A DNA stretch of 64,000 bases from Cyclobacteriaceae bacterium. Lineage in GTDB: Bacteria > Bacteroidota > Bacteroidia > Cytophagales > Cyclobacteriaceae. Below the pieces are notes generated by a model. That model was given only the letters and a program-made list of their open reading frames with translations. It was not told where the DNA came from and ran no database searches. Where the stretch lies: NCBI GenBank assembly GCA_019694875.1, contig JAIBBC010000002.1, positions 1,116,001 to 1,180,000 on the forward strand, in the 5' to 3' direction. Positions 1 to 64,000 of the stretch are shown in pieces (positions within the stretch are counted from its first letter, which is position 1; each line of letters begins with the position of its first letter). A program made the position numbers and the translations under genes.

Positions 1-415
1 AACCGGTGAATTGAAGGATGTTGCCGGAACTCCGTTCGATTTCCGTAAGGCAACCGCCATCGGCTTGCGCACAAACGATAAAGATCAGCAACTGGAATTT
101 GCCGGTGGCTACGATCATTGCTGGGTGTTGTCGTCATCCGACTCAATCAAACATGCAGCAACGGTATACGAGCCGGCTTCTGGAAGAGTGTTGGATGTTT
201 ATACCACGGAACCCGGCATTCAATTCTATTGCGGCAACTTCCTCGATGGTTCAATCACCGGGAAGCGGGGAGTGGTTTACAAGCACCGGTTCGGCTTCTG
301 TCTGGAAACAGAACATTTCCCGGACTCGCCCAACCAGAAAAGTTTTCCATCAACTGAACTGAAGCCGGGCGAGGTTTATAAAACCTACACCACGTACAAG
401 TTCAGTGTGCGATAG
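1..415 (+). CDS. Aldose 1-epimerase (galactose mutarotase), C-terminal part
   Basis: The frame is open to the left edge, so this is the 3' end of a gene that begins before the window. About 137 codons remain. The peptide has the C-terminal hallmarks of the galactose mutarotase family: the CLETEHFPDSPN block (the catalytic glutamate region), a preceding GFCLE strand, and a final GEVYKTYTTYKFSV strand. The enzyme interconverts alpha and beta anomers of aldoses such as galactose or glucose. Its stop codon abuts the stop of the convergent small gene with no spacer. Assignment rests on motif recognition; substrate range cannot be told from this fragment. Confidence 0.85.
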   Translation, partial: TGELKDVAGTPFDFRKATAIGLRTNDKDQQLEFAGGYDHCWVLSSSDSIKHAATVYEPASGRVLDVYTTEPGIQFYCGNFLDGSITGKRGVVYKHRFGFCLETEHFPDSPNQKSFPSTELKPGEVYKTYTTYKFSVR

Positions 416-598
416 TTACTTTCTGCGCGTCATCCGCACGATCAGAAAAATGATCAGGACGATAACAAAGATGACGATGAACATTCCGGTGTAAACACCG
501 GCTCCGAAAATGTCTCCAACCACTTCGCATCCACTAAGCAGCAGAAGCAGCGTAAACACGACCATCATGGAGAACGGAGCAACGATTGAATTTTTCAT
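416..598 (-). CDS. Small lipoprotein with one membrane helix
   Basis: Sixty residues. The N-terminus is a lipoprotein signal with lipobox LLSGC (Cys24), followed by a short Gly-rich linker and a strongly hydrophobic helix (about residues 37-55) ending in RMTRRK. Tiny proteins of this form, with a CEVVGDIF-type motif after the cysteine, are common in Bacteroidetes and have sometimes been labelled phosphatidate cytidylyltransferase, which is far too large an enzyme for 60 residues. No function is assigned. It is convergent with the epimerase gene. Confidence 0.7.
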   Translation of the reverse strand: MKNSIVAPFSMMVVFTLLLLLSGCEVVGDIFGAGVYTGMFIVIFVIVLIIFLIVRMTRRK

Positions 599-687
599 GA
601 TACTTCCTTTTCCCGGAAGTATTCAATAATCAGACCTGCTAAAGAAGCCTTAAATAAAGATTTTTAGATAGAATCTGTGGAGAAAAG

Positions 688-1101
688 TCAACACGCATGG
701 GTGTATGCAAGCTTCATAAACTTCCTGACCTCCACGTTAACATCGTCTTTTTCCTGCAACCGCAAATGATGGTTGAATTGCTGCTGGCCGGGAACCTGCG
801 CAATCTTTTGAAAGCACAGATTATCCGGGTAAGGTTGTGTAAACGGGAACGTAACGTCAACGAAGTTCTTTCCTAACCGCGTTATGTAAGCCATACGTTT
901 CGCAGCCGCAATCGCAATCATCGATTTGGTCGGATGAATCGTCACCTTGCCGATGGGCTTGAACGAATCTATAAAATGCCAGAACAGTTCAACGGTATGT
1001 TCACTTTTTCCGTGAAGGAAGTCGTCAAGCACCTTGTCACCGCACGAATGCGGCTGGTTGGTCTTAATGAATTTCTGTTTGCAGTGCGGGCACGTCCACA
1101 T
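688..1101 (-). CDS. DUF5655-like protein with N-terminal zinc-finger motif
   Basis: The 137-residue protein starts MWTCPHCKQKF, a CxxC motif completed by HSC at about residues 18-20, suggesting a small zinc site. The remainder (H..VELFWHFIDSF...KVTIHPTKSMIAIAAAKRMAYI) resembles the DUF5655 family, a domain related to small DNA- or ligand-binding modules of unknown role. It is soluble, with no signal peptide. It is divergent from the next gene with only about 30 bp between start codons. Function unknown. Confidence 0.7.
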   Translation of the reverse strand: MWTCPHCKQKFIKTNQPHSCGDKVLDDFLHGKSEHTVELFWHFIDSFKPIGKVTIHPTKSMIAIAAAKRMAYITRLGKNFVDVTFPFTQPYPDNLCFQKIAQVPGQQQFNHHLRLQEKDDVNVEVRKFMKLAYTHAC

Positions 1102-1130
1102 GGTTCTGTCAATTTATGTAAATTCACTGC

Positions 1131-1682
1131 ATGAAGAAATTTCTTGCAGCACTTTGTTTGATTGGTGTGGGATGCGTACCCCTCAGCCAGCAGCAGGCAT
1201 CTTACTCACCGCTGTTTCCGGCAGAGGAACTGAGTATTATTCAAGACGAGAAGCTGTTTAATGAATCTCAGTATGTGATTGAGAATGGAATTCATGAATG
1301 GCCCAAAACGCCTGAAGCGTGGACCGGCCCGTGTGAGCAAAATCCGTTATTCAACAGTAGGTTTCAGTCGGGTTATTCGATAGTCGGGTATGATGTACTA
1401 AAAATTGTTAACCACAAACTGATTCTGAATATTTCGTACGGGGGCGGGTGTGGGTGTTCGCAAAAGATGATGATATGGGATGGTAAGCTCACGCGCGATG
1501 ATCAGGGAAATCAGGTTGCACAATTTGTGTTTTCATTTAAAAATTGGGATAGCTGCCGGGGGCTTAAGTACACTAAGCTAATGTTCGACTTGAAATCAAT
1601 AAATTTTGGCAGTGCGGAAGAGGTTGTTATTCGGGTTAATCGCCTGCCTGAATCAGAAACATATCGACCATTGGAAAATTGA
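1131..1682 (+). CDS. Putative lipoprotein of unknown function
   Basis: The 183-residue protein begins MKKFLAALCLIGVGCVPL, a short lipoprotein signal with a GVGC lipobox (Cys15). The mature part has a GGGCGCS segment near residues 104-110, rich in Gly and Cys, and a beta-rich pattern (KLILNISYGGGCG...MMIWDGKL) that could form a small sandwich. I do not recognise the family. It ends 37 bp before the chosen start of the TonB-dependent receptor and may be co-transcribed with it, which would place it at the outer membrane. Confidence 0.65.
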   Translation: MKKFLAALCLIGVGCVPLSQQQASYSPLFPAEELSIIQDEKLFNESQYVIENGIHEWPKTPEAWTGPCEQNPLFNSRFQSGYSIVGYDVLKIVNHKLILNISYGGGCGCSQKMMIWDGKLTRDDQGNQVAQFVFSFKNWDSCRGLKYTKLMFDLKSINFGSAEEVVIRVNRLPESETYRPLEN

Positions 1683-1719
1683 ATTTGTTTTCAGGAGTTG
1701 TCATCACGTTATTGCGTTT

Positions 1720-3777
1720 GTGAATCGACCATTAACTTTTACATGGCGCAACAGACTGTTTATGGTACTCTTGCTTTCAGGGGGATGCAGCGGGCTGGCA
1801 ATCGCACAGGATCAGGATACTCTTAAGCAAAGCCTCGATGAGGTAGTCATTACCGGGTATCTTTCACGGCAACCGGTGGTGCAAGTACCTGCTTCGGTAG
1901 CCGTATTGAATTCACAAACACTTGCCACAGGATCACAGCAATCTTTGCTTCCCGTTTTCAATACCGTTCCGGGTATTCGCATGGAAGAACGTTCACCGGG
2001 AAGCTATCGGCTTTCCATTCGCGGCAGCTTGTTGCGTTCTCCCTTTGGAGTTCGGAATGTAAAAATTTACCTCAACAATCTTCCCTTCACCGATGCAAGC
2101 GGCAATACGTACCTGAATCTCATCGACCCGGTCTTCCTCACGCGCGCAGAAATCCTGAAGGGCCCCGATGGAAGTTTGTTCGGAGCAAACTCAGGCGGTG
2201 TTGTATTGTTTAACACAGAACCAGACTCATCACGGATTGACGCAGGTGTTTCAGGTGGATCGTACGGTCTGTTCAGGCAGCATGCTCGTGTTAACGGGGA
2301 TTCAAAAAGAATTTCATGGAGCATTGGGGAAGCATATCAGCGTTCAGACGGCTACCGCGCGCAATCAGCCATGAAACGGTTAAACCTGTTGGGTTCGGCA
2401 AGCCTGCGCTATGGAACGGCAAACAGTTTATCTGTCACAGCGATGTTATCCGATCTGCACTATGAAACACCGGGAGGTTTAAACGAAGCGCAGTTCAGGG
2501 AAAATCCCGAACAGGCCCGGCCAGCCGCCGGTTCAGTACCCGGAGCAGTAGCGCAGCACGCAGGAATTTATAATACAACGTTCTTCGGAGGCGTTACAAA
2601 CACAACATCTCTCAGCTCAGCGTTTCGGCATGTGATCTCCGTTTTCGGAACCGTCACCGATTACAAGAACCCGTTTATCACAAACTATGAATTGCGCGAT
2701 GAGAAGAATATGGGTGTCCGGTCGTTTCTCGAATACAGCTATGCAAGCGGAAGAGTTGAAGTAAAAGCCCATGCGGGAATTGAAGGTCAGGTTGGAAACC
2801 AGCAGATATCAAACTACGATAATATCGGTGGCAAGAAGGGAGCGTTGAAATCCGATGACGAGGCACGCATCCGTCAGGGCGTTTACTTTTCAAAAATTAC
2901 CGTTGATGTGGCAGACCGGTTCACAGCCGAAGCTGCGGTAAGCTTCAATCAGTACGCCTACACCTTCAACAAAGGCAATGCGCAATTGGATAACGAATGG
3001 ATGCCGCGCTTCGGAGTTACGTATCGCTTCCTTCCGGAAGTTGCCATGCGCGTGTCGGTAAGCCGGGGCTACTCGACACCCACGATTGCTGAAATCCGGC
3101 CAGCGGCCGATGAGATCAACACCAATTTGCAGGCTGAGTCCGGTTGGAATAAGGAAATCGGAACGCGCATTTCCCTTTGGAACGGACGAATACAGTTGGA
3201 TGGATCGGTCTTCCGGTACGATTTAACCAACGCGATCGTACGCAGGGCAACAGACGACACCGACTATTTCCTGAACGCAGGCGGTACGAAACAAACCGGT
3301 GCCGAGCTGCTGGTAAACTCAACGCTGTTGAAGAAGCAGGAGCGTGGCGTGGTGAGAGGCGTTAACCTGACGCTGAGCTACACGCGCAGTCATTTTCGGT
3401 TCGATAACTACGTGGTAGAGACAAACGACTATTCAGGCAACCGCGTAACCGGTGTTCCGGCATCGAATTTTGTTTCTTCTGTGTCGGTTGACCTTTTCAA
3501 TAAGCTTAATCTTTTTATTCAGTCAACAAACGTGTTGCGCCTTCCGCTGAACGATGCCAACTCCGCCTACGCGGATAACTACCAGTTGCTGCAGGCAAAG
3601 GTTACATGGGACGGCATGACTACCGAAAAGGTGCAGATGAACTTCTTTGCAGGAGCAGATAATTTACTGAATCAGAAATACAGCCTGGGTAACGACATCA
3701 ATGCCTTTGGCGGCCGCTACTACAATGCCGCACCTCTTCGGAATTTCTATGGCGGAGTTACGGTAACGTTGCGGTGA
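1720..3777 (+). CDS. TonB-dependent outer-membrane receptor
   Basis: An energy-dependent outer-membrane transporter. After the signal peptide (ending near GLAIAQD) comes a TonB box-like stretch (SLDEVVITGY), a plug domain (VPGIRMEERSPGSYRLSIRGS...GPDGSLFGANSGGV) and a C-terminal beta-barrel ending in an aromatic-rich RNFYGGVTVTL strand. It has no N-terminal carboxypeptidase-like domain and no SusD partner, so it looks like a siderophore, cobalamin or metal receptor rather than a glycan importer; the ligand is unknown. The open frame extends back to 1606 inside the preceding gene. I chose GTG at 1720 because it removes the overlap and gives a normal charged N-region; ATG at 1762 is the alternative. 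Confidence 0.85.
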   Translation: MNRPLTFTWRNRLFMVLLLSGGCSGLAIAQDQDTLKQSLDEVVITGYLSRQPVVQVPASVAVLNSQTLATGSQQSLLPVFNTVPGIRMEERSPGSYRLSIRGSLLRSPFGVRNVKIYLNNLPFTDASGNTYLNLIDPVFLTRAEILKGPDGSLFGANSGGVVLFNTEPDSSRIDAGVSGGSYGLFRQHARVNGDSKRISWSIGEAYQRSDGYRAQSAMKRLNLLGSASLRYGTANSLSVTAMLSDLHYETPGGLNEAQFRENPEQARPAAGSVPGAVAQHAGIYNTTFFGGVTNTTSLSSAFRHVISVFGTVTDYKNPFITNYELRDEKNMGVRSFLEYSYASGRVEVKAHAGIEGQVGNQQISNYDNIGGKKGALKSDDEARIRQGVYFSKITVDVADRFTAEAAVSFNQYAYTFNKGNAQLDNEWMPRFGVTYRFLPEVAMRVSVSRGYSTPTIAEIRPAADEINTNLQAESGWNKEIGTRISLWNGRIQLDGSVFRYDLTNAIVRRATDDTDYFLNAGGTKQTGAELLVNSTLLKKQERGVVRGVNLTLSYTRSHFRFDNYVVETNDYSGNRVTGVPASNFVSSVSVDLFNKLNLFIQSTNVLRLPLNDANSAYADNYQLLQAKVTWDGMTTEKVQMNFFAGADNLLNQKYSLGNDINAFGGRYYNAAPLRNFYGGVTVTLR

Positions 3778-3898
3778 TTACCTGTCGGCCTTAAACCTTG
3801 AATCTGGAACCTCGAACCCCGAATCTGAAGTCCTGCATTTTAATCTTAAAGCCAAGTTCCGAATTCCCGCTATATTCGTGTAACCCCAAACTAACCAA

Positions 3899-4450
3899 AT
3901 GAATACATTGAACACGGAGACCCGAATCGGTACAATGCTTTTGGACCACTTCTTGACGGCTGTTTTTGTTATGATTTTTGTAGCCCCCGGGTTGGTCTAT
4001 GACATCACACAGACATTTGGAAATTTAAATGTCCCACCGAAACTAATATTGGGCAATTATTACCTGAACATCTTTGCATTTTCGCTGTATTTCAACAAGG
4101 ATATATACATGGGGCGCAGTTTAGCCAAGAGAATTCTAAAACTTCAAGTTGTTGACATCAAAACAGGGTTACCTGCAAATGCCTTAAAGTGCTTTATTAG
4201 AAATCTAACGATTATACTTTGGCCGATTGAAGTAATTGTTGGACTGGTAAATAATGAAAGAAGAATTGGCGACTTCATTGCCGGGACTAAACTAGTACCA
4301 TACGACCCTGAAATTCACAAAGGGCAACCTAATTGGCTGTTAATAGTTGCAGCATTGTGTTTATCGGTGTTGTTTGTCTACATGACCATGTTTTATCCTA
4401 TTGAATTATTGACCCGGGGAAGCGGATTTCAGGTAGGTATGGCCCTGTAA
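3899..4450 (+). CDS. RDD family membrane protein
   Basis: The 183-residue protein has three to four hydrophobic segments and the RDD signature in diverged form: the first helix region (LLDHFLTAVFVMIFVAPGLVYD), the central GRSLAKRILKLQVVD loop and the later RRIGDFIAGTKLV motif. RDD proteins are small inner-membrane proteins, some linked to ion antiport or to surface-protein handling, but most have no defined role. The 121-bp gap upstream holds low-complexity AACCTCGAACC-type sequence and a weak promoter-like TATATTCG at 3871. A second RDD gene lies at 15673. Confidence 0.8.
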   Translation: MNTLNTETRIGTMLLDHFLTAVFVMIFVAPGLVYDITQTFGNLNVPPKLILGNYYLNIFAFSLYFNKDIYMGRSLAKRILKLQVVDIKTGLPANALKCFIRNLTIILWPIEVIVGLVNNERRIGDFIAGTKLVPYDPEIHKGQPNWLLIVAALCLSVLFVYMTMFYPIELLTRGSGFQVGMAL

Positions 4451-4455
4451 TTATC

Positions 4456-4498
4456 TGGTAAACGATTATGAAGGCTTGGTAAACGTGGTGCATAATCG
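4456..4498. repeat. Intergenic inverted and direct repeat
   Basis: Between the RDD gene and the next gene there are two copies of TGGTAAACG (4456-4464 and 4477-4485), exactly 21 bp apart. A perfect 8-bp inverted repeat, CGATTATG (4463-4470) with CATAATCG (4491-4498), overlaps them. The hairpin could act as a weak terminator, but no T-run follows. It may equally be an operator. Confidence 0.4.
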
Positions 4499-4507
4499 GT
4501 CTTAAAA

Positions 4508-5128
4508 ATGACTCGACTTACAATTTTCCTGGTTCTGATAACAAATCTGTCTTTTGGGCAAATTGATCAGGACTATCATCTTTATTCCCAAGTGCTTAAT
4601 GACTATATCAAACAGAGAGGCAACGATGATGCTACAACGATTGAGGTGGTGATCATTACTAAATACGCTCCGGGCGAGAATGAGGTATCGGCCTACGGTG
4701 AAGACTTTCTAAATAGCGATGAAACGACTATCAACATGGTGCTGCACTATGACACGGTGAAAATTAAATTGTTTAAAGACTACCGCGTCAAGAATGCGTT
4801 AAGGCAATTGGAGACGGAGTTTTTTGAGACGCCTTCATTGGACAAGGCAAAATTTACACTGACCTCGGAAGTTTCCGCAATAGCGAATAAAGAATTCAAA
4901 AGTTATTTTCGTAGGCGAATTGACAGGGGTTGGAAAAAGTTTTACAAAAGCCATCCTGGAGCGCTTGGTGTATTTGAGTTTTCAAAAGTAGTATATGCCG
5001 ACACCTATGCGTGTTTTTACGTTGGCCGATATTCAAACAGGCTTTCGGGTAGCGGGGACATTGTGATTGCAGAGCAGCTGAATGGAGAATGGAGCATAGT
5101 CACCTCGGTAAATAGCTGGATGAATTAG
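4508..5128 (+). CDS. Secreted protein of unknown function
   Basis: The 206-residue protein has a clear signal peptide (MTRLTIFLVLITNLSFGQ, cleavage after FGQ) and a mature region of mixed alpha/beta character. It ends in a beta-rich part (VVYADTYACFYVGRYSNRLSGSGDIVIAEQLNGEWSIV) resembling the closing strands of an NTF2-like or lipocalin-like fold. I do not recognise the family. It lies in a run of orphan secreted proteins (4.5-6.5 kb) with no metabolic neighbours, which looks like accessory sequence. Confidence 0.65.
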   Translation: MTRLTIFLVLITNLSFGQIDQDYHLYSQVLNDYIKQRGNDDATTIEVVIITKYAPGENEVSAYGEDFLNSDETTINMVLHYDTVKIKLFKDYRVKNALRQLETEFFETPSLDKAKFTLTSEVSAIANKEFKSYFRRRIDRGWKKFYKSHPGALGVFEFSKVVYADTYACFYVGRYSNRLSGSGDIVIAEQLNGEWSIVTSVNSWMN

Positions 5129-5212
5129 GCCTGCTACGCATGATAATGGTTTATTCAATTTCTAAATTCGACTTATCTTTAGTGTGATGCTCAATCAAGC
5201 GTAACTGATAAC

Positions 5213-5650
5213 ATGAGACCGCTTTTATTTTTTATTTTACTTACACTTATCGCGAGTTCCGTCTTTGGGCAAGACAATGGTGATAAGAATAAAACGGTTG
5301 GATTTAATTGTTACCGTACCGGGCATCCCACAAAGACCGTGGAAGAAGTGACTGACCTGCTTTTGAAAAACAATTACAAGGCAATTTCAGACTTGCTAAA
5401 AAATGGGCACGGGGGAGAGAAATTCCTGGCAACCATTTCACTCGAAAAACTTGCAGCACTGGGGCAGTATCAGTTATCGGACGATGAGAAAAGATTAATT
5501 AGTAAAATTAAAACCTCGGGCCGAAAAGTTTCTGTTTGCGACGGGTGTACATACGTTGATAAAGTGTCGTTAAAACAAATGTTTTCGGATGAAAATTTTC
5601 TGGGTGCAAATTGGTGGATAGAGAAGATTTTGAATGCTGATAAACAATGA
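5213..5650 (+). CDS. Secreted protein of unknown function
   Basis: The 145-residue protein has a signal peptide (MRPLLFFILLTLIASSVFGQ). The mature part has three cysteines, one in FNCYRTGHP near the start and two in the CDGCTYVD motif near residue 105, which could form disulfides in the periplasm. The central region (EVTDLLLKNNYKAISDLLKNG) is helical and repeat-like. No family recognised. It overlaps the next gene by 4 bp, so the two are almost certainly translated from one transcript. Confidence 0.65.
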   Translation: MRPLLFFILLTLIASSVFGQDNGDKNKTVGFNCYRTGHPTKTVEEVTDLLLKNNYKAISDLLKNGHGGEKFLATISLEKLAALGQYQLSDDEKRLISKIKTSGRKVSVCDGCTYVDKVSLKQMFSDENFLGANWWIEKILNADKQ

Positions 5651-6477
5651 AAAGTACCATAACAACAATTCTCGCAATCCTAATAGGTATTGTTTCCTTT
5701 GGTCAATCTAAAGATGAAGCTGAAATACTGGCCGAGGGCACGAGGCTGTATAAATCCGAAATGGCATCGTGGTATGGCACAGACATCTTTTTAAGTAAGT
5801 TTCCCGACAGACATCAAAAAGCGGGTGGTTATTTTTCGTACCTGAAAGACGACAAAGCAGTCTGCGTATTTTTTTCAAACGATGAAACCCCCAGGATAAT
5901 TGGCTCCTTTTCATTCGATAGCACGTATGATATCAATACAGCCATTGTGGAAGACCAGGAGCGCGAGTTAACAATTCAGGAAAGAGACCTCCTGGTCATC
6001 AGACAGGCGGCCATTAAAGAATTCAAGTCGGATACGCTGTTCAAAGCATACAAGGATATGAACCCGAACTTTATTCCGTTGAATGACGAGAAGGGAAAAA
6101 GGGTCTACATTTTAACGGGGCCGGAAAAGCCAGGTATAGTTGTTTTTGGTAATGATTACCTGCTGACTTTTAATAAAGACAACGAACTCAAAAACAAGAA
6201 ACGGCTTCATAAAAATATTATACCCATTGAGTATGGTAAAAAGGACGGAAAGATTGTTATAGCAACGATGCATTCCCACTTACCGGAAACCGGGGGCATA
6301 ATAACAGCAACAGACATTTGTACCTTGAAGTTATATTCCAAATATGCCAGATGGGGGCAGCATTATGTGATATCACAAAAGAACGTTTCCATTTGGGACT
6401 GTAATAAAGGAACTCTTCTTGTCATGACAAAGGAGGCCTGGGACAAAATAGCGAAGAGTCAAAAGGAAAAGGAATAA
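5647..6477 (+). CDS. Secreted protein of unknown function
   Basis: The 276-residue protein has a signal peptide (MKSTITTILAILIGIVSFGQ). The mature sequence contains KAGGYFSYLKDDKAVCVFFSND, an acidic helix (EDQERELTIQERDLLVIRQAAIKEFKSD) and a late segment with TMHSHLPETGGIITATDICTL. The HSH residues followed by a conserved-looking ATDICTLKLY stretch are reminiscent of JAB/MPN-like or other metal-site folds, but the evidence is weak and I assign no function. Its start overlaps the preceding gene by 4 bp. Confidence 0.65.
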   Translation: MKSTITTILAILIGIVSFGQSKDEAEILAEGTRLYKSEMASWYGTDIFLSKFPDRHQKAGGYFSYLKDDKAVCVFFSNDETPRIIGSFSFDSTYDINTAIVEDQERELTIQERDLLVIRQAAIKEFKSDTLFKAYKDMNPNFIPLNDEKGKRVYILTGPEKPGIVVFGNDYLLTFNKDNELKNKKRLHKNIIPIEYGKKDGKIVIATMHSHLPETGGIITATDICTLKLYSKYARWGQHYVISQKNVSIWDCNKGTLLVMTKEAWDKIAKSQKEKE

Positions 6478-6562
6478 CTGCCTGTAACAAGGGGTCAGAA
6501 TTTATTTTTCGTAATAACATAAAATCAGAATCAAACTGAACTGGATTGACAAAATAGGAGAG

Positions 6563-7258
6563 TTGATAACAAAGCCGGATAAATCACCTGAGCTGTTAAA
6601 TGGAGAGATAAAACAAATTCTCATTCGCACAGCAGGTGAAATGCTGCCTGACTTTGAGTTTCTGGGATATAAGAATAAGTGTTATTCCTTTAAACGGGAA
6701 AGACAAGCAAACAATGTTAAGGTTTATGAATTACTCTATGTAGTCTTTAACGATAAAGACAAAAATGTCTCCTGTTCAATTGCTTCAATACTAAATCCAG
6801 AGTATATTTTTTCGAATCAGTACAACATGGGAATGATAAACCCCCACCAGGACTTGAAGGTACTGAAGCATAATTCTGGTGGTTTGAGTTATCATGACGC
6901 ATTTTATTTCCACAATGGGAAAGTTGAAACCACAACAAAGATTGTGAGGCAAATTTTTGGTGACGTTAAGGAGTACGGATTTCCATTTCTTGACAAGCAA
7001 CTTGAAAGGCTAAAATCAAATTTAATCGTCAAATGTGGCTGTGAATACATCGGGGAATTAAAAACTGATAAACAAAAACTGAAAATTGAAATAACAGAAG
7101 AACTCAGTAAAGGCGGGCTTCTAATTTCGGATATAAAGCATCCGATTTATGTTAGTCTTAAAGAAAAGTTGCAATCTGTAAGTGGACAAAGTAAAGAAGA
7201 CAGGCAATTAATACCGAAAACTGCACATGAATTGCTAGAGCTATACTGCGCGAGATAA
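6563..7258 (+). CDS. Hypothetical protein, DUF4304-like, start uncertain
   Basis: A 231-residue reading frame with coding-like composition and no signal peptide. The N-terminal region (LPDFEFLGYKNKCYSFKRERQANNVKVYELLYVVFND) resembles the opening of DUF4304-type proteins, where a LGFKKKG...F.R pattern precedes several beta strands; this is a tentative likeness. No ATG is available: the frame opens after a stop at 6515 and the best start is TTG at 6563, with a purine-rich AGGAGAG lying unusually close. The gene may be 5'-truncated or may use a non-standard start. It reads low in GC and lies in accessory sequence. Confidence 0.5.
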   Translation: MITKPDKSPELLNGEIKQILIRTAGEMLPDFEFLGYKNKCYSFKRERQANNVKVYELLYVVFNDKDKNVSCSIASILNPEYIFSNQYNMGMINPHQDLKVLKHNSGGLSYHDAFYFHNGKVETTTKIVRQIFGDVKEYGFPFLDKQLERLKSNLIVKCGCEYIGELKTDKQKLKIEITEELSKGGLLISDIKHPIYVSLKEKLQSVSGQSKEDRQLIPKTAHELLELYCAR

Positions 7259-7276
7259 AATCACAAACTAACCAAC

Positions 7277-7325
7277 TTCTAACTTCTAACTCCTAACTCC
7301 TAACTCCTAACTCCTAACTCCTACA
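7277..7325. repeat. Heptamer tandem repeat (TCCTAAC)n
   Basis: Seven consecutive 7-bp units: two TTCTAAC, four TCCTAAC and a final TCCTACA. They sit between two convergent genes. The flank to 7370 continues with degenerate related words (CATTCGTAACTCG, CCCTAATCCC). Such short intergenic arrays are prone to slippage and may vary in copy number between strains. No promoter or terminator shape was seen here. Confidence 0.8.
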
Positions 7326-7371
7326 TTCCACCTTCCACATTCGTAACTCGTCATTCGAAAATCCCTAATCC

Positions 7372-8430
7372 CTAAATCCTCTCCAGCTTCACCGGATACG
7401 TCTTGTTCGCATTCCACTGACACACATACAGGTTCTTGTCGTTATCCACGCAAACGTCATGGCAATGGTTGAACACAGGTGTTTCCTGAACCATCAGTTG
7501 TAGTACATTGTCGCGATACACAGGTTTAGTGCCTCCGGGATTCGATACAACTTTATTGTTCTTGTCGAGAATGGTCACGAAGCCTGAATTGTCGGTCTGG
7601 TTAAGATACTTCAGCCGCGACCAGCACACGCCTGAATAAAGTGTGGTGCCGTCAATCACCGGCCGGCAAACAAACGCTCCGGGTAAAAAGATGGTCGACA
7701 GGTATTTTCCATCGAGCGTAAAGCGTTTGAAGGAGTTATGCGCCCGCGAAGTGCAAAGCAGTGTGGGATTATTCTTGTCGCGCGCATCAATGCACACGCC
7801 ATGCACGGTGCTGAATTTGTCATCGTCATCACCCGCTCCGCCAAACTTTCTTATAAATTCTCCCTTCGAATTAAACTGCAATACATATTGCGAACCATAG
7901 CCATCCGCTACATAAATGTCGCCATTGGGTGCAACGGTAGTCTCGGTAGGGTGGTAGCCTTGCTCAGCGGTATACACATTAATGCTCTTTGGGTTCGGCA
8001 ACTCCATCTGTATTTTTCCGTCAAGCGAAGTCTTCACCACACGACCGGTCTCATAGTCGCAGATGAACAACACTTCTTCTCCGCCTTCATCAAACAACGT
8101 TAATCCATGCCCGCCCGGAAAATCATGGCCCCACGAAGTGAGCAGTTTGCCCGATTTATCGTAAACGATGATGTTGTTTTTCGTCTCATCGGTGATCATA
8201 ATCAGCCTGCCTTTTTTGTCCATCACCATCTCGTGACAGTTTTTTACAGGCGTGGTGTCCGGGTTAAGATTGCCCCAGTTTTTATGTACACGGTAGCGGT
8301 AATCGCCATGGCCGATAACCTGGTCTTCCAGGGCCGGCTTGCTGATGATGTTGAATGTGGGGATTGTTACCGCAGCGCTGGTTAATGCAGTAATTTTCAG
8401 GAACTGTCTGCGCGATGTAGCCTTGCTCAT
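7372..8430 (-). CDS. Tat-exported NHL/six-bladed beta-propeller protein
   Basis: The 352-residue protein (from the ATG at 8430) begins MSKATSRRQFLKITAL, a twin-arginine signal, followed by WD/NHL-like blades: ENNIIVYDKSGKLLTSWGHDFPGGHGL, GDIYVADGYGSQYVLQFNSKGEF and NKNLYVCQWNA. NHL propellers act as binding platforms or, in some families, as lyases or oxidoreductases; here the role is unknown. The upstream frame to 8469 adds 13 residues before the RR motif, so the internal ATG is preferred. It diverges from the PSCyt1/DUF1553 operon and probably belongs to the same pathway, acting in the periplasm. Confidence 0.8.
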   Translation of the reverse strand: MSKATSRRQFLKITALTSAAVTIPTFNIISKPALEDQVIGHGDYRYRVHKNWGNLNPDTTPVKNCHEMVMDKKGRLIMITDETKNNIIVYDKSGKLLTSWGHDFPGGHGLTLFDEGGEEVLFICDYETGRVVKTSLDGKIQMELPNPKSINVYTAEQGYHPTETTVAPNGDIYVADGYGSQYVLQFNSKGEFIRKFGGAGDDDDKFSTVHGVCIDARDKNNPTLLCTSRAHNSFKRFTLDGKYLSTIFLPGAFVCRPVIDGTTLYSGVCWSRLKYLNQTDNSGFVTILDKNNKVVSNPGGTKPVYRDNVLQLMVQETPVFNHCHDVCVDNDKNLYVCQWNANKTYPVKLERI

Positions 8431-8491
8431 AGGTTCAATTTTAATCAACTTACTCAATTCGAAATTCAACGCCTAAAAATTACACAAACGA

Positions 8492-8523
8492 TTTCGCCCT
8501 TGCAGCCGGAATTGATAACTTTC
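8492..8523 (+). promoter_or_regulatory. Possible Bacteroidetes-type promoter of the DUF1553 operon
   Basis: TTTC (8492-8495) and TAACTTTC (8516-8523) are separated by 20 bp, matching the Bacteroidetes TTTG-N19/21-TAnnTTTG consensus except that the last G of each box is C. The start codon follows 7 bp later, so the leader would be very short. Confidence 0.35.
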
Positions 8524-8530
8524 ACTGCTT

Positions 8531-10873
8531 ATGGCAACAAAAGGCTTATCTAAACCGGCCCGGACCAAAGTTATCGCAATTATTGCGGTGGCCGCAGCCG
8601 CTGTGTTGGCAACCGCATGGTGGGCAAACAAATCCACCAACATGGCCGGAGCTGCAATGCCTGATGTTGTCGACTACAACTTTCACATTCGCCCCATCTT
8701 TTCCGACCGGTGTTTCAAATGCCACGGCCCCGATGCCAATCACCGCAAGGCAAATCTCCGCCTCGATACCGAAGAAGGATTGTTCGCAGCCTTAAAAGAT
8801 GCGCCCGATGAACATGTAATCGTTCCGGGCGAACCCGATCATTCCGAACTCTATCGCAGGCTTGTTGAATCCGACACATCACAGGTTATGCCGCCTGTTA
8901 ATTCCAATCTCGCGGTAAGTGAATTCGAAGTAAAGCTTATCAAAAAATGGATCGCCCAGGGCGCGAAATATCAAAAGCACTGGGCGTTTGTAAAACCACA
9001 GGTGCGTGACGTTCCTGAGCCTGATCCGGACTGGACCATCAACGAGATCGACAAGTTCGTATTGGCGAAAATGAATGCGCAGGGCCTGAAGCCCAACAAG
9101 CAGGCCGACAAAGAACGTTTGCTTAAGCGCGTATCGATGGACCTCACCGGGCTTCCGCCAACACTTCAGCAGCAGGAAAGCTTTTTGTCTGACGAAAGTG
9201 CCGATGCGTATGAAAAGGTTGTTGACCGCTTGCTCGCGAGTAAACATTACGGTGAACGCATGGCTGTTCCGTGGCTTGATGCTGCGCGGTATGCCGATTC
9301 ACACGGCTACCAGGACGATGGCCTTCGCACCATGTGGCCGTGGCGCGACTGGGTGATTCATGCGTTCAATGAAAACTACCCGTTCGATAAGTTTGCGCTG
9401 TGGCAGCTTGCCGGTGATCTGCTTCCCAATCCCACCAAAGAAATGGTGCTGGCAACGGGCTTCAACCGGAATCACAAAATCACGCAGGAGGGAGGCGTAA
9501 TTGATGAAGAGTATCGCATTGAATACGTTACCGATCGCACCAACACGTTTGGTAAAGCATTCCTTGCATTAACGTTCGAATGCGCCAAGTGCCACGATCA
9601 CAAATACGATCCTATCAGTCAGAAGGAATACTTCAGCACGTTCGCATTCTTCAACCAGATCAATGAGAAAGGTTTACTGGGCGACATCCAGCTCGCATCC
9701 CTGGCCGACCGGCCGCGCATTCAGATCACCGAAGAAGATATAAAGGGCATTCTCAACTTCATCAACAAAAAGCAAAAAGAAGATGTGCCGGTAATGGTTA
9801 TGCGCGACAGCGCAGTTGTGCGGCCAACGTATGTGCTCACACGGGGGGTGTACGATGCCCATGGCGAGGAAGTAACCTTCGATGTTCCCAAAGCAATCTA
9901 CCCGTTCGATGTAAAAGTGTATGAAAAGAACCGGCTCGGGTTGGCCAAATGGTTAATCAGTAAGGATAATCCCTTAACCGCCCGGGTGTTTGTTAACCGC
10001 ATCTGGCAGGAGTTCTTCGGACGCGGTATCGTGAAAACCTCCGGTGACTTCGGCATGCAGGGCGAGTTGCCAACCCATCCGGAGTTGCTCGACTGGCTCG
10101 CAGTGGATTTCATGAATCACGGTTGGGATGTAAAACGATTGGTAAAACAGATCGTAATGACGAACACCTACCGGCAGTCGGCCGAACTGTCAAAAGATAA
10201 GCTGGCTGCTGATCCCGATAACATTTATTTATCGCGTGCACCGCGCTTGAGGCTGTCGTCTGAATTAATCAAAGACCATGTGTTAGCGTCAAGCGGATTG
10301 CTGGTGGAAGAGATTGGCGGGCCGAGCGTAAAACCGTATCAGCCGAAAGGAATCTGGGAATCGGCAACTTCCGGCCGTGGCGTGCTCGCGCGCTACAACC
10401 AGGATCACAATGAAGATTTATATCGCAGGGGCATGTACAACTTCTTCAAGCGAACCGTTCCGCCACCCAACATGCTCATGTTCGATGCCAGCAGCCGCGA
10501 TCAGTGCGAAGTAAAACGCATGCGCACCAACACGCCCCTGCAGGCGCTCGTGATGATGAACGAACCCATGATGCTGGAGGCATCGCGTGTACTGGCCGAA
10601 CGACTGATGATTGAATCGACCGGAGCAGAAGAAAAAATCGACAAAGCATTCCGTCTGATCATCTGCCGGAAGGCAACGCAAAAAGAAAAAGCCCTGCTGA
10701 AGAAGTATTACTCCGAAGAGAAACAACGCTTCCAAAATGATCGTGAAGCTGCGAAGTCATTTATTATGGCGGGTGAATACCGGCACGAGCAGGTTAACGA
10801 TGTGGCCACGCTGGCAGCAACAATGCAAATCGTGCACACCATCTATAATATGGACGAAGCAATAACCAAATAG
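8531..10873 (+). CDS. PSCyt1-DUF1549-DUF1553 domain protein (planctomycete-type cytochrome)
   Basis: The 780-residue protein has an N-terminal membrane anchor (about residues 13-31), then a PSCyt1 haem domain with CFKCH (Cys61, Cys64, His65), a DUF1549 domain ([16 protein letters not shown]...[13 protein letters not shown]...[11 protein letters not shown], second CxxCH at Cys351/Cys354/His355) and a C-terminal DUF1553 domain ([23 protein letters not shown]...GRGIV). This family is greatly expanded in Planctomycetes and Verrucomicrobia, and its partner is usually a DUF1501 protein. Its biochemical role is not established. It is the first gene of a three-gene operon, 7 bp before the next. Confidence 0.9.
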
Positions 10874-10880
10874 AACGGCC

Positions 10881-12332
10881 ATGGCGAACGAATTCTTCGA
10901 AAACCAATTGAACGTAAACCGCAGGCACTTCCTCGGCAAGCTAAGCCTCGGCTTGGGAAGCGCTGCACTCGGGTCGTTGCTCATCCCGGGGTTGTTTACC
11001 CGCAGTGAAGACGAAACACTCGCCACACTCGGTCTGCCGCACTTCGCGCCAAAGGCAAAGCGCGTTATCTATCTTTTTCAAAACGGGGCGCCATCACAAC
11101 TTGAGAGCTTCGACTACAAACCGTTGCTCAACAAAATGCACGGAACCGATTTGCCTGAATCGGTGCGGCAAGGCCAGCGGTTAACCGGAATGACGTCCGG
11201 ACAAAGCAAATTCCCCTTGGTTGGTTCGTACTTCAAGTTTCAGCAGCACGGAAAATCAGGCGCATGGGTAAGCGAATTGTTTCCGCAGATCGCCAGCATT
11301 GCCGATGAATTATGCTTCATCAAAACCATGCACACCGAAGCCATCAATCACGATCCTGCGCTCACGTTTATGCAAACAGGCGCGCAACAGGGCAACCGGC
11401 CGAGCATGGGTGCGTGGCTCAGTTACGGACTGGGCAGCGAGAACAAAAACTTGCCCGCGTATTGTGTGTTGCTTTCCCGCGGCCGCGGAAACGGACAGGG
11501 AGTTTATTCACGCCTGTGGACCAACGGCTTCCTCGACAGCGTTCACCAGGGCGTGCAGTTCAGCAACAGCGAAGAAGCAGTGTTGTACCTGAACAACCCG
11601 GCGGGAAGCGACAAGACAAGCCGCAGAAAAATGCTCGACAATCTTTCCGAACTCAATTCAATGAACTTTGAACAGTTCGGTGATCCCGAAATCCAGACGC
11701 GCATTCAGCAATACGAAATGGCCTATCGTATGCAAACTGCTGTGCCTGAACTAACCGACTTATCGAAAGAACCCGATCACATCGTGAAGATGTACGGGCC
11801 TGAGTGTTTGATTCCCGGAACGTACGCAGCCAACTGTTTGCTCGCACGCAAACTTTCAGAATCGGGCGTAAGGTTCGTGCAGTTGTATCACCAGGGTTGG
11901 GATCAGCACGGAAACCTTACCGGTGAAATGCCGCTGCAGGCACAGGATGTTGACCGTGCTTCCGCTGCACTGATCCGCGACCTCAAGCAACGCGGCCTGC
12001 TCGATGAAACTCTTGTGATCTGGGGCGGAGAATTTGGAAGAACCAATTATTGCCAGGGCGACTTAAGCGACAAGAACTACGGCCGCGATCATCATCCGCG
12101 TGCATACACCATCTGGATGGCCGGTGGCGGAATTAAAAAAGGAATCACCTACGGTGAAACCGATGAGTTCGGCTACAACGTGGTGAAGAACCCGGTGCAC
12201 GTGAACGACTTCCACGCAACGGTATTAAACGTAATGGGGCTCGATCATGAAAAGCTCACCTATAAACACCTCGGCCGCAGGTATCGCCTAACCGATGTAG
12301 CCGGAAAAGTTGTAACCGACCTGATCGCGTAA
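10881..12332 (+). CDS. DUF1501 protein, sulfatase-like, Tat-exported
   Basis: The 483-residue protein carries a Tat signal (NRRHFLGKLSLGLGSAALGSLL) followed by the DUF1501 body: KRVIYLFQNGAPSQLESFDYKP near residue 55, SRGRGNGQGVYSRLWTNGFLDS in the middle, and ETLVIWGGEFGRTNYCQG, GRDHHPRAYTIWMAGGGIKKG near the C-terminus. DUF1501 has an alkaline-phosphatase/sulfatase-like fold, and the late GGEFGRT and DHHP residues are in the position of metal ligands; enzymatic activity is unproven. It is 2 bp from the next gene and follows its usual DUF1553 partner. Confidence 0.9.
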   Translation: MANEFFENQLNVNRRHFLGKLSLGLGSAALGSLLIPGLFTRSEDETLATLGLPHFAPKAKRVIYLFQNGAPSQLESFDYKPLLNKMHGTDLPESVRQGQRLTGMTSGQSKFPLVGSYFKFQQHGKSGAWVSELFPQIASIADELCFIKTMHTEAINHDPALTFMQTGAQQGNRPSMGAWLSYGLGSENKNLPAYCVLLSRGRGNGQGVYSRLWTNGFLDSVHQGVQFSNSEEAVLYLNNPAGSDKTSRRKMLDNLSELNSMNFEQFGDPEIQTRIQQYEMAYRMQTAVPELTDLSKEPDHIVKMYGPECLIPGTYAANCLLARKLSESGVRFVQLYHQGWDQHGNLTGEMPLQAQDVDRASAALIRDLKQRGLLDETLVIWGGEFGRTNYCQGDLSDKNYGRDHHPRAYTIWMAGGGIKKGITYGETDEFGYNVVKNPVHVNDFHATVLNVMGLDHEKLTYKHLGRRYRLTDVAGKVVTDLIA

Positions 12333-12334
12333 GG

Positions 12335-14473
12335 ATGGAGCGTGCAAAACGAATCATGGCGAATGCCACATTTGCGATTGTGGTATTGTTAACCTTCCTG
12401 CTCTTTTTTGAACAACGCATCCAGGTGCCCGTGTGGCTTCAGGCATTTGGGCGGATGCACCCGCTGCTGCTTCACCTCCCCATCGGGCTGTTGCTGCTCG
12501 CAACCCTGCTGGTGTTTCTGCGGAAACAGTTTGCAGGAAATTCGTTGGAGTTGTTGATCAGTTTCCTGCTTCATATAACAGCCATCACCGCATCTGTAAC
12601 TGCACTGATGGGAATATTTCTTTCCCGCGAAGGCGGATATGATGCCCTCGACCTGTCGCTTCATAAATGGTTTGGTGTGGCCACGTGTTATGTAACGGCA
12701 GCGCTGCTGTTTATCAAAACATCCGCGAAGATGTTTAAGCCATCACTCGTGGCAGGTGCAATATTGTTGATTGTTGCAGGTCATTTCGGTTCCGTACTCA
12801 CACATGGTGATGCATTTGTACTCGGGCCGTTTCAGCAAAATGAAGAAAGTGATTTGGCAGGCGAAAACGCCACGGCATTTGAAGCTGTTGTTCAGCCCAT
12901 CTTCGAACGCAAGTGTACCGGTTGCCATAACGAAACCAAGGCCAAGGGAAAATTGATTCTCACATCATACGAGCACATGATAAAAGGAGGGAAGAGCGGT
13001 GCCCTTTGGAAAGAAAACGACCCGAACAGTCTGCTGGTAAAACGCATTCATCTTCCGCTCAGCGACAAGAAGCACATGCCTCCGAAAGACAAGCCGCAGT
13101 TAACTCCCGAAGAGCTGAACTTTCTTTCGTTGTGGATTGCACAGGGAGCAGACACAAAAAAGAAACTGACCGACTATACCCACAGCGATTCGCTGAGGCT
13201 GACAGGATCAAAACTGATTGCATCCAGTCAGCAGAACGAACGGCATGAAGCGAAGTATCATTTCGATTTTGTTTCCTCAGAAAAGATTCAGGCATTGAAC
13301 AACCCGTACCGTGCTGTGTTCCAGATCGCGCAAAACGAACCAGCCTTGCAGGCTGATTTCTTCGTGCGGCAGGCGTTTGAGAAAGAGAACCTGGCCGAGC
13401 TCAGTTCGGTGAGCAAACAGGTTGTTGCAATCAATCTTTCCAAGATGCCGGTAAAGGATGAAGATCTTGCCTTGTTAAAAGATTTTGAAAACCTGGAGAT
13501 ATTGAACCTGAATCAGACCGACATCACCGGCTCCGGGTTATCCAACCTCCGGTCACTCGAACATCTTGAATCCCTTTCGTTATCCGGAACCAAGGTCACG
13601 ATAAACACGATCGATGCGATTAAGTCGATCAGGAATCTCAAAAAAGTATTCATCTGGAACACGGGAATCACATCTGCGGAAGCGGAGCAATTGAAAAAGA
13701 AGTATCCTGAAATTTCCTGGGAACTCGGCTACCAGGTCGATCGCACCGAGATGCTGAAACTCAGCGCGCCATTGCTGGTAAGTGAAAACGTAGTGCAGGC
13801 AGGAGAGAAGATCAGGTTGAAGTCAAGCATGCCGGGCACCACCATCCGCTACACAACAGACGGCACAGAACCCGACAGCATTACCGGAACCGTTTACACC
13901 GATGGCATTGCCGCGACATCCTACCAGATTGTAAAGGCCACTGCCGTTAAAGAAGGCTGGCGAAAGAGCGATGTGGCAACCTTTGTAATCTTCCAGTCGG
14001 GGTTGAAACCCTCGCGTGCCGAATTAAAAACATTACCCGATGCGCAGTATCAGGGCGAGGGCGTTGCCACCTTCACCAACAACAAGAAAGGCTCACCCGA
14101 ATTCTTCCGCGATCCTGCGTGGATTGCCTGGCGCGACCGGCCCTTGGAAGCAGTATTCTGGTTTGATGATATGCCAACGATGCACTCCGTTACACTTAGC
14201 TATGCCGAAAGCACCTACGCCATGACGTGGGCCCCCGCCCGGTGGGAGATCTGGGGTGGTGATGATGAAGCGCATTTGAAACTGCTGCAGCGCGGAACGC
14301 CCTCACATCCCACAGCCCTGGGCATTTCGAACGTGAGAGGAATTGAACTTACGTTTCCGCCTGTGCGCTACAAATGCTACAAGCTGATTGCCGAGCCATT
14401 GAACAAACAACCCGCCTTCCGCAAAACAAAAGAAAAGGGTTGGCTGATGGTGGATGAGATATTTTTTAATTGA
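12335..14473 (+). CDS. DUF2231-like membrane cytochrome with LRR-like and sugar-binding-like domains
   Basis: The 712-residue protein is a multidomain fusion. Residues 10-150 form four or five membrane helices with a conserved HPLLLHLPIGLLL motif (DUF2231-like). A PSCyt1-type haem domain follows (FERKCTGCHNETKAKGKLIL; Cys194, Cys197, His198). Residues 350-455 contain leucine-rich-repeat-like units (LALLKDFENLEILNLNQTDITGSGL...). The C-terminus has a chitobiase/FN3-associated domain (GEKIRLKSSMPGTTIRYTTDGTEPDS) and a final jelly-roll-like region. It may anchor the other operon products to the inner membrane and link them to electron transfer. Function is inferred only from domains. Confidence 0.85.
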   Translation: MERAKRIMANATFAIVVLLTFLLFFEQRIQVPVWLQAFGRMHPLLLHLPIGLLLLATLLVFLRKQFAGNSLELLISFLLHITAITASVTALMGIFLSREGGYDALDLSLHKWFGVATCYVTAALLFIKTSAKMFKPSLVAGAILLIVAGHFGSVLTHGDAFVLGPFQQNEESDLAGENATAFEAVVQPIFERKCTGCHNETKAKGKLILTSYEHMIKGGKSGALWKENDPNSLLVKRIHLPLSDKKHMPPKDKPQLTPEELNFLSLWIAQGADTKKKLTDYTHSDSLRLTGSKLIASSQQNERHEAKYHFDFVSSEKIQALNNPYRAVFQIAQNEPALQADFFVRQAFEKENLAELSSVSKQVVAINLSKMPVKDEDLALLKDFENLEILNLNQTDITGSGLSNLRSLEHLESLSLSGTKVTINTIDAIKSIRNLKKVFIWNTGITSAEAEQLKKKYPEISWELGYQVDRTEMLKLSAPLLVSENVVQAGEKIRLKSSMPGTTIRYTTDGTEPDSITGTVYTDGIAATSYQIVKATAVKEGWRKSDVATFVIFQSGLKPSRAELKTLPDAQYQGEGVATFTNNKKGSPEFFRDPAWIAWRDRPLEAVFWFDDMPTMHSVTLSYAESTYAMTWAPARWEIWGGDDEAHLKLLQRGTPSHPTALGISNVRGIELTFPPVRYKCYKLIAEPLNKQPAFRKTKEKGWLMVDEIFFN

Positions 14474-14511
14474 GTGCGAATGGAGGCCATGTCCTTGATT
14501 AAATTCACGCT

Positions 14512-14532
14512 GCCCCTCGCGCAAATAACCGC
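14512..14532. repeat. Dispersed short repeat, copy 1
   Basis: A 21-bp segment starting GCCCCTCGCGCAAATAA, repeated at 15646-15666 with one mismatch. Both copies lie shortly upstream of small accessory genes (start codons at 14611 and 15673). It is probably part of a scattered intergenic element. Confidence 0.6.
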
Positions 14533-14610
14533 GTCATGTTGCGGAAAGATTTATACAAAGACTTCTTGACATTAGACTTTCGATTAATCATTAAATTTTG
14601 ATATGCATAA

Positions 14611-15048
14611 ATGAAAAAACTAATTATTCTTTCGTTGTTGGTACTTGGTTGGGAATTCACTTTTTGTCAGGATCATTCAACTACATCCGGGGTGTCTATG
14701 AGAAGAATTATCAACGATAAAAATGCAGCGTACAACAGACAGGATTGGGCAAGCATGAAACAATTTCACGCCGATAGTGTGCGGGTGTACGAGTTTCCAA
14801 ATACGCTAAGAGACTCAACATCCAACGACTTAATTGCCCGATACCCAAAGACATTTGAGAAGTACCCAAAAAATAGAATAAAGGTAGTTGATGTATGTAT
14901 TGTTGGAAACAAGGCAGTAATAAAACAAAGAGTAACGGGGCGAGGTGAGCCTTTTTACGCAGTAAACATCTATGAATTTGACAACAATAAAATTGTAAAG
15001 ATTTGGTTTATTTCAAACTCCGCAACCACCCAAAGATCAAAGAACTGA
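14611..15048 (+). CDS. Secreted SnoaL/NTF2-like protein
   Basis: The 145-residue protein has a signal peptide (MKKLIILSLLVLGWEFTFCQ) and a mature domain matching the SnoaL-like branch of the NTF2 fold: an initial helix (INDKNAAYNRQDWASMKQFHADSVRVYEFP), a middle segment (KNRIKVVDVCIVGNKAVIKQRVTGRG) and a closing strand (YEFDNNKIVKIWFISN). SnoaL-like proteins include isomerases, hydrolases and plain ligand binders, so a specific activity cannot be assigned. It is 10 bp from the next gene and probably co-transcribed with it. Confidence 0.75.
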   Translation: MKKLIILSLLVLGWEFTFCQDHSTTSGVSMRRIINDKNAAYNRQDWASMKQFHADSVRVYEFPNTLRDSTSNDLIARYPKTFEKYPKNRIKVVDVCIVGNKAVIKQRVTGRGEPFYAVNIYEFDNNKIVKIWFISNSATTQRSKN

Positions 15049-15058
15049 AATCCAGATC

Positions 15059-15547
15059 ATGACAATAACTTGGGACGACCTAACTGTGAAGTTTGATGAG
15101 AATGCTTCAAACAAACTAATTCGTGATTGGACCTGGTTGACCGGGACAGACAAAACACCGATTATGGTTTCAAGTATCGGAGACCTGTTCTTGAAAGACA
15201 AAACCGATAGGGTGTTTTGGTTGAATACCGGTAACGGAACATTGACAGCGGTGGCGGATGCAATTGAAATGTTCCGGGAAAAATTACAAGACCAAGACGT
15301 AGTTAATGATTGGTTTTTAGTTGACTTGATCGATGCATTGAAAACGGAAGGAAAGAGACTAAAGCCGGGACAGGTCTATTCCTATAGAAAGCTTATTGTG
15401 CTGGGTGGCGACTACACACCAGATAATTTTGAGCCAACGGACATAGAGGTACATTTTTCATTTGCGGGGCAGATTCATCAACAGGTAAAAGATCTTCCTC
15501 CTGGCACAAAAATAGACTTAATTAAATTCATACCTGGCAAAGATTAG
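15059..15547 (+). CDS. Tdi1/DUF1851-like protein (T6SS immunity-type domain)
   Basis: The 162-residue cytosolic protein shows the DUF1851 pattern found in immunity proteins such as Tdi1: SSIGDLFLKDKTDRVFWLNTGNGTLTAVADAIEMFREKL, then GQVYSYRKLIVLGGDY and HFSFAGQIHQQVKDLPPGTKI. Family members neutralise a type VI secretion NAD(P)-degrading toxin in other bacteria, but many Bacteroidetes carry stand-alone copies. No toxin or T6SS gene is seen here, so this looks like an orphan immunity gene. Its start is close behind the SnoaL-like gene. Confidence 0.7.
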   Translation: MTITWDDLTVKFDENASNKLIRDWTWLTGTDKTPIMVSSIGDLFLKDKTDRVFWLNTGNGTLTAVADAIEMFREKLQDQDVVNDWFLVDLIDALKTEGKRLKPGQVYSYRKLIVLGGDYTPDNFEPTDIEVHFSFAGQIHQQVKDLPPGTKIDLIKFIPGKD

Positions 15548-15607
15548 TTGGGCGAACGACCCCAAAATTGCTGGATATCCATTGCCAGGTTTTCAACTAA
15601 CTTAATA

Positions 15608-15666
15608 GCCCCGAAGGGGCGTAATATCAATAGCGAGGTGGCGGAGCCCCTCGCGCAAATAAACGC
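15608..15666. repeat. GCCCC-GAA-GGGGC hairpin and dispersed repeat copy 2
   Basis: A perfect 5-bp stem with a GAA loop (15608-15620) is followed by GTAATATCAATAGC and then by the second copy (15646-15666) of the GCCCCTCGCGCAAATAA repeat. Hairpins of this sequence are common between genes in Cytophagales genomes and are probably parts of small non-coding dispersed elements. No T-run is present, so it is not a typical terminator. Confidence 0.55.
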
Positions 15667-15672
15667 AACAGA

Positions 15673-16194
15673 ATGACAATAAGGACAGAACCTAAGATCT
15701 TAAAACGTAGTCTCGCAACAATCATTGACTACGGATTGTACTTTGTATTTTTTAGTTGGTTAGTGGTGACGTACGGACACCCTAATGACGAAGGAGGATA
15801 CACGTTAAGCAACGATCCTAAAGGCTGGTGGATTTGCATAGTCTGGATTATTTATTTTCCAGTCATTGAATCAATCAGAGGACAGACACTTGGGAAACTG
15901 ATTTTAGGACTCAGGGTTGTGACAAAGAATGGGAGAGCGATTTCATTTGGACAAGCGCTCAAGAGGCACCTGGTTGATATGATTGACTTCTTCTTTTTTG
16001 GTATAGTCGCAGTAATAACAATTAAGAACACCCCGGATCACCAAAGAGTTGGTGATCTATGGGCAAAGACAATTGTCATTGGTGGTGACAGCGTAACGTG
16101 CACGAATTGTAAGGAGCCTCTCGCTTTGACAGCGAAAGAGATAATAGAGAAGCAATTTATTTGTCCAATGTGTAGGGCAACGATAAAAATGTAG
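15673..16194 (+). CDS. RDD family membrane protein with C-terminal zinc ribbon
   Basis: The 173-residue protein is a better RDD match than the gene at 3899: KRSLATIIDYGLYFVFFSWLV (first helix), GQTLGKLILGLRVVTKNGRAISFGQALKRHLVD and HQRVGDLWAKTIVI. After the membrane part there is a short soluble tail with two CxxC pairs (CTNCKEPL and CPMCRATIK), an apparent zinc ribbon that would sit in the cytoplasm. The fusion suggests a regulatory or nucleic-acid contact, but this is inference. Confidence 0.85.
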   Translation: MTIRTEPKILKRSLATIIDYGLYFVFFSWLVVTYGHPNDEGGYTLSNDPKGWWICIVWIIYFPVIESIRGQTLGKLILGLRVVTKNGRAISFGQALKRHLVDMIDFFFFGIVAVITIKNTPDHQRVGDLWAKTIVIGGDSVTCTNCKEPLALTAKEIIEKQFICPMCRATIKM

Positions 16195-16221
16195 GTGAAA
16201 AGCCGCGAAAGGTAGTAATAC

Positions 16222-16416
16222 ATGATGGCCACGTATATCATATTGGCGCCACTATTTGGCCTCGTTCTTTTTGATCGAATCAAGAGACTAACCCGTGCGA
16301 TCAAAACACAGAACCACGATCAAACAAAGGTGCATATTCTGTTTCTGAGCTTGATAGTGATAGTTGGAGTTGCACTCCTTTTTTTGATCAGGAGTATGGA
16401 TAGTAATCACAGTTAG
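16222..16416 (+). CDS. Small membrane protein
   Basis: Sixty-four residues with two hydrophobic segments (MMATYIILAPLFGLVLF and VHILFLSLIVIVGVALLFLI) joined by a basic loop (DRIKRLTRAIKTQNHDQTK). It lies 27 bp after the RDD gene on the same strand and just before a strong terminator, which supports it being the last gene of that transcript. No family recognised. Confidence 0.5.
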   Translation: MMATYIILAPLFGLVLFDRIKRLTRAIKTQNHDQTKVHILFLSLIVIVGVALLFLIRSMDSNHS

Positions 16417-16437
16417 TTAATCTTGTTAAAGAATGGA

Positions 16438-16463
16438 AGCCTCGAAGACCTCGGGGCTTTTTT
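16438..16463 (+). terminator. Rho-independent terminator
   Basis: An 8-bp stem (AGCCTCGA with TCGGGGCT, one G-U pair) closes a 5-nt loop and is followed directly by a T-run. It ends the plus-strand accessory transcript (15673-16416) before the convergent HEPN gene. Confidence 0.8.
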
Positions 16464-16550
16464 GTTTATGGCAGCCAGCAGAAGATTAGGGCCGAATGGA
16501 CTGTGAATGTCCGCCTTTCAACACTCGATTATGCTTTGCCTAAGGACTTT

Positions 16551-17522
16551 TTAACCATTTAGGCGAGTAACTTTAATGATTGGTATTGGAAAGAAATGAT
16601 TTAAACCATATAGTTTATTAAGAATTAGCGCCCGCGTAACATCTCCGACCGCAACTACAACCGCTGATAAAGCCACTTTATTTGTCTGATAAAGTTTTTC
16701 GGCCCTTTCAAACGGGTATTCATCATAGGGAATATCATCTAGTATTGTCTCGGCAGTTGGTAACTTTCCCGCATGAACAGTTACATGACGAACTTGTCTG
16801 GCGAGCTTAATAACAGCCTGATACTCCATTGCCAACTTCCTGTCATCAATTATTTTCTCTAGATACAAACTAAGCCACTGGTTCTCAGACATTTTTCGGT
16901 GCGGCATACTTTTTCCACAAGCGGAACAACAATTGTGGCCCGTGCAGGTCTCGGCATGACCAATGAGGATCTCTAAAAGAGTAACGCATCCGACAATTAC
17001 ATTATAAGAGTTATCAAAAATCTTATAATTTCTGTTGGTGCGGATCGTGATTGCCTGTTCACTCCTTGAATTGAAGTAAAGAACAAAGTAATCGAGGTGC
17101 TTGTCGTCAAGCTTCATGTAGAGGTCCTTGAAACTTATTGTATCTTGAACTGTATTGCCGATGTAGATGTAGTTGCCAATATTCGAGAAATCAACATTTC
17201 CTCTCCGGCAATTGGTATCTACCGGAACAGACGAGATGGATTTCACCTCAATATGTTTGTTGAATTCTTCCTTATCGAACATTCTAATTAGCCGGTTATC
17301 CGAGAATATAAAGGAGTAGAGCGCGACTATCTTTTTAACCATTATGATATGCTCATCTAAGGTAGTTGCCTCCGTGTAAAAATTTACCACATCATGAACC
17401 GAGATCATCAAGGGGAACTCGGATAACTCAACCGATCCGTTAGGCAAAAGGTAGATACCACTGTCTAATTGATATACGGTTGAAGGGCTCCAGTCTGAAA
17501 TCACTGATGTATAAAAAGGCAT
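16551..17522 (-). CDS. HEPN-domain protein with cysteine cluster (ApeA-like), putative defence
   Basis: The 323-residue protein has a C-terminal HEPN-like domain with an exact RX4H motif, RHVTVH (Arg245, His250), the catalytic signature of HEPN ribonucleases. Just before it is a Cys/His-rich segment (CTGHNCCSACGKSMPHRK, residues 193-210) that may bind zinc. The N-terminal half (residues 1-180) is beta-rich, as in ApeA-like proteins where an N-terminal sensor is joined to a HEPN effector. RNA cleavage in anti-phage or toxin roles is typical of this fold. It is transcribed away from the neighbouring ATPase-DUF4435 gene. Family assignment is inferred from the motif. Confidence 0.65.
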   Translation of the reverse strand: MPFYTSVISDWSPSTVYQLDSGIYLLPNGSVELSEFPLMISVHDVVNFYTEATTLDEHIIMVKKIVALYSFIFSDNRLIRMFDKEEFNKHIEVKSISSVPVDTNCRRGNVDFSNIGNYIYIGNTVQDTISFKDLYMKLDDKHLDYFVLYFNSRSEQAITIRTNRNYKIFDNSYNVIVGCVTLLEILIGHAETCTGHNCCSACGKSMPHRKMSENQWLSLYLEKIIDDRKLAMEYQAVIKLARQVRHVTVHAGKLPTAETILDDIPYDEYPFERAEKLYQTNKVALSAVVVAVGDVTRALILNKLYGLNHFFPIPIIKVTRLNG

Positions 17523-17615
17523 GAGAAACTTGGATTAGGTTTGGGTCCAAAAATAGCCAACAGAATAAAGCAAATTCTACTCATCGGGATTGTTTAAAAA
17601 CTCGCATTTCGATTT

Positions 17616-17650
17616 GTCTCGCTAACATTCTGCCTTGCGGTTAGCGAAAC
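17616..17650. repeat. Inverted repeat in divergent intergenic region
   Basis: A perfect 8-bp inverted repeat TCGCTAAC/GTTAGCGA (17619-17626 and 17640-17647) with a 13-nt loop, extended by two more pairs after one mismatch. It lies in the 358-bp gap between the HEPN gene and the ATPase gene, and could be an operator or a remnant of a mobile-element end. Confidence 0.5.
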
Positions 17651-17671
17651 CTAAAAATTTAACTCCAGTTA

Positions 17672-17688
17672 ATAGGAGTTACTCCTAT
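17672..17688. promoter_or_regulatory. Palindrome ATAGGAGT-N-ACTCCTAT, candidate operator
   Basis: A perfect 8-bp palindrome around one central base, preceded by a further half-site (TAACTCC at about 17660). It lies 150 bp upstream of the HEPN start and 193 bp upstream of the ATPase start, the only shared control region of the island. A near-identical copy occurs at 26467-26483. Confidence 0.5.
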
Positions 17689-17880
17689 GTCAAACTGACG
17701 GGGAAGATTTTCTACTTCAAATCAGTGCCAAAATGATGCTTAGCAATATCTTCACCAAGGTTAACACAAAGACTTTTGGCCCGAAATGTACTTATCTTGA
17801 GGAAGTAATAGAGGATATTGGTCATAATGGCGCTTATATCCAGAAGTTATGTGGTATTTTTAAAAAGACACCATTACAAT

Positions 17881-19491
17881 ATGAACATACAATTACCGAC
17901 CAAAATAGGGTCACCTAATTCAAGCCCATCCATAGAGTTTGAACAACTCGTAGTAGTCGGAGCGAATGGAGCTGGCAAAACACGCTTTGGCTCAAGAATT
18001 GAAGAAATGTATCTTGGACAGACACATCGAATTTCAGCCCAAAAATCACTTACTTTTCCTTCCCATGTTAGTCCGACATCAAGACATCGAGCAGAAATAG
18101 CATTTAAGTATGGAAATTATCATGAACATTTTAAAACTGAAAGCCAATATCATGGACAGAAAATCGGAAATCGTTGGGGTGGAAATATCAATACATCATT
18201 ATTAAATGACTTTGACAAATTATTAATATTACTTCACACAGAAGAATACGAAGATTCATTAAGTTATAAAGAAGGTCGAATCGCAAAGCCAACAACAAAA
18301 CTTGACCGAGTTCAACTAATTTGGGAAGCGGTTTTACCTCACCGAAAATTAATTAAATCTGCTGGAGTTGTCGAAACTTTTCCCACAGGGCAAGTAGCAA
18401 GTAAATATAATGCTTCTGAAATGAGTGATGGGGAAAGGGTTATTTTCTATCTAATAGGGGAAGTTATTTGTGCAACTCGGAATTCAATAATAATAATTGA
18501 CGAACCTGAAATGCATATACATAAGTCATTAGTAAAGACTTTATTTGACCTAATTGAAATTGAAAGACCAGACTGCGCATTCATTTATCTTACACATGAT
18601 ATTGACTTTGCTTTTACAAGACAAAATGCAATAAAAATTTGGGCAAAGTCCTATGAAGGAGGTAATGTTTGGGATTATGAAATTCTTAGCGAAGAAATGC
18701 CAATACCTGAGCAACTTTACCTTGAAGTTCTTGGCAGTCGTAAACCCGTAATTTTTTTAGAAGGCGAAAACAGTAGCATAGACTACGAGATTTATGAGCA
18801 AGTCTATACAGATTATACGCTAAAACCACTAGGAGGCTGTGAAAAGGTAATTCAATCCGTAAAAGCATTCAACGAACAAAAAGGGTTTCATCATATTGAA
18901 TCAATAGGAATTATTGATAGAGATAGAAGACAAAATGAGGACTTGGTAAAATTAAATTCTAAAAATATTTGGGTTTTAGATGTTGCGGAGGCGGAGAATT
19001 TATTATTGATAGAAAATATTGTAAAGTCAATTGCACAGCATATGGGCAGAGACCCAGAGGCTGTTTTTTCCGAAGTCAAGCATAATCTAATATCATTTTT
19101 TGGTAGTCAGATTGAAACACAAATCTTATTGCATTACAGAGAACTATTAAGGAGAGAGTTTATCACGCTTACTAATTTCTCATCGAAAAATATTTCAGAT
19201 GTTATTGCAGAAGTTGATGTTTTGTATGGCTCAGTAGACAAGCAAGACCTTTTCGACAAAGTAAAGAAAGAATTTGAATTGGTTGTTTCAACAAAAGATT
19301 ATGATGCAGTACTAAGATTATTCAATTTAAAAAATGCACTAATCCCAAACTCTAAAGTTTGCGAATTGACAGGTATTAAAAACAAGGAAGACTATTTGAA
19401 ACTCGCTATTTCTCTTTTAAAAAGGAAAAATAAAGTTTCTCAGGACATTAGAAATGCAATTGACAATAAAATAATTAAAAACGCCACATAA
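17881..19491 (+). CDS. ABC-type ATPase fused to DUF4435 (merged PARIS-like defence protein)
   Basis: The 536-residue protein (ATG at 17881; the frame extends to 17818) has an ABC-type ATPase: Walker A GANGAGKT (27-34), signature-like MSDGER (181-186), Walker B IIIIDEPE (Asp207, Glu208) and H-loop LTHD (His239). It continues into a DUF4435/TOPRIM-like domain: VIFLEGENSSIDY (Glu294, Glu296) and GIIDRDRR (Asp346, Asp348), then a helical C-terminus. PARIS systems pair an AAA ATPase (AriA) with a DUF4435 effector (AriB), and single-chain merged forms are known. The gene is much richer in A/T than the chromosome around it, which suggests transfer. An OLD-like nuclease is the alternative. Confidence 0.75.
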   Translation: MNIQLPTKIGSPNSSPSIEFEQLVVVGANGAGKTRFGSRIEEMYLGQTHRISAQKSLTFPSHVSPTSRHRAEIAFKYGNYHEHFKTESQYHGQKIGNRWGGNINTSLLNDFDKLLILLHTEEYEDSLSYKEGRIAKPTTKLDRVQLIWEAVLPHRKLIKSAGVVETFPTGQVASKYNASEMSDGERVIFYLIGEVICATRNSIIIIDEPEMHIHKSLVKTLFDLIEIERPDCAFIYLTHDIDFAFTRQNAIKIWAKSYEGGNVWDYEILSEEMPIPEQLYLEVLGSRKPVIFLEGENSSIDYEIYEQVYTDYTLKPLGGCEKVIQSVKAFNEQKGFHHIESIGIIDRDRRQNEDLVKLNSKNIWVLDVAEAENLLLIENIVKSIAQHMGRDPEAVFSEVKHNLISFFGSQIETQILLHYRELLRREFITLTNFSSKNISDVIAEVDVLYGSVDKQDLFDKVKKEFELVVSTKDYDAVLRLFNLKNALIPNSKVCELTGIKNKEDYLKLAISLLKRKNKVSQDIRNAIDNKIIKNAT

Positions 19492-19618
19492 CAAGTGTTT
19501 GGTAAAAAAGAGGTTTTCAGTGCTTAAATGAAGCTTTGTACTTCGTATCAAGTTCAGTGCTGGCAGATAGTCTAATGCTTCGAAATCCACTTCTTCGCCA
19601 AACGCCAAAACGTTGGAC
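19489..19618. other. attC-like imperfect inverted repeat after the ATPase gene
   Basis: Starting at the stop codon, TAACAAGTGTTTGG (19489-19502) can pair with CCAAACGC (19598-19605). The far end reads GTTGGAC (19612-19618), which fits the integron R-box GTTRRRY. The inside is a long imperfect hairpin, with GGTTTTC able to pair with GAAATCC. No integron integrase is in the window, and the outer spacer is shorter than usual on one side, so the call is tentative. It could also be a dispersed repeat of another kind. Confidence 0.35.
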
Positions 19619-19685
19619 GAAGGTTGAGGATATCAACCATTTTAAGGAATTACGATAAAGCTAAAAGCATATCAGAGAAACCAGT

Positions 19686-20177
19686 ATGAAAGTACCAGCT
19701 AACGAGAATGAAATTACATTATACTGTTTGGTTGGAGAAGCCATATGGAAAATCCAGGCAGTTGAACAGGCTTTGAGCTGTTCAATCACTCTTAAAATGA
19801 ATCCTGCCGCAACGAAGGAACAGGCTGATAAAGTCTTAAAGCAGCACCAAAGCTACACTTTAGGTATGGCTGTTAATATTGCCAGCAGAGAAAAACTGTA
19901 TGAATCATCTTTGCAAGACGAGTTATATACTTTCTTAAACCTAAGAAATTGGTTGGTTCACAAGGCTATGGCTGAGAGCCATCATGACAAAAATTGGGAA
20001 AATGAAAAGGAGGAATTATTCGGCAAAATAAAATCTATTTCCGACAAAGCTGAAAGCATTCAACATAAAATTGAATATGATATGATCAGCTTTTGTTCTT
20101 CGAAAGGCAAAGACATGTCTAAAATTCTTGAGTTATTAAAATTGCAAGAACAAGGAGTAAGGGTAAAAAAAGCATGA
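19686..20177 (+). CDS. HEPN-like protein with RNxxxH motif
   Basis: The 163-residue all-helical protein contains LRNWLVHKA with an exact RX4H motif (Arg87, Asn88, His92), typical of HEPN nucleases and of HEPN proteins in toxin-antitoxin pairs. The N-terminus (EITLYCLVGEAIWKIQAVEQAL) and the charged C-terminal helices fit a compact helical bundle. No signal peptide. It lies downstream of the ATPase-DUF4435 gene beyond the attC-like repeat. It could be a third component of the island or an independent RNase toxin; no obvious antitoxin gene adjoins it. Confidence 0.65.
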   Translation: MKVPANENEITLYCLVGEAIWKIQAVEQALSCSITLKMNPAATKEQADKVLKQHQSYTLGMAVNIASREKLYESSLQDELYTFLNLRNWLVHKAMAESHHDKNWENEKEELFGKIKSISDKAESIQHKIEYDMISFCSSKGKDMSKILELLKLQEQGVRVKKA

Positions 20178-20212
20178 ATTATTTTCTGCCGCACTTATTT
20201 CAAATACTCCTC

Positions 20213-20249
20213 ACGATATCTCGCAACCCCGCTTACGACATCTCGTAAC
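20213..20249. repeat. Pair of degenerate repeats upstream of the Ala/Lys-rich gene
   Basis: ACGATATCTCGCAAC (20213-20227) and ACGACATCTCGTAAC (20235-20249) match at 13 of 15 positions with a 22-bp period. They resemble the ACTCGCGATACGA words of the arrays at 21.2 kb and 59.5 kb, so the next gene is flanked by related repeats on both sides. Confidence 0.5.
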
Positions 20250-20351
20250 TCGTCTCATAACAACCGCTAAATTAATGTCAATTCTGGCTTAAAGGTCCCG
20301 GCATGTTCTCTGTGTAAGTGAAAATAAAATTCACTTAAACAAAAAAGTAAC

Positions 20352-21098
20352 ATGACATCAACATCAGAAACCGGCCACGCCAGAAATGTCGCGGCCTTCG
20401 AAGACCTCATCAGCTTCTGCACCGCTTATGGTGCCTCGTACAATCCCGCGAAAGCGGCACTTAAAACTGCAGCCCTCACCGCACAACTTACGGCTGCAAC
20501 TACGGCCGTGCAGGCGGTGAAGATTGCCAAAACCGCGTACGACAATGCCACCAATGCACGCGAGCTCGCGTTCAAACCACTGAAACCGCTGGTCACCAGA
20601 GTGGTGAATGCAATGGCCGCAAGCGAAGCCAGCAAACCAACACTGGCGGATGTAAAGTCGGTAAACAACAAGATTCAGGGCAAACGTGCCAAGGCTGTAG
20701 CGAAGCCCGATGCAAAAGCGCTGGCGGAAGGCGCAACTCCTGTGCGAACCGCCTCAGCCTCGCAGCAAAGCTTCGATAAACTCATCGATAACTTCACGCA
20801 GCTTATTGCAACGGTCTCGGCCGAGCCTAAATACGTGCCGAACGAGAACGATTTGAAAGTTCCCGCCCTCAACGCCCTGCTGGCGGACATGAAAGCGAAG
20901 AACTCTGCCGTTATTAATGCCAATACGGTCGTGAGTAACGCCCGCATCGCGCGTGATAAGGTGATGTACGATGCCACAACCGGCCTGTTCGAAACTGCGC
21001 TGGCGGTAAAGGTGTATGTGAAGTCCGTGTACGGTGCAACAAGCCCCCAGTACAAGCAAGTAGGCGGGTTGAAGTTTTCCAACCTGCCCAGAAACTAG
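20352..21098 (+). CDS. Ala/Lys-rich helical protein of unknown function
   Basis: The 248-residue protein has no signal peptide or membrane segment. It is built of long Ala-rich amphipathic helices (AALKTAALTAQLTAATT, AYDNATNARELAFKPLKPL) with a basic Lys/Ala-rich linker (GKRAKAVAKPDAKALAEG) in the middle. The two halves share an NAREL.F / NARIARD-type helix, hinting at an internal duplication. I do not know its function. The composition is compatible with a histone-H1-like or coiled-coil DNA-associated protein. It is flanked by arrays of about 21-bp repeats and ends in its own terminator. Confidence 0.7.
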   Translation: MTSTSETGHARNVAAFEDLISFCTAYGASYNPAKAALKTAALTAQLTAATTAVQAVKIAKTAYDNATNARELAFKPLKPLVTRVVNAMAASEASKPTLADVKSVNNKIQGKRAKAVAKPDAKALAEGATPVRTASASQQSFDKLIDNFTQLIATVSAEPKYVPNENDLKVPALNALLADMKAKNSAVINANTVVSNARIARDKVMYDATTGLFETALAVKVYVKSVYGATSPQYKQVGGLKFSNLPRN

Positions 21099-21123
21099 CA
21101 TGTACCTGTGTTCACCGGGAAAT

Positions 21124-21165
21124 GGGGCAGGGTGCTGCAGAAAGCGCCCGCCCCGTTTTTGTTTT
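21124..21165 (+). terminator. Rho-independent terminator
   Basis: A GC-rich stem (GGGGCAGGGTGC with GCGCCCGCCCC, one bulged A, one G-U pair) closes an 8-nt loop and is followed by GTTTTTGTTTT. It ends the 20352-21098 transcript just before the tandem array. Confidence 0.8.
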
Positions 21166-21223
21166 ATGACGGGTCTGTTCAGAAAGTGAGCACCCCGAAC
21201 GGAAAAACTCACAGCCTGAAGTA

Positions 21224-21597
21224 GAATTCTTGCGATACGAGTTAGAATTCCCGCGATACGAGTTAGAATTCTTGCGATACGAGTTAGAATTCTTGCGATA
21301 CGAGTTAGAATTCCCGCGATACGAGTTGGTATTCTTGCGATACGAGTTGGTATTCTTGCGATCCGAGCTGGTATTCTTGCGATACGAGTTGGTATTCTTG
21401 CGATCCGAGCTGGTATTCTTGCGATACGAGTTGGTATTCTTGCGATACGAGTTAGTATTCCCGCGATACGAGTTGGTATTCTTGCGATACGAGTTAGTAT
21501 TCCTGCGATACGAGTTAGAATTCCCGCGATACGAGTTGGTATTCCCGCGATACGAGTTGGTTTTCCTGCGATACGAGCTGCGAATCCCGCGATGTGA
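21224..21597. repeat. Tandem array of 21-bp repeats, about 17 copies
   Basis: About 17 head-to-tail units of 21 bp with invariant-looking core GCGATACGA and variable flanks (TTCTT or TTCCC before it, GTTAG or GTTGG after it). Some units carry GCGATCCGAGCTG. Because 21 is divisible by 3, several frames stay open and give artificial repetitive ORFs. The array fills most of the gap of about 600 bp between the Ala/Lys-rich gene and the GT90-like gene. A period of 21 bp equals two helical turns, so every core faces the same side of the DNA. Confidence 0.9.
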
Positions 21598-21695
21598 TCG
21601 GCACTACCGGTAATCTGATGTATAACAGTTAAACAATGCCGCGAAACCGGCTGCCGGCAGCAGGGTGCCGCCACGTGCGCAGGCGCATCGGCCTG

Positions 21696-22691
21696 TTACA
21701 AACCAAAAACTTCCTTGCAGGGCGAGTCTTTTTGCCCGGTACGCCAGAAATACTTCTCCAGCACCAGTAAAGAAAGCAGGTGTTCGCGCGGTTCGTGGCG
21801 GAATTGGGCTGCGTACTCCTTCGCGTTAGCGAGAATTTGCTCCGCTTCCTGCGGATGCTCAATATAATAGGTGAGTCTTTCCTCCAGGTCGCTGTAGTCC
21901 GGCTTGATCTTTACGTAATGATAGTCCGGTATCAGGCGGCTTTCCATGTACCACGAGTCAACCGTAGGCTCGGGCATCACGGCCAGCGAGTTCGAGGTCA
22001 TCACCCAGCGCAGGTTGCTCGCAATGTCGTACCCTTCCAGGCATAAGATGAATTTATAATCAAGATGATCATCAATCGTGAGCTTGGGCTTCAGCCATTG
22101 TAAATTTTTATCGCGGTTAATTTGTCCCAGGTCGCACATGGGATTGTTAAAGTACTGCTCATAAAACCGCACGCGCCCCGGCACCTTTACCACCGCGCGG
22201 CCAATCAGCATATTCTTCTTGCTGGTAAAGGGTCGGTGATCGGTAGAATAATTAAACAGCCTCACCTTGTTAAGCTTCATCAACACATAGTTCGATGTGT
22301 CGCCCCCAATCGGGCGGTATTTGAGAATCGTGGGTTGTTGCGGCACGGTGAGCACATCCCCGAACACAAACTTCGCGCGATGCTCCGGACTAAAGTACCG
22401 CGTATGCTCCCGGCTGTCGAGATAATACGTAGCCTGATTTTTAAACTGCTCCAGGTCCTGTAACAAAATGGCGTCAGCATTCAGACTGCGGGTTTCAGTA
22501 AGCTGATTATAAAAGTTAACCCGGTCGGAGATATACGCTAAGTCAAAGTCTTTGATCTTGCCAAGCTCACGGCCGAGCTGTTTCCGGAAATACGAGTCGG
22601 GCAAGCCGTCCCGGAGAAAACCTTTGGCGTAATACAGTTGTTTGTTGTTCCGATGGAGGAATTCGATTCTCCGGTTAAGAGCCTTTACCAT
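21696..22691 (-). CDS. Glycosyltransferase family 90-like (LPS-modifying)
   Basis: The 331-residue cytosolic protein matches the CAP10/GT90 pattern: PTILKYRPIGGDTSNYVLMKLNKVR, then an H-R segment (TDHRPFTSKKNMLIGRAVV), and near the C-terminus KFILCLEGYDIASNLRWVMTSNSLAVMPEP followed by SWYMESRLIPDYHYVKIKPDYSDLEER. GT90 enzymes transfer xylose or glucose to glycans; bacterial members modify LPS or capsule. No other surface-glycan genes adjoin it. Start is the first ATG. Confidence 0.8.
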   Translation of the reverse strand: MVKALNRRIEFLHRNNKQLYYAKGFLRDGLPDSYFRKQLGRELGKIKDFDLAYISDRVNFYNQLTETRSLNADAILLQDLEQFKNQATYYLDSREHTRYFSPEHRAKFVFGDVLTVPQQPTILKYRPIGGDTSNYVLMKLNKVRLFNYSTDHRPFTSKKNMLIGRAVVKVPGRVRFYEQYFNNPMCDLGQINRDKNLQWLKPKLTIDDHLDYKFILCLEGYDIASNLRWVMTSNSLAVMPEPTVDSWYMESRLIPDYHYVKIKPDYSDLEERLTYYIEHPQEAEQILANAKEYAAQFRHEPREHLLSLLVLEKYFWRTGQKDSPCKEVFGL

Positions 22692-22790
22692 GAGTGAGTG
22701 ATTGCCGCAAACCGCAAAGCTATCGGCACTACGTCACGCCAGTGTAAAGAATGTATGAACTTAACGTCAAGTTGGTTCGGGCTGCAATCG

Positions 22791-24026
22791 TCACTTGGTG
22801 AGCCACACGTTCACGGTGTTATCGGGCGCCACCAGCATAATCTTTTGAAACGCTGATGCGGAATCGGGAAGCTCGAATTCAAACTTCCCTTGCTTTACCG
22901 CCACCGTACCCACTGTTTTATATACATCGGGTGTGCCCGTTTTAAAATTATTGGTCGCACTGATTCTTATTTCGGCCTTGCCTTTAGCATTCAGCACATT
23001 CCAGGTTAATAACACCTTGTTGCCCTGGCGGCTTGCCTTCAAATTACTTACCGATACCGGCCCCGTAAATGAAACTCCGTCCATTTCGTTGCTTACTTCC
23101 TTCGGCACCGCAATGTTCATAAAACTTAACATGGAAGGAGCGATGTCAACCGCACCGGGTGTTTCCCTGAAGTGCGCATTCAGGTTATTCACATTCGTGG
23201 TGATCCACGTAGTGCGCTCCCGATCCGATTGTCCGCCATGATTGTGCCCCGTAGCCGCATCACGGCCGTGGTCCGTTGTTATCACGATCATCCATTCTTC
23301 CCCGGATTTCTTTTCGCGTGCCTGAATCGCATTCCAGATTCTTCCAATCTGCGTGTCTGCTTTTTGAATTGCATCGCGTGTCTCCGGGCTGTCACCATAC
23401 CGATGCCCCATATCGTCTGTATACTCCAGATACACCCACGATAAATCCGGACCTTTCTCCAGAATGTATCGCCCCGCCTCGGTTGACACCGCTTCATCAA
23501 TGTTGAACATGTACAGGCCGTCCTTGCGATGCGGAAAACGCCCCGTGTCCAATTCCAAACCATCGTATGAATAGTCAAGCTTCAAACTTCCTGCAGCAGG
23601 CAGCCCTTCACCCGCAAGTTTCGTGCGGTTATCTGTCCAGGAAGAGAAGATAGCCGTCTGTAGTTTGGGGTTGTATTCTTTTACGATGCGGAACACATTC
23701 CAATAATGATAGTTCGGCTCGGCAATGTCGTTATCCCAAACGTTATGCTTGTTCGTCCACGTTCCGGTAAGCACATGATTGTATCCCACAGCCGAGATTG
23801 TTGGCGATTGACTGTACCCGTCTTTCGCTCCGCCCACAAATGCGCGGGTATAGCCGCCCTTTGCTTTGATCTGATCGAGCACCGGTGTTGATACGCGTTC
23901 AATTACATCGGCAGGAATGCCATCCACAATGATAAAAACCGCCTTGCGCTGCGCTTCTGCTTTCAGTAACACGCAAACGAGTAACCCGATAAGTATATAA
24001 TGCTTTCTTGCCTGACGGAAATTCAT
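22791..24026 (-). CDS. Secreted type I phosphodiesterase/alkaline phosphatase family protein
   Basis: The 411-residue protein has a signal peptide (ending KAEAQ) and a phosphodiesterase/nucleotide-pyrophosphatase-type domain: VFIIVDGIPADVIE with the first metal aspartate, the nucleophile-region SQSPTISAVGYNHVLTGTW, VYLEYTDDMGHRYG and VITTDHGRDAATGHNHGG for the other metal ligands. A C-terminal domain of about 90 residues (SNLKASRQGNKVLLTWNVLNAKGKAEIRISATNN) is FN3-like. It probably hydrolyses phosphodiester or phosphomonoester bonds in the periplasm or outside; the substrate is unknown. Confidence 0.85.
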   Translation of the reverse strand: MNFRQARKHYILIGLLVCVLLKAEAQRKAVFIIVDGIPADVIERVSTPVLDQIKAKGGYTRAFVGGAKDGYSQSPTISAVGYNHVLTGTWTNKHNVWDNDIAEPNYHYWNVFRIVKEYNPKLQTAIFSSWTDNRTKLAGEGLPAAGSLKLDYSYDGLELDTGRFPHRKDGLYMFNIDEAVSTEAGRYILEKGPDLSWVYLEYTDDMGHRYGDSPETRDAIQKADTQIGRIWNAIQAREKKSGEEWMIVITTDHGRDAATGHNHGGQSDRERTTWITTNVNNLNAHFRETPGAVDIAPSMLSFMNIAVPKEVSNEMDGVSFTGPVSVSNLKASRQGNKVLLTWNVLNAKGKAEIRISATNNFKTGTPDVYKTVGTVAVKQGKFEFELPDSASAFQKIMLVAPDNTVNVWLTK

Positions 24027-24086
24027 GCGGATAGTTGGTTTCAGGAAAGATACTGGAAATTAACGAAGGTGCGCAGCCATACTGCG

Positions 24087-25709
24087 TTATCCGTTGTCGG
24101 GCTTCTGCGCTTGATTCGCTTTGGGTTGCGGCTTGATAACCTTTCGGTCGAAGTGTTCACCGGCATCGAGCGCAATGGTGATTTTCTTAACGATGGCATC
24201 CAGGTCATCGCAGGCAACGCGTAAGTGGCGCATCATCTCTTTCGGGTCACCGTGCTGATCGACATCCAGCAGATTGATGAGCCCAAGTATTTTTGACACC
24301 GGGCTTCTTAGCAAATGCGAGTTAATAAACGCGTATTCGGTAAGTTGTTCGTTCCGGTTCTCCAATTCAGCCGTACGTTCCTTCACGCGTTGCTCCAGCA
24401 GTTCGTTCATGCGCGCAATTTCCTTGCTTTGCTGGCGCAGTCTCCGTTCATAATCGCGTCTTTGTGCGCTGCGGTAAGCCAACGAAGTAATGTCGGCCAC
24501 CGAGCTCGCAAAAATGATGTCTTCCATTTTCCACGTTCGCGGAGCATCTTGTTGTTCGCAGCAGATCAGCCCGTTTAGTTCACCATCCAGGGAAAACGTA
24601 ATATCCAGCATCGAATAAATGTCGAACGGCTTAAGGTACGTCTCCGTGAATTCGTGGGTGTGTTCGTGTGTCCGGGCATCAGCGGCATCAATAATGCGCG
24701 TGGTGTTGAGTGCCTGCTCGTATTTCGGGTAGTTGGTTAAATCAAGCGTGAGTTTATCCATAAAATGCTCCCGCGACAGTTCATAAAACACAACCGATTC
24801 GAGACAGCGCGCTTGTTTGTTGTACGTCCAGATACTCACACGGCTCACCTTCAGCGTGTGGGCGGTTAACCGGGCAATATCTTTTGCAGCCTGCTCGGTT
24901 GTTCCGAAGTTCACCACCTTACTCTTCGAGAATTCAAGCAGCGTTGTTACGTGATGCTGAAGCGTCTTGTTCCGCTCAGTCGTTTCGTTCACAACATCTT
25001 TCAACTGCGCATTCATCGACTCGATTTTTTGCTTCTGCTCCGCCAGCGTTTGATTCGCAACTTTCTTTCTTCTTGCGTTACGCCACTGGAAGTACAGCAT
25101 ACCAAGCGTTAGCAGCAGGATGATGCCCAGCGCTGTGGCCTGCAGGTATTGATGCCGGATAATTGAGTCGCTTTTAGCCTGGTTGGCTTTCAGTAATTCA
25201 TTCTCCTGTTGCTTGCGCTCGATCTCAAGCTGAAACTGGAACTTGGCAATCCGGTCGGTAAGATTGATGTCGTTTACCGAATCCTTCAGCACCAGGTATT
25301 CATTGGAATGGATGAGTTCTTCTTCTCGGTTTCCCATCCGCTCGGCTGTCTTCCACAAGTGATAATGGGCCCGCATGCTGCTCTCCATGTACTTCATCTG
25401 TCGCGAGAGGTTCAGTGCTATGGTGAAGTATTTCTTCGCGGCCGGAAACTGTTCTTCTGCAAATGCAATTTCGCCCAGCACGAGGTAAGCACGGGGGAGT
25501 AGTTTTACGTTTTTAAAATTCAGGATGTAGTTCAGGCCATCCCAGCAAAGCGCTTTGGCCAGCGTGGTAAAACCTTTTTCCAGGTGATATTCAGCCATCA
25601 GAATCTTCACTTCGGCATGGGCCATGGCATCGTTAATCTGCTGACTTACTGAATCGGCTTTCCGGAAGTAGCGCATGGCATCATCGAACTGGCGGATATC
25701 AACGTACAT
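24087..25709 (-). CDS. C-terminal piece of a TPR-GAF-HisKA-like signalling protein (split gene)
   Basis: A 540-residue piece: remaining TPR helices (1-150), one membrane helix (about 190-208), a coiled coil, a GAF-like domain (about 255-400), a second coiled coil and a HisKA-like dimerisation segment YAFINSHLLRSPVSKILGLINLL. No HATPase domain follows, as in several Bacteroidetes proteins that end after this segment. The frame is continuous with the piece at 25743-26372: only one TGA separates them, and the codons between it and this ATG (DVVSALVLLGK) continue the TPR pattern. The intact gene would be about 761 residues. Either a real nonsense mutation or a sequencing error split it. Confidence 0.75.
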   Translation of the reverse strand: MYVDIRQFDDAMRYFRKADSVSQQINDAMAHAEVKILMAEYHLEKGFTTLAKALCWDGLNYILNFKNVKLLPRAYLVLGEIAFAEEQFPAAKKYFTIALNLSRQMKYMESSMRAHYHLWKTAERMGNREEELIHSNEYLVLKDSVNDINLTDRIAKFQFQLEIERKQQENELLKANQAKSDSIIRHQYLQATALGIILLLTLGMLYFQWRNARRKKVANQTLAEQKQKIESMNAQLKDVVNETTERNKTLQHHVTTLLEFSKSKVVNFGTTEQAAKDIARLTAHTLKVSRVSIWTYNKQARCLESVVFYELSREHFMDKLTLDLTNYPKYEQALNTTRIIDAADARTHEHTHEFTETYLKPFDIYSMLDITFSLDGELNGLICCEQQDAPRTWKMEDIIFASSVADITSLAYRSAQRRDYERRLRQQSKEIARMNELLEQRVKERTAELENRNEQLTEYAFINSHLLRSPVSKILGLINLLDVDQHGDPKEMMRHLRVACDDLDAIVKKITIALDAGEHFDRKVIKPQPKANQAQKPDNG

Positions 25710-25742
25710 TTTACCTAACAGAACCAGTGCCGATACAACATC

Positions 25743-26372
25743 TCAGGGGTTCCCAAGTTGCTTGCGGATATCCAGCGCCTGGCGATAACGTTGTTCCGAG
25801 CGGACGAAGTCTTTCTCCTGTTTATACAGATTGGCGAAACTCTGGTATACGTACGCAAGCCCCGATGAATCGCGAACAAACTGGAACAATGACTCTGCTC
25901 TTACGAAATACGGATAGGATTGTGTGAGCATTCCCTGCTCAGAGAACAGCCTGCCAATGTTGTTTTGCGAATAGGCCAGTTCGGTTGAGTCACCAGACGA
26001 CCGCGCCTGCCTGCCGGCTTGTTCATAATATTCGTAGGCCCGAACGAGATTGCCTTTATAATAATGTGCGAGCCCTAGATAGTTCAGTGTTTTGCTGTTG
26101 CTCTGGCCGAGGTGGTCGGAAAGGTCTAATGCAAGCTGTGCATAGCGGATCGTAGAATCGGGAAAGGCAGAGCGACATTCCCAGGCAAGTTCATTGAGAA
26201 GGACGAGTTTCTTTTCGCCCTGGGTGGATGCAAGCAGTGTTCGGAGGGAGTCAATCTTCGAGATGTTCTGGGCTCCGGCAGGGAAAGCAACAAGCACGGC
26301 AAGAATAAAAGATACTCTCACAGTAACGAGGCGTAAGCCGCTTCGACAGCACAGTGGTTGTAGCAGAGTCAT
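25743..26372 (-). CDS. N-terminal TPR piece of the split signalling protein
   Basis: The 209-residue piece has a signal peptide (ending PAGAQN) and TPR units (DSTELAYSQNNIGRLFSEQGMLTQSYPYFVRAESLF, DSSGLAYVYQSFANLYKQEKDFVRSEQRYRQALDI). It stops at TGA (25743-25745) right after KQLGNP, in the middle of a repeat. The same frame continues into the next piece without any shift. A CGA arginine codon changed to TGA would explain the break. As written, the product would be a free periplasmic TPR protein. Confidence 0.7.
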   Translation of the reverse strand: MTLLQPLCCRSGLRLVTVRVSFILAVLVAFPAGAQNISKIDSLRTLLASTQGEKKLVLLNELAWECRSAFPDSTIRYAQLALDLSDHLGQSNSKTLNYLGLAHYYKGNLVRAYEYYEQAGRQARSSGDSTELAYSQNNIGRLFSEQGMLTQSYPYFVRAESLFQFVRDSSGLAYVYQSFANLYKQEKDFVRSEQRYRQALDIRKQLGNP

Positions 26373-26466
26373 TAGAACGGGAGTCTACCAAAGATAATGA
26401 AGATACGATCTTTACCGGTTTTTACGTAGGTTAAATTGAACCGGTGAGTGAAAAATCATCATTATG

Positions 26467-26483
26467 ATAGGAGTAACTCCCAT
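26467..26483. promoter_or_regulatory. Palindrome ATAGGAGT-N-ACTCCCAT, candidate operator
   Basis: Same architecture as the palindrome at 17672-17688, with one mismatch in the right arm. It lies about 95 bp upstream of the start of the split TPR protein and past the end of the OsmC gene, a position fitting an operator for the TPR gene. Confidence 0.4.
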
Positions 26484-26581
26484 ACAGATGCCACTGGCAG
26501 GCTAAAAGAGCAGGCTCCGCACTTTATTTGGCGCGTACCTTTTTGCGAATTAACCCGGGTAAAGGGTGACTGGAGTGGTTT

Positions 26582-27037
26582 TCAGGATAGTAATGTTACG
26601 GTTGCGTTCATCGTCACCTTCGATTTAACCGAGTTCGAGATCAGGCAATTAAGTTCTGATTTTTGGAGCACCCTCATGGCGCGGTCGCGGTCCTTTTCAT
26701 CGCGGATGGTGACAACAGGCTCCAGCACAACTTCCGACATCAGGAATTTTCCTTCGATCTGTTCGAGCTTGCCTTTCGCTCCGCATTCAAACGAAACAAA
26801 ATCGAGTTTTGAATTTTCGGCTACCGCCAGAAAGGTTGTCATCAGGCAGCTGCTTACGGCCGCGGTGAACAAATGCTCGGGCGACCAAATACCCGGCATA
26901 CCTTTCGGGAATTCCGGGGGAGTGGCCACTTCAATGCATCCGTCACCCGCCTTAACATTCTTTAGCTCAGGCGAACACATAATGCCCTTGCGGTCATTCC
27001 GCCAGGAAATGTTAACGGTATAAAAATGTGAGTCCAT
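26582..27037 (-). CDS. OsmC family peroxiredoxin-like protein
   Basis: The 151-residue protein shows the OsmC/Ohr pattern: WSPEHLFTAAVSSCLMTTFLAVAEN with the first redox cysteine, and a second cysteine in ELNCLISNSVKSKVTM near the C-terminus. OsmC-type proteins reduce organic hydroperoxides or handle reactive sulfur species through this cysteine pair. It is the last gene of an apparent operon after DUF2892 and rhodanese, with 4 bp between it and the rhodanese gene. Confidence 0.9.
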   Translation of the reverse strand: MDSHFYTVNISWRNDRKGIMCSPELKNVKAGDGCIEVATPPEFPKGMPGIWSPEHLFTAAVSSCLMTTFLAVAENSKLDFVSFECGAKGKLEQIEGKFLMSEVVLEPVVTIRDEKDRDRAMRVLQKSELNCLISNSVKSKVTMNATVTLLS

Positions 27038-27041
27038 GGTA

Positions 27042-27353
27042 TTAGATTTTGTTTGTGAGGCTCATCCAGCCGCCACCGTTGTATACCGATTGATATCCAT
27101 TTCCGGTCAGCAGAGTTTTAGCCATTCCGCTGCGCATGCCCGATGCACAGCAGGTGATGATCGTTTTATTTTTATCAGGCAATCTGCCCAGGTTGTTCTT
27201 AAGCTGGTCGAGCGGAATGTTAACCGACCCTTTAATGTGCCCACCGCTATATTCTCCCTTTGAACGCACATCAAGAATAAGAGCACCTTCTTTTACAAGC
27301 TGTGCGTAGTCCACCGACTTGATGCCAAGCATTCGTTTTATTACATCCACCAT
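27042..27353 (-). CDS. Single-domain rhodanese-like sulfurtransferase
   Basis: The 103-residue protein is one rhodanese domain: LILDVRSKGEYSGGHIKGSVNIPLDQL and the active-site loop TCCASGMRSG, with the catalytic cysteine followed by the expected small and basic residues. It would carry a persulfide sulfur on the cysteine. It lies 4 bp after the DUF2892 gene, a pairing also seen as the fusion protein YgaP (rhodanese plus DUF2892-like helices), and 4 bp before OsmC. Confidence 0.9.
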   Translation of the reverse strand: MVDVIKRMLGIKSVDYAQLVKEGALILDVRSKGEYSGGHIKGSVNIPLDQLKNNLGRLPDKNKTIITCCASGMRSGMAKTLLTGNGYQSVYNGGGWMSLTNKI

Positions 27354-27357
27354 GTTG

Positions 27358-27576
27358 TTATTTTTTATCGTTCAGTTTTTTCCTCAGCGTGCTTAAGCCG
27401 AACGGAAGGTAAATAGGGCAGAAGCTGATGAGGCTGGTTAGCAAGAATGCAACCGAAGCTACGATCAGGATAATTCCCAGTGTGCCGGTCACTGTTCCTG
27501 TCGCATACAGGGCAATCATTACAACAGCCAGTATTGTGCGGATGATACGGTCGGCATTTCCCATGTTCTTTTTCAT
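27358..27576 (-). CDS. DUF2892 membrane protein
   Basis: About 72 residues from the ATG at 27576 (a TTG two codons earlier is less likely). It starts MKKNMGNADRIIRTILAVVMIALY, the typical DUF2892 opening, and has two membrane helices, ending SFCPIYLPFGLSTL. In YgaP this unit anchors a rhodanese to the inner membrane; here the rhodanese is the next gene. A palindromic operator candidate lies 51 bp upstream. Confidence 0.85.
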   Translation of the reverse strand: MKKNMGNADRIIRTILAVVMIALYATGTVTGTLGIILIVASVAFLLTSLISFCPIYLPFGLSTLRKKLNDKK

Positions 27577-27626
27577 AATCAATTGGTTTTGTTGTGTAAA
27601 GGTGCGCCCGGTGACGTTTTAATTCT

Positions 27627-27640
27627 GTAACCAAAGTCAC
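27627..27640 (-). promoter_or_regulatory. Crp/Fnr-type operator candidate GTAAC-N4-GTCAC
   Basis: GTAACCAAAGTCAC; on the minus strand GTGACTTTGGTTAC. One base off a perfect palindrome, 51 bp upstream of the DUF2892-rhodanese-OsmC operon start. It matches sites at 33927 and 34959. Confidence 0.6.
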
Positions 27641-27725
27641 CAAGGTGTTTTTGTTTGTGAAAACAAATGTAGAATGCCGCGTCAGCGGTTATTCCTGATG
27701 AAAATCAGTGGATACCGTGACTTTT

Positions 27726-27923
27726 TCAGCAGGTTTCACCCTTTTCCACACCTGCTTTTTCCAGGATTGATTCCAGCGGACAGAATCTTGTGAAAGCCGA
27801 TTGAAGCAGGTTCAATGCAACAAAGCCCGCAAGTATCAGCCATGCGGTATCGATAAAGTAGGCGAGCGAAACGCTCACGAGCACAAGCGTTCCTGCCACG
27901 CCTCTGATTATTCGTTCTCTCAT
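27726..27923 (-). CDS. DUF2892 membrane protein, second copy
   Basis: The 65-residue protein has two hydrophobic helices and the DUF2892 motifs MRERIIRGVAGTLVL and FVALNLLQSAFTRFCPLESIL. It ends the run TolC-MFP-RND-small protein-DUF2892 on the minus strand, 21 bp after its upstream neighbour. It ends CxTail-like (EKGETC). Its repeated association with rhodanese genes suggests a role in sulfur handling at the membrane, which is inference. Confidence 0.85.
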   Translation of the reverse strand: MRERIIRGVAGTLVLVSVSLAYFIDTAWLILAGFVALNLLQSAFTRFCPLESILEKAGVEKGETC

Positions 27924-27944
27924 ATTGATAATTTTAAACAGCGT

Positions 27945-28259
27945 TTATATTTCATGCGTAGACTTTTCAACCGGCATCATGAAGGCACGCACGGGAAATC
28001 GCGTTTTGTGCGAATCATTATAGTCACGGATTAGTTGCAATGCGCGTGTTGCACTTGATTCGGTGGTAAAGCTGAACATAAACACCGAGTTGTACTGGTC
28101 GCGCGACCGCGCAAACCAGTTTCCGAGTAAGTTTTCATCTGCGGAATTTTTGAATCCGGTAGTTTCAGTTGCACTGAAAACGGTAATGCCTGCCCGCTCA
28201 AGTATTTTGGCGACATCGGGCTGGTGTTCTTTCAGGCTGGTAACAAATAATAGTTTCAT
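27945..28259 (-). CDS. Small PII/ferredoxin-fold-like protein of the RND operon
   Basis: The 104-residue cytosolic protein has an alternating beta-alpha-beta pattern (MKLLFVTSLKEHQPDVAKILERAGITVFSATETTGF...SVFMFSFTTESSATRALQLIRDYN). It resembles the PII-like or DUF3240 group of small proteins often encoded next to RND efflux genes. It begins 4 bp after the RND permease gene ends, so the two are one transcript. A regulatory or ligand-sensing role is plausible but unproven. Confidence 0.65.
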   Translation of the reverse strand: MKLLFVTSLKEHQPDVAKILERAGITVFSATETTGFKNSADENLLGNWFARSRDQYNSVFMFSFTTESSATRALQLIRDYNDSHKTRFPVRAFMMPVEKSTHEI

Positions 28260-28263
28260 GACG

Positions 28264-31200
28264 TTATGCTTTTTTTGAGTTGCGCATCATGCGGAAATAG
28301 ATCAATGGCACAACCAGCAAGGTTAGAAATGTGGATGTGATGGTGCCGCCCATAAGTGAAATGGCAAGGCCTTGAAAAATCGGATCGAAGAGGATGATGA
28401 CAGCGCCCAGCACCACGGCACCTGCTGTTAATAAAATAGGAGTGGTGCGTACTGCGCCAGCTTCGATGATGGCTTGTTTAAGCGGAATGCCTTCGTTAAG
28501 CCGGATGTTGATGAAGTCGATCAGCAAAACCGAATTGCGAACCATGACTCCGGCAAGCGCAATAAAACCGATCATGGAAGTCGCTGTAAAGTAAGCTCCG
28601 AGCATCCAGTGACCGAATACAATACCAATGAGTGAAAGGGGGATCGCAGCCAGCATGACGAGCGGAACGCTGAAGTTCTGGAACCAGCCTACGATCAGGA
28701 TGTAGATCAATACAATCACCACTGCGAATGCAATTCCCAGGTCGCGGAAAACCTCCAGCGTAATCTGCCATTCACCGTCCCACTTTAAGGTAAAGTTGTC
28801 TTCAAACTCGGGTTGATGATTGAACGATTCTTCCAGCACGTACCCTGGCGGCACTTCAATGTTTTTCAACTTGTCGGATATATCAAAAATGGCGTAGGCC
28901 GGGCTTTCCAAATCTCCCGCCAGATCAGCTGTGACAAAAACAACCCGCTTTTGATTTTTACGATAAATGCTTTTTTCTTTTAAGGCTTTGCGGATGGTTA
29001 CGAGATTGCCCAGCGTCACAGATTCTCCCCGTTGGTTAACTACCGTCAGGCTACGTAAGTCCGACAGGCTTGATTTCTCATCGTCACCAACCTGAAGTAC
29101 GATCATGACTGGGTTGAACGTTACCGGGTTGTGCAATATACCCGCGGGCATGTCGGAGAGTGCAGCCTGAAGTACGGCATTTACCTGAGCGGGGGCCACA
29201 CCCATACGCATGGCCCGGTCTTTATCTACCTCGAACAAATATTTAGTCTGGTCAGCTTCCACCATCCAGTCCACATCAACAACACCTTCCGTATGGGCGA
29301 TCAATGTCTTCACCTGATCGGCTATTTTCAATTGCTGCTGGTAATCGGGCCCGTACACTTCGGCTACGAGCGTTGAAAGTACCGGGGGTCCGGGCGGAAC
29401 TTCTACAAGCTTAACGTTGGCGTGATATTGGGCGGCAATTTGTTGAATACGTGGCCGCAGTTGTTTGGCGATGTCATGACTTTGAATGCTTCGCTCGCCC
29501 TTGTGAACAAGGTTTACCTGAATATCAGCCACGTGTTCACCTGACCGCAGATCGTAGTGCCTGACCAGACCATTGAAACTGATGGGGCCTGATGTACCTA
29601 CATAACCCTGGTAGTTTTTAATGAGTGGCTGTGCAGCGAGGTATTGCGTGATCTCTCGTGTAACCACCGCGGTGCGTTCGAGCGTACTCCCTTCCGGCAT
29701 ATCAATCACAACCTGAAGCTCGTTCTTGTTGTCGAACGGAAGCATCTTAACGGCTACCCATTTTGTATAAAAGAATGAAACGGAAATCAACAGGATAACC
29801 ACCGTGCCGAGAATAAATGTCCATCGCTTCCAGCGTGTTTCGAGCATTGGGTTAATGAACGCCTTGTAGATTTTGTAAACTTTTGATTCTTCCATGGCCG
29901 GGTGACTTTTGTCATCGTGCGATTCCTTCTCGCGCAAAAACAAGTACCCGAGGTAGGGGGTAAGCGTGAGCGCAACCACCAGCGACAACAGCATAGCAAT
30001 GCTGGCTCCGATTGGCATCGGACTCATATACGGCCCCATCATGCCCGAAACAAAAGCCATCGGTAACACGGCTGCGATTACCGTAAACGTGGCGAGAATT
30101 GTTGGATTCCCAACTTCGTTGATGGCGAAAATAGCCGCTTGCAGGAATGGCAATCGTTTCATTTTGAAATGCCGGTGCATGTTCTCTGCGATGATGATGG
30201 AATCATCAACTACAATACCGGTTATAAACACCAGTGCGAAAAGCGTAATGCGGTTAAGCGTGTAGTCGAGAAAGTAATAGCTGAAAAGCGTGAGCGCGAA
30301 CGTGACTGGCACAGAAAGGAAAACCACAAGCCCTCCGCGCCATCCCATAGCCAGCATTACGAATGCGGTAACGGCAATTATTGCAACGAACAAGTGAAGC
30401 AGTAATTCCGACACTTTTTCAGAAGCGGTTTCTCCGTAGTTTCTTGTCTCCGTAACATGAACCTCGTCAGGAATTATTTCTTTTTTGAGATGATCAACTT
30501 TGGTGATGATGCGATGTGACAACTTCATGGCATCAGCGCCTTTTTTCTTGGCGATCGAAAGTGTAACCGCTGCATATTCGGAGGGAAAGTGATGTTTACT
30601 TGTGTCGCTCAGGCCGTATCCGAAATATGCATATTGAACAGGCTTTTCTGCGCCATCTTCAACCGTGGCTACCTGTTTCAGATAAACCGGGTGCCCGTTG
30701 TTTGAACCGATAATCGCATTGCTTATATCTTCAGCAGAAATGAAGTAGCTACCGGCTTCTACTGAGAATGCGGTGTCGTGCGCGATGAAGCGGCCGGCTG
30801 ATAACTGCGCATTGTTCCCTTCTAGTTGATGACGGATGGTTAGGAAGTCGACATGATGTTGAGCCATTTTAGCTTTATCCAGTGTCACCCGTATCTGGCG
30901 GCTTCGCCCGCCAATAATATTAACTGCAGCGACATCCGGAATTTTTTTGATCTCATGTGTGAGGGTCTGGCCCAACTGCTTCAGGTCATAGTCGGAGTAG
31001 GTTTCGCTCCAAAGCGTTAATCCCAAAACGGGCACGTCATCAATGGCGCGGGTCTTTACCAGCGGCAGCATAACACCGTCAGGCATTTGATCCATATTCT
31101 TCATCAGCTCGTTGTAAAGTTTTACGAGCGAACGCTCAACATCTTCGCCTACATAGAATTGTACGATGATCATTGCCTGACCATCCATGGATGTTGAGTA

Positions 31201-31455
31201 CACATATTCAACACCTTTGATGTTTGAAATGATTTTTTCGAGGGGTTGTGCAACCCGGGCTTCAACCTCTCGGGGCGATGCGCCCGGGTATCGAAGAAAT
31301 ATATCCGCCATCGGAACATTGATCTGAGGTTCTTCTTCCCGGGGGATAAGCAGGGTGCTATAGGCTCCAATCAGCAAAAAGCCGATCATCAACAAGATGG
31401 TGAGTTTCGAGTTGATAAATGCTTTCGCGATATTTCCTGACAAACCGTCTTTCAT
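28264..31455 (-). CDS. RND efflux permease (AcrB/HAE-like)
   Basis: The 1063-residue inner-membrane proton-driven pump has the usual RND layout: first membrane helix, large periplasmic loop (YPGASPREVEARVAQPLEKII...), helices 2-6 with the proton-relay motif GIVVDDSIIIAENMHRH around residue 410, a second large loop, and helices 8-12 (RNSVLLIDFINIRL). VDDSII in helix 4 fits the hydrophobe/amphiphile class rather than CusA-type heavy-metal pumps. The adaptor and TolC-type genes lie directly upstream, forming a complete tripartite pump. Substrate unknown. Confidence 0.9.
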   Translation of the reverse strand: MKDGLSGNIAKAFINSKLTILLMIGFLLIGAYSTLLIPREEEPQINVPMADIFLRYPGASPREVEARVAQPLEKIISNIKGVEYVYSTSMDGQAMIIVQFYVGEDVERSLVKLYNELMKNMDQMPDGVMLPLVKTRAIDDVPVLGLTLWSETYSDYDLKQLGQTLTHEIKKIPDVAAVNIIGGRSRQIRVTLDKAKMAQHHVDFLTIRHQLEGNNAQLSAGRFIAHDTAFSVEAGSYFISAEDISNAIIGSNNGHPVYLKQVATVEDGAEKPVQYAYFGYGLSDTSKHHFPSEYAAVTLSIAKKKGADAMKLSHRIITKVDHLKKEIIPDEVHVTETRNYGETASEKVSELLLHLFVAIIAVTAFVMLAMGWRGGLVVFLSVPVTFALTLFSYYFLDYTLNRITLFALVFITGIVVDDSIIIAENMHRHFKMKRLPFLQAAIFAINEVGNPTILATFTVIAAVLPMAFVSGMMGPYMSPMPIGASIAMLLSLVVALTLTPYLGYLFLREKESHDDKSHPAMEESKVYKIYKAFINPMLETRWKRWTFILGTVVILLISVSFFYTKWVAVKMLPFDNKNELQVVIDMPEGSTLERTAVVTREITQYLAAQPLIKNYQGYVGTSGPISFNGLVRHYDLRSGEHVADIQVNLVHKGERSIQSHDIAKQLRPRIQQIAAQYHANVKLVEVPPGPPVLSTLVAEVYGPDYQQQLKIADQVKTLIAHTEGVVDVDWMVEADQTKYLFEVDKDRAMRMGVAPAQVNAVLQAALSDMPAGILHNPVTFNPVMIVLQVGDDEKSSLSDLRSLTVVNQRGESVTLGNLVTIRKALKEKSIYRKNQKRVVFVTADLAGDLESPAYAIFDISDKLKNIEVPPGYVLEESFNHQPEFEDNFTLKWDGEWQITLEVFRDLGIAFAVVIVLIYILIVGWFQNFSVPLVMLAAIPLSLIGIVFGHWMLGAYFTATSMIGFIALAGVMVRNSVLLIDFINIRLNEGIPLKQAIIEAGAVRTTPILLTAGAVVLGAVIILFDPIFQGLAISLMGGTITSTFLTLLVVPLIYFRMMRNSKKA

Positions 31456-31477
31456 ATTGATTTATCTATTAATAAGA

Positions 31478-32557
31478 TTAATTGGACTTTACCTGTACGG
31501 GAATACCGTTATACAGTTTACTGCCGGCAGATGCAATGAACGGCTCAGTCGGATTCAGGCCGGATAACACTTCAACCTGATTATTAAATGTTCGCCCCAA
31601 CCGGATCCAACGGATCATGGCGGTTTTACTTTCGCTGATGGTATACAATCCTGCCAATTGATCTTTGTAAATAATTGCTGAGGCTGGAACCAGTACGCTG
31701 GCAGCGCTTGATCCGGGCACGGAGAAAAATACCGTTGCCGACATTCCGGGATAAAGAACACCCTTCCCGGTTGAAAGACTGATGGTTACTGCATAATGTC
31801 CGCCACTGTTGCTGGAAGAAGGACTGATTTCGGATATGGTGCCGGTTATTTTTTTGGACATGGATTTCAGAAGAATCATGACTTCCATGCCGGTTCTTAA
31901 TTTTGCGATGTCGGTTTCTGTTACCGAAGTAGTTACCTCGTAGTTTCCATTTTTCTCGAGCACAAGCAAAGGCATTCCGGGATTGGCCATGCTGCCCTCA
32001 TCTGCCAGTTTTTGAGTAACCACACCTGAGAAAGGTGCGGCAAGCTGAGTATAGCTGAGCATCGATTCCGTTTCACGTTGCAGTTGCCGGGCAGATTCTG
32101 TCTTGGCTGTCAGCGACTGAACACGCAGGGTCATGTTCTCAAGTTCTTTTTCAGAAGCGCTTTGCTGTTTATATAACGCCTTGTATCGATCCAAATCCTT
32201 TTGCGCATCGGTTAATGCAGCCTCAGCTTCCGACACCATGGCTTTAGCTTGAGCTTTTTTAGCAAGAATGTCGGTGTTGCTTATAGATATGAGAAGCTGA
32301 CCTTTCGTTACGGCATCGCCCGGCTTCACATGAAATGCCTGAATAAATCCCATCACCCGGGTGCTGAGCATAGCGGTTTCACTTGCCACAACCTGTCCGC
32401 TGGCGGTTATAGTTTGTGTGATATTGACTTGTGGTAGTGCAATTTGTACGCTAACAGGCTGCTGTTCGTTCTGCCGGTCGGTTCGCTCGTTCGAACAGCC
32501 GGTGATCATCCCAAGCACAATAAGAATTGTAACTGTTTTTACAGAATATGATTTCAT
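31478..32557 (-). CDS. RND periplasmic adaptor (membrane fusion protein), lipoprotein
   Basis: The 359-residue protein has a lipoprotein signal (LGMITGC) and the adaptor fold: barrel-sandwich hybrid halves (ASETAMLSTRVMGFIQAFHVKPGDAVTKGQLLISI and LAAPFSGVVTQKLADEGSMANPGMPLLVLE) around a coiled-coil hairpin (AKAMVSEAEAALTDAQKDLDRYKALYKQQSAS), then beta-barrel and membrane-proximal domains. It bridges the RND permease to the TolC-like channel. It is 10 bp from the TolC-like gene and 22 bp from the RND gene. Confidence 0.9.
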   Translation of the reverse strand: MKSYSVKTVTILIVLGMITGCSNERTDRQNEQQPVSVQIALPQVNITQTITASGQVVASETAMLSTRVMGFIQAFHVKPGDAVTKGQLLISISNTDILAKKAQAKAMVSEAEAALTDAQKDLDRYKALYKQQSASEKELENMTLRVQSLTAKTESARQLQRETESMLSYTQLAAPFSGVVTQKLADEGSMANPGMPLLVLEKNGNYEVTTSVTETDIAKLRTGMEVMILLKSMSKKITGTISEISPSSSNSGGHYAVTISLSTGKGVLYPGMSATVFFSVPGSSAASVLVPASAIIYKDQLAGLYTISESKTAMIRWIRLGRTFNNQVEVLSGLNPTEPFIASAGSKLYNGIPVQVKSN

Positions 32558-32566
32558 GGCAGGTAT

Positions 32567-33874
32567 TTACAGATTCGGGGTTGTTGTTAAAAAGCTCAGA
32601 TAAGCTTGTGTTATGATGAGTTGTGCTTGTGCCTGAGCCTGGCCAAGCTCTTGCTGAGCCATCATTGTCTGGGCTTGCAGCAGTTCGGTGGTGGTTATCA
32701 GACCTTGTGCGTACCGGTTTTGCATCAGGCGAAATACTTCCTTCGCTTGTGCACTGGCAAGGGTTTGCTGGTTCACAAGATTTTGGGTATCCTGAAGTTG
32801 ACGAGTTGTTTTCGAAAGCTCCAGTTGTGCCTGTGCCTTTTGAAATTCCAATTCACGTGCGGCTTTGTCCCTTTCGATGCGTTGATTGGAAATTCTGTGA
32901 TGTGTGGCCGTTCCATTGAAAACAGTCCACGAGAGTTGTGCGCCAATCAGGTAAGCATCCGATCCAAAACCAAACGCCCCGGAGTCGTTAAACATGAATT
33001 CTCCAAATGCATTCAGCTTGGGAGCATACGTCATTTTGTTCGACTTAAGTATGTTTTCCCGCGCCTGAACAGCGGCTTGCATGGCAGCAAAGTCCGCCCG
33101 GTTTTCCGGGATACTTTCCCTGCTTGAGCCCGGTTGGTTGTAAGCCAGCGTGTCCGTTTCATAAACTGTTCCCGGCTGCATGCCCATCAGCAATCCGAGA
33201 TAATCGGATGCATTCTGAACGTTGCTGTTTGCTTCAGCCAGTTTGCTTTCGAGGTTGGCAACCTGTACCTGTACTTGCAGAATGTCCGATTGCTGTAAAT
33301 ATCCCTGTTCGAAGCGATGTTGGGTTGAAAGGGCTACAGCTTTCGCTGAAATAACAGCTTGCTCCATCACCGCCACCGCGCGATGCGAAAGTTGCAGTTG
33401 CGCATAAGCCTTCTCCAGTTCGAACGCAACATACTGCCGGGTACGCTGATGTTTGAATAGCAAGGCTTCTGCCTGTTTGCCGGCTGCCTGCCGTTGGTAG
33501 ATCAAATCTAAATTTATGATTGGCTGCTGTAGTTCAATTTTTGTCATAAAGTTTTGAGTGCCGGAAGGGTTATTAAGCAGCGCAGGATTGAAGTCGGAAG
33601 CGGTAATGGCCTGTTGCTGAAGTTTTAACCCGAATGCGTTCAGCGGATTATTGGTGGTTATAGCTGTGTAACTAACATTAACCTGTGGAAGGAACACCGC
33701 CTGGGTTTGTTTGAACTGAGCGCGAGACGCATCTGCCTCCAGTTGAGATAATTTTATGGACTGGTTATTTTTCTGGGCTGCATCCAGTGCCTCTTGTAGC
33801 GTGAGATGAGTCGTCTGGCCATTTGCCCATACCGGTATGAGTAAAATGAGAATGCCTCGAAGTAAGTTATTCAT
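32567..33874 (-). CDS. TolC-family outer-membrane efflux channel
   Basis: About 435 residues from the ATG at 33874, which directly precedes a signal peptide (MNNLLRGILILLIPVWANGQ); the open frame runs 34 codons further but would hide the signal. The body has two related long-helix repeats (LTLQEALDAAQKNNQSIKLS near the start; ANSNVQNASDYLGLLMG; ARELEFQKAQAQLELSKTTRQLQ; YAQGLITTTELLQAQTMMAQQ), the OEP family pattern. It is the first gene of the pump operon, with a perfect GTGAC-N4-GTCAC palindrome 53 bp upstream. Confidence 0.9.
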   Translation of the reverse strand: MNNLLRGILILLIPVWANGQTTHLTLQEALDAAQKNNQSIKLSQLEADASRAQFKQTQAVFLPQVNVSYTAITTNNPLNAFGLKLQQQAITASDFNPALLNNPSGTQNFMTKIELQQPIINLDLIYQRQAAGKQAEALLFKHQRTRQYVAFELEKAYAQLQLSHRAVAVMEQAVISAKAVALSTQHRFEQGYLQQSDILQVQVQVANLESKLAEANSNVQNASDYLGLLMGMQPGTVYETDTLAYNQPGSSRESIPENRADFAAMQAAVQARENILKSNKMTYAPKLNAFGEFMFNDSGAFGFGSDAYLIGAQLSWTVFNGTATHHRISNQRIERDKAARELEFQKAQAQLELSKTTRQLQDTQNLVNQQTLASAQAKEVFRLMQNRYAQGLITTTELLQAQTMMAQQELGQAQAQAQLIITQAYLSFLTTTPNL

Positions 33875-33926
33875 GTGCTGGAAAAATAATATGCTGTAAA
33901 AGTATTGAGGGAGCGAACGATCAACT

Positions 33927-33940
33927 GTGACTACAGTCAC
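33927..33940 (-). promoter_or_regulatory. Crp/Fnr-type operator candidate GTGAC-N4-GTCAC
   Basis: GTGACTACAGTCAC, a perfect palindrome over 6+6 bp, 53 bp upstream of the TolC-like start. It lies between the terminator of the preceding operon and the pump operon. Confidence 0.65.
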
Positions 33941-33956
33941 GCTGATCAGGAATTGC

Positions 33957-33984
33957 AAGAAAAAGACAGAGTTCACGCTCTGCC
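33957..33984 (-). terminator. Rho-independent terminator of the rhodanese-DUF6132-DUF983 operon
   Basis: Read on the minus strand: GGCAGAG, a 6-nt loop, CTCTGTC (one G-U pair), then TTTTTCTT. It lies 28 bp after the DUF983 stop codon and separates that operon from the pump operon. Confidence 0.75.
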
Positions 33985-34011
33985 TTGTATGATATCTGTA
34001 TTCACCGGAGG

Positions 34012-34392
34012 TTACGCTTTATCGAACCGGGAATCGTACCGCACGAAGAAGTTCAAATAGATCGTTCGTGACAGACGCAATGTGACCGGAAACAGTATGA
34101 TTACGGCACCAATGATTGAATACATGTATACGAACATGTCAGGATTGAAAAGAACCCGTAAGGCTACATACACCGTTGTAAACAGTGCTACCTGCAACGC
34201 ATAGCTCACGTACATGGCACCAGAGTAAAATGCCGGTTCAAGTTCGAACCGCTGACCGCAGTGTGAACACTTTTCAGGCATTTGAGTGAAGCGTTTTAAG
34301 TTGTACGCCCCGGCCTCAAACAAGTCTCCGTGCTGACATCGCGGGCATTTTTGATAAATAATGCTGTATAGTTTATTACCTCTTGGAAGCAT
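34012..34392 (-). CDS. DUF983 family membrane protein
   Basis: About 126 residues from the ATG at 34392 (the frame opens at 34431, which would add a leader absent in the family). It has an N-terminal zinc-ribbon-like pair of CxxC motifs (CPRCQHGDLF and CSHCGQRFELEPAFYSGAMYVSYAL) and two membrane helices. DUF983 proteins are small inner-membrane proteins of unknown function, sometimes near cytochrome oxidase genes. The start overlaps the preceding DUF6132 gene by 17 bp, so translation is probably coupled. Confidence 0.85.
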   Translation of the reverse strand: MLPRGNKLYSIIYQKCPRCQHGDLFEAGAYNLKRFTQMPEKCSHCGQRFELEPAFYSGAMYVSYALQVALFTTVYVALRVLFNPDMFVYMYSIIGAVIILFPVTLRLSRTIYLNFFVRYDSRFDKA

Positions 34393-34582
34393 CGCGTTTC
34401 GAATGTGTAAAAAGATTTGCTGTAAGAACACCCATTAACGCACCGTAGAGTGTGCTGTTAACAGGAGATGAGGTAATCGAGCACGTACCGGAGAGACATC
34501 CAACGTAATTCCAGTAAGCATACCCGGCAACAGCCCCGATGATTAATCCTCCACTCCACAAATACCACGTGCGTGCTTTCAT
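34376..34582 (-). CDS. DUF6132 family small membrane protein
   Basis: The 68-residue protein has the family signature YVGCLSGTCSITSSPVNSTLYGALMGVL, two membrane helices and two conserved cysteines in a CxxGxC arrangement. The cysteines sit in the loop between the helices and could carry sulfur or metal. In Bacteroidetes such genes commonly accompany rhodanese genes, as here, where it overlaps the rhodanese gene by 4 bp. Confidence 0.85.
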   Translation of the reverse strand: MKARTWYLWSGGLIIGAVAGYAYWNYVGCLSGTCSITSSPVNSTLYGALMGVLTANLFTHSKRDASKR

Positions 34583-34911
34583 GAGCCGACAATTTTTCCG
34601 GACCAGCTGTTGATGCCGCCCGCGAGATTACACACCGTAAATCCCAGTTCAGCCATGCTCAGGCACGCCTGCATGCTCCGGCCGCCACTGCGGCAGTACA
34701 CGAAGTATGTCTTCGTCTTGTCGAGTGCTGCAATGTCATCGTAAAATGAATGGCCCATTACGTCAATGTTTATAGCGTCCGGTATACGGCCCGAATTAAA
34801 TTCGTGTTCCGTTCGAACGTCAAGTAATATGGCAAGCGGATCATTATTTAGTTGTGTCTGAAATTCGAATGCCGAGAGATTTTTAACTATTCCGTCCTCT
34901 GTTTTGTCCAT
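34579..34911 (-). CDS. Rhodanese-like sulfurtransferase
   Basis: The 110-residue protein is a single rhodanese domain: AILLDVRTEHEFNSGRIPDAINIDV and active-site loop VYCRSGGRSMQA, with the catalytic cysteine and the arginine-rich CRSGxR loop typical of thiosulfate or persulfide transferases. It opens the operon rhodanese-DUF6132-DUF983, with the third GTGAC-N4-GTCAC operator 48 bp upstream and the Crp/Fnr gene directly before that. Confidence 0.9.
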   Translation of the reverse strand: MDKTEDGIVKNLSAFEFQTQLNNDPLAILLDVRTEHEFNSGRIPDAINIDVMGHSFYDDIAALDKTKTYFVYCRSGGRSMQACLSMAELGFTVCNLAGGINSWSGKIVGS

Positions 34912-34958
34912 AACTCATAGAATTTGCACAAAGGTGGAACAGGAGGCACAGGCCCACA

Positions 34959-34972
34959 GTGACTTTGGTCAC
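34959..34972 (-). promoter_or_regulatory. Crp/Fnr-type operator candidate GTGAC-N4-GTCAC
   Basis: GTGACTTTGGTCAC, 48 bp upstream of the rhodanese start and touching the stop codon of the Crp/Fnr gene. Its core is identical to the minus-strand reading of the 27627 site apart from one base. Confidence 0.65.
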
Positions 34973-35626
34973 TCACGAAGATTTCAGGCGCGTGATTTCA
35001 TTGCGGGAGACTGAAATGATCTTTCGCATTTCCAGTTTTTTGAGCAACCGGGAGATAACCTCCCGCGAGGAGTTGAGATCATCTGCGATTTGCTGATGCG
35101 TGATCGACACCGTATTTGTTTTGAGTGCATCGAACTGGCGCTGTAGATAAAATTCAAGTTTTTCATCCATCGACCGGAAAGCAACCTGATCGATCACCTC
35201 CAGCAGTTCCTCAAATCTGCCGCGATAGGTTTCGAGCACGAAGTAATACCAGCTTTTATGATCTTTCATCAGGCTGTCCATGTAATGGATCGGAATCGCT
35301 AAAGCCTTAACAGGTGTGACGGCTATGGCTTTAATCGCACTCGCTTCATTTTTGGCAGCACAGATCATGGAGAGTGCGCAGGCGTTTCCTTTTTCGAGGA
35401 AGTAAAGGAAGAATTCTTCACCGTCATTGCCCTCGCGGTACAGCTTCACGCGGCCATCCAGAATCAGTAGTGAATTCTTGAAATACTGCCCCTGGCGCAT
35501 CATGTTTTCGCCCTCATTAAATTCTACCACCTGACCGATTTTTTCCAGGTGATCAATCAGTTCAGGATTGAAGGTTGGAAAAAGCTGATGCAGAGACTCG
35601 ATTTGATGCGTTTTTTCTGAAGACAT
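34973..35626 (-). CDS. Crp/Fnr family transcriptional regulator
   Basis: The 217-residue protein has a cyclic-nucleotide-type sensor domain (about residues 15-125: GENMMRQGQYFKNSLLILDGRVKLYREGNDGEEFFLYFLEKGNAC) and a C-terminal winged-helix domain (ITHQQIADDLNSSREVISRLLKKLEMRKII). It lacks the N-terminal cysteine cluster of Fnr. Two cysteines in ACALSMIC (Cys83, Cys89) sit near the ligand pocket and could sense redox or reactive sulfur. Given the three palindromes in front of neighbouring operons, it is the probable regulator of the rhodanese, DUF2892 and efflux genes. Ligand and sign of regulation are unknown. Confidence 0.9.
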   Translation of the reverse strand: MSSEKTHQIESLHQLFPTFNPELIDHLEKIGQVVEFNEGENMMRQGQYFKNSLLILDGRVKLYREGNDGEEFFLYFLEKGNACALSMICAAKNEASAIKAIAVTPVKALAIPIHYMDSLMKDHKSWYYFVLETYRGRFEELLEVIDQVAFRSMDEKLEFYLQRQFDALKTNTVSITHQQIADDLNSSREVISRLLKKLEMRKIISVSRNEITRLKSS

Positions 35627-35762
35627 GAGTGAAATTTAGGCAATTGATTCGAATTAGAGTTGCATAATCGGCTTAGTTTGGCGGATTGTGATGATTTATA
35701 CCGGGTAAATTCACTAACATTTACCTGTGTAAGGTTTTTACCGGTTTTTGCGTCCGAGCGCG

Positions 35763-35787
35763 TGTGATCGCAAGTATCTTGATCACA
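35763..35787. promoter_or_regulatory. Inverted repeat TGTGATC-N11-GATCACA
   Basis: A perfect 7-bp inverted repeat 15 bp upstream of the ATG at 35802. It contains TGTGA half-sites like those bound by Crp-type proteins, but the spacing is wider than usual. It may be an operator or a leader hairpin of the small gene. Confidence 0.4.
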
Positions 35788-35801
35788 GCTTTAATTGATG
35801 C

Positions 35802-36104
35802 ATGATGAAAACTGCGACTTATAAGAAAGGTGTCCAGGAGATCGTTTCCCGGGCACAGGAAATCAACCCCCAGATTGGAAGTTACCAGGATCACAAGCCA
35901 TCCGGACCGGATCATTTTCAGATCACGCTGTCGAACGGTACGTTGATCCTGCCCCGATTGGTTGCACAGAATCAACAGGAGTTTCCTGAGCAGGTCTCCC
36001 GCGAATGGGTAGCCGAAATTGCCAATACCTTTGCAAAAGGTGCTGCCGAGGCGCGCCAACCATCTGCACTGGAGCGGCTCTTTGGGCGGTTTAAGTCGAA
36101 GTAA
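35802..36104 (+). CDS. Small hypothetical protein
   Basis: The 100-residue soluble protein has an alpha/beta start (YKKGVQEIVSRAQEINPQIGSYQDHK), a beta pair (FQITLSNGTLILPRLVAQN) and a helical, basic C-terminus (ALERLFGRFKSK). No recognised domain. It is a single-gene unit between the divergent Crp/Fnr gene and the AraC gene, with an inverted repeat just before its start. Confidence 0.6.
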   Translation: MMKTATYKKGVQEIVSRAQEINPQIGSYQDHKPSGPDHFQITLSNGTLILPRLVAQNQQEFPEQVSREWVAEIANTFAKGAAEARQPSALERLFGRFKSK

Positions 36105-36191
36105 AAGTGGTACTGCCTGCGGGGTTAACCACCTGGTTCAAACCGGCTATTTACGGATTAAAATTCCGTACATTCGAAAGCCCCGCAATGC

Positions 36192-37055
36192 ATGAAAAAT
36201 ATTCCCATCCGTGAAATCACGCCAACGTCAGCCGAGCCTGAAATAGGGCAGACGTTCAGGATTCGAAAGGTGGAGTCAATCCTGAATGGAAAAGATATGG
36301 TTCAGGATACACACCGCCATAACTTTTTTTTCATTCTTGCCTTGCAGCAGGGCAGTGGCAAACATGTAATTGATTTTGTTCCCTCTAAAGTTGGCAACCA
36401 GTGCATCTTCATCATGCGGCCTGGTCAGGTACATGAACTTTCGTTGAAAGCAAAATGCACGGGTTACCTGGTCGAATTCAGTATGGAGTTCTATCATCTG
36501 AACGACAGGGGTACCAGTCATGTGCTGCGAAAGGCTACTGCTACCAATTCATGCAAGGTACCGAAGGCTTCTTTCGAAAGACTGCAATCGATACTGGAAT
36601 ATATTTTCAGGGAATACAGCGATGCAAATGTTGGGTATAACGAGGTTATCCGGGCGCAACTCGATATTTTCTTTATTGAGTTTCTTAGGAACCGTCAGCA
36701 GTCAGAGTCATCTGACACCAGAGGTAATTCGTATGAGCAGGAACGGCTGGATGAATTCCGGCAGCTAATTGAAACACATATCTCAACAAAAAAACAGGTG
36801 TCAGAGTATGCTGATCTGTTGAACATGTCAGGCTATCAGCTTAGTGCAATAACCAAAGACATTTTGGGAAAGACTCCGTCTGATGTGATTAACGAGTATA
36901 TTATCCTTGAGGCTAAGCGTTTCCTGCTTGCCACTACCGATCAGGTTAACCAGATCGCGTGGCGCTTGGGTTACGAAGATCCCTCGTATTTTATCCGATT
37001 CTTTAAAAAACATACCGGTTTTTCGCCAGACGCTTTCCGTGCGAATTTCAAGTAA
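36192..37055 (+). CDS. AraC family transcriptional regulator
   Basis: The 287-residue protein has an N-terminal cupin-like sensing domain (THRHNFFFILALQQGSGKHVIDF...GNQCIFIMRPGQVHELSLKA) and a C-terminal double helix-turn-helix (KKQVSEYADLLNMSGYQLSAITKDILGKTPSDVINEYIILEAKRFLLATTDQVNQIAWRLGYEDPSYFIRFFKKHTGFSPDAFR). Regulators of this type activate adjacent genes in response to small molecules. The likely targets are the oxidoreductase operon directly downstream. Confidence 0.9.
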   Translation: MKNIPIREITPTSAEPEIGQTFRIRKVESILNGKDMVQDTHRHNFFFILALQQGSGKHVIDFVPSKVGNQCIFIMRPGQVHELSLKAKCTGYLVEFSMEFYHLNDRGTSHVLRKATATNSCKVPKASFERLQSILEYIFREYSDANVGYNEVIRAQLDIFFIEFLRNRQQSESSDTRGNSYEQERLDEFRQLIETHISTKKQVSEYADLLNMSGYQLSAITKDILGKTPSDVINEYIILEAKRFLLATTDQVNQIAWRLGYEDPSYFIRFFKKHTGFSPDAFRANFK

Positions 37056-37139
37056 ATACCATTCGATTTAATTTTTGTCCTATCCTTCCGGGCTTGGCAG
37101 GGATACTTTTGCTTCATAATTATTTCAACAAAATTTATT

Positions 37140-37370
37140 ATGAAAACAAAAATGAAGCTCATCGCATCCCTGAAAATATGGGCTGTGATTTACCCCTCAA
37201 TTACGCTGTTTCTTTACCTGTTTGGTGACGTTCTGTCGCCCTTGCCGCTCTACCAGCGCACTCTCATTCTTACGCTCTCACTTGTTCCGTGGATCGTGTT
37301 TGTAGGTGTTCCATTTGTCGATTCTGTTATCCGGTTTGTTTCATCACCTAACAATAAGGAGACCCGATAA
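37140..37370 (+). CDS. Small membrane protein of the oxidoreductase operon
   Basis: The 76-residue protein has two hydrophobic stretches (IWAVIYPSITLFLYLFG and LILTLSLVPWIVFVGVPFVDSVI) and short charged ends. Similar two-helix proteins occur in Bacteroidetes beside AraC genes, but I do not assign a family. It is 2 bp before the oxidoreductase gene and thus co-transcribed. Confidence 0.65.
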   Translation: MKTKMKLIASLKIWAVIYPSITLFLYLFGDVLSPLPLYQRTLILTLSLVPWIVFVGVPFVDSVIRFVSSPNNKETR

Positions 37371-37372
37371 GC

Positions 37373-38398
37373 ATGGAAAAGGTAAAGCCATCATCGAACG
37401 TCCAGTCAAGAAGGACTTTTCTTCAGCAAAGTGCGTCTTTGATGGCTGCCTTTACAATTCCGAATGTTTTTCAATCTAAAAAAAAGAAGAAGATGACCAC
37501 CGAAAAATTTGACGTCATTATTATAGGAGGTAGTTATTCGGGACTCGCAGCGGGTATGGGACTGGGGCGAGCCTTGCGAAAGGTTTTGATTATTGATAGC
37601 GGCCGCCCTGCCAACCGTTACACCCCGCATTCACACAACTTCCTCACACACGATGGCCGCACCCCGGCAGAAATTGCCGCGATTGCCAAAGAACAGGTTG
37701 ATGCCTATAAGACCGTAAAAAGAATCACCGGTCTTGTGGTGCACGCTACGCGATATGAAAATGACTTTCATGTTTCGTTGGCGAATGGCACAGAATACAG
37801 TGCGATAAAATTGATTTTCGCCACGGGTATTATTGATCAATGGCCGGACATCCGTGGATTTTCAGAATGCTGGGGAAAATCAGTTCTGCATTGCCCGTAC
37901 TGCCACGGTTATGAAGTACGTGATGCCCAAACCGGCATTCTTGGTAATGGAGACTATGCGTTTGAATTTGCAGGTTTGATTTCCAATTGGACGCGTCAGC
38001 TAACAGTTTATACAAACGGGCCGTCAACACTTAGTTCGGAGCAAAACGCCAGACTTAAAAAACACAATATTTCAGTTATTGAGGATCGCATTGATTTCTT
38101 AAGACATAGTAACGGATACCTGGACGGAATTTCATTTATGAACGGAAATTCCGTCAACGTCAACCCACTGTACGCGCGACCTCCCTTTAAACAAAGTAGT
38201 GAAGTGCCTGAATCACTCGGGTGTGAATTGACCGAGGATGGCTACCTAAAAATTGACGCTATGCACCATACCACGGTTCCCGGTGTGTATGCATGCGGAG
38301 ATAATGTAACGCGGATGCGGACAGTTGCCAATGCTATTTCTATGGGAACCTCGGCCGCCATCGCTCTAAACAAAGATTTTGTCCTTGAATCATTTTAA
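37373..38398 (+). CDS. Thioredoxin-reductase-like FAD/NAD(P) oxidoreductase
   Basis: The 341-residue protein has a Tat-like N-terminus (SRRTFLQQSASLMAAF) followed by KKKKK and an FAD-binding Rossmann start (FDVIIIGGSYSGLAAGMGLGRALRKVLIID), a redox motif CPYCHGYEV near residue 179, and a late FAD motif (VPGVYACGDNVTRMRTVANAISMGTSAAIAL). The CPYC motif in place of CATC is typical of GliT-like or orphan thioredoxin-reductase-like proteins that act on small dithiols rather than thioredoxin. An internal ATG at 37493, right after the lysine run, would give a cytosolic form; which start is used is uncertain. Confidence 0.85.
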   Translation: MEKVKPSSNVQSRRTFLQQSASLMAAFTIPNVFQSKKKKKMTTEKFDVIIIGGSYSGLAAGMGLGRALRKVLIIDSGRPANRYTPHSHNFLTHDGRTPAEIAAIAKEQVDAYKTVKRITGLVVHATRYENDFHVSLANGTEYSAIKLIFATGIIDQWPDIRGFSECWGKSVLHCPYCHGYEVRDAQTGILGNGDYAFEFAGLISNWTRQLTVYTNGPSTLSSEQNARLKKHNISVIEDRIDFLRHSNGYLDGISFMNGNSVNVNPLYARPPFKQSSEVPESLGCELTEDGYLKIDAMHHTTVPGVYACGDNVTRMRTVANAISMGTSAAIALNKDFVLESF

Positions 38399-39059
38399 AA
38401 TAAGTAACCCTAAAACCAATAGACATGAAAAAATTAATCCAACGCAATTCGTAGCGGGTACGCTGCTTTTGCTGACTTCGTTCAATTTGCATGCACAGGA
38501 ATCTCATATAGCAGTATTGCTGAATATGGTTAATTCAAAATTAAACTATGGCACACTGAATAAATCTCTTAACGACTACCGAAAGGATGTTCGCGGGCTG
38601 CAGGCTGGTCTGTCATGGCAGGCAAGTGTTTCAAACAGATTTTCAGTTGTAAGCGAAGCTTACTTTATAAGGAAAGGCGGAAGGTTGCAGTCAGGCAATC
38701 CGTTAACCGATGTGGGTTCTACTTTGAAGTTGTACAGTGTAGAAGTCCCTGTGCTGGCCAGAGTTCACGCGGGAAGGTGGTACTTCAATGCGGGCCCATA
38801 TACCAGTTATATACTTTCGGGCAAGTCAATAACACCTGAAGCAACAAGGAAAATATCGTTTGCTGAAAACGGTAATGGATACAAACGTTGGGAAGCCGGA
38901 GTGCAAGCGGGGGCGGGCTTTCAATTTAGGATAAAAAGGGCCAGGATGGCGGTAGATGTACGTTATTCACACGGACTTTCATCTATATCCAGATACACTG
39001 ACATTTATAATCGTACATTAAACGTCAGCATTGTCGCCTTCAAGCCATTAAAGAAATAA
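38379..39059 (+). CDS. Outer-membrane beta-barrel protein, start probably frameshifted
   Basis: About 226 residues as read from TTG at 38379, overlapping the previous gene by 20 bp. The mature part is a porin-like eight-stranded barrel (GLQAGLSWQASVSNRFSVVSEAYFIRKGGRL...AGRWYFNAGPYTSYIL...GVQAGAGFQFRIKRARMAVDVRYSHGLSSIS). A natural start ATGAAAAAA lies at 38425 in another frame and runs into a stop after nine codons. With seven instead of six A residues it would read MKKINPTQFVAGTLLLLTS..HAQ, a good signal peptide. So the start region carries a one-base deletion, either real or a sequencing error. Confidence 0.7.
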   Translation: MSLNHFKISNPKTNRHEKINPTQFVAGTLLLLTSFNLHAQESHIAVLLNMVNSKLNYGTLNKSLNDYRKDVRGLQAGLSWQASVSNRFSVVSEAYFIRKGGRLQSGNPLTDVGSTLKLYSVEVPVLARVHAGRWYFNAGPYTSYILSGKSITPEATRKISFAENGNGYKRWEAGVQAGAGFQFRIKRARMAVDVRYSHGLSSISRYTDIYNRTLNVSIVAFKPLKK

Positions 39060-39088
39060 AAATCTAATTGAATTCCGAATCATCATCT

Positions 39089-39775
39089 ATGAATACGATA
39101 CAATCGTCTGCCGGCCCTGACTCAGCAAGTCGCAAAACAGCCCGTCTGGCCGGAATAATTTACCTGATAACATTCATCTCGATTCCAACACTATCCCTGT
39201 ATGCACCGCTTCGCACAATGGATTATGTTACCGGAACAGGACATGACATATCGGTTGTGATTGGCTGCATCCTCGAGATGCTCGTAGGTTTGGGATGCAT
39301 CGGCTCTGCCGTAGTGCTTTATCCGGTGCTTCGTAAGCAAAATGAGACACTTGCCATGGGCTTGATCAGTGCGCGGATTTTGGAAGCAGCTACCATCTTC
39401 GTTGGGGTTTCATTCGTACTGACAATCCTATCCTTGCGTCAGGCTGGTGTTGGCGGGGAAGCAGGAATTATTGCTTATACACTTGCTGCGTTGTATGACC
39501 GGATTTTTCTGATCGGACAGAGCTTCATGCCTGCTGTTAACGACTTGTTGTTGGGATTTCTCCTTTATCACTCACGACTTGTTCCGCGTAATCTGGCACG
39601 CATTGGTATTGCGGGCGGAGTTTCACTTATCGTGGGTGATGTGTTAATTCTTTTGGGCGTTCTGGAACAACGTGAGCCGTTGGCAGCTGTTTTTTCAATT
39701 GGTGTTGCTGTTTTTGAGTTTATACTTGGAATCTGGTTGGTGGTAAAGGGTTTTCAGAGCCCGCACGCAAAATGA
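39089..39775 (+). CDS. DUF4386 family membrane protein
   Basis: About 228 residues from ATG at 39089 (an upstream TTG at 39068 is less likely). Six membrane helices with family motifs: RKTARLAGIIYLITFISIP, GCIGSAVVLYPVLRKQNETLAMGLISARILEA and GQSFMPAVNDLLLGFLLYHSRLVPRNLARIG. DUF4386 proteins have no known activity. Its end overlaps the protease gene by 4 bp. Confidence 0.85.
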   Translation: MNTIQSSAGPDSASRKTARLAGIIYLITFISIPTLSLYAPLRTMDYVTGTGHDISVVIGCILEMLVGLGCIGSAVVLYPVLRKQNETLAMGLISARILEAATIFVGVSFVLTILSLRQAGVGGEAGIIAYTLAALYDRIFLIGQSFMPAVNDLLLGFLLYHSRLVPRNLARIGIAGGVSLIVGDVLILLGVLEQREPLAAVFSIGVAVFEFILGIWLVVKGFQSPHAK

Positions 39776-40605
39776 GAGTCTTTCGAAACGAATTCGGCAG
39801 CGTAAGAGTGATCTGGTCGATTGCGCTATTCTTTGCGCTGCTCAGTGTTTTTACTGCGCCTTTGATTGTGTTCTCAGTTGAACATAAGTTTGAAATTCCA
39901 TTGATCGTGCAGGCTTTCCTGATCTTTATCGTAAGTGTACTATGTCAGAAGATCGTGGGTATACCGATCACTCAACTGATGGGAAAATTTGATGTGAATT
40001 TTTTGCGGACGTTTTTGACAGGTTCATTGATGGGAAGTCTTTTGATGTTGCTTCCCGCGTTAATTCTGTTTGTTGGAGGATGGGTGACGTGGCAGGCAAA
40101 GCCCGTTGGCGCAGGCGATCTGGAGACGGCAGCGTTTGTAATCTTTTCGGGAGCAATTGCGGAAGAGATTCTCTTTAGAGGATTTCTTTTTCAACGGATT
40201 TTGCATGGATGGGGCATTTGGCCAGCACAGTTGATTATGTCACTGTTGTTCTTGTTAACTCATTTAAACAATCCCGGGATGAATGGATCAACTCAGGTGA
40301 TTGCTTCGCTTAATATTTTCATTGCATCGCTGGTTTTTGGGATAGCATATATTCGAACACAAACACTGGGTATGGCGATTGGTTTGCACTTCATGGCAAA
40401 CTTTACACAAGGAGTGATCCTGGGATTTAATGTAAGTGGTGAAAAGGACGCGAGCTTGTTCAAGCCTGTCTTTACTTCAACCGAGGTTTGGATAACGGGT
40501 GGCAATTTCGGACTGGAAGCAAGTATCTTTGGTCTTGCTGCAATTATCTGTTTGGCCTTTTTGATAACCCGCAAAGGTATTTTTCCAGCTCTATTCCGAG
40601 GTTGA
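39772..40605 (+). CDS. CPBP family intramembrane glutamic protease
   Basis: The 277-residue protein has about seven membrane helices and the CPBP (Abi) motifs: AIAEEILFRGFLFQRI (EExxxR), FLLTHLNNPG and MAIGLHFMANFTQG. Members include Rce1-like CAAX proteases and bacterial immunity or processing proteases. The overlap of start and stop with the DUF4386 gene indicates an operon. Substrate unknown. Confidence 0.9.
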   Translation: MRVFRNEFGSVRVIWSIALFFALLSVFTAPLIVFSVEHKFEIPLIVQAFLIFIVSVLCQKIVGIPITQLMGKFDVNFLRTFLTGSLMGSLLMLLPALILFVGGWVTWQAKPVGAGDLETAAFVIFSGAIAEEILFRGFLFQRILHGWGIWPAQLIMSLLFLLTHLNNPGMNGSTQVIASLNIFIASLVFGIAYIRTQTLGMAIGLHFMANFTQGVILGFNVSGEKDASLFKPVFTSTEVWITGGNFGLEASIFGLAAIICLAFLITRKGIFPALFRG

Positions 40606-40739
40606 CGCTTGATAGTGACTGGATTTGAAATCGTAGGATGCAACGTTCTAGGTGTCAAAAGGTATCGTCATATCCGTGCCGGTTGGTATTGTCTGCGCTA
40701 AGGCTTGGGTCTACTTTTACTCAGGTAAAAGTCATTCCC

Positions 40740-41726
40740 ATGAAAAAAATAGCAAACCTCACGTTTTGTCTGCTGCTTCTTACGATTAGTCTGCAGGCAC
40801 AGAAGTTAGAAATCATTGACACACCCGATGGTAAACACGGACTGAAGTTTGACAACGGAATTATTCTGATTCCGGCCCGGTACGATGATTTTCATATGTT
40901 TCAGGAGAACATGGCAGCCGTCAAACTTAACAATCAGTGGGGGTTTGTTGATATTAGGAATGGCTTGGAAGTGATCCCTCTGAAATATGAAGATGTTGGT
41001 GATTTTAACGAAGGCCTTGCAGTGGTTGCGTTGAATGGCAAGTGGGGATTTGTCGATAAAACAGGTAAAGAACTTATTGTGCCGAAATACGATCAGGCGG
41101 GCGATATTACAGGTGGCGCTGCACGGGTTATCTTAAATGGAAAGTGGGGCTATGTTGATACTATGGGCAAGGAAATAGTACAGCCGAAATATGAGCATGC
41201 CGATAATTTTTCGGAGGGTATGGGAACGGTGCAACTCAATGGAAAATGGGGCTTCGTAGATAAAACAGGTAAAGAAATTGTAGCGCCTAAATATGATAAT
41301 GCCAGTAAATTCAGAGACGGCTTGATGCGCGTGCTGGCTAATGGTAAACATGTGTTCCTCGATAAATCCGGCAAGGAAGTTTTTGTTTCGAAATATGCAG
41401 CAGCTGAAGATTTTGTGGATGGATTTGCCCGTGTCAGTGAGAACGGTAAATACGGATTCCTTGATAAAACCGGAAAGGAACTTACAGCCTTGAAGTACGA
41501 TTTTGCCGATGATTTTTCGGAAGGTTTAACGGTGGTTGGATTAGGTGGTAAATACGGATTTATTGATAAGACCGGACAGGAAGTTATTCCGCTGCAATTC
41601 GACAGCGTTTACCCGATAGATGAAAACGCTCAACTCAAGCACTATGGCTTTTACGATGGTATGATAAAAGTCTGGCAGAACGGCAGAGGGTTTTATATCG
41701 ATAAGACCGGGAAAGAGGTTAAGTAA
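40740..41726 (+). CDS. Secreted WG-repeat protein
   Basis: About 328 residues from ATG at 40740, which begins a signal peptide (MKKIANLTFCLLLLTISLQAQ); the upstream frame is ignored. The mature part contains about ten WG repeats of some 23 residues (NGKWGFVDKTGKELIVPKYDQAGDI and variants), with the sixth unit altered to NGKHVFLDKSG. WG-repeat proteins are thought to be binding scaffolds, often outside the cell in Bacteroidetes. No partner in the neighbourhood. Confidence 0.9.
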   Translation: MKKIANLTFCLLLLTISLQAQKLEIIDTPDGKHGLKFDNGIILIPARYDDFHMFQENMAAVKLNNQWGFVDIRNGLEVIPLKYEDVGDFNEGLAVVALNGKWGFVDKTGKELIVPKYDQAGDITGGAARVILNGKWGYVDTMGKEIVQPKYEHADNFSEGMGTVQLNGKWGFVDKTGKEIVAPKYDNASKFRDGLMRVLANGKHVFLDKSGKEVFVSKYAAAEDFVDGFARVSENGKYGFLDKTGKELTALKYDFADDFSEGLTVVGLGGKYGFIDKTGQEVIPLQFDSVYPIDENAQLKHYGFYDGMIKVWQNGRGFYIDKTGKEVK

Positions 41727-41753
41727 GCTACCCGAGATTCCTGCGTAAACATA

Positions 41754-43145
41754 TCACTTCCCGATACAAAACTTACTGAAGATATTTTCCAGCAGGTCAT
41801 CGGTTGTGATGGCACCCGTGATTTCACCCAGATAATGCAGCGATTGTCGAATATCCATGGCTAAGAAATCTCCGGTTATACCTTCGGTCATTCCATTGAG
41901 TACGCGGTCGAGCGACTGATGCGTCTGCAGCAGATTTTGATAGTGCCGCAAACTCGTAACCAATACGTCACCGGATTTAACAGTGTTAACATGGAAAAAG
42001 GAGAGAAGCTTATCTTTTAATTGTTGAATGTTTTCTTTGCGTGAGGCGGAAATCAACACAAAATCCTTGCCCTCAAGCGATTTCAATAGTTCGGGATTTG
42101 ACTTGTCAATCTTATTGCCTATTCGAATAAACGGTATCCCGAGTCGCTTGAGTTCCTCTGTTTCAAGTTGAATGTCCGCCTGGCTCGTGGCCGACAAATC
42201 AAACAGGTACAAAATAACGGATGCCTTCTTCATCCGCTCGCGGGTGCGTTCAACACCGATGGCCTCAATCACGTCCTGGGTTTCCCGCAATCCTGCAGTG
42301 TCGATAAACCGGAAATTGATTCCGCCTAATACAATCTCATCTTCGATCACGTCACGCGTAGTTCCGGCAATTTCAGATACAATTGCTTTTTCTTCGTTCA
42401 GTAAAAGGTTGAGCAACGTAGATTTTCCTGCGTTCGGCTTGCCAGCAATAACCGTAGGAACACCGTTCTTGATCACATTGCCCTGATCGAACGATTGAAT
42501 CAGTGAACTTAAATATGACTGAATCTTTAAAATAAGTTTTTTCAAGTCGTCACGCTTGGCAAACTCCACATCTTCTTCGCCAAAATCCAGTTCCAGTTCG
42601 ATGAGCGATGCAAAGTGTATCAACTCCTCACGCAAGTGGTTGATCTCTTTCGAGAACCCGCCCCGCATCTGATTCAATGCTGCCTGCCGTGCATTATCGG
42701 TTTCTGCGTTAATCAAATCAGCCACAGCCTCAGCCTGCGCAAGATCCATCCTTCCATTGAGGAAAGCACGCTTCGTAAATTCTCCCGGGCCTGCAAGTCT
42801 GGCACCTTCAGTCAAAAGCGATTTAACAATCTCTTTGATAATAATCGGAGAACCATGACACGAAATTTCCACTGAGTTTTCGCGGGTGAAGGAGTGAGGC
42901 TCTTTGAATACGGTAACCAGTACTTCGTCAATAAGCTTTCCCTGATGATGCAGCGTTCCGAAATGAACCGTATGTGAAGCTGCCTCAAGAAGATTTCTGC
43001 CTTTGAAAACGCGATGTGTTATAGCAATTGCGTCTCTGCCGGAAAGGCGAATAACCGCTATCGCGCTGATTCCCTGCGCTGTGGCAAGGGCAACTATGGT
43101 GTCGTGCTGAATCAAGGCTGCAAGGTAATCAATTACCCTGCGCAT
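41754..43145 (-). CDS. mnmE: tRNA modification GTPase MnmE
   Basis: MnmE, with MnmG, forms the cmnm5 group on U34 of certain tRNAs. The protein shows the N-terminal folate-type domain (DTIVALATAQGISAIAVIRLSGRDAI), GTPase G1 AGKPNAGKSTLLNLLL, EIAGTTRD (G2), DTAGLRE (G3), the helical domain and the invariant C-terminal FCIGK. Length is about 463 residues. The chosen ATG (43145) follows directly after the T-run of a terminator; a TTG at 43115 (just before IQHDTIVALAT, where related proteins begin) is a credible alternative. The open frame also runs upstream through the hairpin, which is not expected to be coding. Confidence 0.95.
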   Translation of the reverse strand: MRRVIDYLAALIQHDTIVALATAQGISAIAVIRLSGRDAIAITHRVFKGRNLLEAASHTVHFGTLHHQGKLIDEVLVTVFKEPHSFTRENSVEISCHGSPIIIKEIVKSLLTEGARLAGPGEFTKRAFLNGRMDLAQAEAVADLINAETDNARQAALNQMRGGFSKEINHLREELIHFASLIELELDFGEEDVEFAKRDDLKKLILKIQSYLSSLIQSFDQGNVIKNGVPTVIAGKPNAGKSTLLNLLLNEEKAIVSEIAGTTRDVIEDEIVLGGINFRFIDTAGLRETQDVIEAIGVERTRERMKKASVILYLFDLSATSQADIQLETEELKRLGIPFIRIGNKIDKSNPELLKSLEGKDFVLISASRKENIQQLKDKLLSFFHVNTVKSGDVLVTSLRHYQNLLQTHQSLDRVLNGMTEGITGDFLAMDIRQSLHYLGEITGAITTDDLLENIFSKFCIGK

Positions 43146-43181
43146 AAAAAAAAGAACAGTGCCCGGGCACAGGCACTGTTC
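43146..43181 (-). terminator. Rho-independent terminator after the lipoprotein GH16
   Basis: On the minus strand: a perfect 10-bp stem GAACAGTGCC/GGCACTGTTC with an 8-nt loop, followed by eight T. It ends the SusC-SusD-GH16 transcript 26 bp after the GH16 stop and directly precedes the mnmE start. Confidence 0.85.
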
Positions 43182-43206
43182 GAACGTTAACCCAAAATAA
43201 AAATCT

Positions 43207-43989
43207 TTATTCGTACACGCGTACGTAGTCAACGATCATTTGCTGAGGCCATATGGATTCATCCACGCCTTCTTTGCCACCCCAATTACCACCCACTGCA
43301 ATATTCATCAGTAAATGAAATTTTTGATCGAACGGCCAGCCTTTGTAATCATCTTTCGGATCGCGATCAACGCTGTGGTATAATTTATCATCAACAAAAA
43401 AGTCCATCTTGTCCTTGCGCCATTCAATGGCATAGATGTGAAAATCATCCTGCGCACCGGCCACGGTAATCTTTCCTTCCTTTTGTGTTTGCTTAACGTG
43501 ATTGTAAGCCTCTGTATGAATGGTTCCGTGGATAACACCGGGATCATACCCCACATGCTCCATGATATCAATCTCCCCGCTGGCAGGCCAGTCGCCATAC
43601 TTCCAGTCAGTTGACAGCATCCAGATAGCAGGCCATGTTCCTTTTCCTTTTGGGAGCTTTGCCCGGACTTCGATGCGACCATACAGCCAGTCACCTTTAT
43701 GCTTGGATATGATACGGCTTGACGTGTAGGCCTTGTTTTCAAACGAATCTTTTCTCGCTTCGATAACCAGACTTCCGTTTTCAACACGAACGTTCTGTGA
43801 ATCCTTCGTGTAGTACTGCAATTCATTATTACCCCAGCCATGACCGCCCAGATCATAATTCCACTTTGTGGTATCCGGTGTCCCGGTGTAATTAAATTCA
43901 TCACTCCAAATCAACCGTGGTGCTGATTTGTGCATACAGCCCGGAAGGATAAGCAGCAAAATGACACCGATAAAAAGAATATTTTTCAT
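43207..43989 (-). CDS. GH16 beta-glucanase, lipoprotein
   Basis: About 260 residues from ATG at 43989, with lipobox LILPGC (Cys18), so attached to a membrane and probably surface-exposed. The GH16 domain fills the rest: RLIWSDEFNYTGTPDTTKWNYDLG, GKGTWPAIWML and the catalytic motif GEIDIMEHVG (Glu139 nucleophile, Asp141, Glu144 acid/base). The methionine-containing EIDIME form is typical of laminarinases and other beta-1,3-glucanases. It is the fourth gene of the SusC-SusD-GH16-GH16 row and would cut beta-glucan at the surface for import. Confidence 0.9.
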   Translation of the reverse strand: MKNILFIGVILLLILPGCMHKSAPRLIWSDEFNYTGTPDTTKWNYDLGGHGWGNNELQYYTKDSQNVRVENGSLVIEARKDSFENKAYTSSRIISKHKGDWLYGRIEVRAKLPKGKGTWPAIWMLSTDWKYGDWPASGEIDIMEHVGYDPGVIHGTIHTEAYNHVKQTQKEGKITVAGAQDDFHIYAIEWRKDKMDFFVDDKLYHSVDRDPKDDYKGWPFDQKFHLLMNIAVGGNWGGKEGVDESIWPQQMIVDYVRVYE

Positions 43990-43996
43990 GGTCATG

Positions 43997-46021
43997 TTAT
44001 TCAATCAGAACCTTGTACACTTTTGAATTATTCTTGCTTAGCAACCTCAGAAAGTATGTGCCCTTTATCGCACCATCAATCGAAACAGTAATGGCCTGAT
44101 CGGAAATGTCAGTTTTGAAATGCATCACACGGCCTTGCAGATCATAGAAGTCAACGCGCTCAATCCGCTGGTCGGGAGTAGCGATCGTAAACTTTCCCCG
44201 GGAAGGATTGGGGAAAATCGTTACACTGGCCAGCTCATTTTCGGTGGCCGTTACCACGGCTATGGCTTCCACCGCAGCACTCTGTGCTGATTCACCGGCT
44301 GAATTTACCCCGGTAACTTTGTAATAGTTGATGGAAGTTGTCGGGAAAATCAGATAGGGATTGTCATCTGCACGTACGTTGGATTCTAAACGTGTATAGG
44401 TTCCGTTTTCTGTTGAGCTTCGATAAATATGAAAGGATGTTGCATTGCTTAAGTCGCTCCAGGATAACGTAACCTCGCTGCCATTGATTTCTGTCGCAAG
44501 ACCCGTAGGGGTTGCCGGCACAGTTTGATTATTATAGAAGTACAGGTCACCCAATGAAAAAGCTGCTGTGCCTGGAAACATATAAATCCGCACATATTTA
44601 ATATAGTTCGGATTTACATCCGGATTGTTCAGATCCCACGTCCCGTCAAAGTTGTAAGAAAATAAACGGCTCAAGCCGTCTTTTTTACTTGCATCCAATT
44701 CGTAGCGGGCGGCCGTAGTTTCATTTCCGTCACCATCCACAAACATCATGAGCAAATCCGGTACACTAACAGACGAAGCAGGGATAGTGATGGGAAGTTT
44801 AACGATGGAGTAATCCTGTAAATCAACCGCGCGGGGAAGTTCCAATTGAATATATCGCATTGCCGACAAACCATAGTTAACAGTAAGTTTATCTGAAACG
44901 TTTTGCATGGTTACCGATGCGCCACCGTTGGTCGTCCATCCTGTTAACTGACTCGTGCTGAAACTGTGCGCGAGATACTTGTCGCCTGTAGGTTCGATAA
45001 TAGTAGTGACGTTAACCGATGTTGAGTTTGACGGGCAACCTGTATTTCCATCAATATCAAGTTGCAGCTCGCCATCGGCATTACCCCAGTCTACCGATAT
45101 TTGACGGGTGCCTTGTCCGGAAACAAGGGTTGCGGTTTCCGGAAGAGTCCAGTTGTACGTTATACCTCCGCCATAATCCGGGGCCGTGTAGGAAATACTT
45201 GTTTGGTTTTCGAATACGAATTTAGGGCCGGTGATGGAAGGCTCGGATTTTTCTTCGTACACCCGTACATACTCAACCTCCATTCGTGCCGAGGTGAGAT
45301 TCGGGTCGATGGTGGGTCCTCCAAAGTTACCCCCCATGGCAATGTTCATGATCAGAAACTGCGGTCCGGTAAAAGGCCAGGTGCTGGCATTTTTTGTTGA
45401 TGGATTGTAGGTATAATACAGGATGTTGTCGACATAAAATGCAATGCGTTGTTCATTCCAGGATACTGCGTAATCGTGAAATTCAGTACTTACCGTGGGT
45501 ACCGAAGTGGCCCCCTTGTTCACGGTATTGCCATTGCTGGAAGGAGTATGTAACGCGGCCTGCACAACACCCTGGTTTTTTCCCACATGTTCCATAACAT
45601 CTATTTCCCCGCATGCGGGCCACGCAACCGAAGTAATATTCTGGCCGAGCATCCACAGTGCGGGCCATGTACCGACTCCGATCGGCAGTTTTGCGCGGAA
45701 TACAATTTTGCCATACGTAAATGTCTTTAAACCCTGAGTTTTGATACGGCCGGAGGTCCAGTTGCTTCCGAATTTTAATGCGTCAATAATCAACTTGCCG
45801 TTTTCCTGACGAACGTTGGATGTACTGGTTGTGTAGGTTTGAACTTCGTTGTTTCCCCAGCCGCCAGCGCCAGTGTCGTGAGTCCAGAAGGCTGGATTTG
45901 GTGCGCCCGTTCCTTCAAACTCATCACTCCACACCAGTACTTCACATTGACTGTAGCCATGTGAAACCAGAACAACTGCAAACAGTATCGTTAGAAAGTA
46001 TTTCGCGCGCATCATCTTCAC
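43997..46021 (-). CDS. GH16 beta-glucanase with Ig-like, FN3 and T9SS domains
   Basis: The 674-residue secreted enzyme: signal peptide ending HGYSQ, GH16 domain (residues 26-257; catalytic GEIDVMEHVG with Glu139, Asp141, Glu144), an Ig/PKD-like domain (about 260-340), a CBM-like jelly roll (about 345-505, with DLQDYSIVKLPITIP), an FN3 domain (about 508-590) and a type IX secretion C-terminal domain (SVTIFPNPSRGKFTI...GTYFLRLL). It is therefore exported or anchored by T9SS, unlike its lipoprotein neighbour. Laminarin is the likely substrate. Confidence 0.92.
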   Translation of the reverse strand: MKMMRAKYFLTILFAVVLVSHGYSQCEVLVWSDEFEGTGAPNPAFWTHDTGAGGWGNNEVQTYTTSTSNVRQENGKLIIDALKFGSNWTSGRIKTQGLKTFTYGKIVFRAKLPIGVGTWPALWMLGQNITSVAWPACGEIDVMEHVGKNQGVVQAALHTPSSNGNTVNKGATSVPTVSTEFHDYAVSWNEQRIAFYVDNILYYTYNPSTKNASTWPFTGPQFLIMNIAMGGNFGGPTIDPNLTSARMEVEYVRVYEEKSEPSITGPKFVFENQTSISYTAPDYGGGITYNWTLPETATLVSGQGTRQISVDWGNADGELQLDIDGNTGCPSNSTSVNVTTIIEPTGDKYLAHSFSTSQLTGWTTNGGASVTMQNVSDKLTVNYGLSAMRYIQLELPRAVDLQDYSIVKLPITIPASSVSVPDLLMMFVDGDGNETTAARYELDASKKDGLSRLFSYNFDGTWDLNNPDVNPNYIKYVRIYMFPGTAAFSLGDLYFYNNQTVPATPTGLATEINGSEVTLSWSDLSNATSFHIYRSSTENGTYTRLESNVRADDNPYLIFPTTSINYYKVTGVNSAGESAQSAAVEAIAVVTATENELASVTIFPNPSRGKFTIATPDQRIERVDFYDLQGRVMHFKTDISDQAITVSIDGAIKGTYFLRLLSKNNSKVYKVLIE

Positions 46022-46037
46022 GGGTTTTTGTGTTATG

Positions 46038-46074
46038 GGCAGGACTTCCGCGAATTTCGCGGAGAAGTCCTGCC
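46038..46074. promoter_or_regulatory. Strong hairpin between SusD and GH16 genes
   Basis: A perfect 11-bp stem GGCAGGACTTC/GAAGTCCTGCC, continued after a GA bulge by CGCGA/TCGCG with a 3-nt loop. There is no T-run on the gene strand, so it is more likely a mRNA-stabilising or attenuating structure that sets the ratio of SusCD to the enzymes than a full terminator. Confidence 0.6.
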
Positions 46075-46093
46075 AATTTACTTGTCTTTGTAT

Positions 46094-47695
46094 TTACTCG
46101 AACAGAGAAGCGTCAGGATAAGGAGTAAGTTTTCCACCGGTCAAATCAACATCACGTTGAGGAATTGGCAGAAATAAATCATCCGTACTGAAGTTTCCAT
46201 TTCGCGGATTAGCAGGAGAGAAGACGTTTGCGTCAGCGCGACCTGATCGCACCAGGTCAAACCAACGATCACCTTCACCGGCCAGCTCCGCTCTTCTTTC
46301 ATACCAGATAACCTCCAAAAGTGTCCACCCTTCATCAGTCATGAGTTCCGCAGCGGTTCTGAAGCTTCCGGTATTGTCGCCAGGGCCGGCTGCACGTTCA
46401 CGAACCATATCGATGTAGGTCATAGCCTCAGACGCAGATCCGTTTCCGCGTTCAAGCGCCTCTGCGTACATCAGCAGCACGTCTGCGTAGCGTATTACAG
46501 GCTGATTAGCGTCTTTCAACACGTTAATTTCCCCGCCATTCGGAACGGTATAGCCCCGATAGTTAGCATACTTCTTTTGCCAATAACCCTCGAAGTCGAT
46601 TGGATTCTGAGCTGCAGCAGACACAGCACAACCTCCCAGTGTCAACTGAGTTTGCGAAATTATGGTAGCATTTCTCCGGATCAAATCATCCGGTAAATAC
46701 GAGTCGTAGAGATTGTCTGTCATCAGCATAAAGCCCCAGCCCTCAATATAATCAGGGTGACCTGCGCACAAACCTCTGATTCCGCAAAGCTGAACCATCA
46801 TGTTTCCGTTGATATACTGATAAGGAGTTCCAAAATCGGCAGGAACTTCATTGGTGTATTGAATTTCAAAGACAGATTCGGAATCATTAGCTTCTCCAAA
46901 TGCGTAAAGTTGGTTATAGTCATCAAGCAACTGATATTGATTGGATGTTATTACATCCGACAATTGTTCGGCTGCTTTGTCGAATGTAGCCGCATCGTCA
47001 TTGTTCAAATCGGCCCAATACAAATACGCTTTTCCAAGAAGCGCCTGTGCCGAGCCTTTGGTTGCCCGACCAGCGAATTCTGCTGAATATGACAATGGTA
47101 AAAGCGGAATAGCTTCTAAAAGGTCTTTTTCAATTTGAGCAAATACATCTGACATTTTAGGTCGGCTAAAACTTCTATCTTCGGGAGAAGGTTGGACCAA
47201 AATAATTGGCATCGGTCCATAGGTTCTGAAAAGTTCGAACATATAGTACGCTCTTAAAAACTTCGCTTCTGCCTGATATTCTTTGACAACTTCACTTTCA
47301 AGTTTTACGTTGTTTAAGACTTGGTTTGCTCGATTAATTCCAGCATAGTACTTCGTCCAAAAAGCTCTGGCTTCAGCAGTTAGTGTGGTTGCAGTTAAAT
47401 CATCAATCTCTTGCCACCCAGGCTGGTCAAAGTTGGTTGGATCACCTCCTGCATTGGCATTGTCGCTCCAGATTTCCCCGAGCATAACGGATGATGTCCA
47501 TTTGCCATTTACAAACGTCCATTGAAGAGGTTCGTACGCAGCAATTAACCCACTAAATACTTGCGATTCCGTGAGATAAAAATTTATTGATAAATACTTA
47601 TTCTGAGGTTCTGTGTCAAGAAAGTCAGAGCATCCCGCTGCCAGGAAACCGGTCAACAATACGACTTTTATGAATTTTGAATTTTGAAATTTCAT
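46094..47695 (-). CDS. SusD/RagB family glycan-binding lipoprotein
   Basis: The 533-residue lipoprotein (lipobox LAAGC) has the SusD fold: helical TPR-like scaffold (QNKYLSINFYLTESQVFSGLIAAYEPL...NQVLNNVKLESEVVKEYQAEAKFLRAYYMFELFRTYGPMPI), the conserved RYADVLLMYAEALERG motif and the C-terminal GEGDRWFDLVRSG. It binds glycan at the cell surface and acts as the lid of the SusC transporter, whose gene is directly upstream (16 bp). Confidence 0.95.
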   Translation of the reverse strand: MKFQNSKFIKVVLLTGFLAAGCSDFLDTEPQNKYLSINFYLTESQVFSGLIAAYEPLQWTFVNGKWTSSVMLGEIWSDNANAGGDPTNFDQPGWQEIDDLTATTLTAEARAFWTKYYAGINRANQVLNNVKLESEVVKEYQAEAKFLRAYYMFELFRTYGPMPIILVQPSPEDRSFSRPKMSDVFAQIEKDLLEAIPLLPLSYSAEFAGRATKGSAQALLGKAYLYWADLNNDDAATFDKAAEQLSDVITSNQYQLLDDYNQLYAFGEANDSESVFEIQYTNEVPADFGTPYQYINGNMMVQLCGIRGLCAGHPDYIEGWGFMLMTDNLYDSYLPDDLIRRNATIISQTQLTLGGCAVSAAAQNPIDFEGYWQKKYANYRGYTVPNGGEINVLKDANQPVIRYADVLLMYAEALERGNGSASEAMTYIDMVRERAAGPGDNTGSFRTAAELMTDEGWTLLEVIWYERRAELAGEGDRWFDLVRSGRADANVFSPANPRNGNFSTDDLFLPIPQRDVDLTGGKLTPYPDASLFE

Positions 47696-47710
47696 AGGTG
47701 TAATGGTTTG

Positions 47711-50700
47711 TTACAGTTGAATATTGAGACCGAAGCCCATTGTTTTGAGTTGAGGATAGAAACCTTTGTCTATTCCTGTGTCTAGTATCCAGCCGTTATT
47801 TCCTATTTCTGGATCAAAGCCAGAGTATCCGGTAATGGTGAGTAAATTATCAAAGGTTACATAAGCGCGCAGCCTGGTTAATCGAATTTTGTCGAGTATG
47901 TTTTTAGGTACCGAGTAGCCAACCTGAAGAGTTTTTAGGCGCAAATAAGATCCGTTTTCTACATAAAAATCTGATGGACGAGAATTGTTATTTGGATCGT
48001 TAAGCGTAAGTCGTGGATATGACGCGTTTGGATTTTCTGGCGTCCAACGATCCAACCAATCAGTTGTGTAGTTATTGAGCGCAACGTCCTGGCGCTCATA
48101 CGAACGATAGATGTCATTTCCAAGGCTGGCAGCGAAGAGTGCACGGATATCAAATCCTTTATAAGATGCCGATAGATTTAGGCCGATCATAACTTTTGCC
48201 CATGGACTTCCTATTTCGGTAATGTCCTTGCTATCGATCACTCCATCCTTATTGACGTCTACAAATTTTATGTCACCGGCATGTGCGTTAGGCTGAAGGC
48301 GCTGGCCGCTGGAGTTAATGTGACTAAGCACTTCGTTTTCACTATTAAAAATGCCAGCAGTTTTGTAACCCCTGAAATAACCTATTGGCCTGCCAACCTC
48401 CATTCGTGTAATTACAGCGTTGCGAACCGGCCACGTGTAACCATCAATATATCCATTCTCGTTAACTTTGGTTACCTCATTATTCAATGTGGTTAAATTC
48501 AGCCCTGCACCGAATGCAACCGCTCCAAAGTTCTGCTTATAATTTGCCTCCAGTTCGAAACCCTTATTTATTACTTCGCCAACATTCGCGACGGGTGGCC
48601 CGTTGAAACCATTCAGGTCCAACACTGTTGCATCCATCAATAGGTTATAGGTTTTTTTGCGATAGTAGTCCAGTTCAATTGTAAGACGGTCATCCAGCAA
48701 GCCAACTTCGATTCCAGCATCGAACTGCCGGCTTTCTTCCCACTTTACATCTTTGTTATCTGCAAATGCGCTCGAAAGGCCATTGTATATCGTTTGACTT
48801 CCGGGCTTACCGAAGGGATAAGAACCCGTATTGCCAATAACCGAGGCAAAGGCAAGGGATCTTATTCGGTCATTACCATTAACACCGTAGTTTGCTCTTA
48901 CTTTTAAGAAGTCAATCGCGTCAAACGTCCAGAATGACTCCTCAGACACTACCCATCCTACTGCCACTGATGGGAATAGTCCAAACCGGTAATTCGGTCC
49001 AAAATTTGTGCTGCCATCTCTTCTGAGAATCGCTGTAAATAGATACTTCTCATTATAACTGTATATAATCCGGCCAAATACACTTGCTAGTGATATCTTT
49101 TCCTGGCCGCTACTGTTTGATCTCCTGAGTGAGTCAGGGGTATTGTCGATGTACTGGAAATTGCGATTAAATTGCACTTCTTCTGGTATGCCTGAAGAAG
49201 ATGCTCCAAAGGAACTTCCTGTGGTTTGCCGCATCGTAGTACCGAGTGTTGCCTGAATAGCATGCTTGCCAAAAGTTTTTGCGTATTCTGCATAATTCTC
49301 CCATTGCCAAATAAACTGCTTAGAAGAGTATTCGTAAATGTCATTAAGCTCATTGGTGAGATTTAGTTGACTTCCCTCAGTGTCATAAAACTTGTATGAA
49401 GGTGTGAATCCTTTGCCAGTGTAATTTTGATAGTCGATCCCAAAACTGCTGTTAACGGTAAGATTCTTTATTGGATTCACTTTGATAAAAGCACTTCCAA
49501 TAACTCCATTTTGCATTGTTGAATTATTGGTAATGAATATCTGACTTAACGGATTTAAGTATTCTTTCTGTACGTAAGGGGATTGTGCAAATCCAAATGT
49601 TCCATTTGGATCATAAAATGGTGTTAAAGGATCATATACAAGTGCTTCGCTTAAGGGCGAACCAAAGGCATTATTCTCGCCAATGCGCTCGTTTGTGGCA
49701 TGAACAAATAGTGCATTTTGTCCATACGAGAAGAACTCATTAATTTTTTGCTCTGTGGAAAATCTGCCGGTAATACGCTTAGCATTCGACTTCTTGGGAG
49801 CAATAATTCCGTTCTGATCGAAATAGGAGAGAGAAGCGTTGATGTGGCCATTCTCTGTACCTTTTCGAAGCGATAATTGATAGGTTTGCGTTGAGGAAGG
49901 CTGAACTATTTTGTTGATCCAGTCTGAGTTATGCTGAATTGTCTCCTGAGTTGGAAAGCCGTCAGGAAGAGTTTGACTACTATTCGCATATTTTTCAGTC
50001 ATAAGTTTCACATACTGAGAAGAATTCAAAACTTTTGGCATACTCCAGGGTTTTTGAATTCCGTAAAAAGAGTCAAAGGAGATTGAAGATTCTCCAGCTT
50101 TTGCCTTCTTCGTGGTTATTAAAATTACCCCGTTAGCCGCTCGCGCTCCATAAATAGCAGCGGATGCACCATCTTTTAGGACCTGCACGGATTCTACGTC
50201 ACTAGGACTTAACGCGGCTAATGCTCCATCGTTTGCGTTAATTCCATCGATAACAATTAATGGATTACTATTCCCGTTTGTTCCGATGCCTCGAACATTA
50301 ATGTTGATGATTGAGCCCGGTTGGCCGGATGAAGGTTTGATCATTACCCCCGGGGTTTGCCCCTGAAGTATTTGCTCCAGCCGCTGATTGGTGAAGTTGC
50401 CAAGATTTTTTGAGTCAACCTTTGACACAGGAGAAGTTGCAACACTTTTTTTCTGTACACCGTATCCAATCACCACAACCTCATCAAGTGAGGTTAGAGA
50501 CTCTTCCAACATAACATCAATCTTGGTCCGGCCATCAATAGTAGCTTCGGTATTTTTGAAGCCAACAAAACTGAAGATGAGCGTACCGTCAGCCGGGGCA
50601 TTGATCGAATACACGCCATCAGCATCACTAATAACTCCCGTTGACGTGCCTTTCAGGGCAACGCTAACACCGGGTAATGGGTCACCTTTGCTGTCGGTGA

Positions 50701-50779
50701 CTTTTCCTGTTACAGTTGTCTGGGCAAACGCTGCGGTTCCCAACAACAGAAGCAGGACCAGGAAGTAAAATTTTCTCAT
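47711..50779 (-). CDS. SusC/RagA family TonB-linked outer-membrane transporter
   Basis: The 1022-residue transporter has a signal peptide (ending TAAFAQ), a CarboxypepD_reg-like domain (TVTGKVTDSKGDPLPGVSVALKGTSTGVISDADGVYSI), a TonB box/plug (EVVVIGYGVQKK...IININVRGIGTNGNSNPLIVIDGI) and a 22-strand barrel ending with the SusC tail (YPQLKTMGFGLNIQL). It imports glycan fragments released by the GH16 enzymes. First gene of the locus; the divergent regulator starts 246 bp away. Confidence 0.95.
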   Translation of the reverse strand: MRKFYFLVLLLLLGTAAFAQTTVTGKVTDSKGDPLPGVSVALKGTSTGVISDADGVYSINAPADGTLIFSFVGFKNTEATIDGRTKIDVMLEESLTSLDEVVVIGYGVQKKSVATSPVSKVDSKNLGNFTNQRLEQILQGQTPGVMIKPSSGQPGSIININVRGIGTNGNSNPLIVIDGINANDGALAALSPSDVESVQVLKDGASAAIYGARAANGVILITTKKAKAGESSISFDSFYGIQKPWSMPKVLNSSQYVKLMTEKYANSSQTLPDGFPTQETIQHNSDWINKIVQPSSTQTYQLSLRKGTENGHINASLSYFDQNGIIAPKKSNAKRITGRFSTEQKINEFFSYGQNALFVHATNERIGENNAFGSPLSEALVYDPLTPFYDPNGTFGFAQSPYVQKEYLNPLSQIFITNNSTMQNGVIGSAFIKVNPIKNLTVNSSFGIDYQNYTGKGFTPSYKFYDTEGSQLNLTNELNDIYEYSSKQFIWQWENYAEYAKTFGKHAIQATLGTTMRQTTGSSFGASSSGIPEEVQFNRNFQYIDNTPDSLRRSNSSGQEKISLASVFGRIIYSYNEKYLFTAILRRDGSTNFGPNYRFGLFPSVAVGWVVSEESFWTFDAIDFLKVRANYGVNGNDRIRSLAFASVIGNTGSYPFGKPGSQTIYNGLSSAFADNKDVKWEESRQFDAGIEVGLLDDRLTIELDYYRKKTYNLLMDATVLDLNGFNGPPVANVGEVINKGFELEANYKQNFGAVAFGAGLNLTTLNNEVTKVNENGYIDGYTWPVRNAVITRMEVGRPIGYFRGYKTAGIFNSENEVLSHINSSGQRLQPNAHAGDIKFVDVNKDGVIDSKDITEIGSPWAKVMIGLNLSASYKGFDIRALFAASLGNDIYRSYERQDVALNNYTTDWLDRWTPENPNASYPRLTLNDPNNNSRPSDFYVENGSYLRLKTLQVGYSVPKNILDKIRLTRLRAYVTFDNLLTITGYSGFDPEIGNNGWILDTGIDKGFYPQLKTMGFGLNIQL

Positions 50780-50910
50780 TCGAGCAGTGGGTTAAGGTTG
50801 TGCAATAGTTTGCAGATATACAGCTCATGCAAACGTTTACAAATTTTCTGATTATGACTCGCTAACGCAAGCAAAACGGTGCATCAATGCTACTTCAAAG
50901 CGAATATTTG

Positions 50911-50931
50911 AATACATCAAAAATACATCAA
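50911..50931. promoter_or_regulatory. Direct repeat AATACATCAA x2, candidate operator of the glucan locus
   Basis: Two identical 10-mers, 11 bp apart (50911-50920 and 50922-50931), one helical turn, lie midway between the divergent SusC and regulator genes. Just left of them is the inverted repeat TTCAAA/TTTGAA (50894-50912). This suits tandem binding of a LuxR-type regulator. Confidence 0.45.
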
Positions 50932-51024
50932 TCCGGTAAAAAAGTGCTTTCTAAGCGATATTTTGCATGTTTTGTATTTTCGCATGGTGTATTAAATACT
51001 ACATTGAAGAAATTTTAACTCATC

Positions 51025-53934
51025 ATGACTCCGGCCAGGATCGTTTTTCTCGTCCTCTTGCTGAATTTTTTCTGGAAATCTTATGCTCAGTCGAATCTGG
51101 CGGGTGTTCCGTTCGTTCGGAACTTCTCCACACAAGACTACGGTGCCGGTATTCAGAACTGGGATATCGTGCAAGACAAACGCGGGCTCATCTACATCGC
51201 CAACAACTTTGGGTTGCTCGAATTTGACGGAAACCGCTGGCAGATTTACCGGGTAAAGAACGGATCCAAAATGCGCAGTGTGGCTGTTGATGATTCCGGG
51301 AAAATCTTTGTCGGCTGTCAGGGAGATTTTGGATACTTCTTTCCAAACAACCAGGGCCAGCTTCAGTATACTTCCCTGGCCGACAGCCTCCCGGACCAGT
51401 ACCGGAATTTTGATGAGACATGGAATGTGTTTATCGATGAAGGTCAGGTGTACTTCTGTACGTTCTCGAATATTTTCATTTACGATCACGGTAAGTTCAA
51501 TGTGGTTAAACCTGCTCATGCACTTGAGCTTTCATTTTTTGTAAACCGTGAATTGTACGTGGATGAGCGCGAACGGGGTATCACACAATTAAGCGGTGAA
51601 AACCTGACGCCCATCGAAGGCAACGAATTCTTCAAGAACAAAGGCATCTCGTCAATCCTCCCGTATTCTGCCAACCGAATGATCATCAGCACCTTTCAGC
51701 AAGGGGTGTTTGAGTTCAACAATGGGATGATCAAACCATGGCGCCCCGACTTACAAGCATATTTCAAAGAAGCCATTGTAAACATCATGGTGAGGCTGAA
51801 GAACGGCAACTTTGCCGTGGGCACACAGAATCACGGACTGTTGATTATCAATGACGAAGGGGATGTACTGGTGCAACTTACAGCCGGCAAGGGCCTGCAG
51901 AACCGAACCGTGCTAAGTGTGTTTGAAGATGACCTTCAAAATCTTTGGGTTGGGCAGAATAATGGCCTCGCTTACGTTGAACTTGGTTCACCTTTTACCT
52001 TCATCAACGAACAAATGGGCCTGCCGGGAACCGGCTATTGCGCATACCTGGATGATCACAAGCTTTACCTGGGAACCAACACGGGCCTGTATGTTAAAGA
52101 TCCTTCTGTTAAAGGTAGTTCCTTCAAATTAGTCGAGAACAGCCGGGGGCAGGTGTATCACATCGGCCGGTATGGAAATGATTTGTTGATGGGCCATCAT
52201 AATGGTGCCTTTAGAATCGATGGCGACAAGAGTACACTCATTTCTTCAGAACCCGGTGCCTGGATATTTCTGCAACTTCGGCAAAACCCGAATCTTTTGG
52301 TGGAAGGTTCATACAATGGTCTTCAACTTTTGCAAAAGAAGGCAGATGATCACTGGGTGGCGAAAACCCGTCTGGATGGCTTTCGCGAATCATCGCGTGT
52401 GATGGAGCAGGATCGTGATGGTGTATTGTGGATTACCCACGGGTACAAAGGGGTGTATAAGGTTGTGTTTAATGATTCCGCTAATCGCATCCAATCCATT
52501 GACTTTTACGGAGCAGAAAAAGGATTCCCGTCAAACGTGCTGATTAACGTGTTCAATATCCGCAATGAACTTGTTTTTACGTCCGAGAACGGAGTGTATA
52601 AGTATGATAAGCAAACGGATCGCTTTGTGCGGGAACCGTTCTTTACCAATCTGTTAGGCGAATACGCGCAACTCTGGCATCTCCGCGAAGACGCGTTCGG
52701 CAACATTTATTTTACCGGCCAGAACCAGATCGGTGTGCTCCGGAAGAATACAATCGGAACCTACTCGCTGGAGGCTAACACGTTTAATAAGATTCGTGGA
52801 TTTTTGAATGACGATCTTGAAAACATGACCATCCTTGAGAACAACGAGGTTATGTTCGGAGCAAAGGAGGGTTTTGTTCATTACAATCCCAATACCCGGC
52901 TGTCGTCAGAGTCAAGATTTAAAACACATATCCGGAGATTTTCTACAACCATAGCCGGTGATTCACTTTTGTTTTACGGAAATCATGTTGATAAAAATCA
53001 GATCACGGAAAGTCAGGCGGCAAGTGATGTCATCTCACTTCCATATAAAGCTAATTCAGTGAACTTCTCGTTCGCTGCCACGTCTTTCGAAGGCAATGGC
53101 GAAGTTATGCACCAGTATTATCTTGAGAAGTTCGAGAAAACATGGTCGGAGTGGACCACCAAAACGCAAAAAGAATATACGAACCTGCGCGAAGGCCAAT
53201 ATACCTTTCATGTGCGCTCCCGGAATGTGTATGGTGAAATCAGTAAAGAAATTACCTATCAATTTATCATATCGCCTCCCTGGTACCGGACGGTTTGGGC
53301 GTACCTGATTTACGCCATTACCGTGATCGGATTGTTGTATACGGGATTCGGCCTGCTCGACCGGAAACACAAACATGAGAAGCGGTTGATGAATATTCAA
53401 CAGCAGAAGGAACTGATCCGAAGAGATAATGAAATGGAATTGCTGGCACAAAAAACACAGGAAGAAATCACGCGATTGAAAAACGAAAAGCTGGAAGCCG
53501 AGCTGATGCACATGAACAAAGAATTAGGAACGTCAACTGTTCTTATTCTGAATAAAAACGAATTCATCACCGGGGTAAAAGATCATCTGAAAAGCATTTC
53601 GAAAAAGAGCTCACAGGACGTGTCAAAAGAGCTTACGCAAATTGTTCACGACATTGAGGGAAACTTGTCGTCCGATCAGGACTGGGAACATTTCCAACAG
53701 CACTTCGATAACGTTCATGGTGATTTCTCCAGGCGGTTCCGGGCAGCGTATCCAACACTTAGTCCGCAAGACATGAAATTGAGCGCATACCTGCGCATGA
53801 ACCTTTCTACCAAAGAAATCGCGAACCTGTTGAATATCTCAGTCAGGGGAGTAGAGATCAGTCGTTACCGGCTTCGTAAAAAGTTAAAGCTCGACCGGAA
53901 GCTTAACTTACAGGAATTCATTTTGGGTTTTTGA
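51025..53934 (+). CDS. Y_Y_Y/Reg_prop sensor with C-terminal LuxR-type HTH
   Basis: The 969-residue single-chain sensor-regulator: signal peptide, periplasmic Reg_prop propeller (NWDIVQDKRGLIYIANNFGLLEFDG, DLQNLWVGQNNGLAYVE), a Y_Y_Y domain (FEKTWSEWTTKTQKEYTNLREGQYTFHVRSRN), one membrane helix (VWAYLIYAITVIGLLYTGFG), a coiled coil, and a cytosolic HTH (SPQDMKLSAYLRMNLSTKEIANLLNISVRGVEISRYRLRKKL). Unlike hybrid two-component systems it has no kinase or receiver domain. It diverges from susC and probably activates the glucan locus on sensing oligosaccharide. Confidence 0.9.
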   Translation: MTPARIVFLVLLLNFFWKSYAQSNLAGVPFVRNFSTQDYGAGIQNWDIVQDKRGLIYIANNFGLLEFDGNRWQIYRVKNGSKMRSVAVDDSGKIFVGCQGDFGYFFPNNQGQLQYTSLADSLPDQYRNFDETWNVFIDEGQVYFCTFSNIFIYDHGKFNVVKPAHALELSFFVNRELYVDERERGITQLSGENLTPIEGNEFFKNKGISSILPYSANRMIISTFQQGVFEFNNGMIKPWRPDLQAYFKEAIVNIMVRLKNGNFAVGTQNHGLLIINDEGDVLVQLTAGKGLQNRTVLSVFEDDLQNLWVGQNNGLAYVELGSPFTFINEQMGLPGTGYCAYLDDHKLYLGTNTGLYVKDPSVKGSSFKLVENSRGQVYHIGRYGNDLLMGHHNGAFRIDGDKSTLISSEPGAWIFLQLRQNPNLLVEGSYNGLQLLQKKADDHWVAKTRLDGFRESSRVMEQDRDGVLWITHGYKGVYKVVFNDSANRIQSIDFYGAEKGFPSNVLINVFNIRNELVFTSENGVYKYDKQTDRFVREPFFTNLLGEYAQLWHLREDAFGNIYFTGQNQIGVLRKNTIGTYSLEANTFNKIRGFLNDDLENMTILENNEVMFGAKEGFVHYNPNTRLSSESRFKTHIRRFSTTIAGDSLLFYGNHVDKNQITESQAASDVISLPYKANSVNFSFAATSFEGNGEVMHQYYLEKFEKTWSEWTTKTQKEYTNLREGQYTFHVRSRNVYGEISKEITYQFIISPPWYRTVWAYLIYAITVIGLLYTGFGLLDRKHKHEKRLMNIQQQKELIRRDNEMELLAQKTQEEITRLKNEKLEAELMHMNKELGTSTVLILNKNEFITGVKDHLKSISKKSSQDVSKELTQIVHDIEGNLSSDQDWEHFQQHFDNVHGDFSRRFRAAYPTLSPQDMKLSAYLRMNLSTKEIANLLNISVRGVEISRYRLRKKLKLDRKLNLQEFILGF

Positions 53935-54008
53935 TTAAATACGTGAGATCATTTATTTTAATAAAAGAACTTTGCTATAATTTACTTTACTGATTTTCAA
54001 CTTGATAA

Positions 54009-54182
54009 CAAATAATTTTAAATCGCAGAGGTCAGGGCATTGATAACCCCGAACAGGCTCAGGCAATTTTGGAATTAAATGTTAAAGTTGTAAAAGAAGT
54101 TGTTAATGTGGTTGATGAGAATCTGAGAAAGAAAAAGTCCAATGGACAAACAAACCCTGCACCGCAGGAAAATGCATATTGA
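54009..54182 (+). pseudogene. 3' remnant of an unidentified gene
   Basis: An open frame of 57 codons without any start codon, with coding-like sequence ending QAILELNVKVVKEVVNVVD, a KKK stretch and GQTNPAPQENAY. It stops 3 bp before the next gene. It looks like the C-terminus of a protein whose 5' part was lost. Parent family not recognised. Confidence 0.4.
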
Positions 54183-54185
54183 ATT

Positions 54186-54782
54186 ATGAAACAACTTATC
54201 TTTTATCTTGGGGTACTTATCTCAGTAAGTATCTTGGTGGGCTTTGTATGTTTTTTTTCTCTTAACCCAAGCGTATTTAAAGAAATTAACAATCTACCTG
54301 TCGGGGTGTACAATGTTGATCAAATAGAGCTTAGCATCATCCCTAAATGCATTTATTTGATAACAGGTTTTTTAACGATAATATATGCGAGCCTGGCATT
54401 GGTTCAGTATCGACATATTTTATTGAAACTAGGTGCACTAGCCATCCTTGTGACAGGATTGATTTGGATGAGCTTTGGGCTTATATCGGTTGATCCTAAT
54501 TCTGAATCTGATTATGGTAGCGTGATTTTAAGATCATACTTAATTGTACTTTTCATCTTAACGGCCAAAATAATTTTATTGGTTCACGTTTATAATATTG
54601 GTAGAGGCTTAATATACAAGACTCTTACAGCTATTTTAATAGGAATTGATTTTCTTTTTTTGTTTATAACAATGTTTAGTCCGTCCATAAGTTGGACATT
54701 CATTAATATCATTCTTTTGATATATTTTTTCTGGCTTGCTTTTGAGGGTTACTTTTTATCGAAACCGTTAACTGGCACGTAA
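54186..54782 (+). CDS. Multi-pass membrane protein of unknown function
   Basis: The 198-residue protein has five or six membrane helices (LIFYLGVLISVSILVGFVCFF, YLITGFLTIIYASLALVQY, LGALAILVTGLIWMSFGLI, YLIVLFILTAKIILLVHVY, LTAILIGIDFLFLFITMF, FINIILLIYFFWLAF). No motif suggests a function. The gene is markedly AT-rich compared with the sugar-use locus next door, consistent with acquired DNA. It stands right behind the gene remnant. Confidence 0.55.
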   Translation: MKQLIFYLGVLISVSILVGFVCFFSLNPSVFKEINNLPVGVYNVDQIELSIIPKCIYLITGFLTIIYASLALVQYRHILLKLGALAILVTGLIWMSFGLISVDPNSESDYGSVILRSYLIVLFILTAKIILLVHVYNIGRGLIYKTLTAILIGIDFLFLFITMFSPSISWTFINIILLIYFFWLAFEGYFLSKPLTGT

Positions 54783-54793
54783 AAAGGAGAGCG

Positions 54794-54976
54794 TTATAGA
54801 ATCGCCTTAAAAAACAAATAGAAACCAACTAGGATACAGAATACTCCTGTGAGTAAGGAGGATATTTTTGTTAGGTATTGATCTTTTTTATACGATTCAA
54901 TATTGCGATGAAGCAGCAATGCGATTAATCCAATTAAGAGTAGTATAAGAGAGTAAAGTAGCTCGTCTCCAATCAT
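54794..54976 (-). CDS. Small two-helix membrane protein
   Basis: About 60 residues from ATG at 54976. Two hydrophobic helices (LLYSLILLLIGLIALLL and ISSLLTGVFCILVGFYLFF) around a short basic loop. The frame continues 15 codons upstream but through the tail of another, degraded gene, so the internal ATG is preferred. It begins 10 bp after that remnant's stop, suggesting the two were once an operon. No function known. Confidence 0.5.
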   Translation of the reverse strand: MIGDELLYSLILLLIGLIALLLHRNIESYKKDQYLTKISSLLTGVFCILVGFYLFFKAIL

Positions 54977-54986
54977 ACACCTAACT

Positions 54987-55131
54987 TTACTTTGCGTACG
55001 CTTTTTTAGTTTTAAAGTCACAGAGTGCCATATCGATCATGTTATGAACAAACGTTTTGTTCTCGTCAGATAGGCTGTAGTATATCTTCCTGTTAATACA
55101 CAATAAAATTGTCAATTTCTTCTCTGATTTT
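54987..55131 (-). pseudogene. C-terminal remnant resembling a winged-helix regulator
   Basis: On the minus strand, NRKIYYSLSDENKTFVHNMID followed by MALCDFKTKKAYAK and a stop looks like the wing and dimerisation helix of an ArsR/MarR-type regulator. Upstream, EEIDNFIV sits in a different frame, one base off, and no helix-turn-helix is left. The gap from here to 55411 shows no other convincing gene. Confidence 0.3.
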
Positions 55132-55411
55132 TAGGTATAAGGTATGCCAAAGTTATATTTGTTTTTTACAAAGGCCAACTTCCCTGGGTATTGTTGTGAA
55201 GAATCAAGAACACAGCGAATTCTTATACTTCGATGAAGCGGTAAAGATCAATTCCATGTTATTCGATCATACCAACAGCAGCACAACTAATTATGCCAAA
55301 CGATTAACCGCTTTGCTACAGATGGTGCGGATTCGCCAAATCTTTAATTGTAATTCCGGTTGATACGTTAACTTTTCAGTATTTGCAAAGTGCCCCCATA
55401 CGAACAACAGG

Positions 55412-55560
55412 CTCCTGTAACTTTATAACGCCCTTCCGCATAACCAATTCGGACATCAGCGAGAGAAATTCAAGCAATCAGGAAGGTTCAGAACTCACGA
55501 CTCAAAGTATAAAACTCGCGACCCGATGCGTATGACTCGGGATCACGCGGAGAAATTCAG
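55412..55560. repeat. Dispersed element, copy A: conserved head plus a few degenerate units
   Basis: The first 69 bp (CTCCTGTAACTTTATAAC ... GAGAGAAATTCAAGCA, 55412-55480) match 59342-59410 at 59 of 69 positions without gaps. Then follow a few degenerate units with AAAACTCGCGAC and GACTCAAAGTAT words, shared with the long array at 59.5 kb. It lies in a gap of about 630 bp between small genes; the rest of the gap shows nothing clear. Confidence 0.75.
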
Positions 55561-55590
55561 CGTTGCACCTGTTGGTTAGTTACGCTGAAG

Positions 55591-55624
55591 AAAAAAAGGA
55601 AATCGAAATGACTTCCTCTTTTTA
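55591..55624 (-). terminator. Rho-independent terminator after the 55652 gene
   Basis: On the minus strand GAGGAAGTC, a 5-nt loop ATTTC and GATTTCCTT pair over about 9-12 bp (two G-U), followed by a run of seven T. It lies about 30 bp after the stop of the secreted protein gene. Confidence 0.65.
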
Positions 55625-55651
55625 CACGTACCGACAAATAACTACTGATCA

Positions 55652-56287
55652 CTACCGCTCAAAAATCAATACTCTAACGGCTCCCCAGGGATGATTCACA
55701 TCACTTTTTTCAGCTGTCAGGTTGATTTGTAGTTCAGATCCATTATCGTATTTAGAGTACGAAGCCGAGCCGGTAGCAGAGCGGCCGGTGGCCATCGCCA
55801 GGGCGTTAGCTCTTGACTGGGCTTCATAGCGTGCCTGATTTCGCGCATTGCTTTTCTCAACCATGTTCATGATGTCGTCTACTTTGAACTCCAGTGCCTG
55901 ATATTTATCAGAAACGGAAATCGGATTGCTGATAATCCATTTCTTCTGCTTAAAGCCTTTCCCCTCCGAAACAATTTTGCGCTGACTCTTGTCTGCAGTT
56001 TCCCATTCCATCGAGTTACCTTTTATCGAAAATGTAACAGCTTTCGAACTGTAGGTGTCAGCGATCACATACACCACGTATTTACCTTTTGGCAGATAGA
56101 ATTCAGTCGATGCCGTAGCGGATGCGCTGTCGAGATAAAGCGTTTCCTCCAGAACTTTATTCTTTGGTTTGTACATCTTGTTGACTTCGTCAGCCTGAGC
56201 TTGAAATGGATCACTCTGCGCTACAACGGCTGATGCCAGAAATAGCAATCCGGCCATGAGCCTGAATCCGGTGCTTAATGTTTTCAT
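55652..56287 (-). CDS. Secreted protein of unknown function
   Basis: The 211-residue protein has a signal peptide (ending ASAVVAQ). The middle (TEFYLPKGKYVVYVIADTYSSKAVTFSIKGNSMEW) is beta-sandwich-like, followed by a helical Ala/Arg-rich stretch (NARNQARYEAQSRANALAMATGRS) and a closing beta region. I do not recognise the family. It lies after the NarL-type response regulator on the same strand, about 110 bp away, and has its own terminator. Confidence 0.65.
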   Translation of the reverse strand: MKTLSTGFRLMAGLLFLASAVVAQSDPFQAQADEVNKMYKPKNKVLEETLYLDSASATASTEFYLPKGKYVVYVIADTYSSKAVTFSIKGNSMEWETADKSQRKIVSEGKGFKQKKWIISNPISVSDKYQALEFKVDDIMNMVEKSNARNQARYEAQSRANALAMATGRSATGSASYSKYDNGSELQINLTAEKSDVNHPWGAVRVLIFER

Positions 56288-56395
56288 CGTAAAAATCTGG
56301 TTGGTTCGTACGGTAAAATTGACCGTATCCCTGAGGAGTTGAAATACCCTCTGTGTGGCATTTTAGGCAGTTCTTTCGCTTCAGCGATAAAATCG

Positions 56396-57061
56396 CTAAA
56401 TCCATTTGTTCTTCAGACTAATCTGAAGCGCTTCCACTTTGCTGCTTACATGCAGTTTGCGATAGATGTTCTTCATATGCTGCCGAACCGTGTGCTTGCT
56501 TAAGAACAACTGCTCTGCAATTTGGGTGTACTCTTTTCCTTCCATACTGCACTTCAATACTTCCTTCTCCCGCTCCGACAACGGTTCAAACACGGGTTCC
56601 GTCTGCTGTTTTCCGGTAATGGCACTTTCCGGCATTGATGTAAGCCATTTCCACGCTTTTCTTGCGATACCCGGGCTCATGGGAGCTCCAGCGTCTTCGT
56701 GAACCTGGTGTATTGCGTCTATAATGTTTTGAGCCGTTGCCTCCTTTAACAAGTAGCCATGCGCGCCAGCTTTGATGGCGTTGAAAATGCGCTCGTCATC
56801 GTCAAAAACGGTAAGCATTACAAATTTAACCGTAGGATAAACGGGAGCAGCCAATCGTATGGTTTCAATACCGTTAAGCTCGTTCATCTCAATATCCATC
56901 AACACGACATCGGGTTTAACAGTATCCGTTTTCATCAGTTGCAAAAACTCATTTCCGTCACCGGCTTCAAGAACAACAGCAATATTGTTCTCAACGGAAG
57001 CAAGTTTTTCCCTGAGGGAAGTTCGTAAGTATGCCTTATCATCTACAATTCCGATTAACAT
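56396..57061 (-). CDS. NarL/FixJ family response regulator
   Basis: The 221-residue protein has a receiver domain (IGIVDDKAYLRTSLREKL, phosphoacceptor Asp56 in VVLMDIEMNELNG, conserved Lys in LLKEA) and a LuxR-type HTH (LSEREKEVLKCSMEGKEYTQIAEQLFLSKHTVRQHMKNIYRKL). It lies 58 bp after the TPR histidine kinase gene, its obvious partner. Targets unknown; the secreted protein gene downstream is one candidate. Confidence 0.92.
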   Translation of the reverse strand: MLIGIVDDKAYLRTSLREKLASVENNIAVVLEAGDGNEFLQLMKTDTVKPDVVLMDIEMNELNGIETIRLAAPVYPTVKFVMLTVFDDDERIFNAIKAGAHGYLLKEATAQNIIDAIHQVHEDAGAPMSPGIARKAWKWLTSMPESAITGKQQTEPVFEPLSEREKEVLKCSMEGKEYTQIAEQLFLSKHTVRQHMKNIYRKLHVSSKVEALQISLKNKWI

Positions 57062-57119
57062 AATGCAAATCTATTTTTGCATAAGCAGTGAACAATACCC
57101 CGCATGCGGCATTTCTCGT

Positions 57120-58826
57120 TCAAAGGGATACCGTTACGGTTGTACCTTTATTGTATTCCGTTTCAAGTTTGAGTGTGATATTCGCCTGCAATGCCCGTTC
57201 CTGCATATTGTGCAATCCATAGTGTTCTCCTGTCGCAAGCCCTGTGCGGTCGAAACCCTTCCCGGTGTCCGAAATAGCAATGGTAAACCCATTCTCAGTT
57301 GAACTTCCCCGAAGGTGTAATATAGAGCTGCCTGAATATTTACAGGAATTTGTAATTGCTTCTTGGCAAATTCTAAATAACTGAAGCGCCTCGTTTGTAC
57401 CGATTGTTTTGTCGTGCGTAAAGTTTTCCTGAACTGCAAGACTAATCCCGCTATACGATTGCAGATAGCGCCTGGCATAATCCACCAATTTGTCGAAAAA
57501 ATCCTGGGCAGTCACCTGTTCCTTGTTCAGAACCCAGATCGTCTCCCGTAAAATCTGAAGCAACTGACGGGAGCTGTCTTTCACTTTTTCCATACCGGCT
57601 TCAATCTGATTTTGCCTTTTATAGTTTGTATCAAGCGTTTCGATATGATTGCTCAAGAGGGCCATTTGCGAACCGAGATTATCGTGCAAGTCACGGCTCA
57701 AGCGTTCCTTTTCAGACTGGATTTGTTGCTGAATCTGCAATTTCTGACGCGAACTCTTTCGCTGATAGAAGGCATAAAAAGCAAGCCCGGCAATAATTAG
57801 AATTCCAATCAGTAGTTGGGTGTAAACCTGTTTTTCTTTATTGGCTTTGATGATGGCGAGTTTCTTTTCATGCTCAACTTCTGCGTTTTTAAACTTGGCC
57901 TCAGCTTCAGTTATTTTAGTATGCAAATCGTTGTTAAAACGTAACGTATTCACATTGGCTTCCTCAACCTTAAAATCGTAAGCTTCTTTGTATCGCCCGG
58001 CCGTGTATAAGTTTTTAGCGTGGAAGAAGTAGGAGGTAGGCAAAAGATCAAGCATTTTTACCCGCTTTGCGATTTCGACCGCCTCTGAGCTTACGGTGAT
58101 AGCCTGATCAAATTTCTTTCGTTTCGTCAGAACATCCGAATAGAACATCAGTGATTCGGCCAGTCTCATGGTGTCGTTCATTAACCGGCTCTTTGCAATT
58201 ACATCAAGGTACAGGGCTTCTGCTTTGTCTAATTGGTTAGAGCGTTCATACAGTGTAGCAAGCAACCGATTGTGCTGATTGTAGAGCGTGGTACCCTCTA
58301 ATTGGTTCTGTCTCGCCAGCTGAAGTGATTTGAGCAGGTATTGCTCAGCTTCTGCCAGGTGTATCCCGGAGTCGATCGCAACTGCCGCTAAATTGTGGTA
58401 GCACTGCTCTAACAGCAGTGTATGATCGTTTACTTCCGCGATTGTAATGGTCTTTCGCCAATACTCCTGTGCTTTTGCTTTGTCGCGAATAGAATAATAC
58501 GTGTTACCGATAAGTTTGTAGAAGCTGGCTTCCTCAAGTGTATTTCCCTGTCGGTGCGCAGCAGTAATTTGACGTTGGCAAAAATTAATGCATGAATCCC
58601 ATTGCTGGAGTTCTATGTACTTGTTAACAAGAATTGTTTTAACAGCGATGCGATCCGGTGTTGATAGACTGTTACCGGTTACTGCGAGAATTTTCTGTAC
58701 TTCGTTGATGACACTCTGATGATCATTTCTGGATTCAAACCGGCCGATAACCTGTTTAATAGAATCTGTTTGGGCATGGCCAACTAGGGCGCAAGCCATT
58801 AGAATAGAAAGCCAAATCAATCTCAT
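57120..58826 (-). CDS. TPR-containing NarL-type sensor histidine kinase
   Basis: The 568-residue kinase: signal peptide (ending VGHAQ), periplasmic TPR repeats (about residues 20-300), one membrane helix (QLLIGILIIAGLAFYAFY), a coiled coil, then a HisKA_3 dimerisation domain (ERLSRDLHDNLGSQMALLSNHIETL, with the phosphoacceptor His) and a HATPase domain (NEALQLFRICQEAITNSCKYSGSS...ISDTGKGFD...GLHNMQERA). TPR-fused NarL-type kinases are frequent in Bacteroidetes. It signals to the response regulator just downstream. Confidence 0.92.
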   Translation of the reverse strand: MRLIWLSILMACALVGHAQTDSIKQVIGRFESRNDHQSVINEVQKILAVTGNSLSTPDRIAVKTILVNKYIELQQWDSCINFCQRQITAAHRQGNTLEEASFYKLIGNTYYSIRDKAKAQEYWRKTITIAEVNDHTLLLEQCYHNLAAVAIDSGIHLAEAEQYLLKSLQLARQNQLEGTTLYNQHNRLLATLYERSNQLDKAEALYLDVIAKSRLMNDTMRLAESLMFYSDVLTKRKKFDQAITVSSEAVEIAKRVKMLDLLPTSYFFHAKNLYTAGRYKEAYDFKVEEANVNTLRFNNDLHTKITEAEAKFKNAEVEHEKKLAIIKANKEKQVYTQLLIGILIIAGLAFYAFYQRKSSRQKLQIQQQIQSEKERLSRDLHDNLGSQMALLSNHIETLDTNYKRQNQIEAGMEKVKDSSRQLLQILRETIWVLNKEQVTAQDFFDKLVDYARRYLQSYSGISLAVQENFTHDKTIGTNEALQLFRICQEAITNSCKYSGSSILHLRGSSTENGFTIAISDTGKGFDRTGLATGEHYGLHNMQERALQANITLKLETEYNKGTTVTVSL

Positions 58827-58956
58827 ACTGCGGAAGGCCTGGAGGAAACCTTCGAAGATTAAAGATAATGAACATGATAATTTGTTCCATGCCTGAAAAT
58901 GACCTGCCGGATTTAATTTAATTCAGTTCTAAGTGGATATTGCAGAATTTCCGGAT

Positions 58957-59015
58957 TCAACCCTGTTGTTCCGAAACAGGCATTGTAAAATAGAAGGTCG
59001 AGCCTTTTCCCAATG
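58957..59015 (-). pseudogene. Fragment of a histidine kinase C-terminus
   Basis: Reads SLGKGSTFYFTMPVSEQQG followed by stop, the last residues of a HATPase domain. Twenty-six consecutive bases (58985-59010) are identical to the end of the kinase gene at 60784-60809. Nothing upstream continues the domain, so this is a relic of a duplicated or rearranged kinase gene. Confidence 0.6.
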
Positions 59016-59040
59016 ATCTGCCTCAAGTTTAGCGCAGCGC

Positions 59041-59058
59041 CTGCCTGCCGGTAGGCAG
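59041..59058. repeat. CTGCCTGCCGGTAGGCAG palindrome
   Basis: An 18-bp near-perfect palindrome (8 of 9 pairs) centred on CCGG in the gap of about 1060 bp between two genes. Sequences of this kind occur repeatedly between Cytophagales genes. The rest of the gap up to 59340 contains GCTACAAGCTG-type words but no gene. Confidence 0.5.
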
Positions 59059-59341
59059 GTAACTTGTAGTGACTATGCGGTAAGTTTTTAGCTTAAAAAC
59101 CTTGTCGTGCTGGAATGTAAATAGCAACTCTGCTCATGAGCTGTAACCTTGCGGATATCTTCAGCTACAAGCTGAACATCATTTCAGCCACAAGCTACAA
59201 ACTTGCGGCAGGTTTGGGGTCTGAGTTTTCTTCTTTTGGGATGGTGTGGCTTGTAGCATCCATGTGATGAAAAGAAGCCCACCCGTGTTTGCTCTTCTGT
59301 TGCTAACGTGTAAAAACGAGTAAATTAAAGTATGAAACTGC

Positions 59342-59750
59342 CTCCTGTAACTTTATAACATCCCTCCGCATAGCGAATTGGGGCATCAGCGAGAGAAATT
59401 CAAGCACCCCGGAAGAGAATTTGAGCATCCGCAACTGGAAAACTCGCAGTGTTGCAGAGAAAACAGGCAGCTTGATGTGTATAACTTGCGACTGCACGGA
59501 GAAATCCCGCGATACGAAGTATGGAACTCGCGGTACGAAGTATGAATCTCAAGACTCAAAGTATAAAACTCGCGACTCGATGTGTATAACTCGCGACTCA
59601 ATGTGTATAACTCGCGACTGTAAGTATAAAACTCGCGATACGAAGTATGAAACCCGCGACTGCAAGTATAAAACTCACGACTGCACAGAGAAATCTCGCG
59701 ATACGAAGAATAAGACTCGCAATCTTACCGCCCAAAAAACGCAGGTCACT
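59342..59750. repeat. Dispersed element, copy B: conserved head plus 21-bp array
   Basis: The head (59342-59410) matches copy A. It is followed from about 59450 by some fourteen degenerate 21-bp units built on AACTCGCGAYnCGA, alternating between GATACGAAGTATGA, GACTCGATGTGTAT and GACTGYAAGTATAA versions. The array shares period and GCGATACGA core with the array at 21.2 kb. It keeps a frame open on the plus strand that I do not believe is a gene. Confidence 0.85.
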
Positions 59751-59889
59751 GCCGGTTATAACGTTCTGAACCAGAAATTCTCCAACCCGGTACTCTCATT
59801 TTACAGGGGTTGACAGATTTTAATGCATCCTCTGTTCGCTACCAGCTGCGCAAGAGATTAAGACCGGAACTCAACTGATCCGTGCGGGA

Positions 59890-60687
59890 TTAAAAGACTT
59901 CAATTACAAAACTAAAGCTGTCGTTGCCGCGGTTTCGCATCATGGGCATCGGCCGATCGAACTTAACCTCGGGCGTTACTTCAATCACCGTAAAGGTTTG
60001 TCCACCGATGGGTGGATTCTTTGGATCGAATGAGAGCCCATCGGTATTGGCGATTACCTCTTGTGGGAAAAAATAGATTTTGCTTCCAACGGAAATTTTC
60101 CCGGATAACGATATCTGATCGGTGTAGCGTACAGATGCCTGCTCAATCTTGCCATTATGCTCGGGCGTGAACGCACTTGGGTTGTCGCCATTCCTGGCGG
60201 ATACAGTTGTCGTTGCCGGAGCTTGCTGCACGACTCCGTCACGCGTCACACTCAGCGTAGCCCAGTGCGCGCTCCACCAACCCAGTTCAATGGCACTTGC
60301 CTCTAAACTTCCGTTCTGATTATGAAGTGCAACTTCAGGTTTCCACCGGTTACGAATGCGGTAGAAGGATGTTCCTGCCACGGGCTCAAGCGCCCATTGT
60401 GCGCTCCACCATCCGGATTCAACATTGCCACTTTCGATCGAACCATTCTGAATGTGAAGAAACTCATTTCTCCACCGGTTCTTAATCCGGTAGTAGCCTT
60501 CAACTGGTTCCAGAATCCACTGTGCACTCCACCATCCGGGTTGAATGGTACCCACAGCCGGGCTTGGTTCTTGTACGTGGATAAATTCACTCGGTTTCCA
60601 GCGGCTTTGCAATTGGTAGAATTCCTGCGCATCCGCGGAAATGATCCCCAGGATCAGCATAAAAATGATTGGAAATATGATTCGCAT
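59890..60687 (-). CDS. Secreted protein with three RICIN-like WWSAQW repeats
   Basis: About 265 residues from ATG at 60687, which starts a signal peptide (ending SADAQ). Three units of about 44 residues follow, each with a YR.RNRW or YQLQSRW opening, an HVQE/HIQN/HNQN motif and a closing GWWSAQW or GWWSAHW. This pattern is that of a ricin-type beta-trefoil, suggesting carbohydrate binding. The C-terminal 120 residues form a separate beta domain (TDQISLSGKISVGSKIYFF...GGQTFTVIEVTPEVKF). No enzymatic domain. Confidence 0.75.
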   Translation of the reverse strand: MRIIFPIIFMLILGIISADAQEFYQLQSRWKPSEFIHVQEPSPAVGTIQPGWWSAQWILEPVEGYYRIKNRWRNEFLHIQNGSIESGNVESGWWSAQWALEPVAGTSFYRIRNRWKPEVALHNQNGSLEASAIELGWWSAHWATLSVTRDGVVQQAPATTTVSARNGDNPSAFTPEHNGKIEQASVRYTDQISLSGKISVGSKIYFFPQEVIANTDGLSFDPKNPPIGGQTFTVIEVTPEVKFDRPMPMMRNRGNDSFSFVIEVF

Positions 60688-60767
60688 GGAACTGAGTGGT
60701 TTAGAGGACGGGACTAATGGTTTACGAAGGTATAGCTTTTCAGACAACTCTCACGCACGGGGTGTTG

Positions 60768-62768
60768 CTAAGCAACCGGTAGCGTAAAATAGAAGGTCGA
60801 GCCTTTTCCTTCTTCGCTGTGAACTCCGATGTTGCCACGGTTTTTTTCAACAAAATCTTTACAGAGCACCAGTCCTAAACCAGTACCTTTTTCATCGGCT
60901 GTGCCTTTTGTAGAATGCTTGGCATCAATGCGGAAAATCTTGTCGATTACTTCTTTGCTCATTCCAACGCCAGTGTCGGCAATGGAAACCAGTGCTTCAT
61001 CAGCACTTGATTTCACAGAAAGCGTTATCGTACCTCCGGCCGGTGTAAACTTGATCGCATTGCTGATCAGGTTGCGGATAACTGTTGTAACGGAATTCTT
61101 GTGAGCCATCACGTTAGCGGGCTGTGGATCTTCGTAGTGTAACGTAATGCTTTTTGCTGCTGCCTGTGCCGTGAGAAGATCAATGTTTTCCTGCACGAGT
61201 TCAGAAAGATCGAACGCTGCCGGCTTAAATTCAATCGCTCCGGTTTGTGAGCGCGACCATTCGAGTAAGTTTTCCAACAAGGCAAAGAGATTCTTCAGCG
61301 ATTTGTCGAGGTCTTTGGCCAGCGTTTGGATTTCCTCTTTACTCAAACTGTCGAAGTAGTTAATCAGCAATCCCGAAAAGGAAGTTAGCGAGTTTAATGG
61401 CCCTTTTAAATCATGGCTGATGATCGAGAAAAACTTGTCTTTCGTTGCATTCAATTGCTGCAACTGCACGTTCTGCTGCATGATTTTCTCATTTGCCGCT
61501 TGCAACACCAGGTTCGATTTCTGTTTGCTTCGATAGAGTGAAAATACCAAGGCAGCTACAATCAGTGTTAAACCGACAAGCGCAAAAAGCAAATACCGGG
61601 TTTGCCTTTCTTCCTGCAGTTGTTTTTCGTGTGCCAGCCGTTTTGCTTCCAGCTTGTCAATCGCCTGCTCTTTGGCTTCCAGCACCGAACTGTTTTCCAT
61701 ATCTAAAAGCTTGCGTTCATCCTTTTCGCGTTGGATCATAGACTCTATCCCAAAACTTTGTTCGCGGTATTGCAGCGCACGCTGAAACTCTCCAAGCTCT
61801 TTGTAGCACTGGCTCAGGAAGTCGGCACTGATTTTCATCTGCTCCGGATTCTTTGCCTGCTGGGCTTTTTGAAGGCCGAGATCAAAATTGGAAATAGCAC
61901 GCTGATAGTTTTTTTGATGAAAGTAAAGCTTGCCTGCATTGTTGTACGAAATGGCAATGGCATGGTCGTCTTTTAATGCCTGACTGATCTCCAGTGCAGC
62001 TACGTAATTCGCAAGCGCCCGGTCATCGTTCTTCATGTCGAGATACAAATCACCGATGGTATTCAGCGAAACAACTTCACCCGCTTTATCCTGCAACTTC
62101 CGTTTGAGCCTGAGTGCATCTTTGTGCCGCATCAGTGCTGAATCATAAGAGTTTCTTCGTGTATTCAGCACACCCAGGTAAAACAAGGCATCCGCTTCAC
62201 GTTTTTCCTGTTTCGAGTCGCGCGCCAGTTGCAGTAATCTGCCATAGATATTCTGGGCTTCATCGGTACTGTCGGCATCGGTATAGACACGACCGAGTTC
62301 ATTTAACACCAACAGGCTTAGCGGATCATCTGCTTTTCGATCAACGGTTTGCGCTTTTGTAAGCAGGTCGATGGCTTTCGCATGATTGCCGGCTTCCTCA
62401 AACACCCGTGCCATCGAAAGATAAATGAGTACTTGTTCTGCCTTCAGGTTGAGGGTATCGGCTTGCGCTTTCGCGGAGATGAAATATTCGAGCGCTAGTT
62501 CATACTTGGATTCTTCTTGTTCTTTGGGATGGGTGAGGGTTATTAAACCCATCTTGATTTTACTGCGAACCTGCGCGGCACGGTCTTCCTGTTCCTGTGC
62601 ATCCTGCGTTTCATCGTTGAATTTTTCTTTCCATTCGCTGAGCGAACCAGACGGCTTGCGGGAGAAGAATCCTTCAAACCACTCAACATCTTTCTGACTG
62701 GCATTGTCCTGTGCGATGAGAGGCTGCAACAGGCAAACGCAAACCATGCATGCAAAAAATACCTTCAA
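60768..62768 (-). CDS. TPR-containing sensor histidine kinase
   Basis: The 666-residue kinase: signal peptide (ending LIAQ), TPR repeats (about residues 60-360; DALFYLGVLNTRRNSYDSALMRHKDALRL and similar), one membrane helix (YLLFALVGLTLIVAALVFSLY), HisKA with FFSIISHDLKGPLNSLTSFSGLL, and HATPase motifs IRNLISNAIKF, SIADTGVGMS and GTGLGLVLCKDF. No response regulator adjoins it, so it is an orphan kinase. Its 3' end was copied to the relic at 58957. Confidence 0.92.
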   Translation of the reverse strand: MKVFFACMVCVCLLQPLIAQDNASQKDVEWFEGFFSRKPSGSLSEWKEKFNDETQDAQEQEDRAAQVRSKIKMGLITLTHPKEQEESKYELALEYFISAKAQADTLNLKAEQVLIYLSMARVFEEAGNHAKAIDLLTKAQTVDRKADDPLSLLVLNELGRVYTDADSTDEAQNIYGRLLQLARDSKQEKREADALFYLGVLNTRRNSYDSALMRHKDALRLKRKLQDKAGEVVSLNTIGDLYLDMKNDDRALANYVAALEISQALKDDHAIAISYNNAGKLYFHQKNYQRAISNFDLGLQKAQQAKNPEQMKISADFLSQCYKELGEFQRALQYREQSFGIESMIQREKDERKLLDMENSSVLEAKEQAIDKLEAKRLAHEKQLQEERQTRYLLFALVGLTLIVAALVFSLYRSKQKSNLVLQAANEKIMQQNVQLQQLNATKDKFFSIISHDLKGPLNSLTSFSGLLINYFDSLSKEEIQTLAKDLDKSLKNLFALLENLLEWSRSQTGAIEFKPAAFDLSELVQENIDLLTAQAAAKSITLHYEDPQPANVMAHKNSVTTVIRNLISNAIKFTPAGGTITLSVKSSADEALVSIADTGVGMSKEVIDKIFRIDAKHSTKGTADEKGTGLGLVLCKDFVEKNRGNIGVHSEEGKGSTFYFTLPVA

Positions 62769-62861
62769 ATGAGTACAGTTATGGTTATTGTTTCAAAAGT
62801 CCTGAAAAGAATCAGTACCTGAAAACGAATGTGATGAAAAATATTACCTCATCCAAAGAGT

Positions 62862-63734
62862 TTAATGGGCAACCTGCCGGAGTTTTTTGAAGAATAGTCC
62901 GTGGGTAGGAGAGAAGACCATCGCAAGTCCGAAAATTATCCCGCTCATTGCAGCGATGGCACCGGCAATCGAACCATCAAGCCAAACCGCGAAATAGTAA
63001 CCCGTGAGCGAAGCAAGAACACCGGCAGTGCAAGCCAATGCGAGCATCCATTTGAAATTATCGGTAAGCAAATACGCAGTCGCGGCAGGGGCGATGAGCA
63101 ACGCCACCACTAAAATAGCCCCGACCGATTCAAACGAAGAAACAGTTGTTACCGACACCGCGCTCATCAGCAGGTAATGCCAAAGTGATGTAGAGATTCC
63201 GATGGCACTCGCATAAGCCGGATCGAACGTAGTAAGGAAGAGTTCTTTATATCCGGTTACGATAAAAATGATGATTACTGTAAGCACAAAACCCATTACA
63301 TAAATTGCCTTCGGGCCAAGATTCGCTCCCGCAGGGGAAATGATTACATCAAGCGGAACATACGCGATCTCACCATACAATACGCAGTCCTGATCGAGAT
63401 CAACCTTGCCGGCAAAAATCGAGATCAGCACAACTCCTACCGCAAACAACCAGGTAAACGTAACTCCGATGGCGGCATCGGTTTGAAGCCTTGCTTTTTT
63501 GTGAAAGAACTCAATCAGAAACGTAGTAAACACGCCAATCAATCCGGCCCCGATCAGCATCGTGACGGAGTCGCGGGAGCCTGAGAATAAAAACGCCAGA
63601 ACAATTCCGGGCAGCACGGCATGAGAGATAGCATCGCCAACCATCGCCATCCTCCGCAGAATAAGGAAACAACCGAGCAATGCGCAACTCGATGCCACTA
63701 AGGAAGCCGTCAGGATGATGTAAAAATCATTCAT
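62862..63734 (-). CDS. Metal ABC transporter permease (MntB/ZnuB type)
   Basis: About 290 residues from ATG at 63734. Eight or nine membrane helices with the ABC-3 family motifs: CALLGCFLILRRMAMVGDAISHAVLPGIVLAFL, TDAAIGVTFTWLFAVGVVLIS and SFESVGAILVVALLIAPAATAYLLTDNFKWML. It forms the channel of a manganese, zinc or iron importer. The start overlaps the end of the upstream gene (ATGAATGA), so the two are translationally coupled. The ATPase and binding protein would lie outside the window. Confidence 0.92.
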   Translation of the reverse strand: MNDFYIILTASLVASSCALLGCFLILRRMAMVGDAISHAVLPGIVLAFLFSGSRDSVTMLIGAGLIGVFTTFLIEFFHKKARLQTDAAIGVTFTWLFAVGVVLISIFAGKVDLDQDCVLYGEIAYVPLDVIISPAGANLGPKAIYVMGFVLTVIIIFIVTGYKELFLTTFDPAYASAIGISTSLWHYLLMSAVSVTTVSSFESVGAILVVALLIAPAATAYLLTDNFKWMLALACTAGVLASLTGYYFAVWLDGSIAGAIAAMSGIIFGLAMVFSPTHGLFFKKLRQVAH

Positions 63735-64000
63735 GTTGATACGGGATTTTAGTCTGGTGTGGATCAAGCTTGGCGTATCCAAGTTGTTTTTCGAGTTCTG
63801 CCTCAAGTTCAGGCGTTAGCAGGTGTTCGATAGTCTCTGCATCTTCGTGAACATGATCGGGTGCGATCTTCATGTATGTGGTCAGATACAACTCCCACAA
63901 GCGGTGGATTTTTACTACGCGCTGAGCTTTATTTTTTCCTTCTTCGGTAAGACTCCAGAGATTGCCCGTTTGCTCTACGTATCCCTGGTTCAGCAATCTC
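63727..64000 (-). CDS. DtxR/MntR-type regulator domain, C-terminal part
   Basis: The frame is open to the right window edge; about 90 codons are visible, without a true start. They match the metal-binding half of DtxR-family regulators: LLNQGYVEQTGNLWSLTEEGKNKAQRVVKIHRLWELYL, then HVHEDAETIEHLLTPELEAELEKQLG and DPHQTKIP. In Bacteroidetes this domain is often fused to the C-terminus of a metal ABC permease, so the full gene may be such a fusion rather than a free repressor. It is coupled to the permease gene by an 8-bp overlap. Confidence 0.85.
   Translation of the reverse strand, partial: RLLNQGYVEQTGNLWSLTEEGKNKAQRVVKIHRLWELYLTTYMKIAPDHVHEDAETIEHLLTPELEAELEKQLGYAKLDPHQTKIPYQHE

Follow-up and report, generated by a model that had tools for sequence, protein, structure and literature searches.

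The window analysed here, a stretch of 64,000 nucleotides from the genome of a Cyclobacteriaceae bacterium, contains three genes that adjoin one another within 3.6 kb, with open reading frames, strands and motifs as originally described (Table 1). By its sequence, the central gene encodes PARIS in single-chain form, an AriA ATPase followed by an AriB DUF4435/Toprim domain. The central open reading frame (17818/17881-19491, + strand) contains the motifs GANGAGKT, IIIDEPE, LEGE and DRD, and the merged PARIS arrangement of the original prediction is borne out by matches far above chance to Pfam DUF4435 (8.9e-20) and AAA_21 (3.4e-10) and by a PADLOC AriAB match of 461.9 bits (7.6e-139, residues 20-547). 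The features expected of PARIS are found in both halves, namely Walker A, Walker B and signature motifs in the ATPase, and a domain match with conserved Glu and Asp in the DUF4435/Toprim part. The Walker A residues G27, N29, G30, G32 and K33, together with E294, D346 and D348, are identical in 82/82 aligned AriAB copies (those longer than 400 aa among 85), and the predicted active sites of the ATPase and of the Toprim domain are intact and conserved. Translation most likely starts at ATG 17881, giving 536 aa, because TTG 17818 lies before the cassette border described below and the relatives begin at the residue matching ATG 17881; TTG 17818 was rejected on these grounds, and the residue numbers of the original prediction agree with the ATG start. 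Promoter and terminator scans gave nothing above chance, and PDB sequence searches nothing useful.

Table 1. Features of the locus, in positions of the window
Feature	Position	Strand	Basis or remark
323-aa orphan gene outside the cassette	16551..17522	-	RX4H not above chance
Host-lineage repeat, possible insertion point	17792..17851	+	Copies on contig 4 of the same genome and in congener G294
5' core site GTTATGTGGT	17846..17855	+	Complementary at 9/10 positions to the core at the AriAB stop codon
Integron cassette with the single-chain PARIS gene, 1766 nt between its two G|TT points, GC 0.34	17847..19612	+	Border inverted repeat, attC covariation, like borders in relatives
Merged AriA-AriB (PARIS) gene, 536 aa, ABC-type ATPase then DUF4435/Toprim	17881..19491	+	ORF, Pfam, PADLOC
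attC site: R'' GCCACATAAC 19483-19492, L''/L' stem, R' GTTGGAC 19612-19618	19476..19623	+	Covariance model R1, covariation
Second cassette-like unit, beginning at the attC crossover and holding a 163-aa HEPN-like gene (19686-20177)	19613..20177	+	

The AriAB gene is carried as an integron cassette, a finding that is new here; the attC site and the cassette borders had been overlooked in the original prediction. The two borders share an 18-nt inverted repeat, and the features by which integron cassettes are recognised are present: AAC/GTT cores, a covarying L''/L' stem and 5' bases complementary to the cassette's own 3' core. The GC content of the cassette compares with 0.46 and 0.51 on its two sides. 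The arms of an attC site are named R'', L'', L' and R', and the site in the window is of a 147-nt type. The covariance model R1 matches it with 124.6 bits, the only match in the window at E <= 1, the site being itself one of the 17 on which R1 was trained. In an alignment of 17/20 attC copies, which omits three L075 copies with an extra inserted stretch and leaves weaker BLAST matches unused, 14/24 pairs of the stem have changed on both sides and 86.3% of cells are paired, a level reached by 0/500 shuffles. Slid controls are 31-40% paired, a comparison that is tilted toward the stem because the pairing scheme was derived by eye from a member of the alignment itself. Two of the training sites sit in locus L071, which overlaps the test region L187, and the R1 test on that region is therefore partly circular. 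The single-strand DNA folding of the window's attC alone is no stronger than that of shuffles (z 0.40), Rfam gives no matches at gathering thresholds, and the upstream cassette border yielded no attC.

Similar cassette borders surround AriAB relatives in Bacteroidota, on a Synechocystis plasmid, in Vibrio and in Pseudoalteromonas. Complementarity of 9-10/10 between the 5' and 3' cores was found in 8/16 testable copies at >=60% identity, the other eight failing the test even at this identity, as against 6/63 copies below 60% identity and 31/2000 mismatched pairings. The 14 positives include one locus (L113, AT-rich and far from the start) that was removed by eye before tree labelling. The inverted-repeat test began its scan 20 nt ahead of the stop and thus missed the core site of L092, which is located slightly further inside; the original count was kept. 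An R1 attC overlaps or directly follows the end of AriAB in 10/57 loci, and in 0/28 of the remaining loci. Furthermore, AriAB homologues are found in integron arrays: in L092 the gene is placed between two attC sites, and a Pseudoalteromonas plasmid record (L084) encodes a canonical IntI (460.1 bits, cut-off 265), behind which AriAB appears in a series of cassettes recognised by eye. The Synechocystis plasmid copy, 71% identical, has like borders and a different attC. Borders were assigned by eye in L084 and in L175, the latter without an R1 match. Cassette signs are absent by these tests from 63/81 labelled rows of the AriAB tree, including all 35 rows of a Parabacteroides/Barnesiella branch.

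With regard to the host, no integron-type integrase was found in its genome, where the best candidate shows 33% identity to the integron recombinase of the congeners and belongs to a type common to most of them; no protein in any of 17 genomes exceeds the TIGR02249 cut-off. The locus is therefore described as a stranded cassette and not as an integron. The same genome has three R1 matches, the window site alone in their strong part, while other genomes of the genus have up to at least 80 R1 sites, counts that are lower bounds since at most 150 candidates per genome were scored. No AriAB DNA match was reported in the 16 congeners, with the best candidates, at most 17 per genome, scored. In the congeners, attC arrays adjoin an IntI-like recombinase with part of the integron-integrase profile unmatched. 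IntI integrases carry an insert. The chances appear evenly balanced that the genus runs a distinct integron lineage, in which 147-nt attC arrays would be moved by an IntI-like tyrosine recombinase (with a long N-terminal extension, model positions about 181-238 unmatched, on the same strand as the cassettes), supplying defence cassettes, among them PARIS in one piece and a HEPN-like family not described before, which would also cross phyla by attC-type exchange. These congener arrays adjoining an atypical recombinase offer a directly testable lead, more novel than the window cassette itself. Host-lineage repeats surround the locus, and the match of one of them ends just beyond the first GTT of the cassette, making it a possible insertion point; at the matching site of congener G294, other genes are present.

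Both flanking genes had been read as HEPN genes with exact RX4H motifs. HEPN RNases share an RX4-6H motif, although an RX4H by itself says little for HEPN, occurring in 14/44 window ORFs of >=150 aa. The reading seems plausible for the downstream protein, whose RNWLVH falls in a motif, RNWLxH, shared with its two clear relatives, R87 and H92 being invariant across the three aligned sequences; RX4H is present in 8.6% of shuffles of this protein. Nevertheless, it matches no known HEPN family, with no hit in Pfam, PADLOC, NCBIfam or PHROGs at E <= 1. For the upstream protein the HEPN assignment is unsupported, as RX4H (here RHVTVH) turns up in 36% of its shuffles, a chance level. The same four collections gave no match to it at E <= 1, and no relative was found in 290 genomes of the order and 394 of the phylum (overlapping Bacteroidota samples), nor in the plasmids, phages and viral contigs searched. 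Both clear relatives of the downstream gene are cassette-associated, one of them being preceded by an attC and a DndB-like gene and the other enclosed by its own core sites; tblastn detected no AriAB in either locus (9.9 and 12 kb). Behind the downstream gene of the window, neither a second attC nor the expected core complement was found.

The original prediction had joined the ATPase-DUF4435 sensor and two HEPN RNases in a possible single multi-effector defence system, an arrangement that the adjacency of the three genes and the conserved RNWLxH would favour. It had also suggested a survey of homologous loci, where unrelated neighbours would speak against it, and unrelated neighbours are what was found. 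By tblastn against 85 AriAB loci, with flanks of up to 6 kb, some ending at contig ends, both flanking proteins were detected in the window only (best other match E 1.1), and thus beside 0/84 other loci. Neighbour families recur in at most 2/31 loci at >=45% identity. In addition, the upstream gene lies on the opposite strand and has no relative in the order and phylum genomes searched, a cassette border runs between AriAB and the downstream gene, and the relatives of the latter have other neighbours. A HEPN-PARIS-HEPN system was accordingly rejected, and the single multi-effector system, largely refuted already, is very improbable. The two flanking genes look like bystanders rather than partners, which corrects a tempting model and serves as a caution that defence genes lying side by side at attC sites may be stacked cassettes without working together.

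It is considered highly probable that the single-chain PARIS protein came in as an integron cassette, the host genome having yielded no integron-type integrase. An ordinary defence island, a variable site at which general recombination has gathered unrelated defence genes and the attC is incidental, would agree with the repeats around the site and with the different 4 kb that G294 carries between the same flanks, but the attC and core sites flank AriAB exactly, with 9/10 complementarity, and borders of this kind are seen again in unrelated genomes, which leaves this alternative only a small share of the probability. Somewhat less likely still is a housekeeping function of the central protein as an OLD-like ATPase-Toprim nuclease. 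Weak similarity to an OLD-family chain (E 0.12) and the seemingly vertical inheritance of the Parabacteroides/Barnesiella branch are in its favour, against which stand AriAB as the best PADLOC match by far, a patchy distribution (8/290 other genomes of the order at E < 1e-20) and the presence of AriAB copies on cassettes and plasmids. Single-protein scans found no relatives among viral contigs; an AriAB alignment gave at least nine viral loci at 30-37% identity.

If the cassette-borne protein works as the PARIS systems studied so far, its ATPase half would sense a phage anti-restriction protein and set the Toprim RNase half to act on host tRNA, which would arrest growth. Both halves being in one chain, activation would have to proceed by rearranging or re-pairing the Toprim domains and not by releasing a separate AriB. 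The downstream gene may represent a separate cassette, or a cassette-adjacent gene whose own attC has since been lost, while the upstream gene may be resident or have arrived by another route. A one-gene PARIS suits one-gene cassettes, which may partly explain why the fusion exists, and integron cassettes point to a route for single-chain PARIS among Bacteroidota, cyanobacteria and gammaproteobacteria. Defence cassettes in integrons have reportedly been the subject of two Science papers in 2025; among the matches listed in the open-licence PMC literature, no paper describes the movement of PARIS on integron cassettes.

In comparison with known systems, the downstream protein resembles HEPN RNases in the RNWLxH that it shares with its two clear relatives, and differs in lacking a family match. 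Single-gene PARIS fusions already appear in published reports (PMC9122126, PMC12409363), and the central protein resembles PARIS (AriA and AriB), as portrayed there, in its ATPase and DUF4435/Toprim parts, its fusion form and its conserved acidic Toprim residues, while differing in its carriage as an integron cassette. CALINs, according to PMC9024848, are attC clusters without an integrase, for which IntegronFinder by default takes at least two attC sites; the locus is similar in having an attC in a genome where no integrase was found, but as a lone cassette, with one strong R1 site and no matching recombinase, it falls below this default and the label was not adopted. Phage-related functions are a reported class of integron cassettes (PMC8618304). 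Whereas its lone position, the lack of a detectable integron-type integrase in the genome and the long 147-nt attC type set the window cassette apart from typical integron gene cassettes, it shares with them a single gene, a 5' core site and an attC in which L'' pairs with L' and the cores are AAC/GTT.

The three open reading frames within 3.6 kb are present as originally predicted, and the merged PARIS-like identity proposed for the central protein (AriAB) is borne out by matches to Pfam DUF4435 (8.9e-20) and AAA_21 (3.4e-10) and to the PADLOC single-chain AriAB model, which spans nearly the whole protein (461.9 bits, 7.6e-139). The comparison set of 85 AriAB loci is made up of the window, four other loci and the best 80 of the 174 that a genome-contig scan yielded. 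All 82 copies longer than 400 aa, when aligned, agree at the Walker A positions G27, N29, G30, G32 and K33, at the signature position S182 and at the Toprim positions E294, D346 and D348. Given these matches and residues, and since single-gene fusions appear already in the original PARIS paper (PMC9122126), the central protein, judging by its sequence, belongs to a known family.

The gene is flanked by an 18-nt inverted repeat (GTTATGTGG at 17846 and CCACATAAC ending at 19492), and the site directly behind this repeat recurs in congeners. In the 17 of 20 aligned copies taken forward, AAC and GTT cores are common to all and 14 of the 24 stem pairs are altered on both sides. Overall, 86.3% of the cells pair, a value as high as which was seen in 0 of 500 shuffles, against 31-40% in slid controls, over which the stem is favoured by having been drawn from one of the aligned sequences. 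With its cores and covarying stem, the site has the anatomy of an attC, and the covariance model of these copies matches the window once. The inverted-repeat borders and the attC site thus delimit an integron cassette, with a GC content of 0.34 versus 0.46 and 0.51 on its two sides. Promoter scans for the lone cassette gave nothing above chance.

In the congener G294, other genes lie between the same flanks (left flank 82% identical, right 74%). A repeat present elsewhere in the window's genome and in G294 matches the 60 nt at 17792-17851. The match stops just past the cassette's first GTT, which suggests that the cassette inserted at a secondary GTT site, on the basis of one repeat at one other locus. 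Further repeats and GC dips of the window are included in the table.

Features of the window
Feature	Position	Length	Strand	Basis or remark
Upstream gene	16551-17522	323 aa	-	RHVTVH
Integron cassette with central gene	17847-19612	1766 nt	+	inverted repeat and attC
Central gene (AriAB)	17881-19491	536 aa	+	
attC model match	19476-19623			
Downstream gene	19686-20177	163 aa	+	RNWLVH
Dispersed repeat with CCCCGAAGGGGC-type hairpin	15606-15662	~55 nt		several copies in G294, in the matching region and elsewhere
Dispersed repeat with AGGAGTTACTCCT	17673-17718			copies on own contig 3 and in G294
Recurring DNA (gene 20352-21098, 248 aa)	20213-21076			similar DNA at four other places of own genome (contigs 1, 3, 4) and at four in G294
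21-nt tandem repeat	21226-21577			16.8 copies, 90% matches
Another 21-nt array	59508-59720			
Two further GC dips	~4000-8000 and 53000-56000			0.38-0.41; possible other imports

According to the authors of IntegronFinder, Bacteroidetes had yielded integrases without cassettes only, until a complete integron was found in Salinibacter (PMC9024848), and a review places Bacteroidota among the phyla with integrons (PMC8618304). With the attC model, 16 of the 17 genomes of the genus show sites, numbering at least 80, at least 74, at least 57, at least 56 and at least 45 in the richest. A recombinase related to the array-adjacent one of the congener G295 is present in 11 of the 17 at E < 1e-60; none reaches this threshold in the window's genome (best match 33%, 2.2e-30). 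The genomes lacking this type hold 16 (G298), 12 (G299), 3 (G294), 2 (G293), 0 (G301) and, for the window's genome, 3 attC sites. Of the 15 strong integrase matches, three were left out: two close to the end of a contig, and that on G303 contig 9, whose strong listed attC is on the opposite side and strand. The regions behind the other 12 were fetched. Sites were found in 10 of these 12 regions versus one of eight arbitrary control regions of the same genomes, the two without being L179 (468 nt only) and L186. All but one of the 66 matches in integrase regions share the strand of the integrase, and the 66th is a weak echo of a + match.

With regard to the recombinases themselves, the integron integrase model TIGR02249 ranks best for three of the five tested, second for one and third for one, and all five fall below its cut-off (185.6-236.9 vs 265), matching in two stretches. 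In the genome scan, the stretches matching the integron-integrase model end near position 180 and resume near 238. Two of the five pass the own cut-off of the mixed Xer/integron model NF040815. Same-strand attC arrays lie behind an IntI-like recombinase in G295, G304, G292, G078, G297, G303 and G296 (L176, L178, L180, L182 and L185 are example loci); in this recombinase nothing matches positions ~181-238 of the integron integrase profile, and the N-terminus is extended by ~105-150 aa.

Border complementarity was testable in 79 of the 85 AriAB loci: 9-10 of 10 border bases are complementary in 8 of the 16 copies at ≥60% identity and in 6 of the 63 below 60%, with 31 of 2000 mismatched control pairings reaching this level. 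The attC model, run on all 85 loci as sets of 57 and 28, places a site overlapping or just 3' of the AriAB end in 10 of the 57 (L001, L089, L091, L092, L093, L095, L099, L102, L105 and L106) and in none of the remaining 28. In L092, AriAB lies between two sites; the borders of L086, L087 and L088, which failed the border test, look by eye like decayed core sites. A Synechocystis plasmid copy (71% identity) shares the window copy's type of borders and has a different attC. In Pseudoalteromonas, a canonical IntI (460.1 bits against a cut-off of 265) is followed by what reads by eye as a series of cassettes that includes an AriAB copy. On a tree of 83 copies, 18 of the 81 labelled rows are of the cassette type, a label whose distribution requires 10 changes; starred branches force at least 7 of these. 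L085 and the Parabacteroides and Barnesiella loci among L115-L163 together form a branch of 35 rows that shows no cassette sign, and its AriAB looks vertically kept.

The three genes had been proposed to form one system, with two effectors under one sensor. This proposal finds no support, since tblastn of both flanking proteins against the 85 AriAB loci, some of which end early at contig ends, returned the window's own copies only (best other E 1.1). The co-occurrence survey that had been called for revealed largely unrelated neighbours at the other AriAB loci: at ≥45% identity, the commonest neighbour family is shared by 2 of 31 loci; the largest shared family of the whole set covers 23 loci, none at ≥45%. 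The two clear relatives of the downstream gene keep other company, in loci (L174 and L175) that are both devoid of AriAB. In L174 (5865-7799), the order is a DndB-like gene, an attC and then the relative, which adjoins genes that read as McrBC-like from their sequence; this is another defence-rich cassette spot. In L175, a reading by eye places GTTATGTATT and AACACATAAC at the borders of the relative, as expected of a separate cassette, and the attC model found no site. Stacking at an attC is the best reading of the 3.6-kb cluster.

The assignment of both neighbours to HEPN fared unevenly. No relative of the upstream protein turned up among 290 other genomes of the order, in 394 genomes of a phylum sample that overlaps the order sample, or in plasmids, phages or one viral-contig scan; RX4H arises in 36% of its shuffles and is carried by 14 of the 44 window ORFs that reach 150 aa, which leaves a HEPN identity unsupported. 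For the downstream protein, clear relatives (64% and 44%) exist in 2 of 394 other phylum genomes, and there are weak matches in one order genome and one Thauera plasmid. Residues R87, N88, W89, L90 and H92 are invariant in the three sequences formed by this protein and its two clear relatives, which keeps a HEPN identity plausible, while the family-profile searches matched it to no known family.

Cassette borders, conserved active sites and a spread across phyla are established for AriAB. By analogy with two-gene PARIS, the ATPase part would sense a phage anti-restriction protein and the Toprim part would then cleave tRNA, leading to growth arrest; in a 2025 paper (PMC12409363), an AriA hexamer is described as holding AriB, a Toprim tRNase. 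No description of a cassette-borne PARIS was found in the open-licence literature, among the matches listed. The central gene encodes a protein of known type, for which an integron cassette is an unexpected vehicle, and its product resembles published PARIS in its single-gene fusion form.
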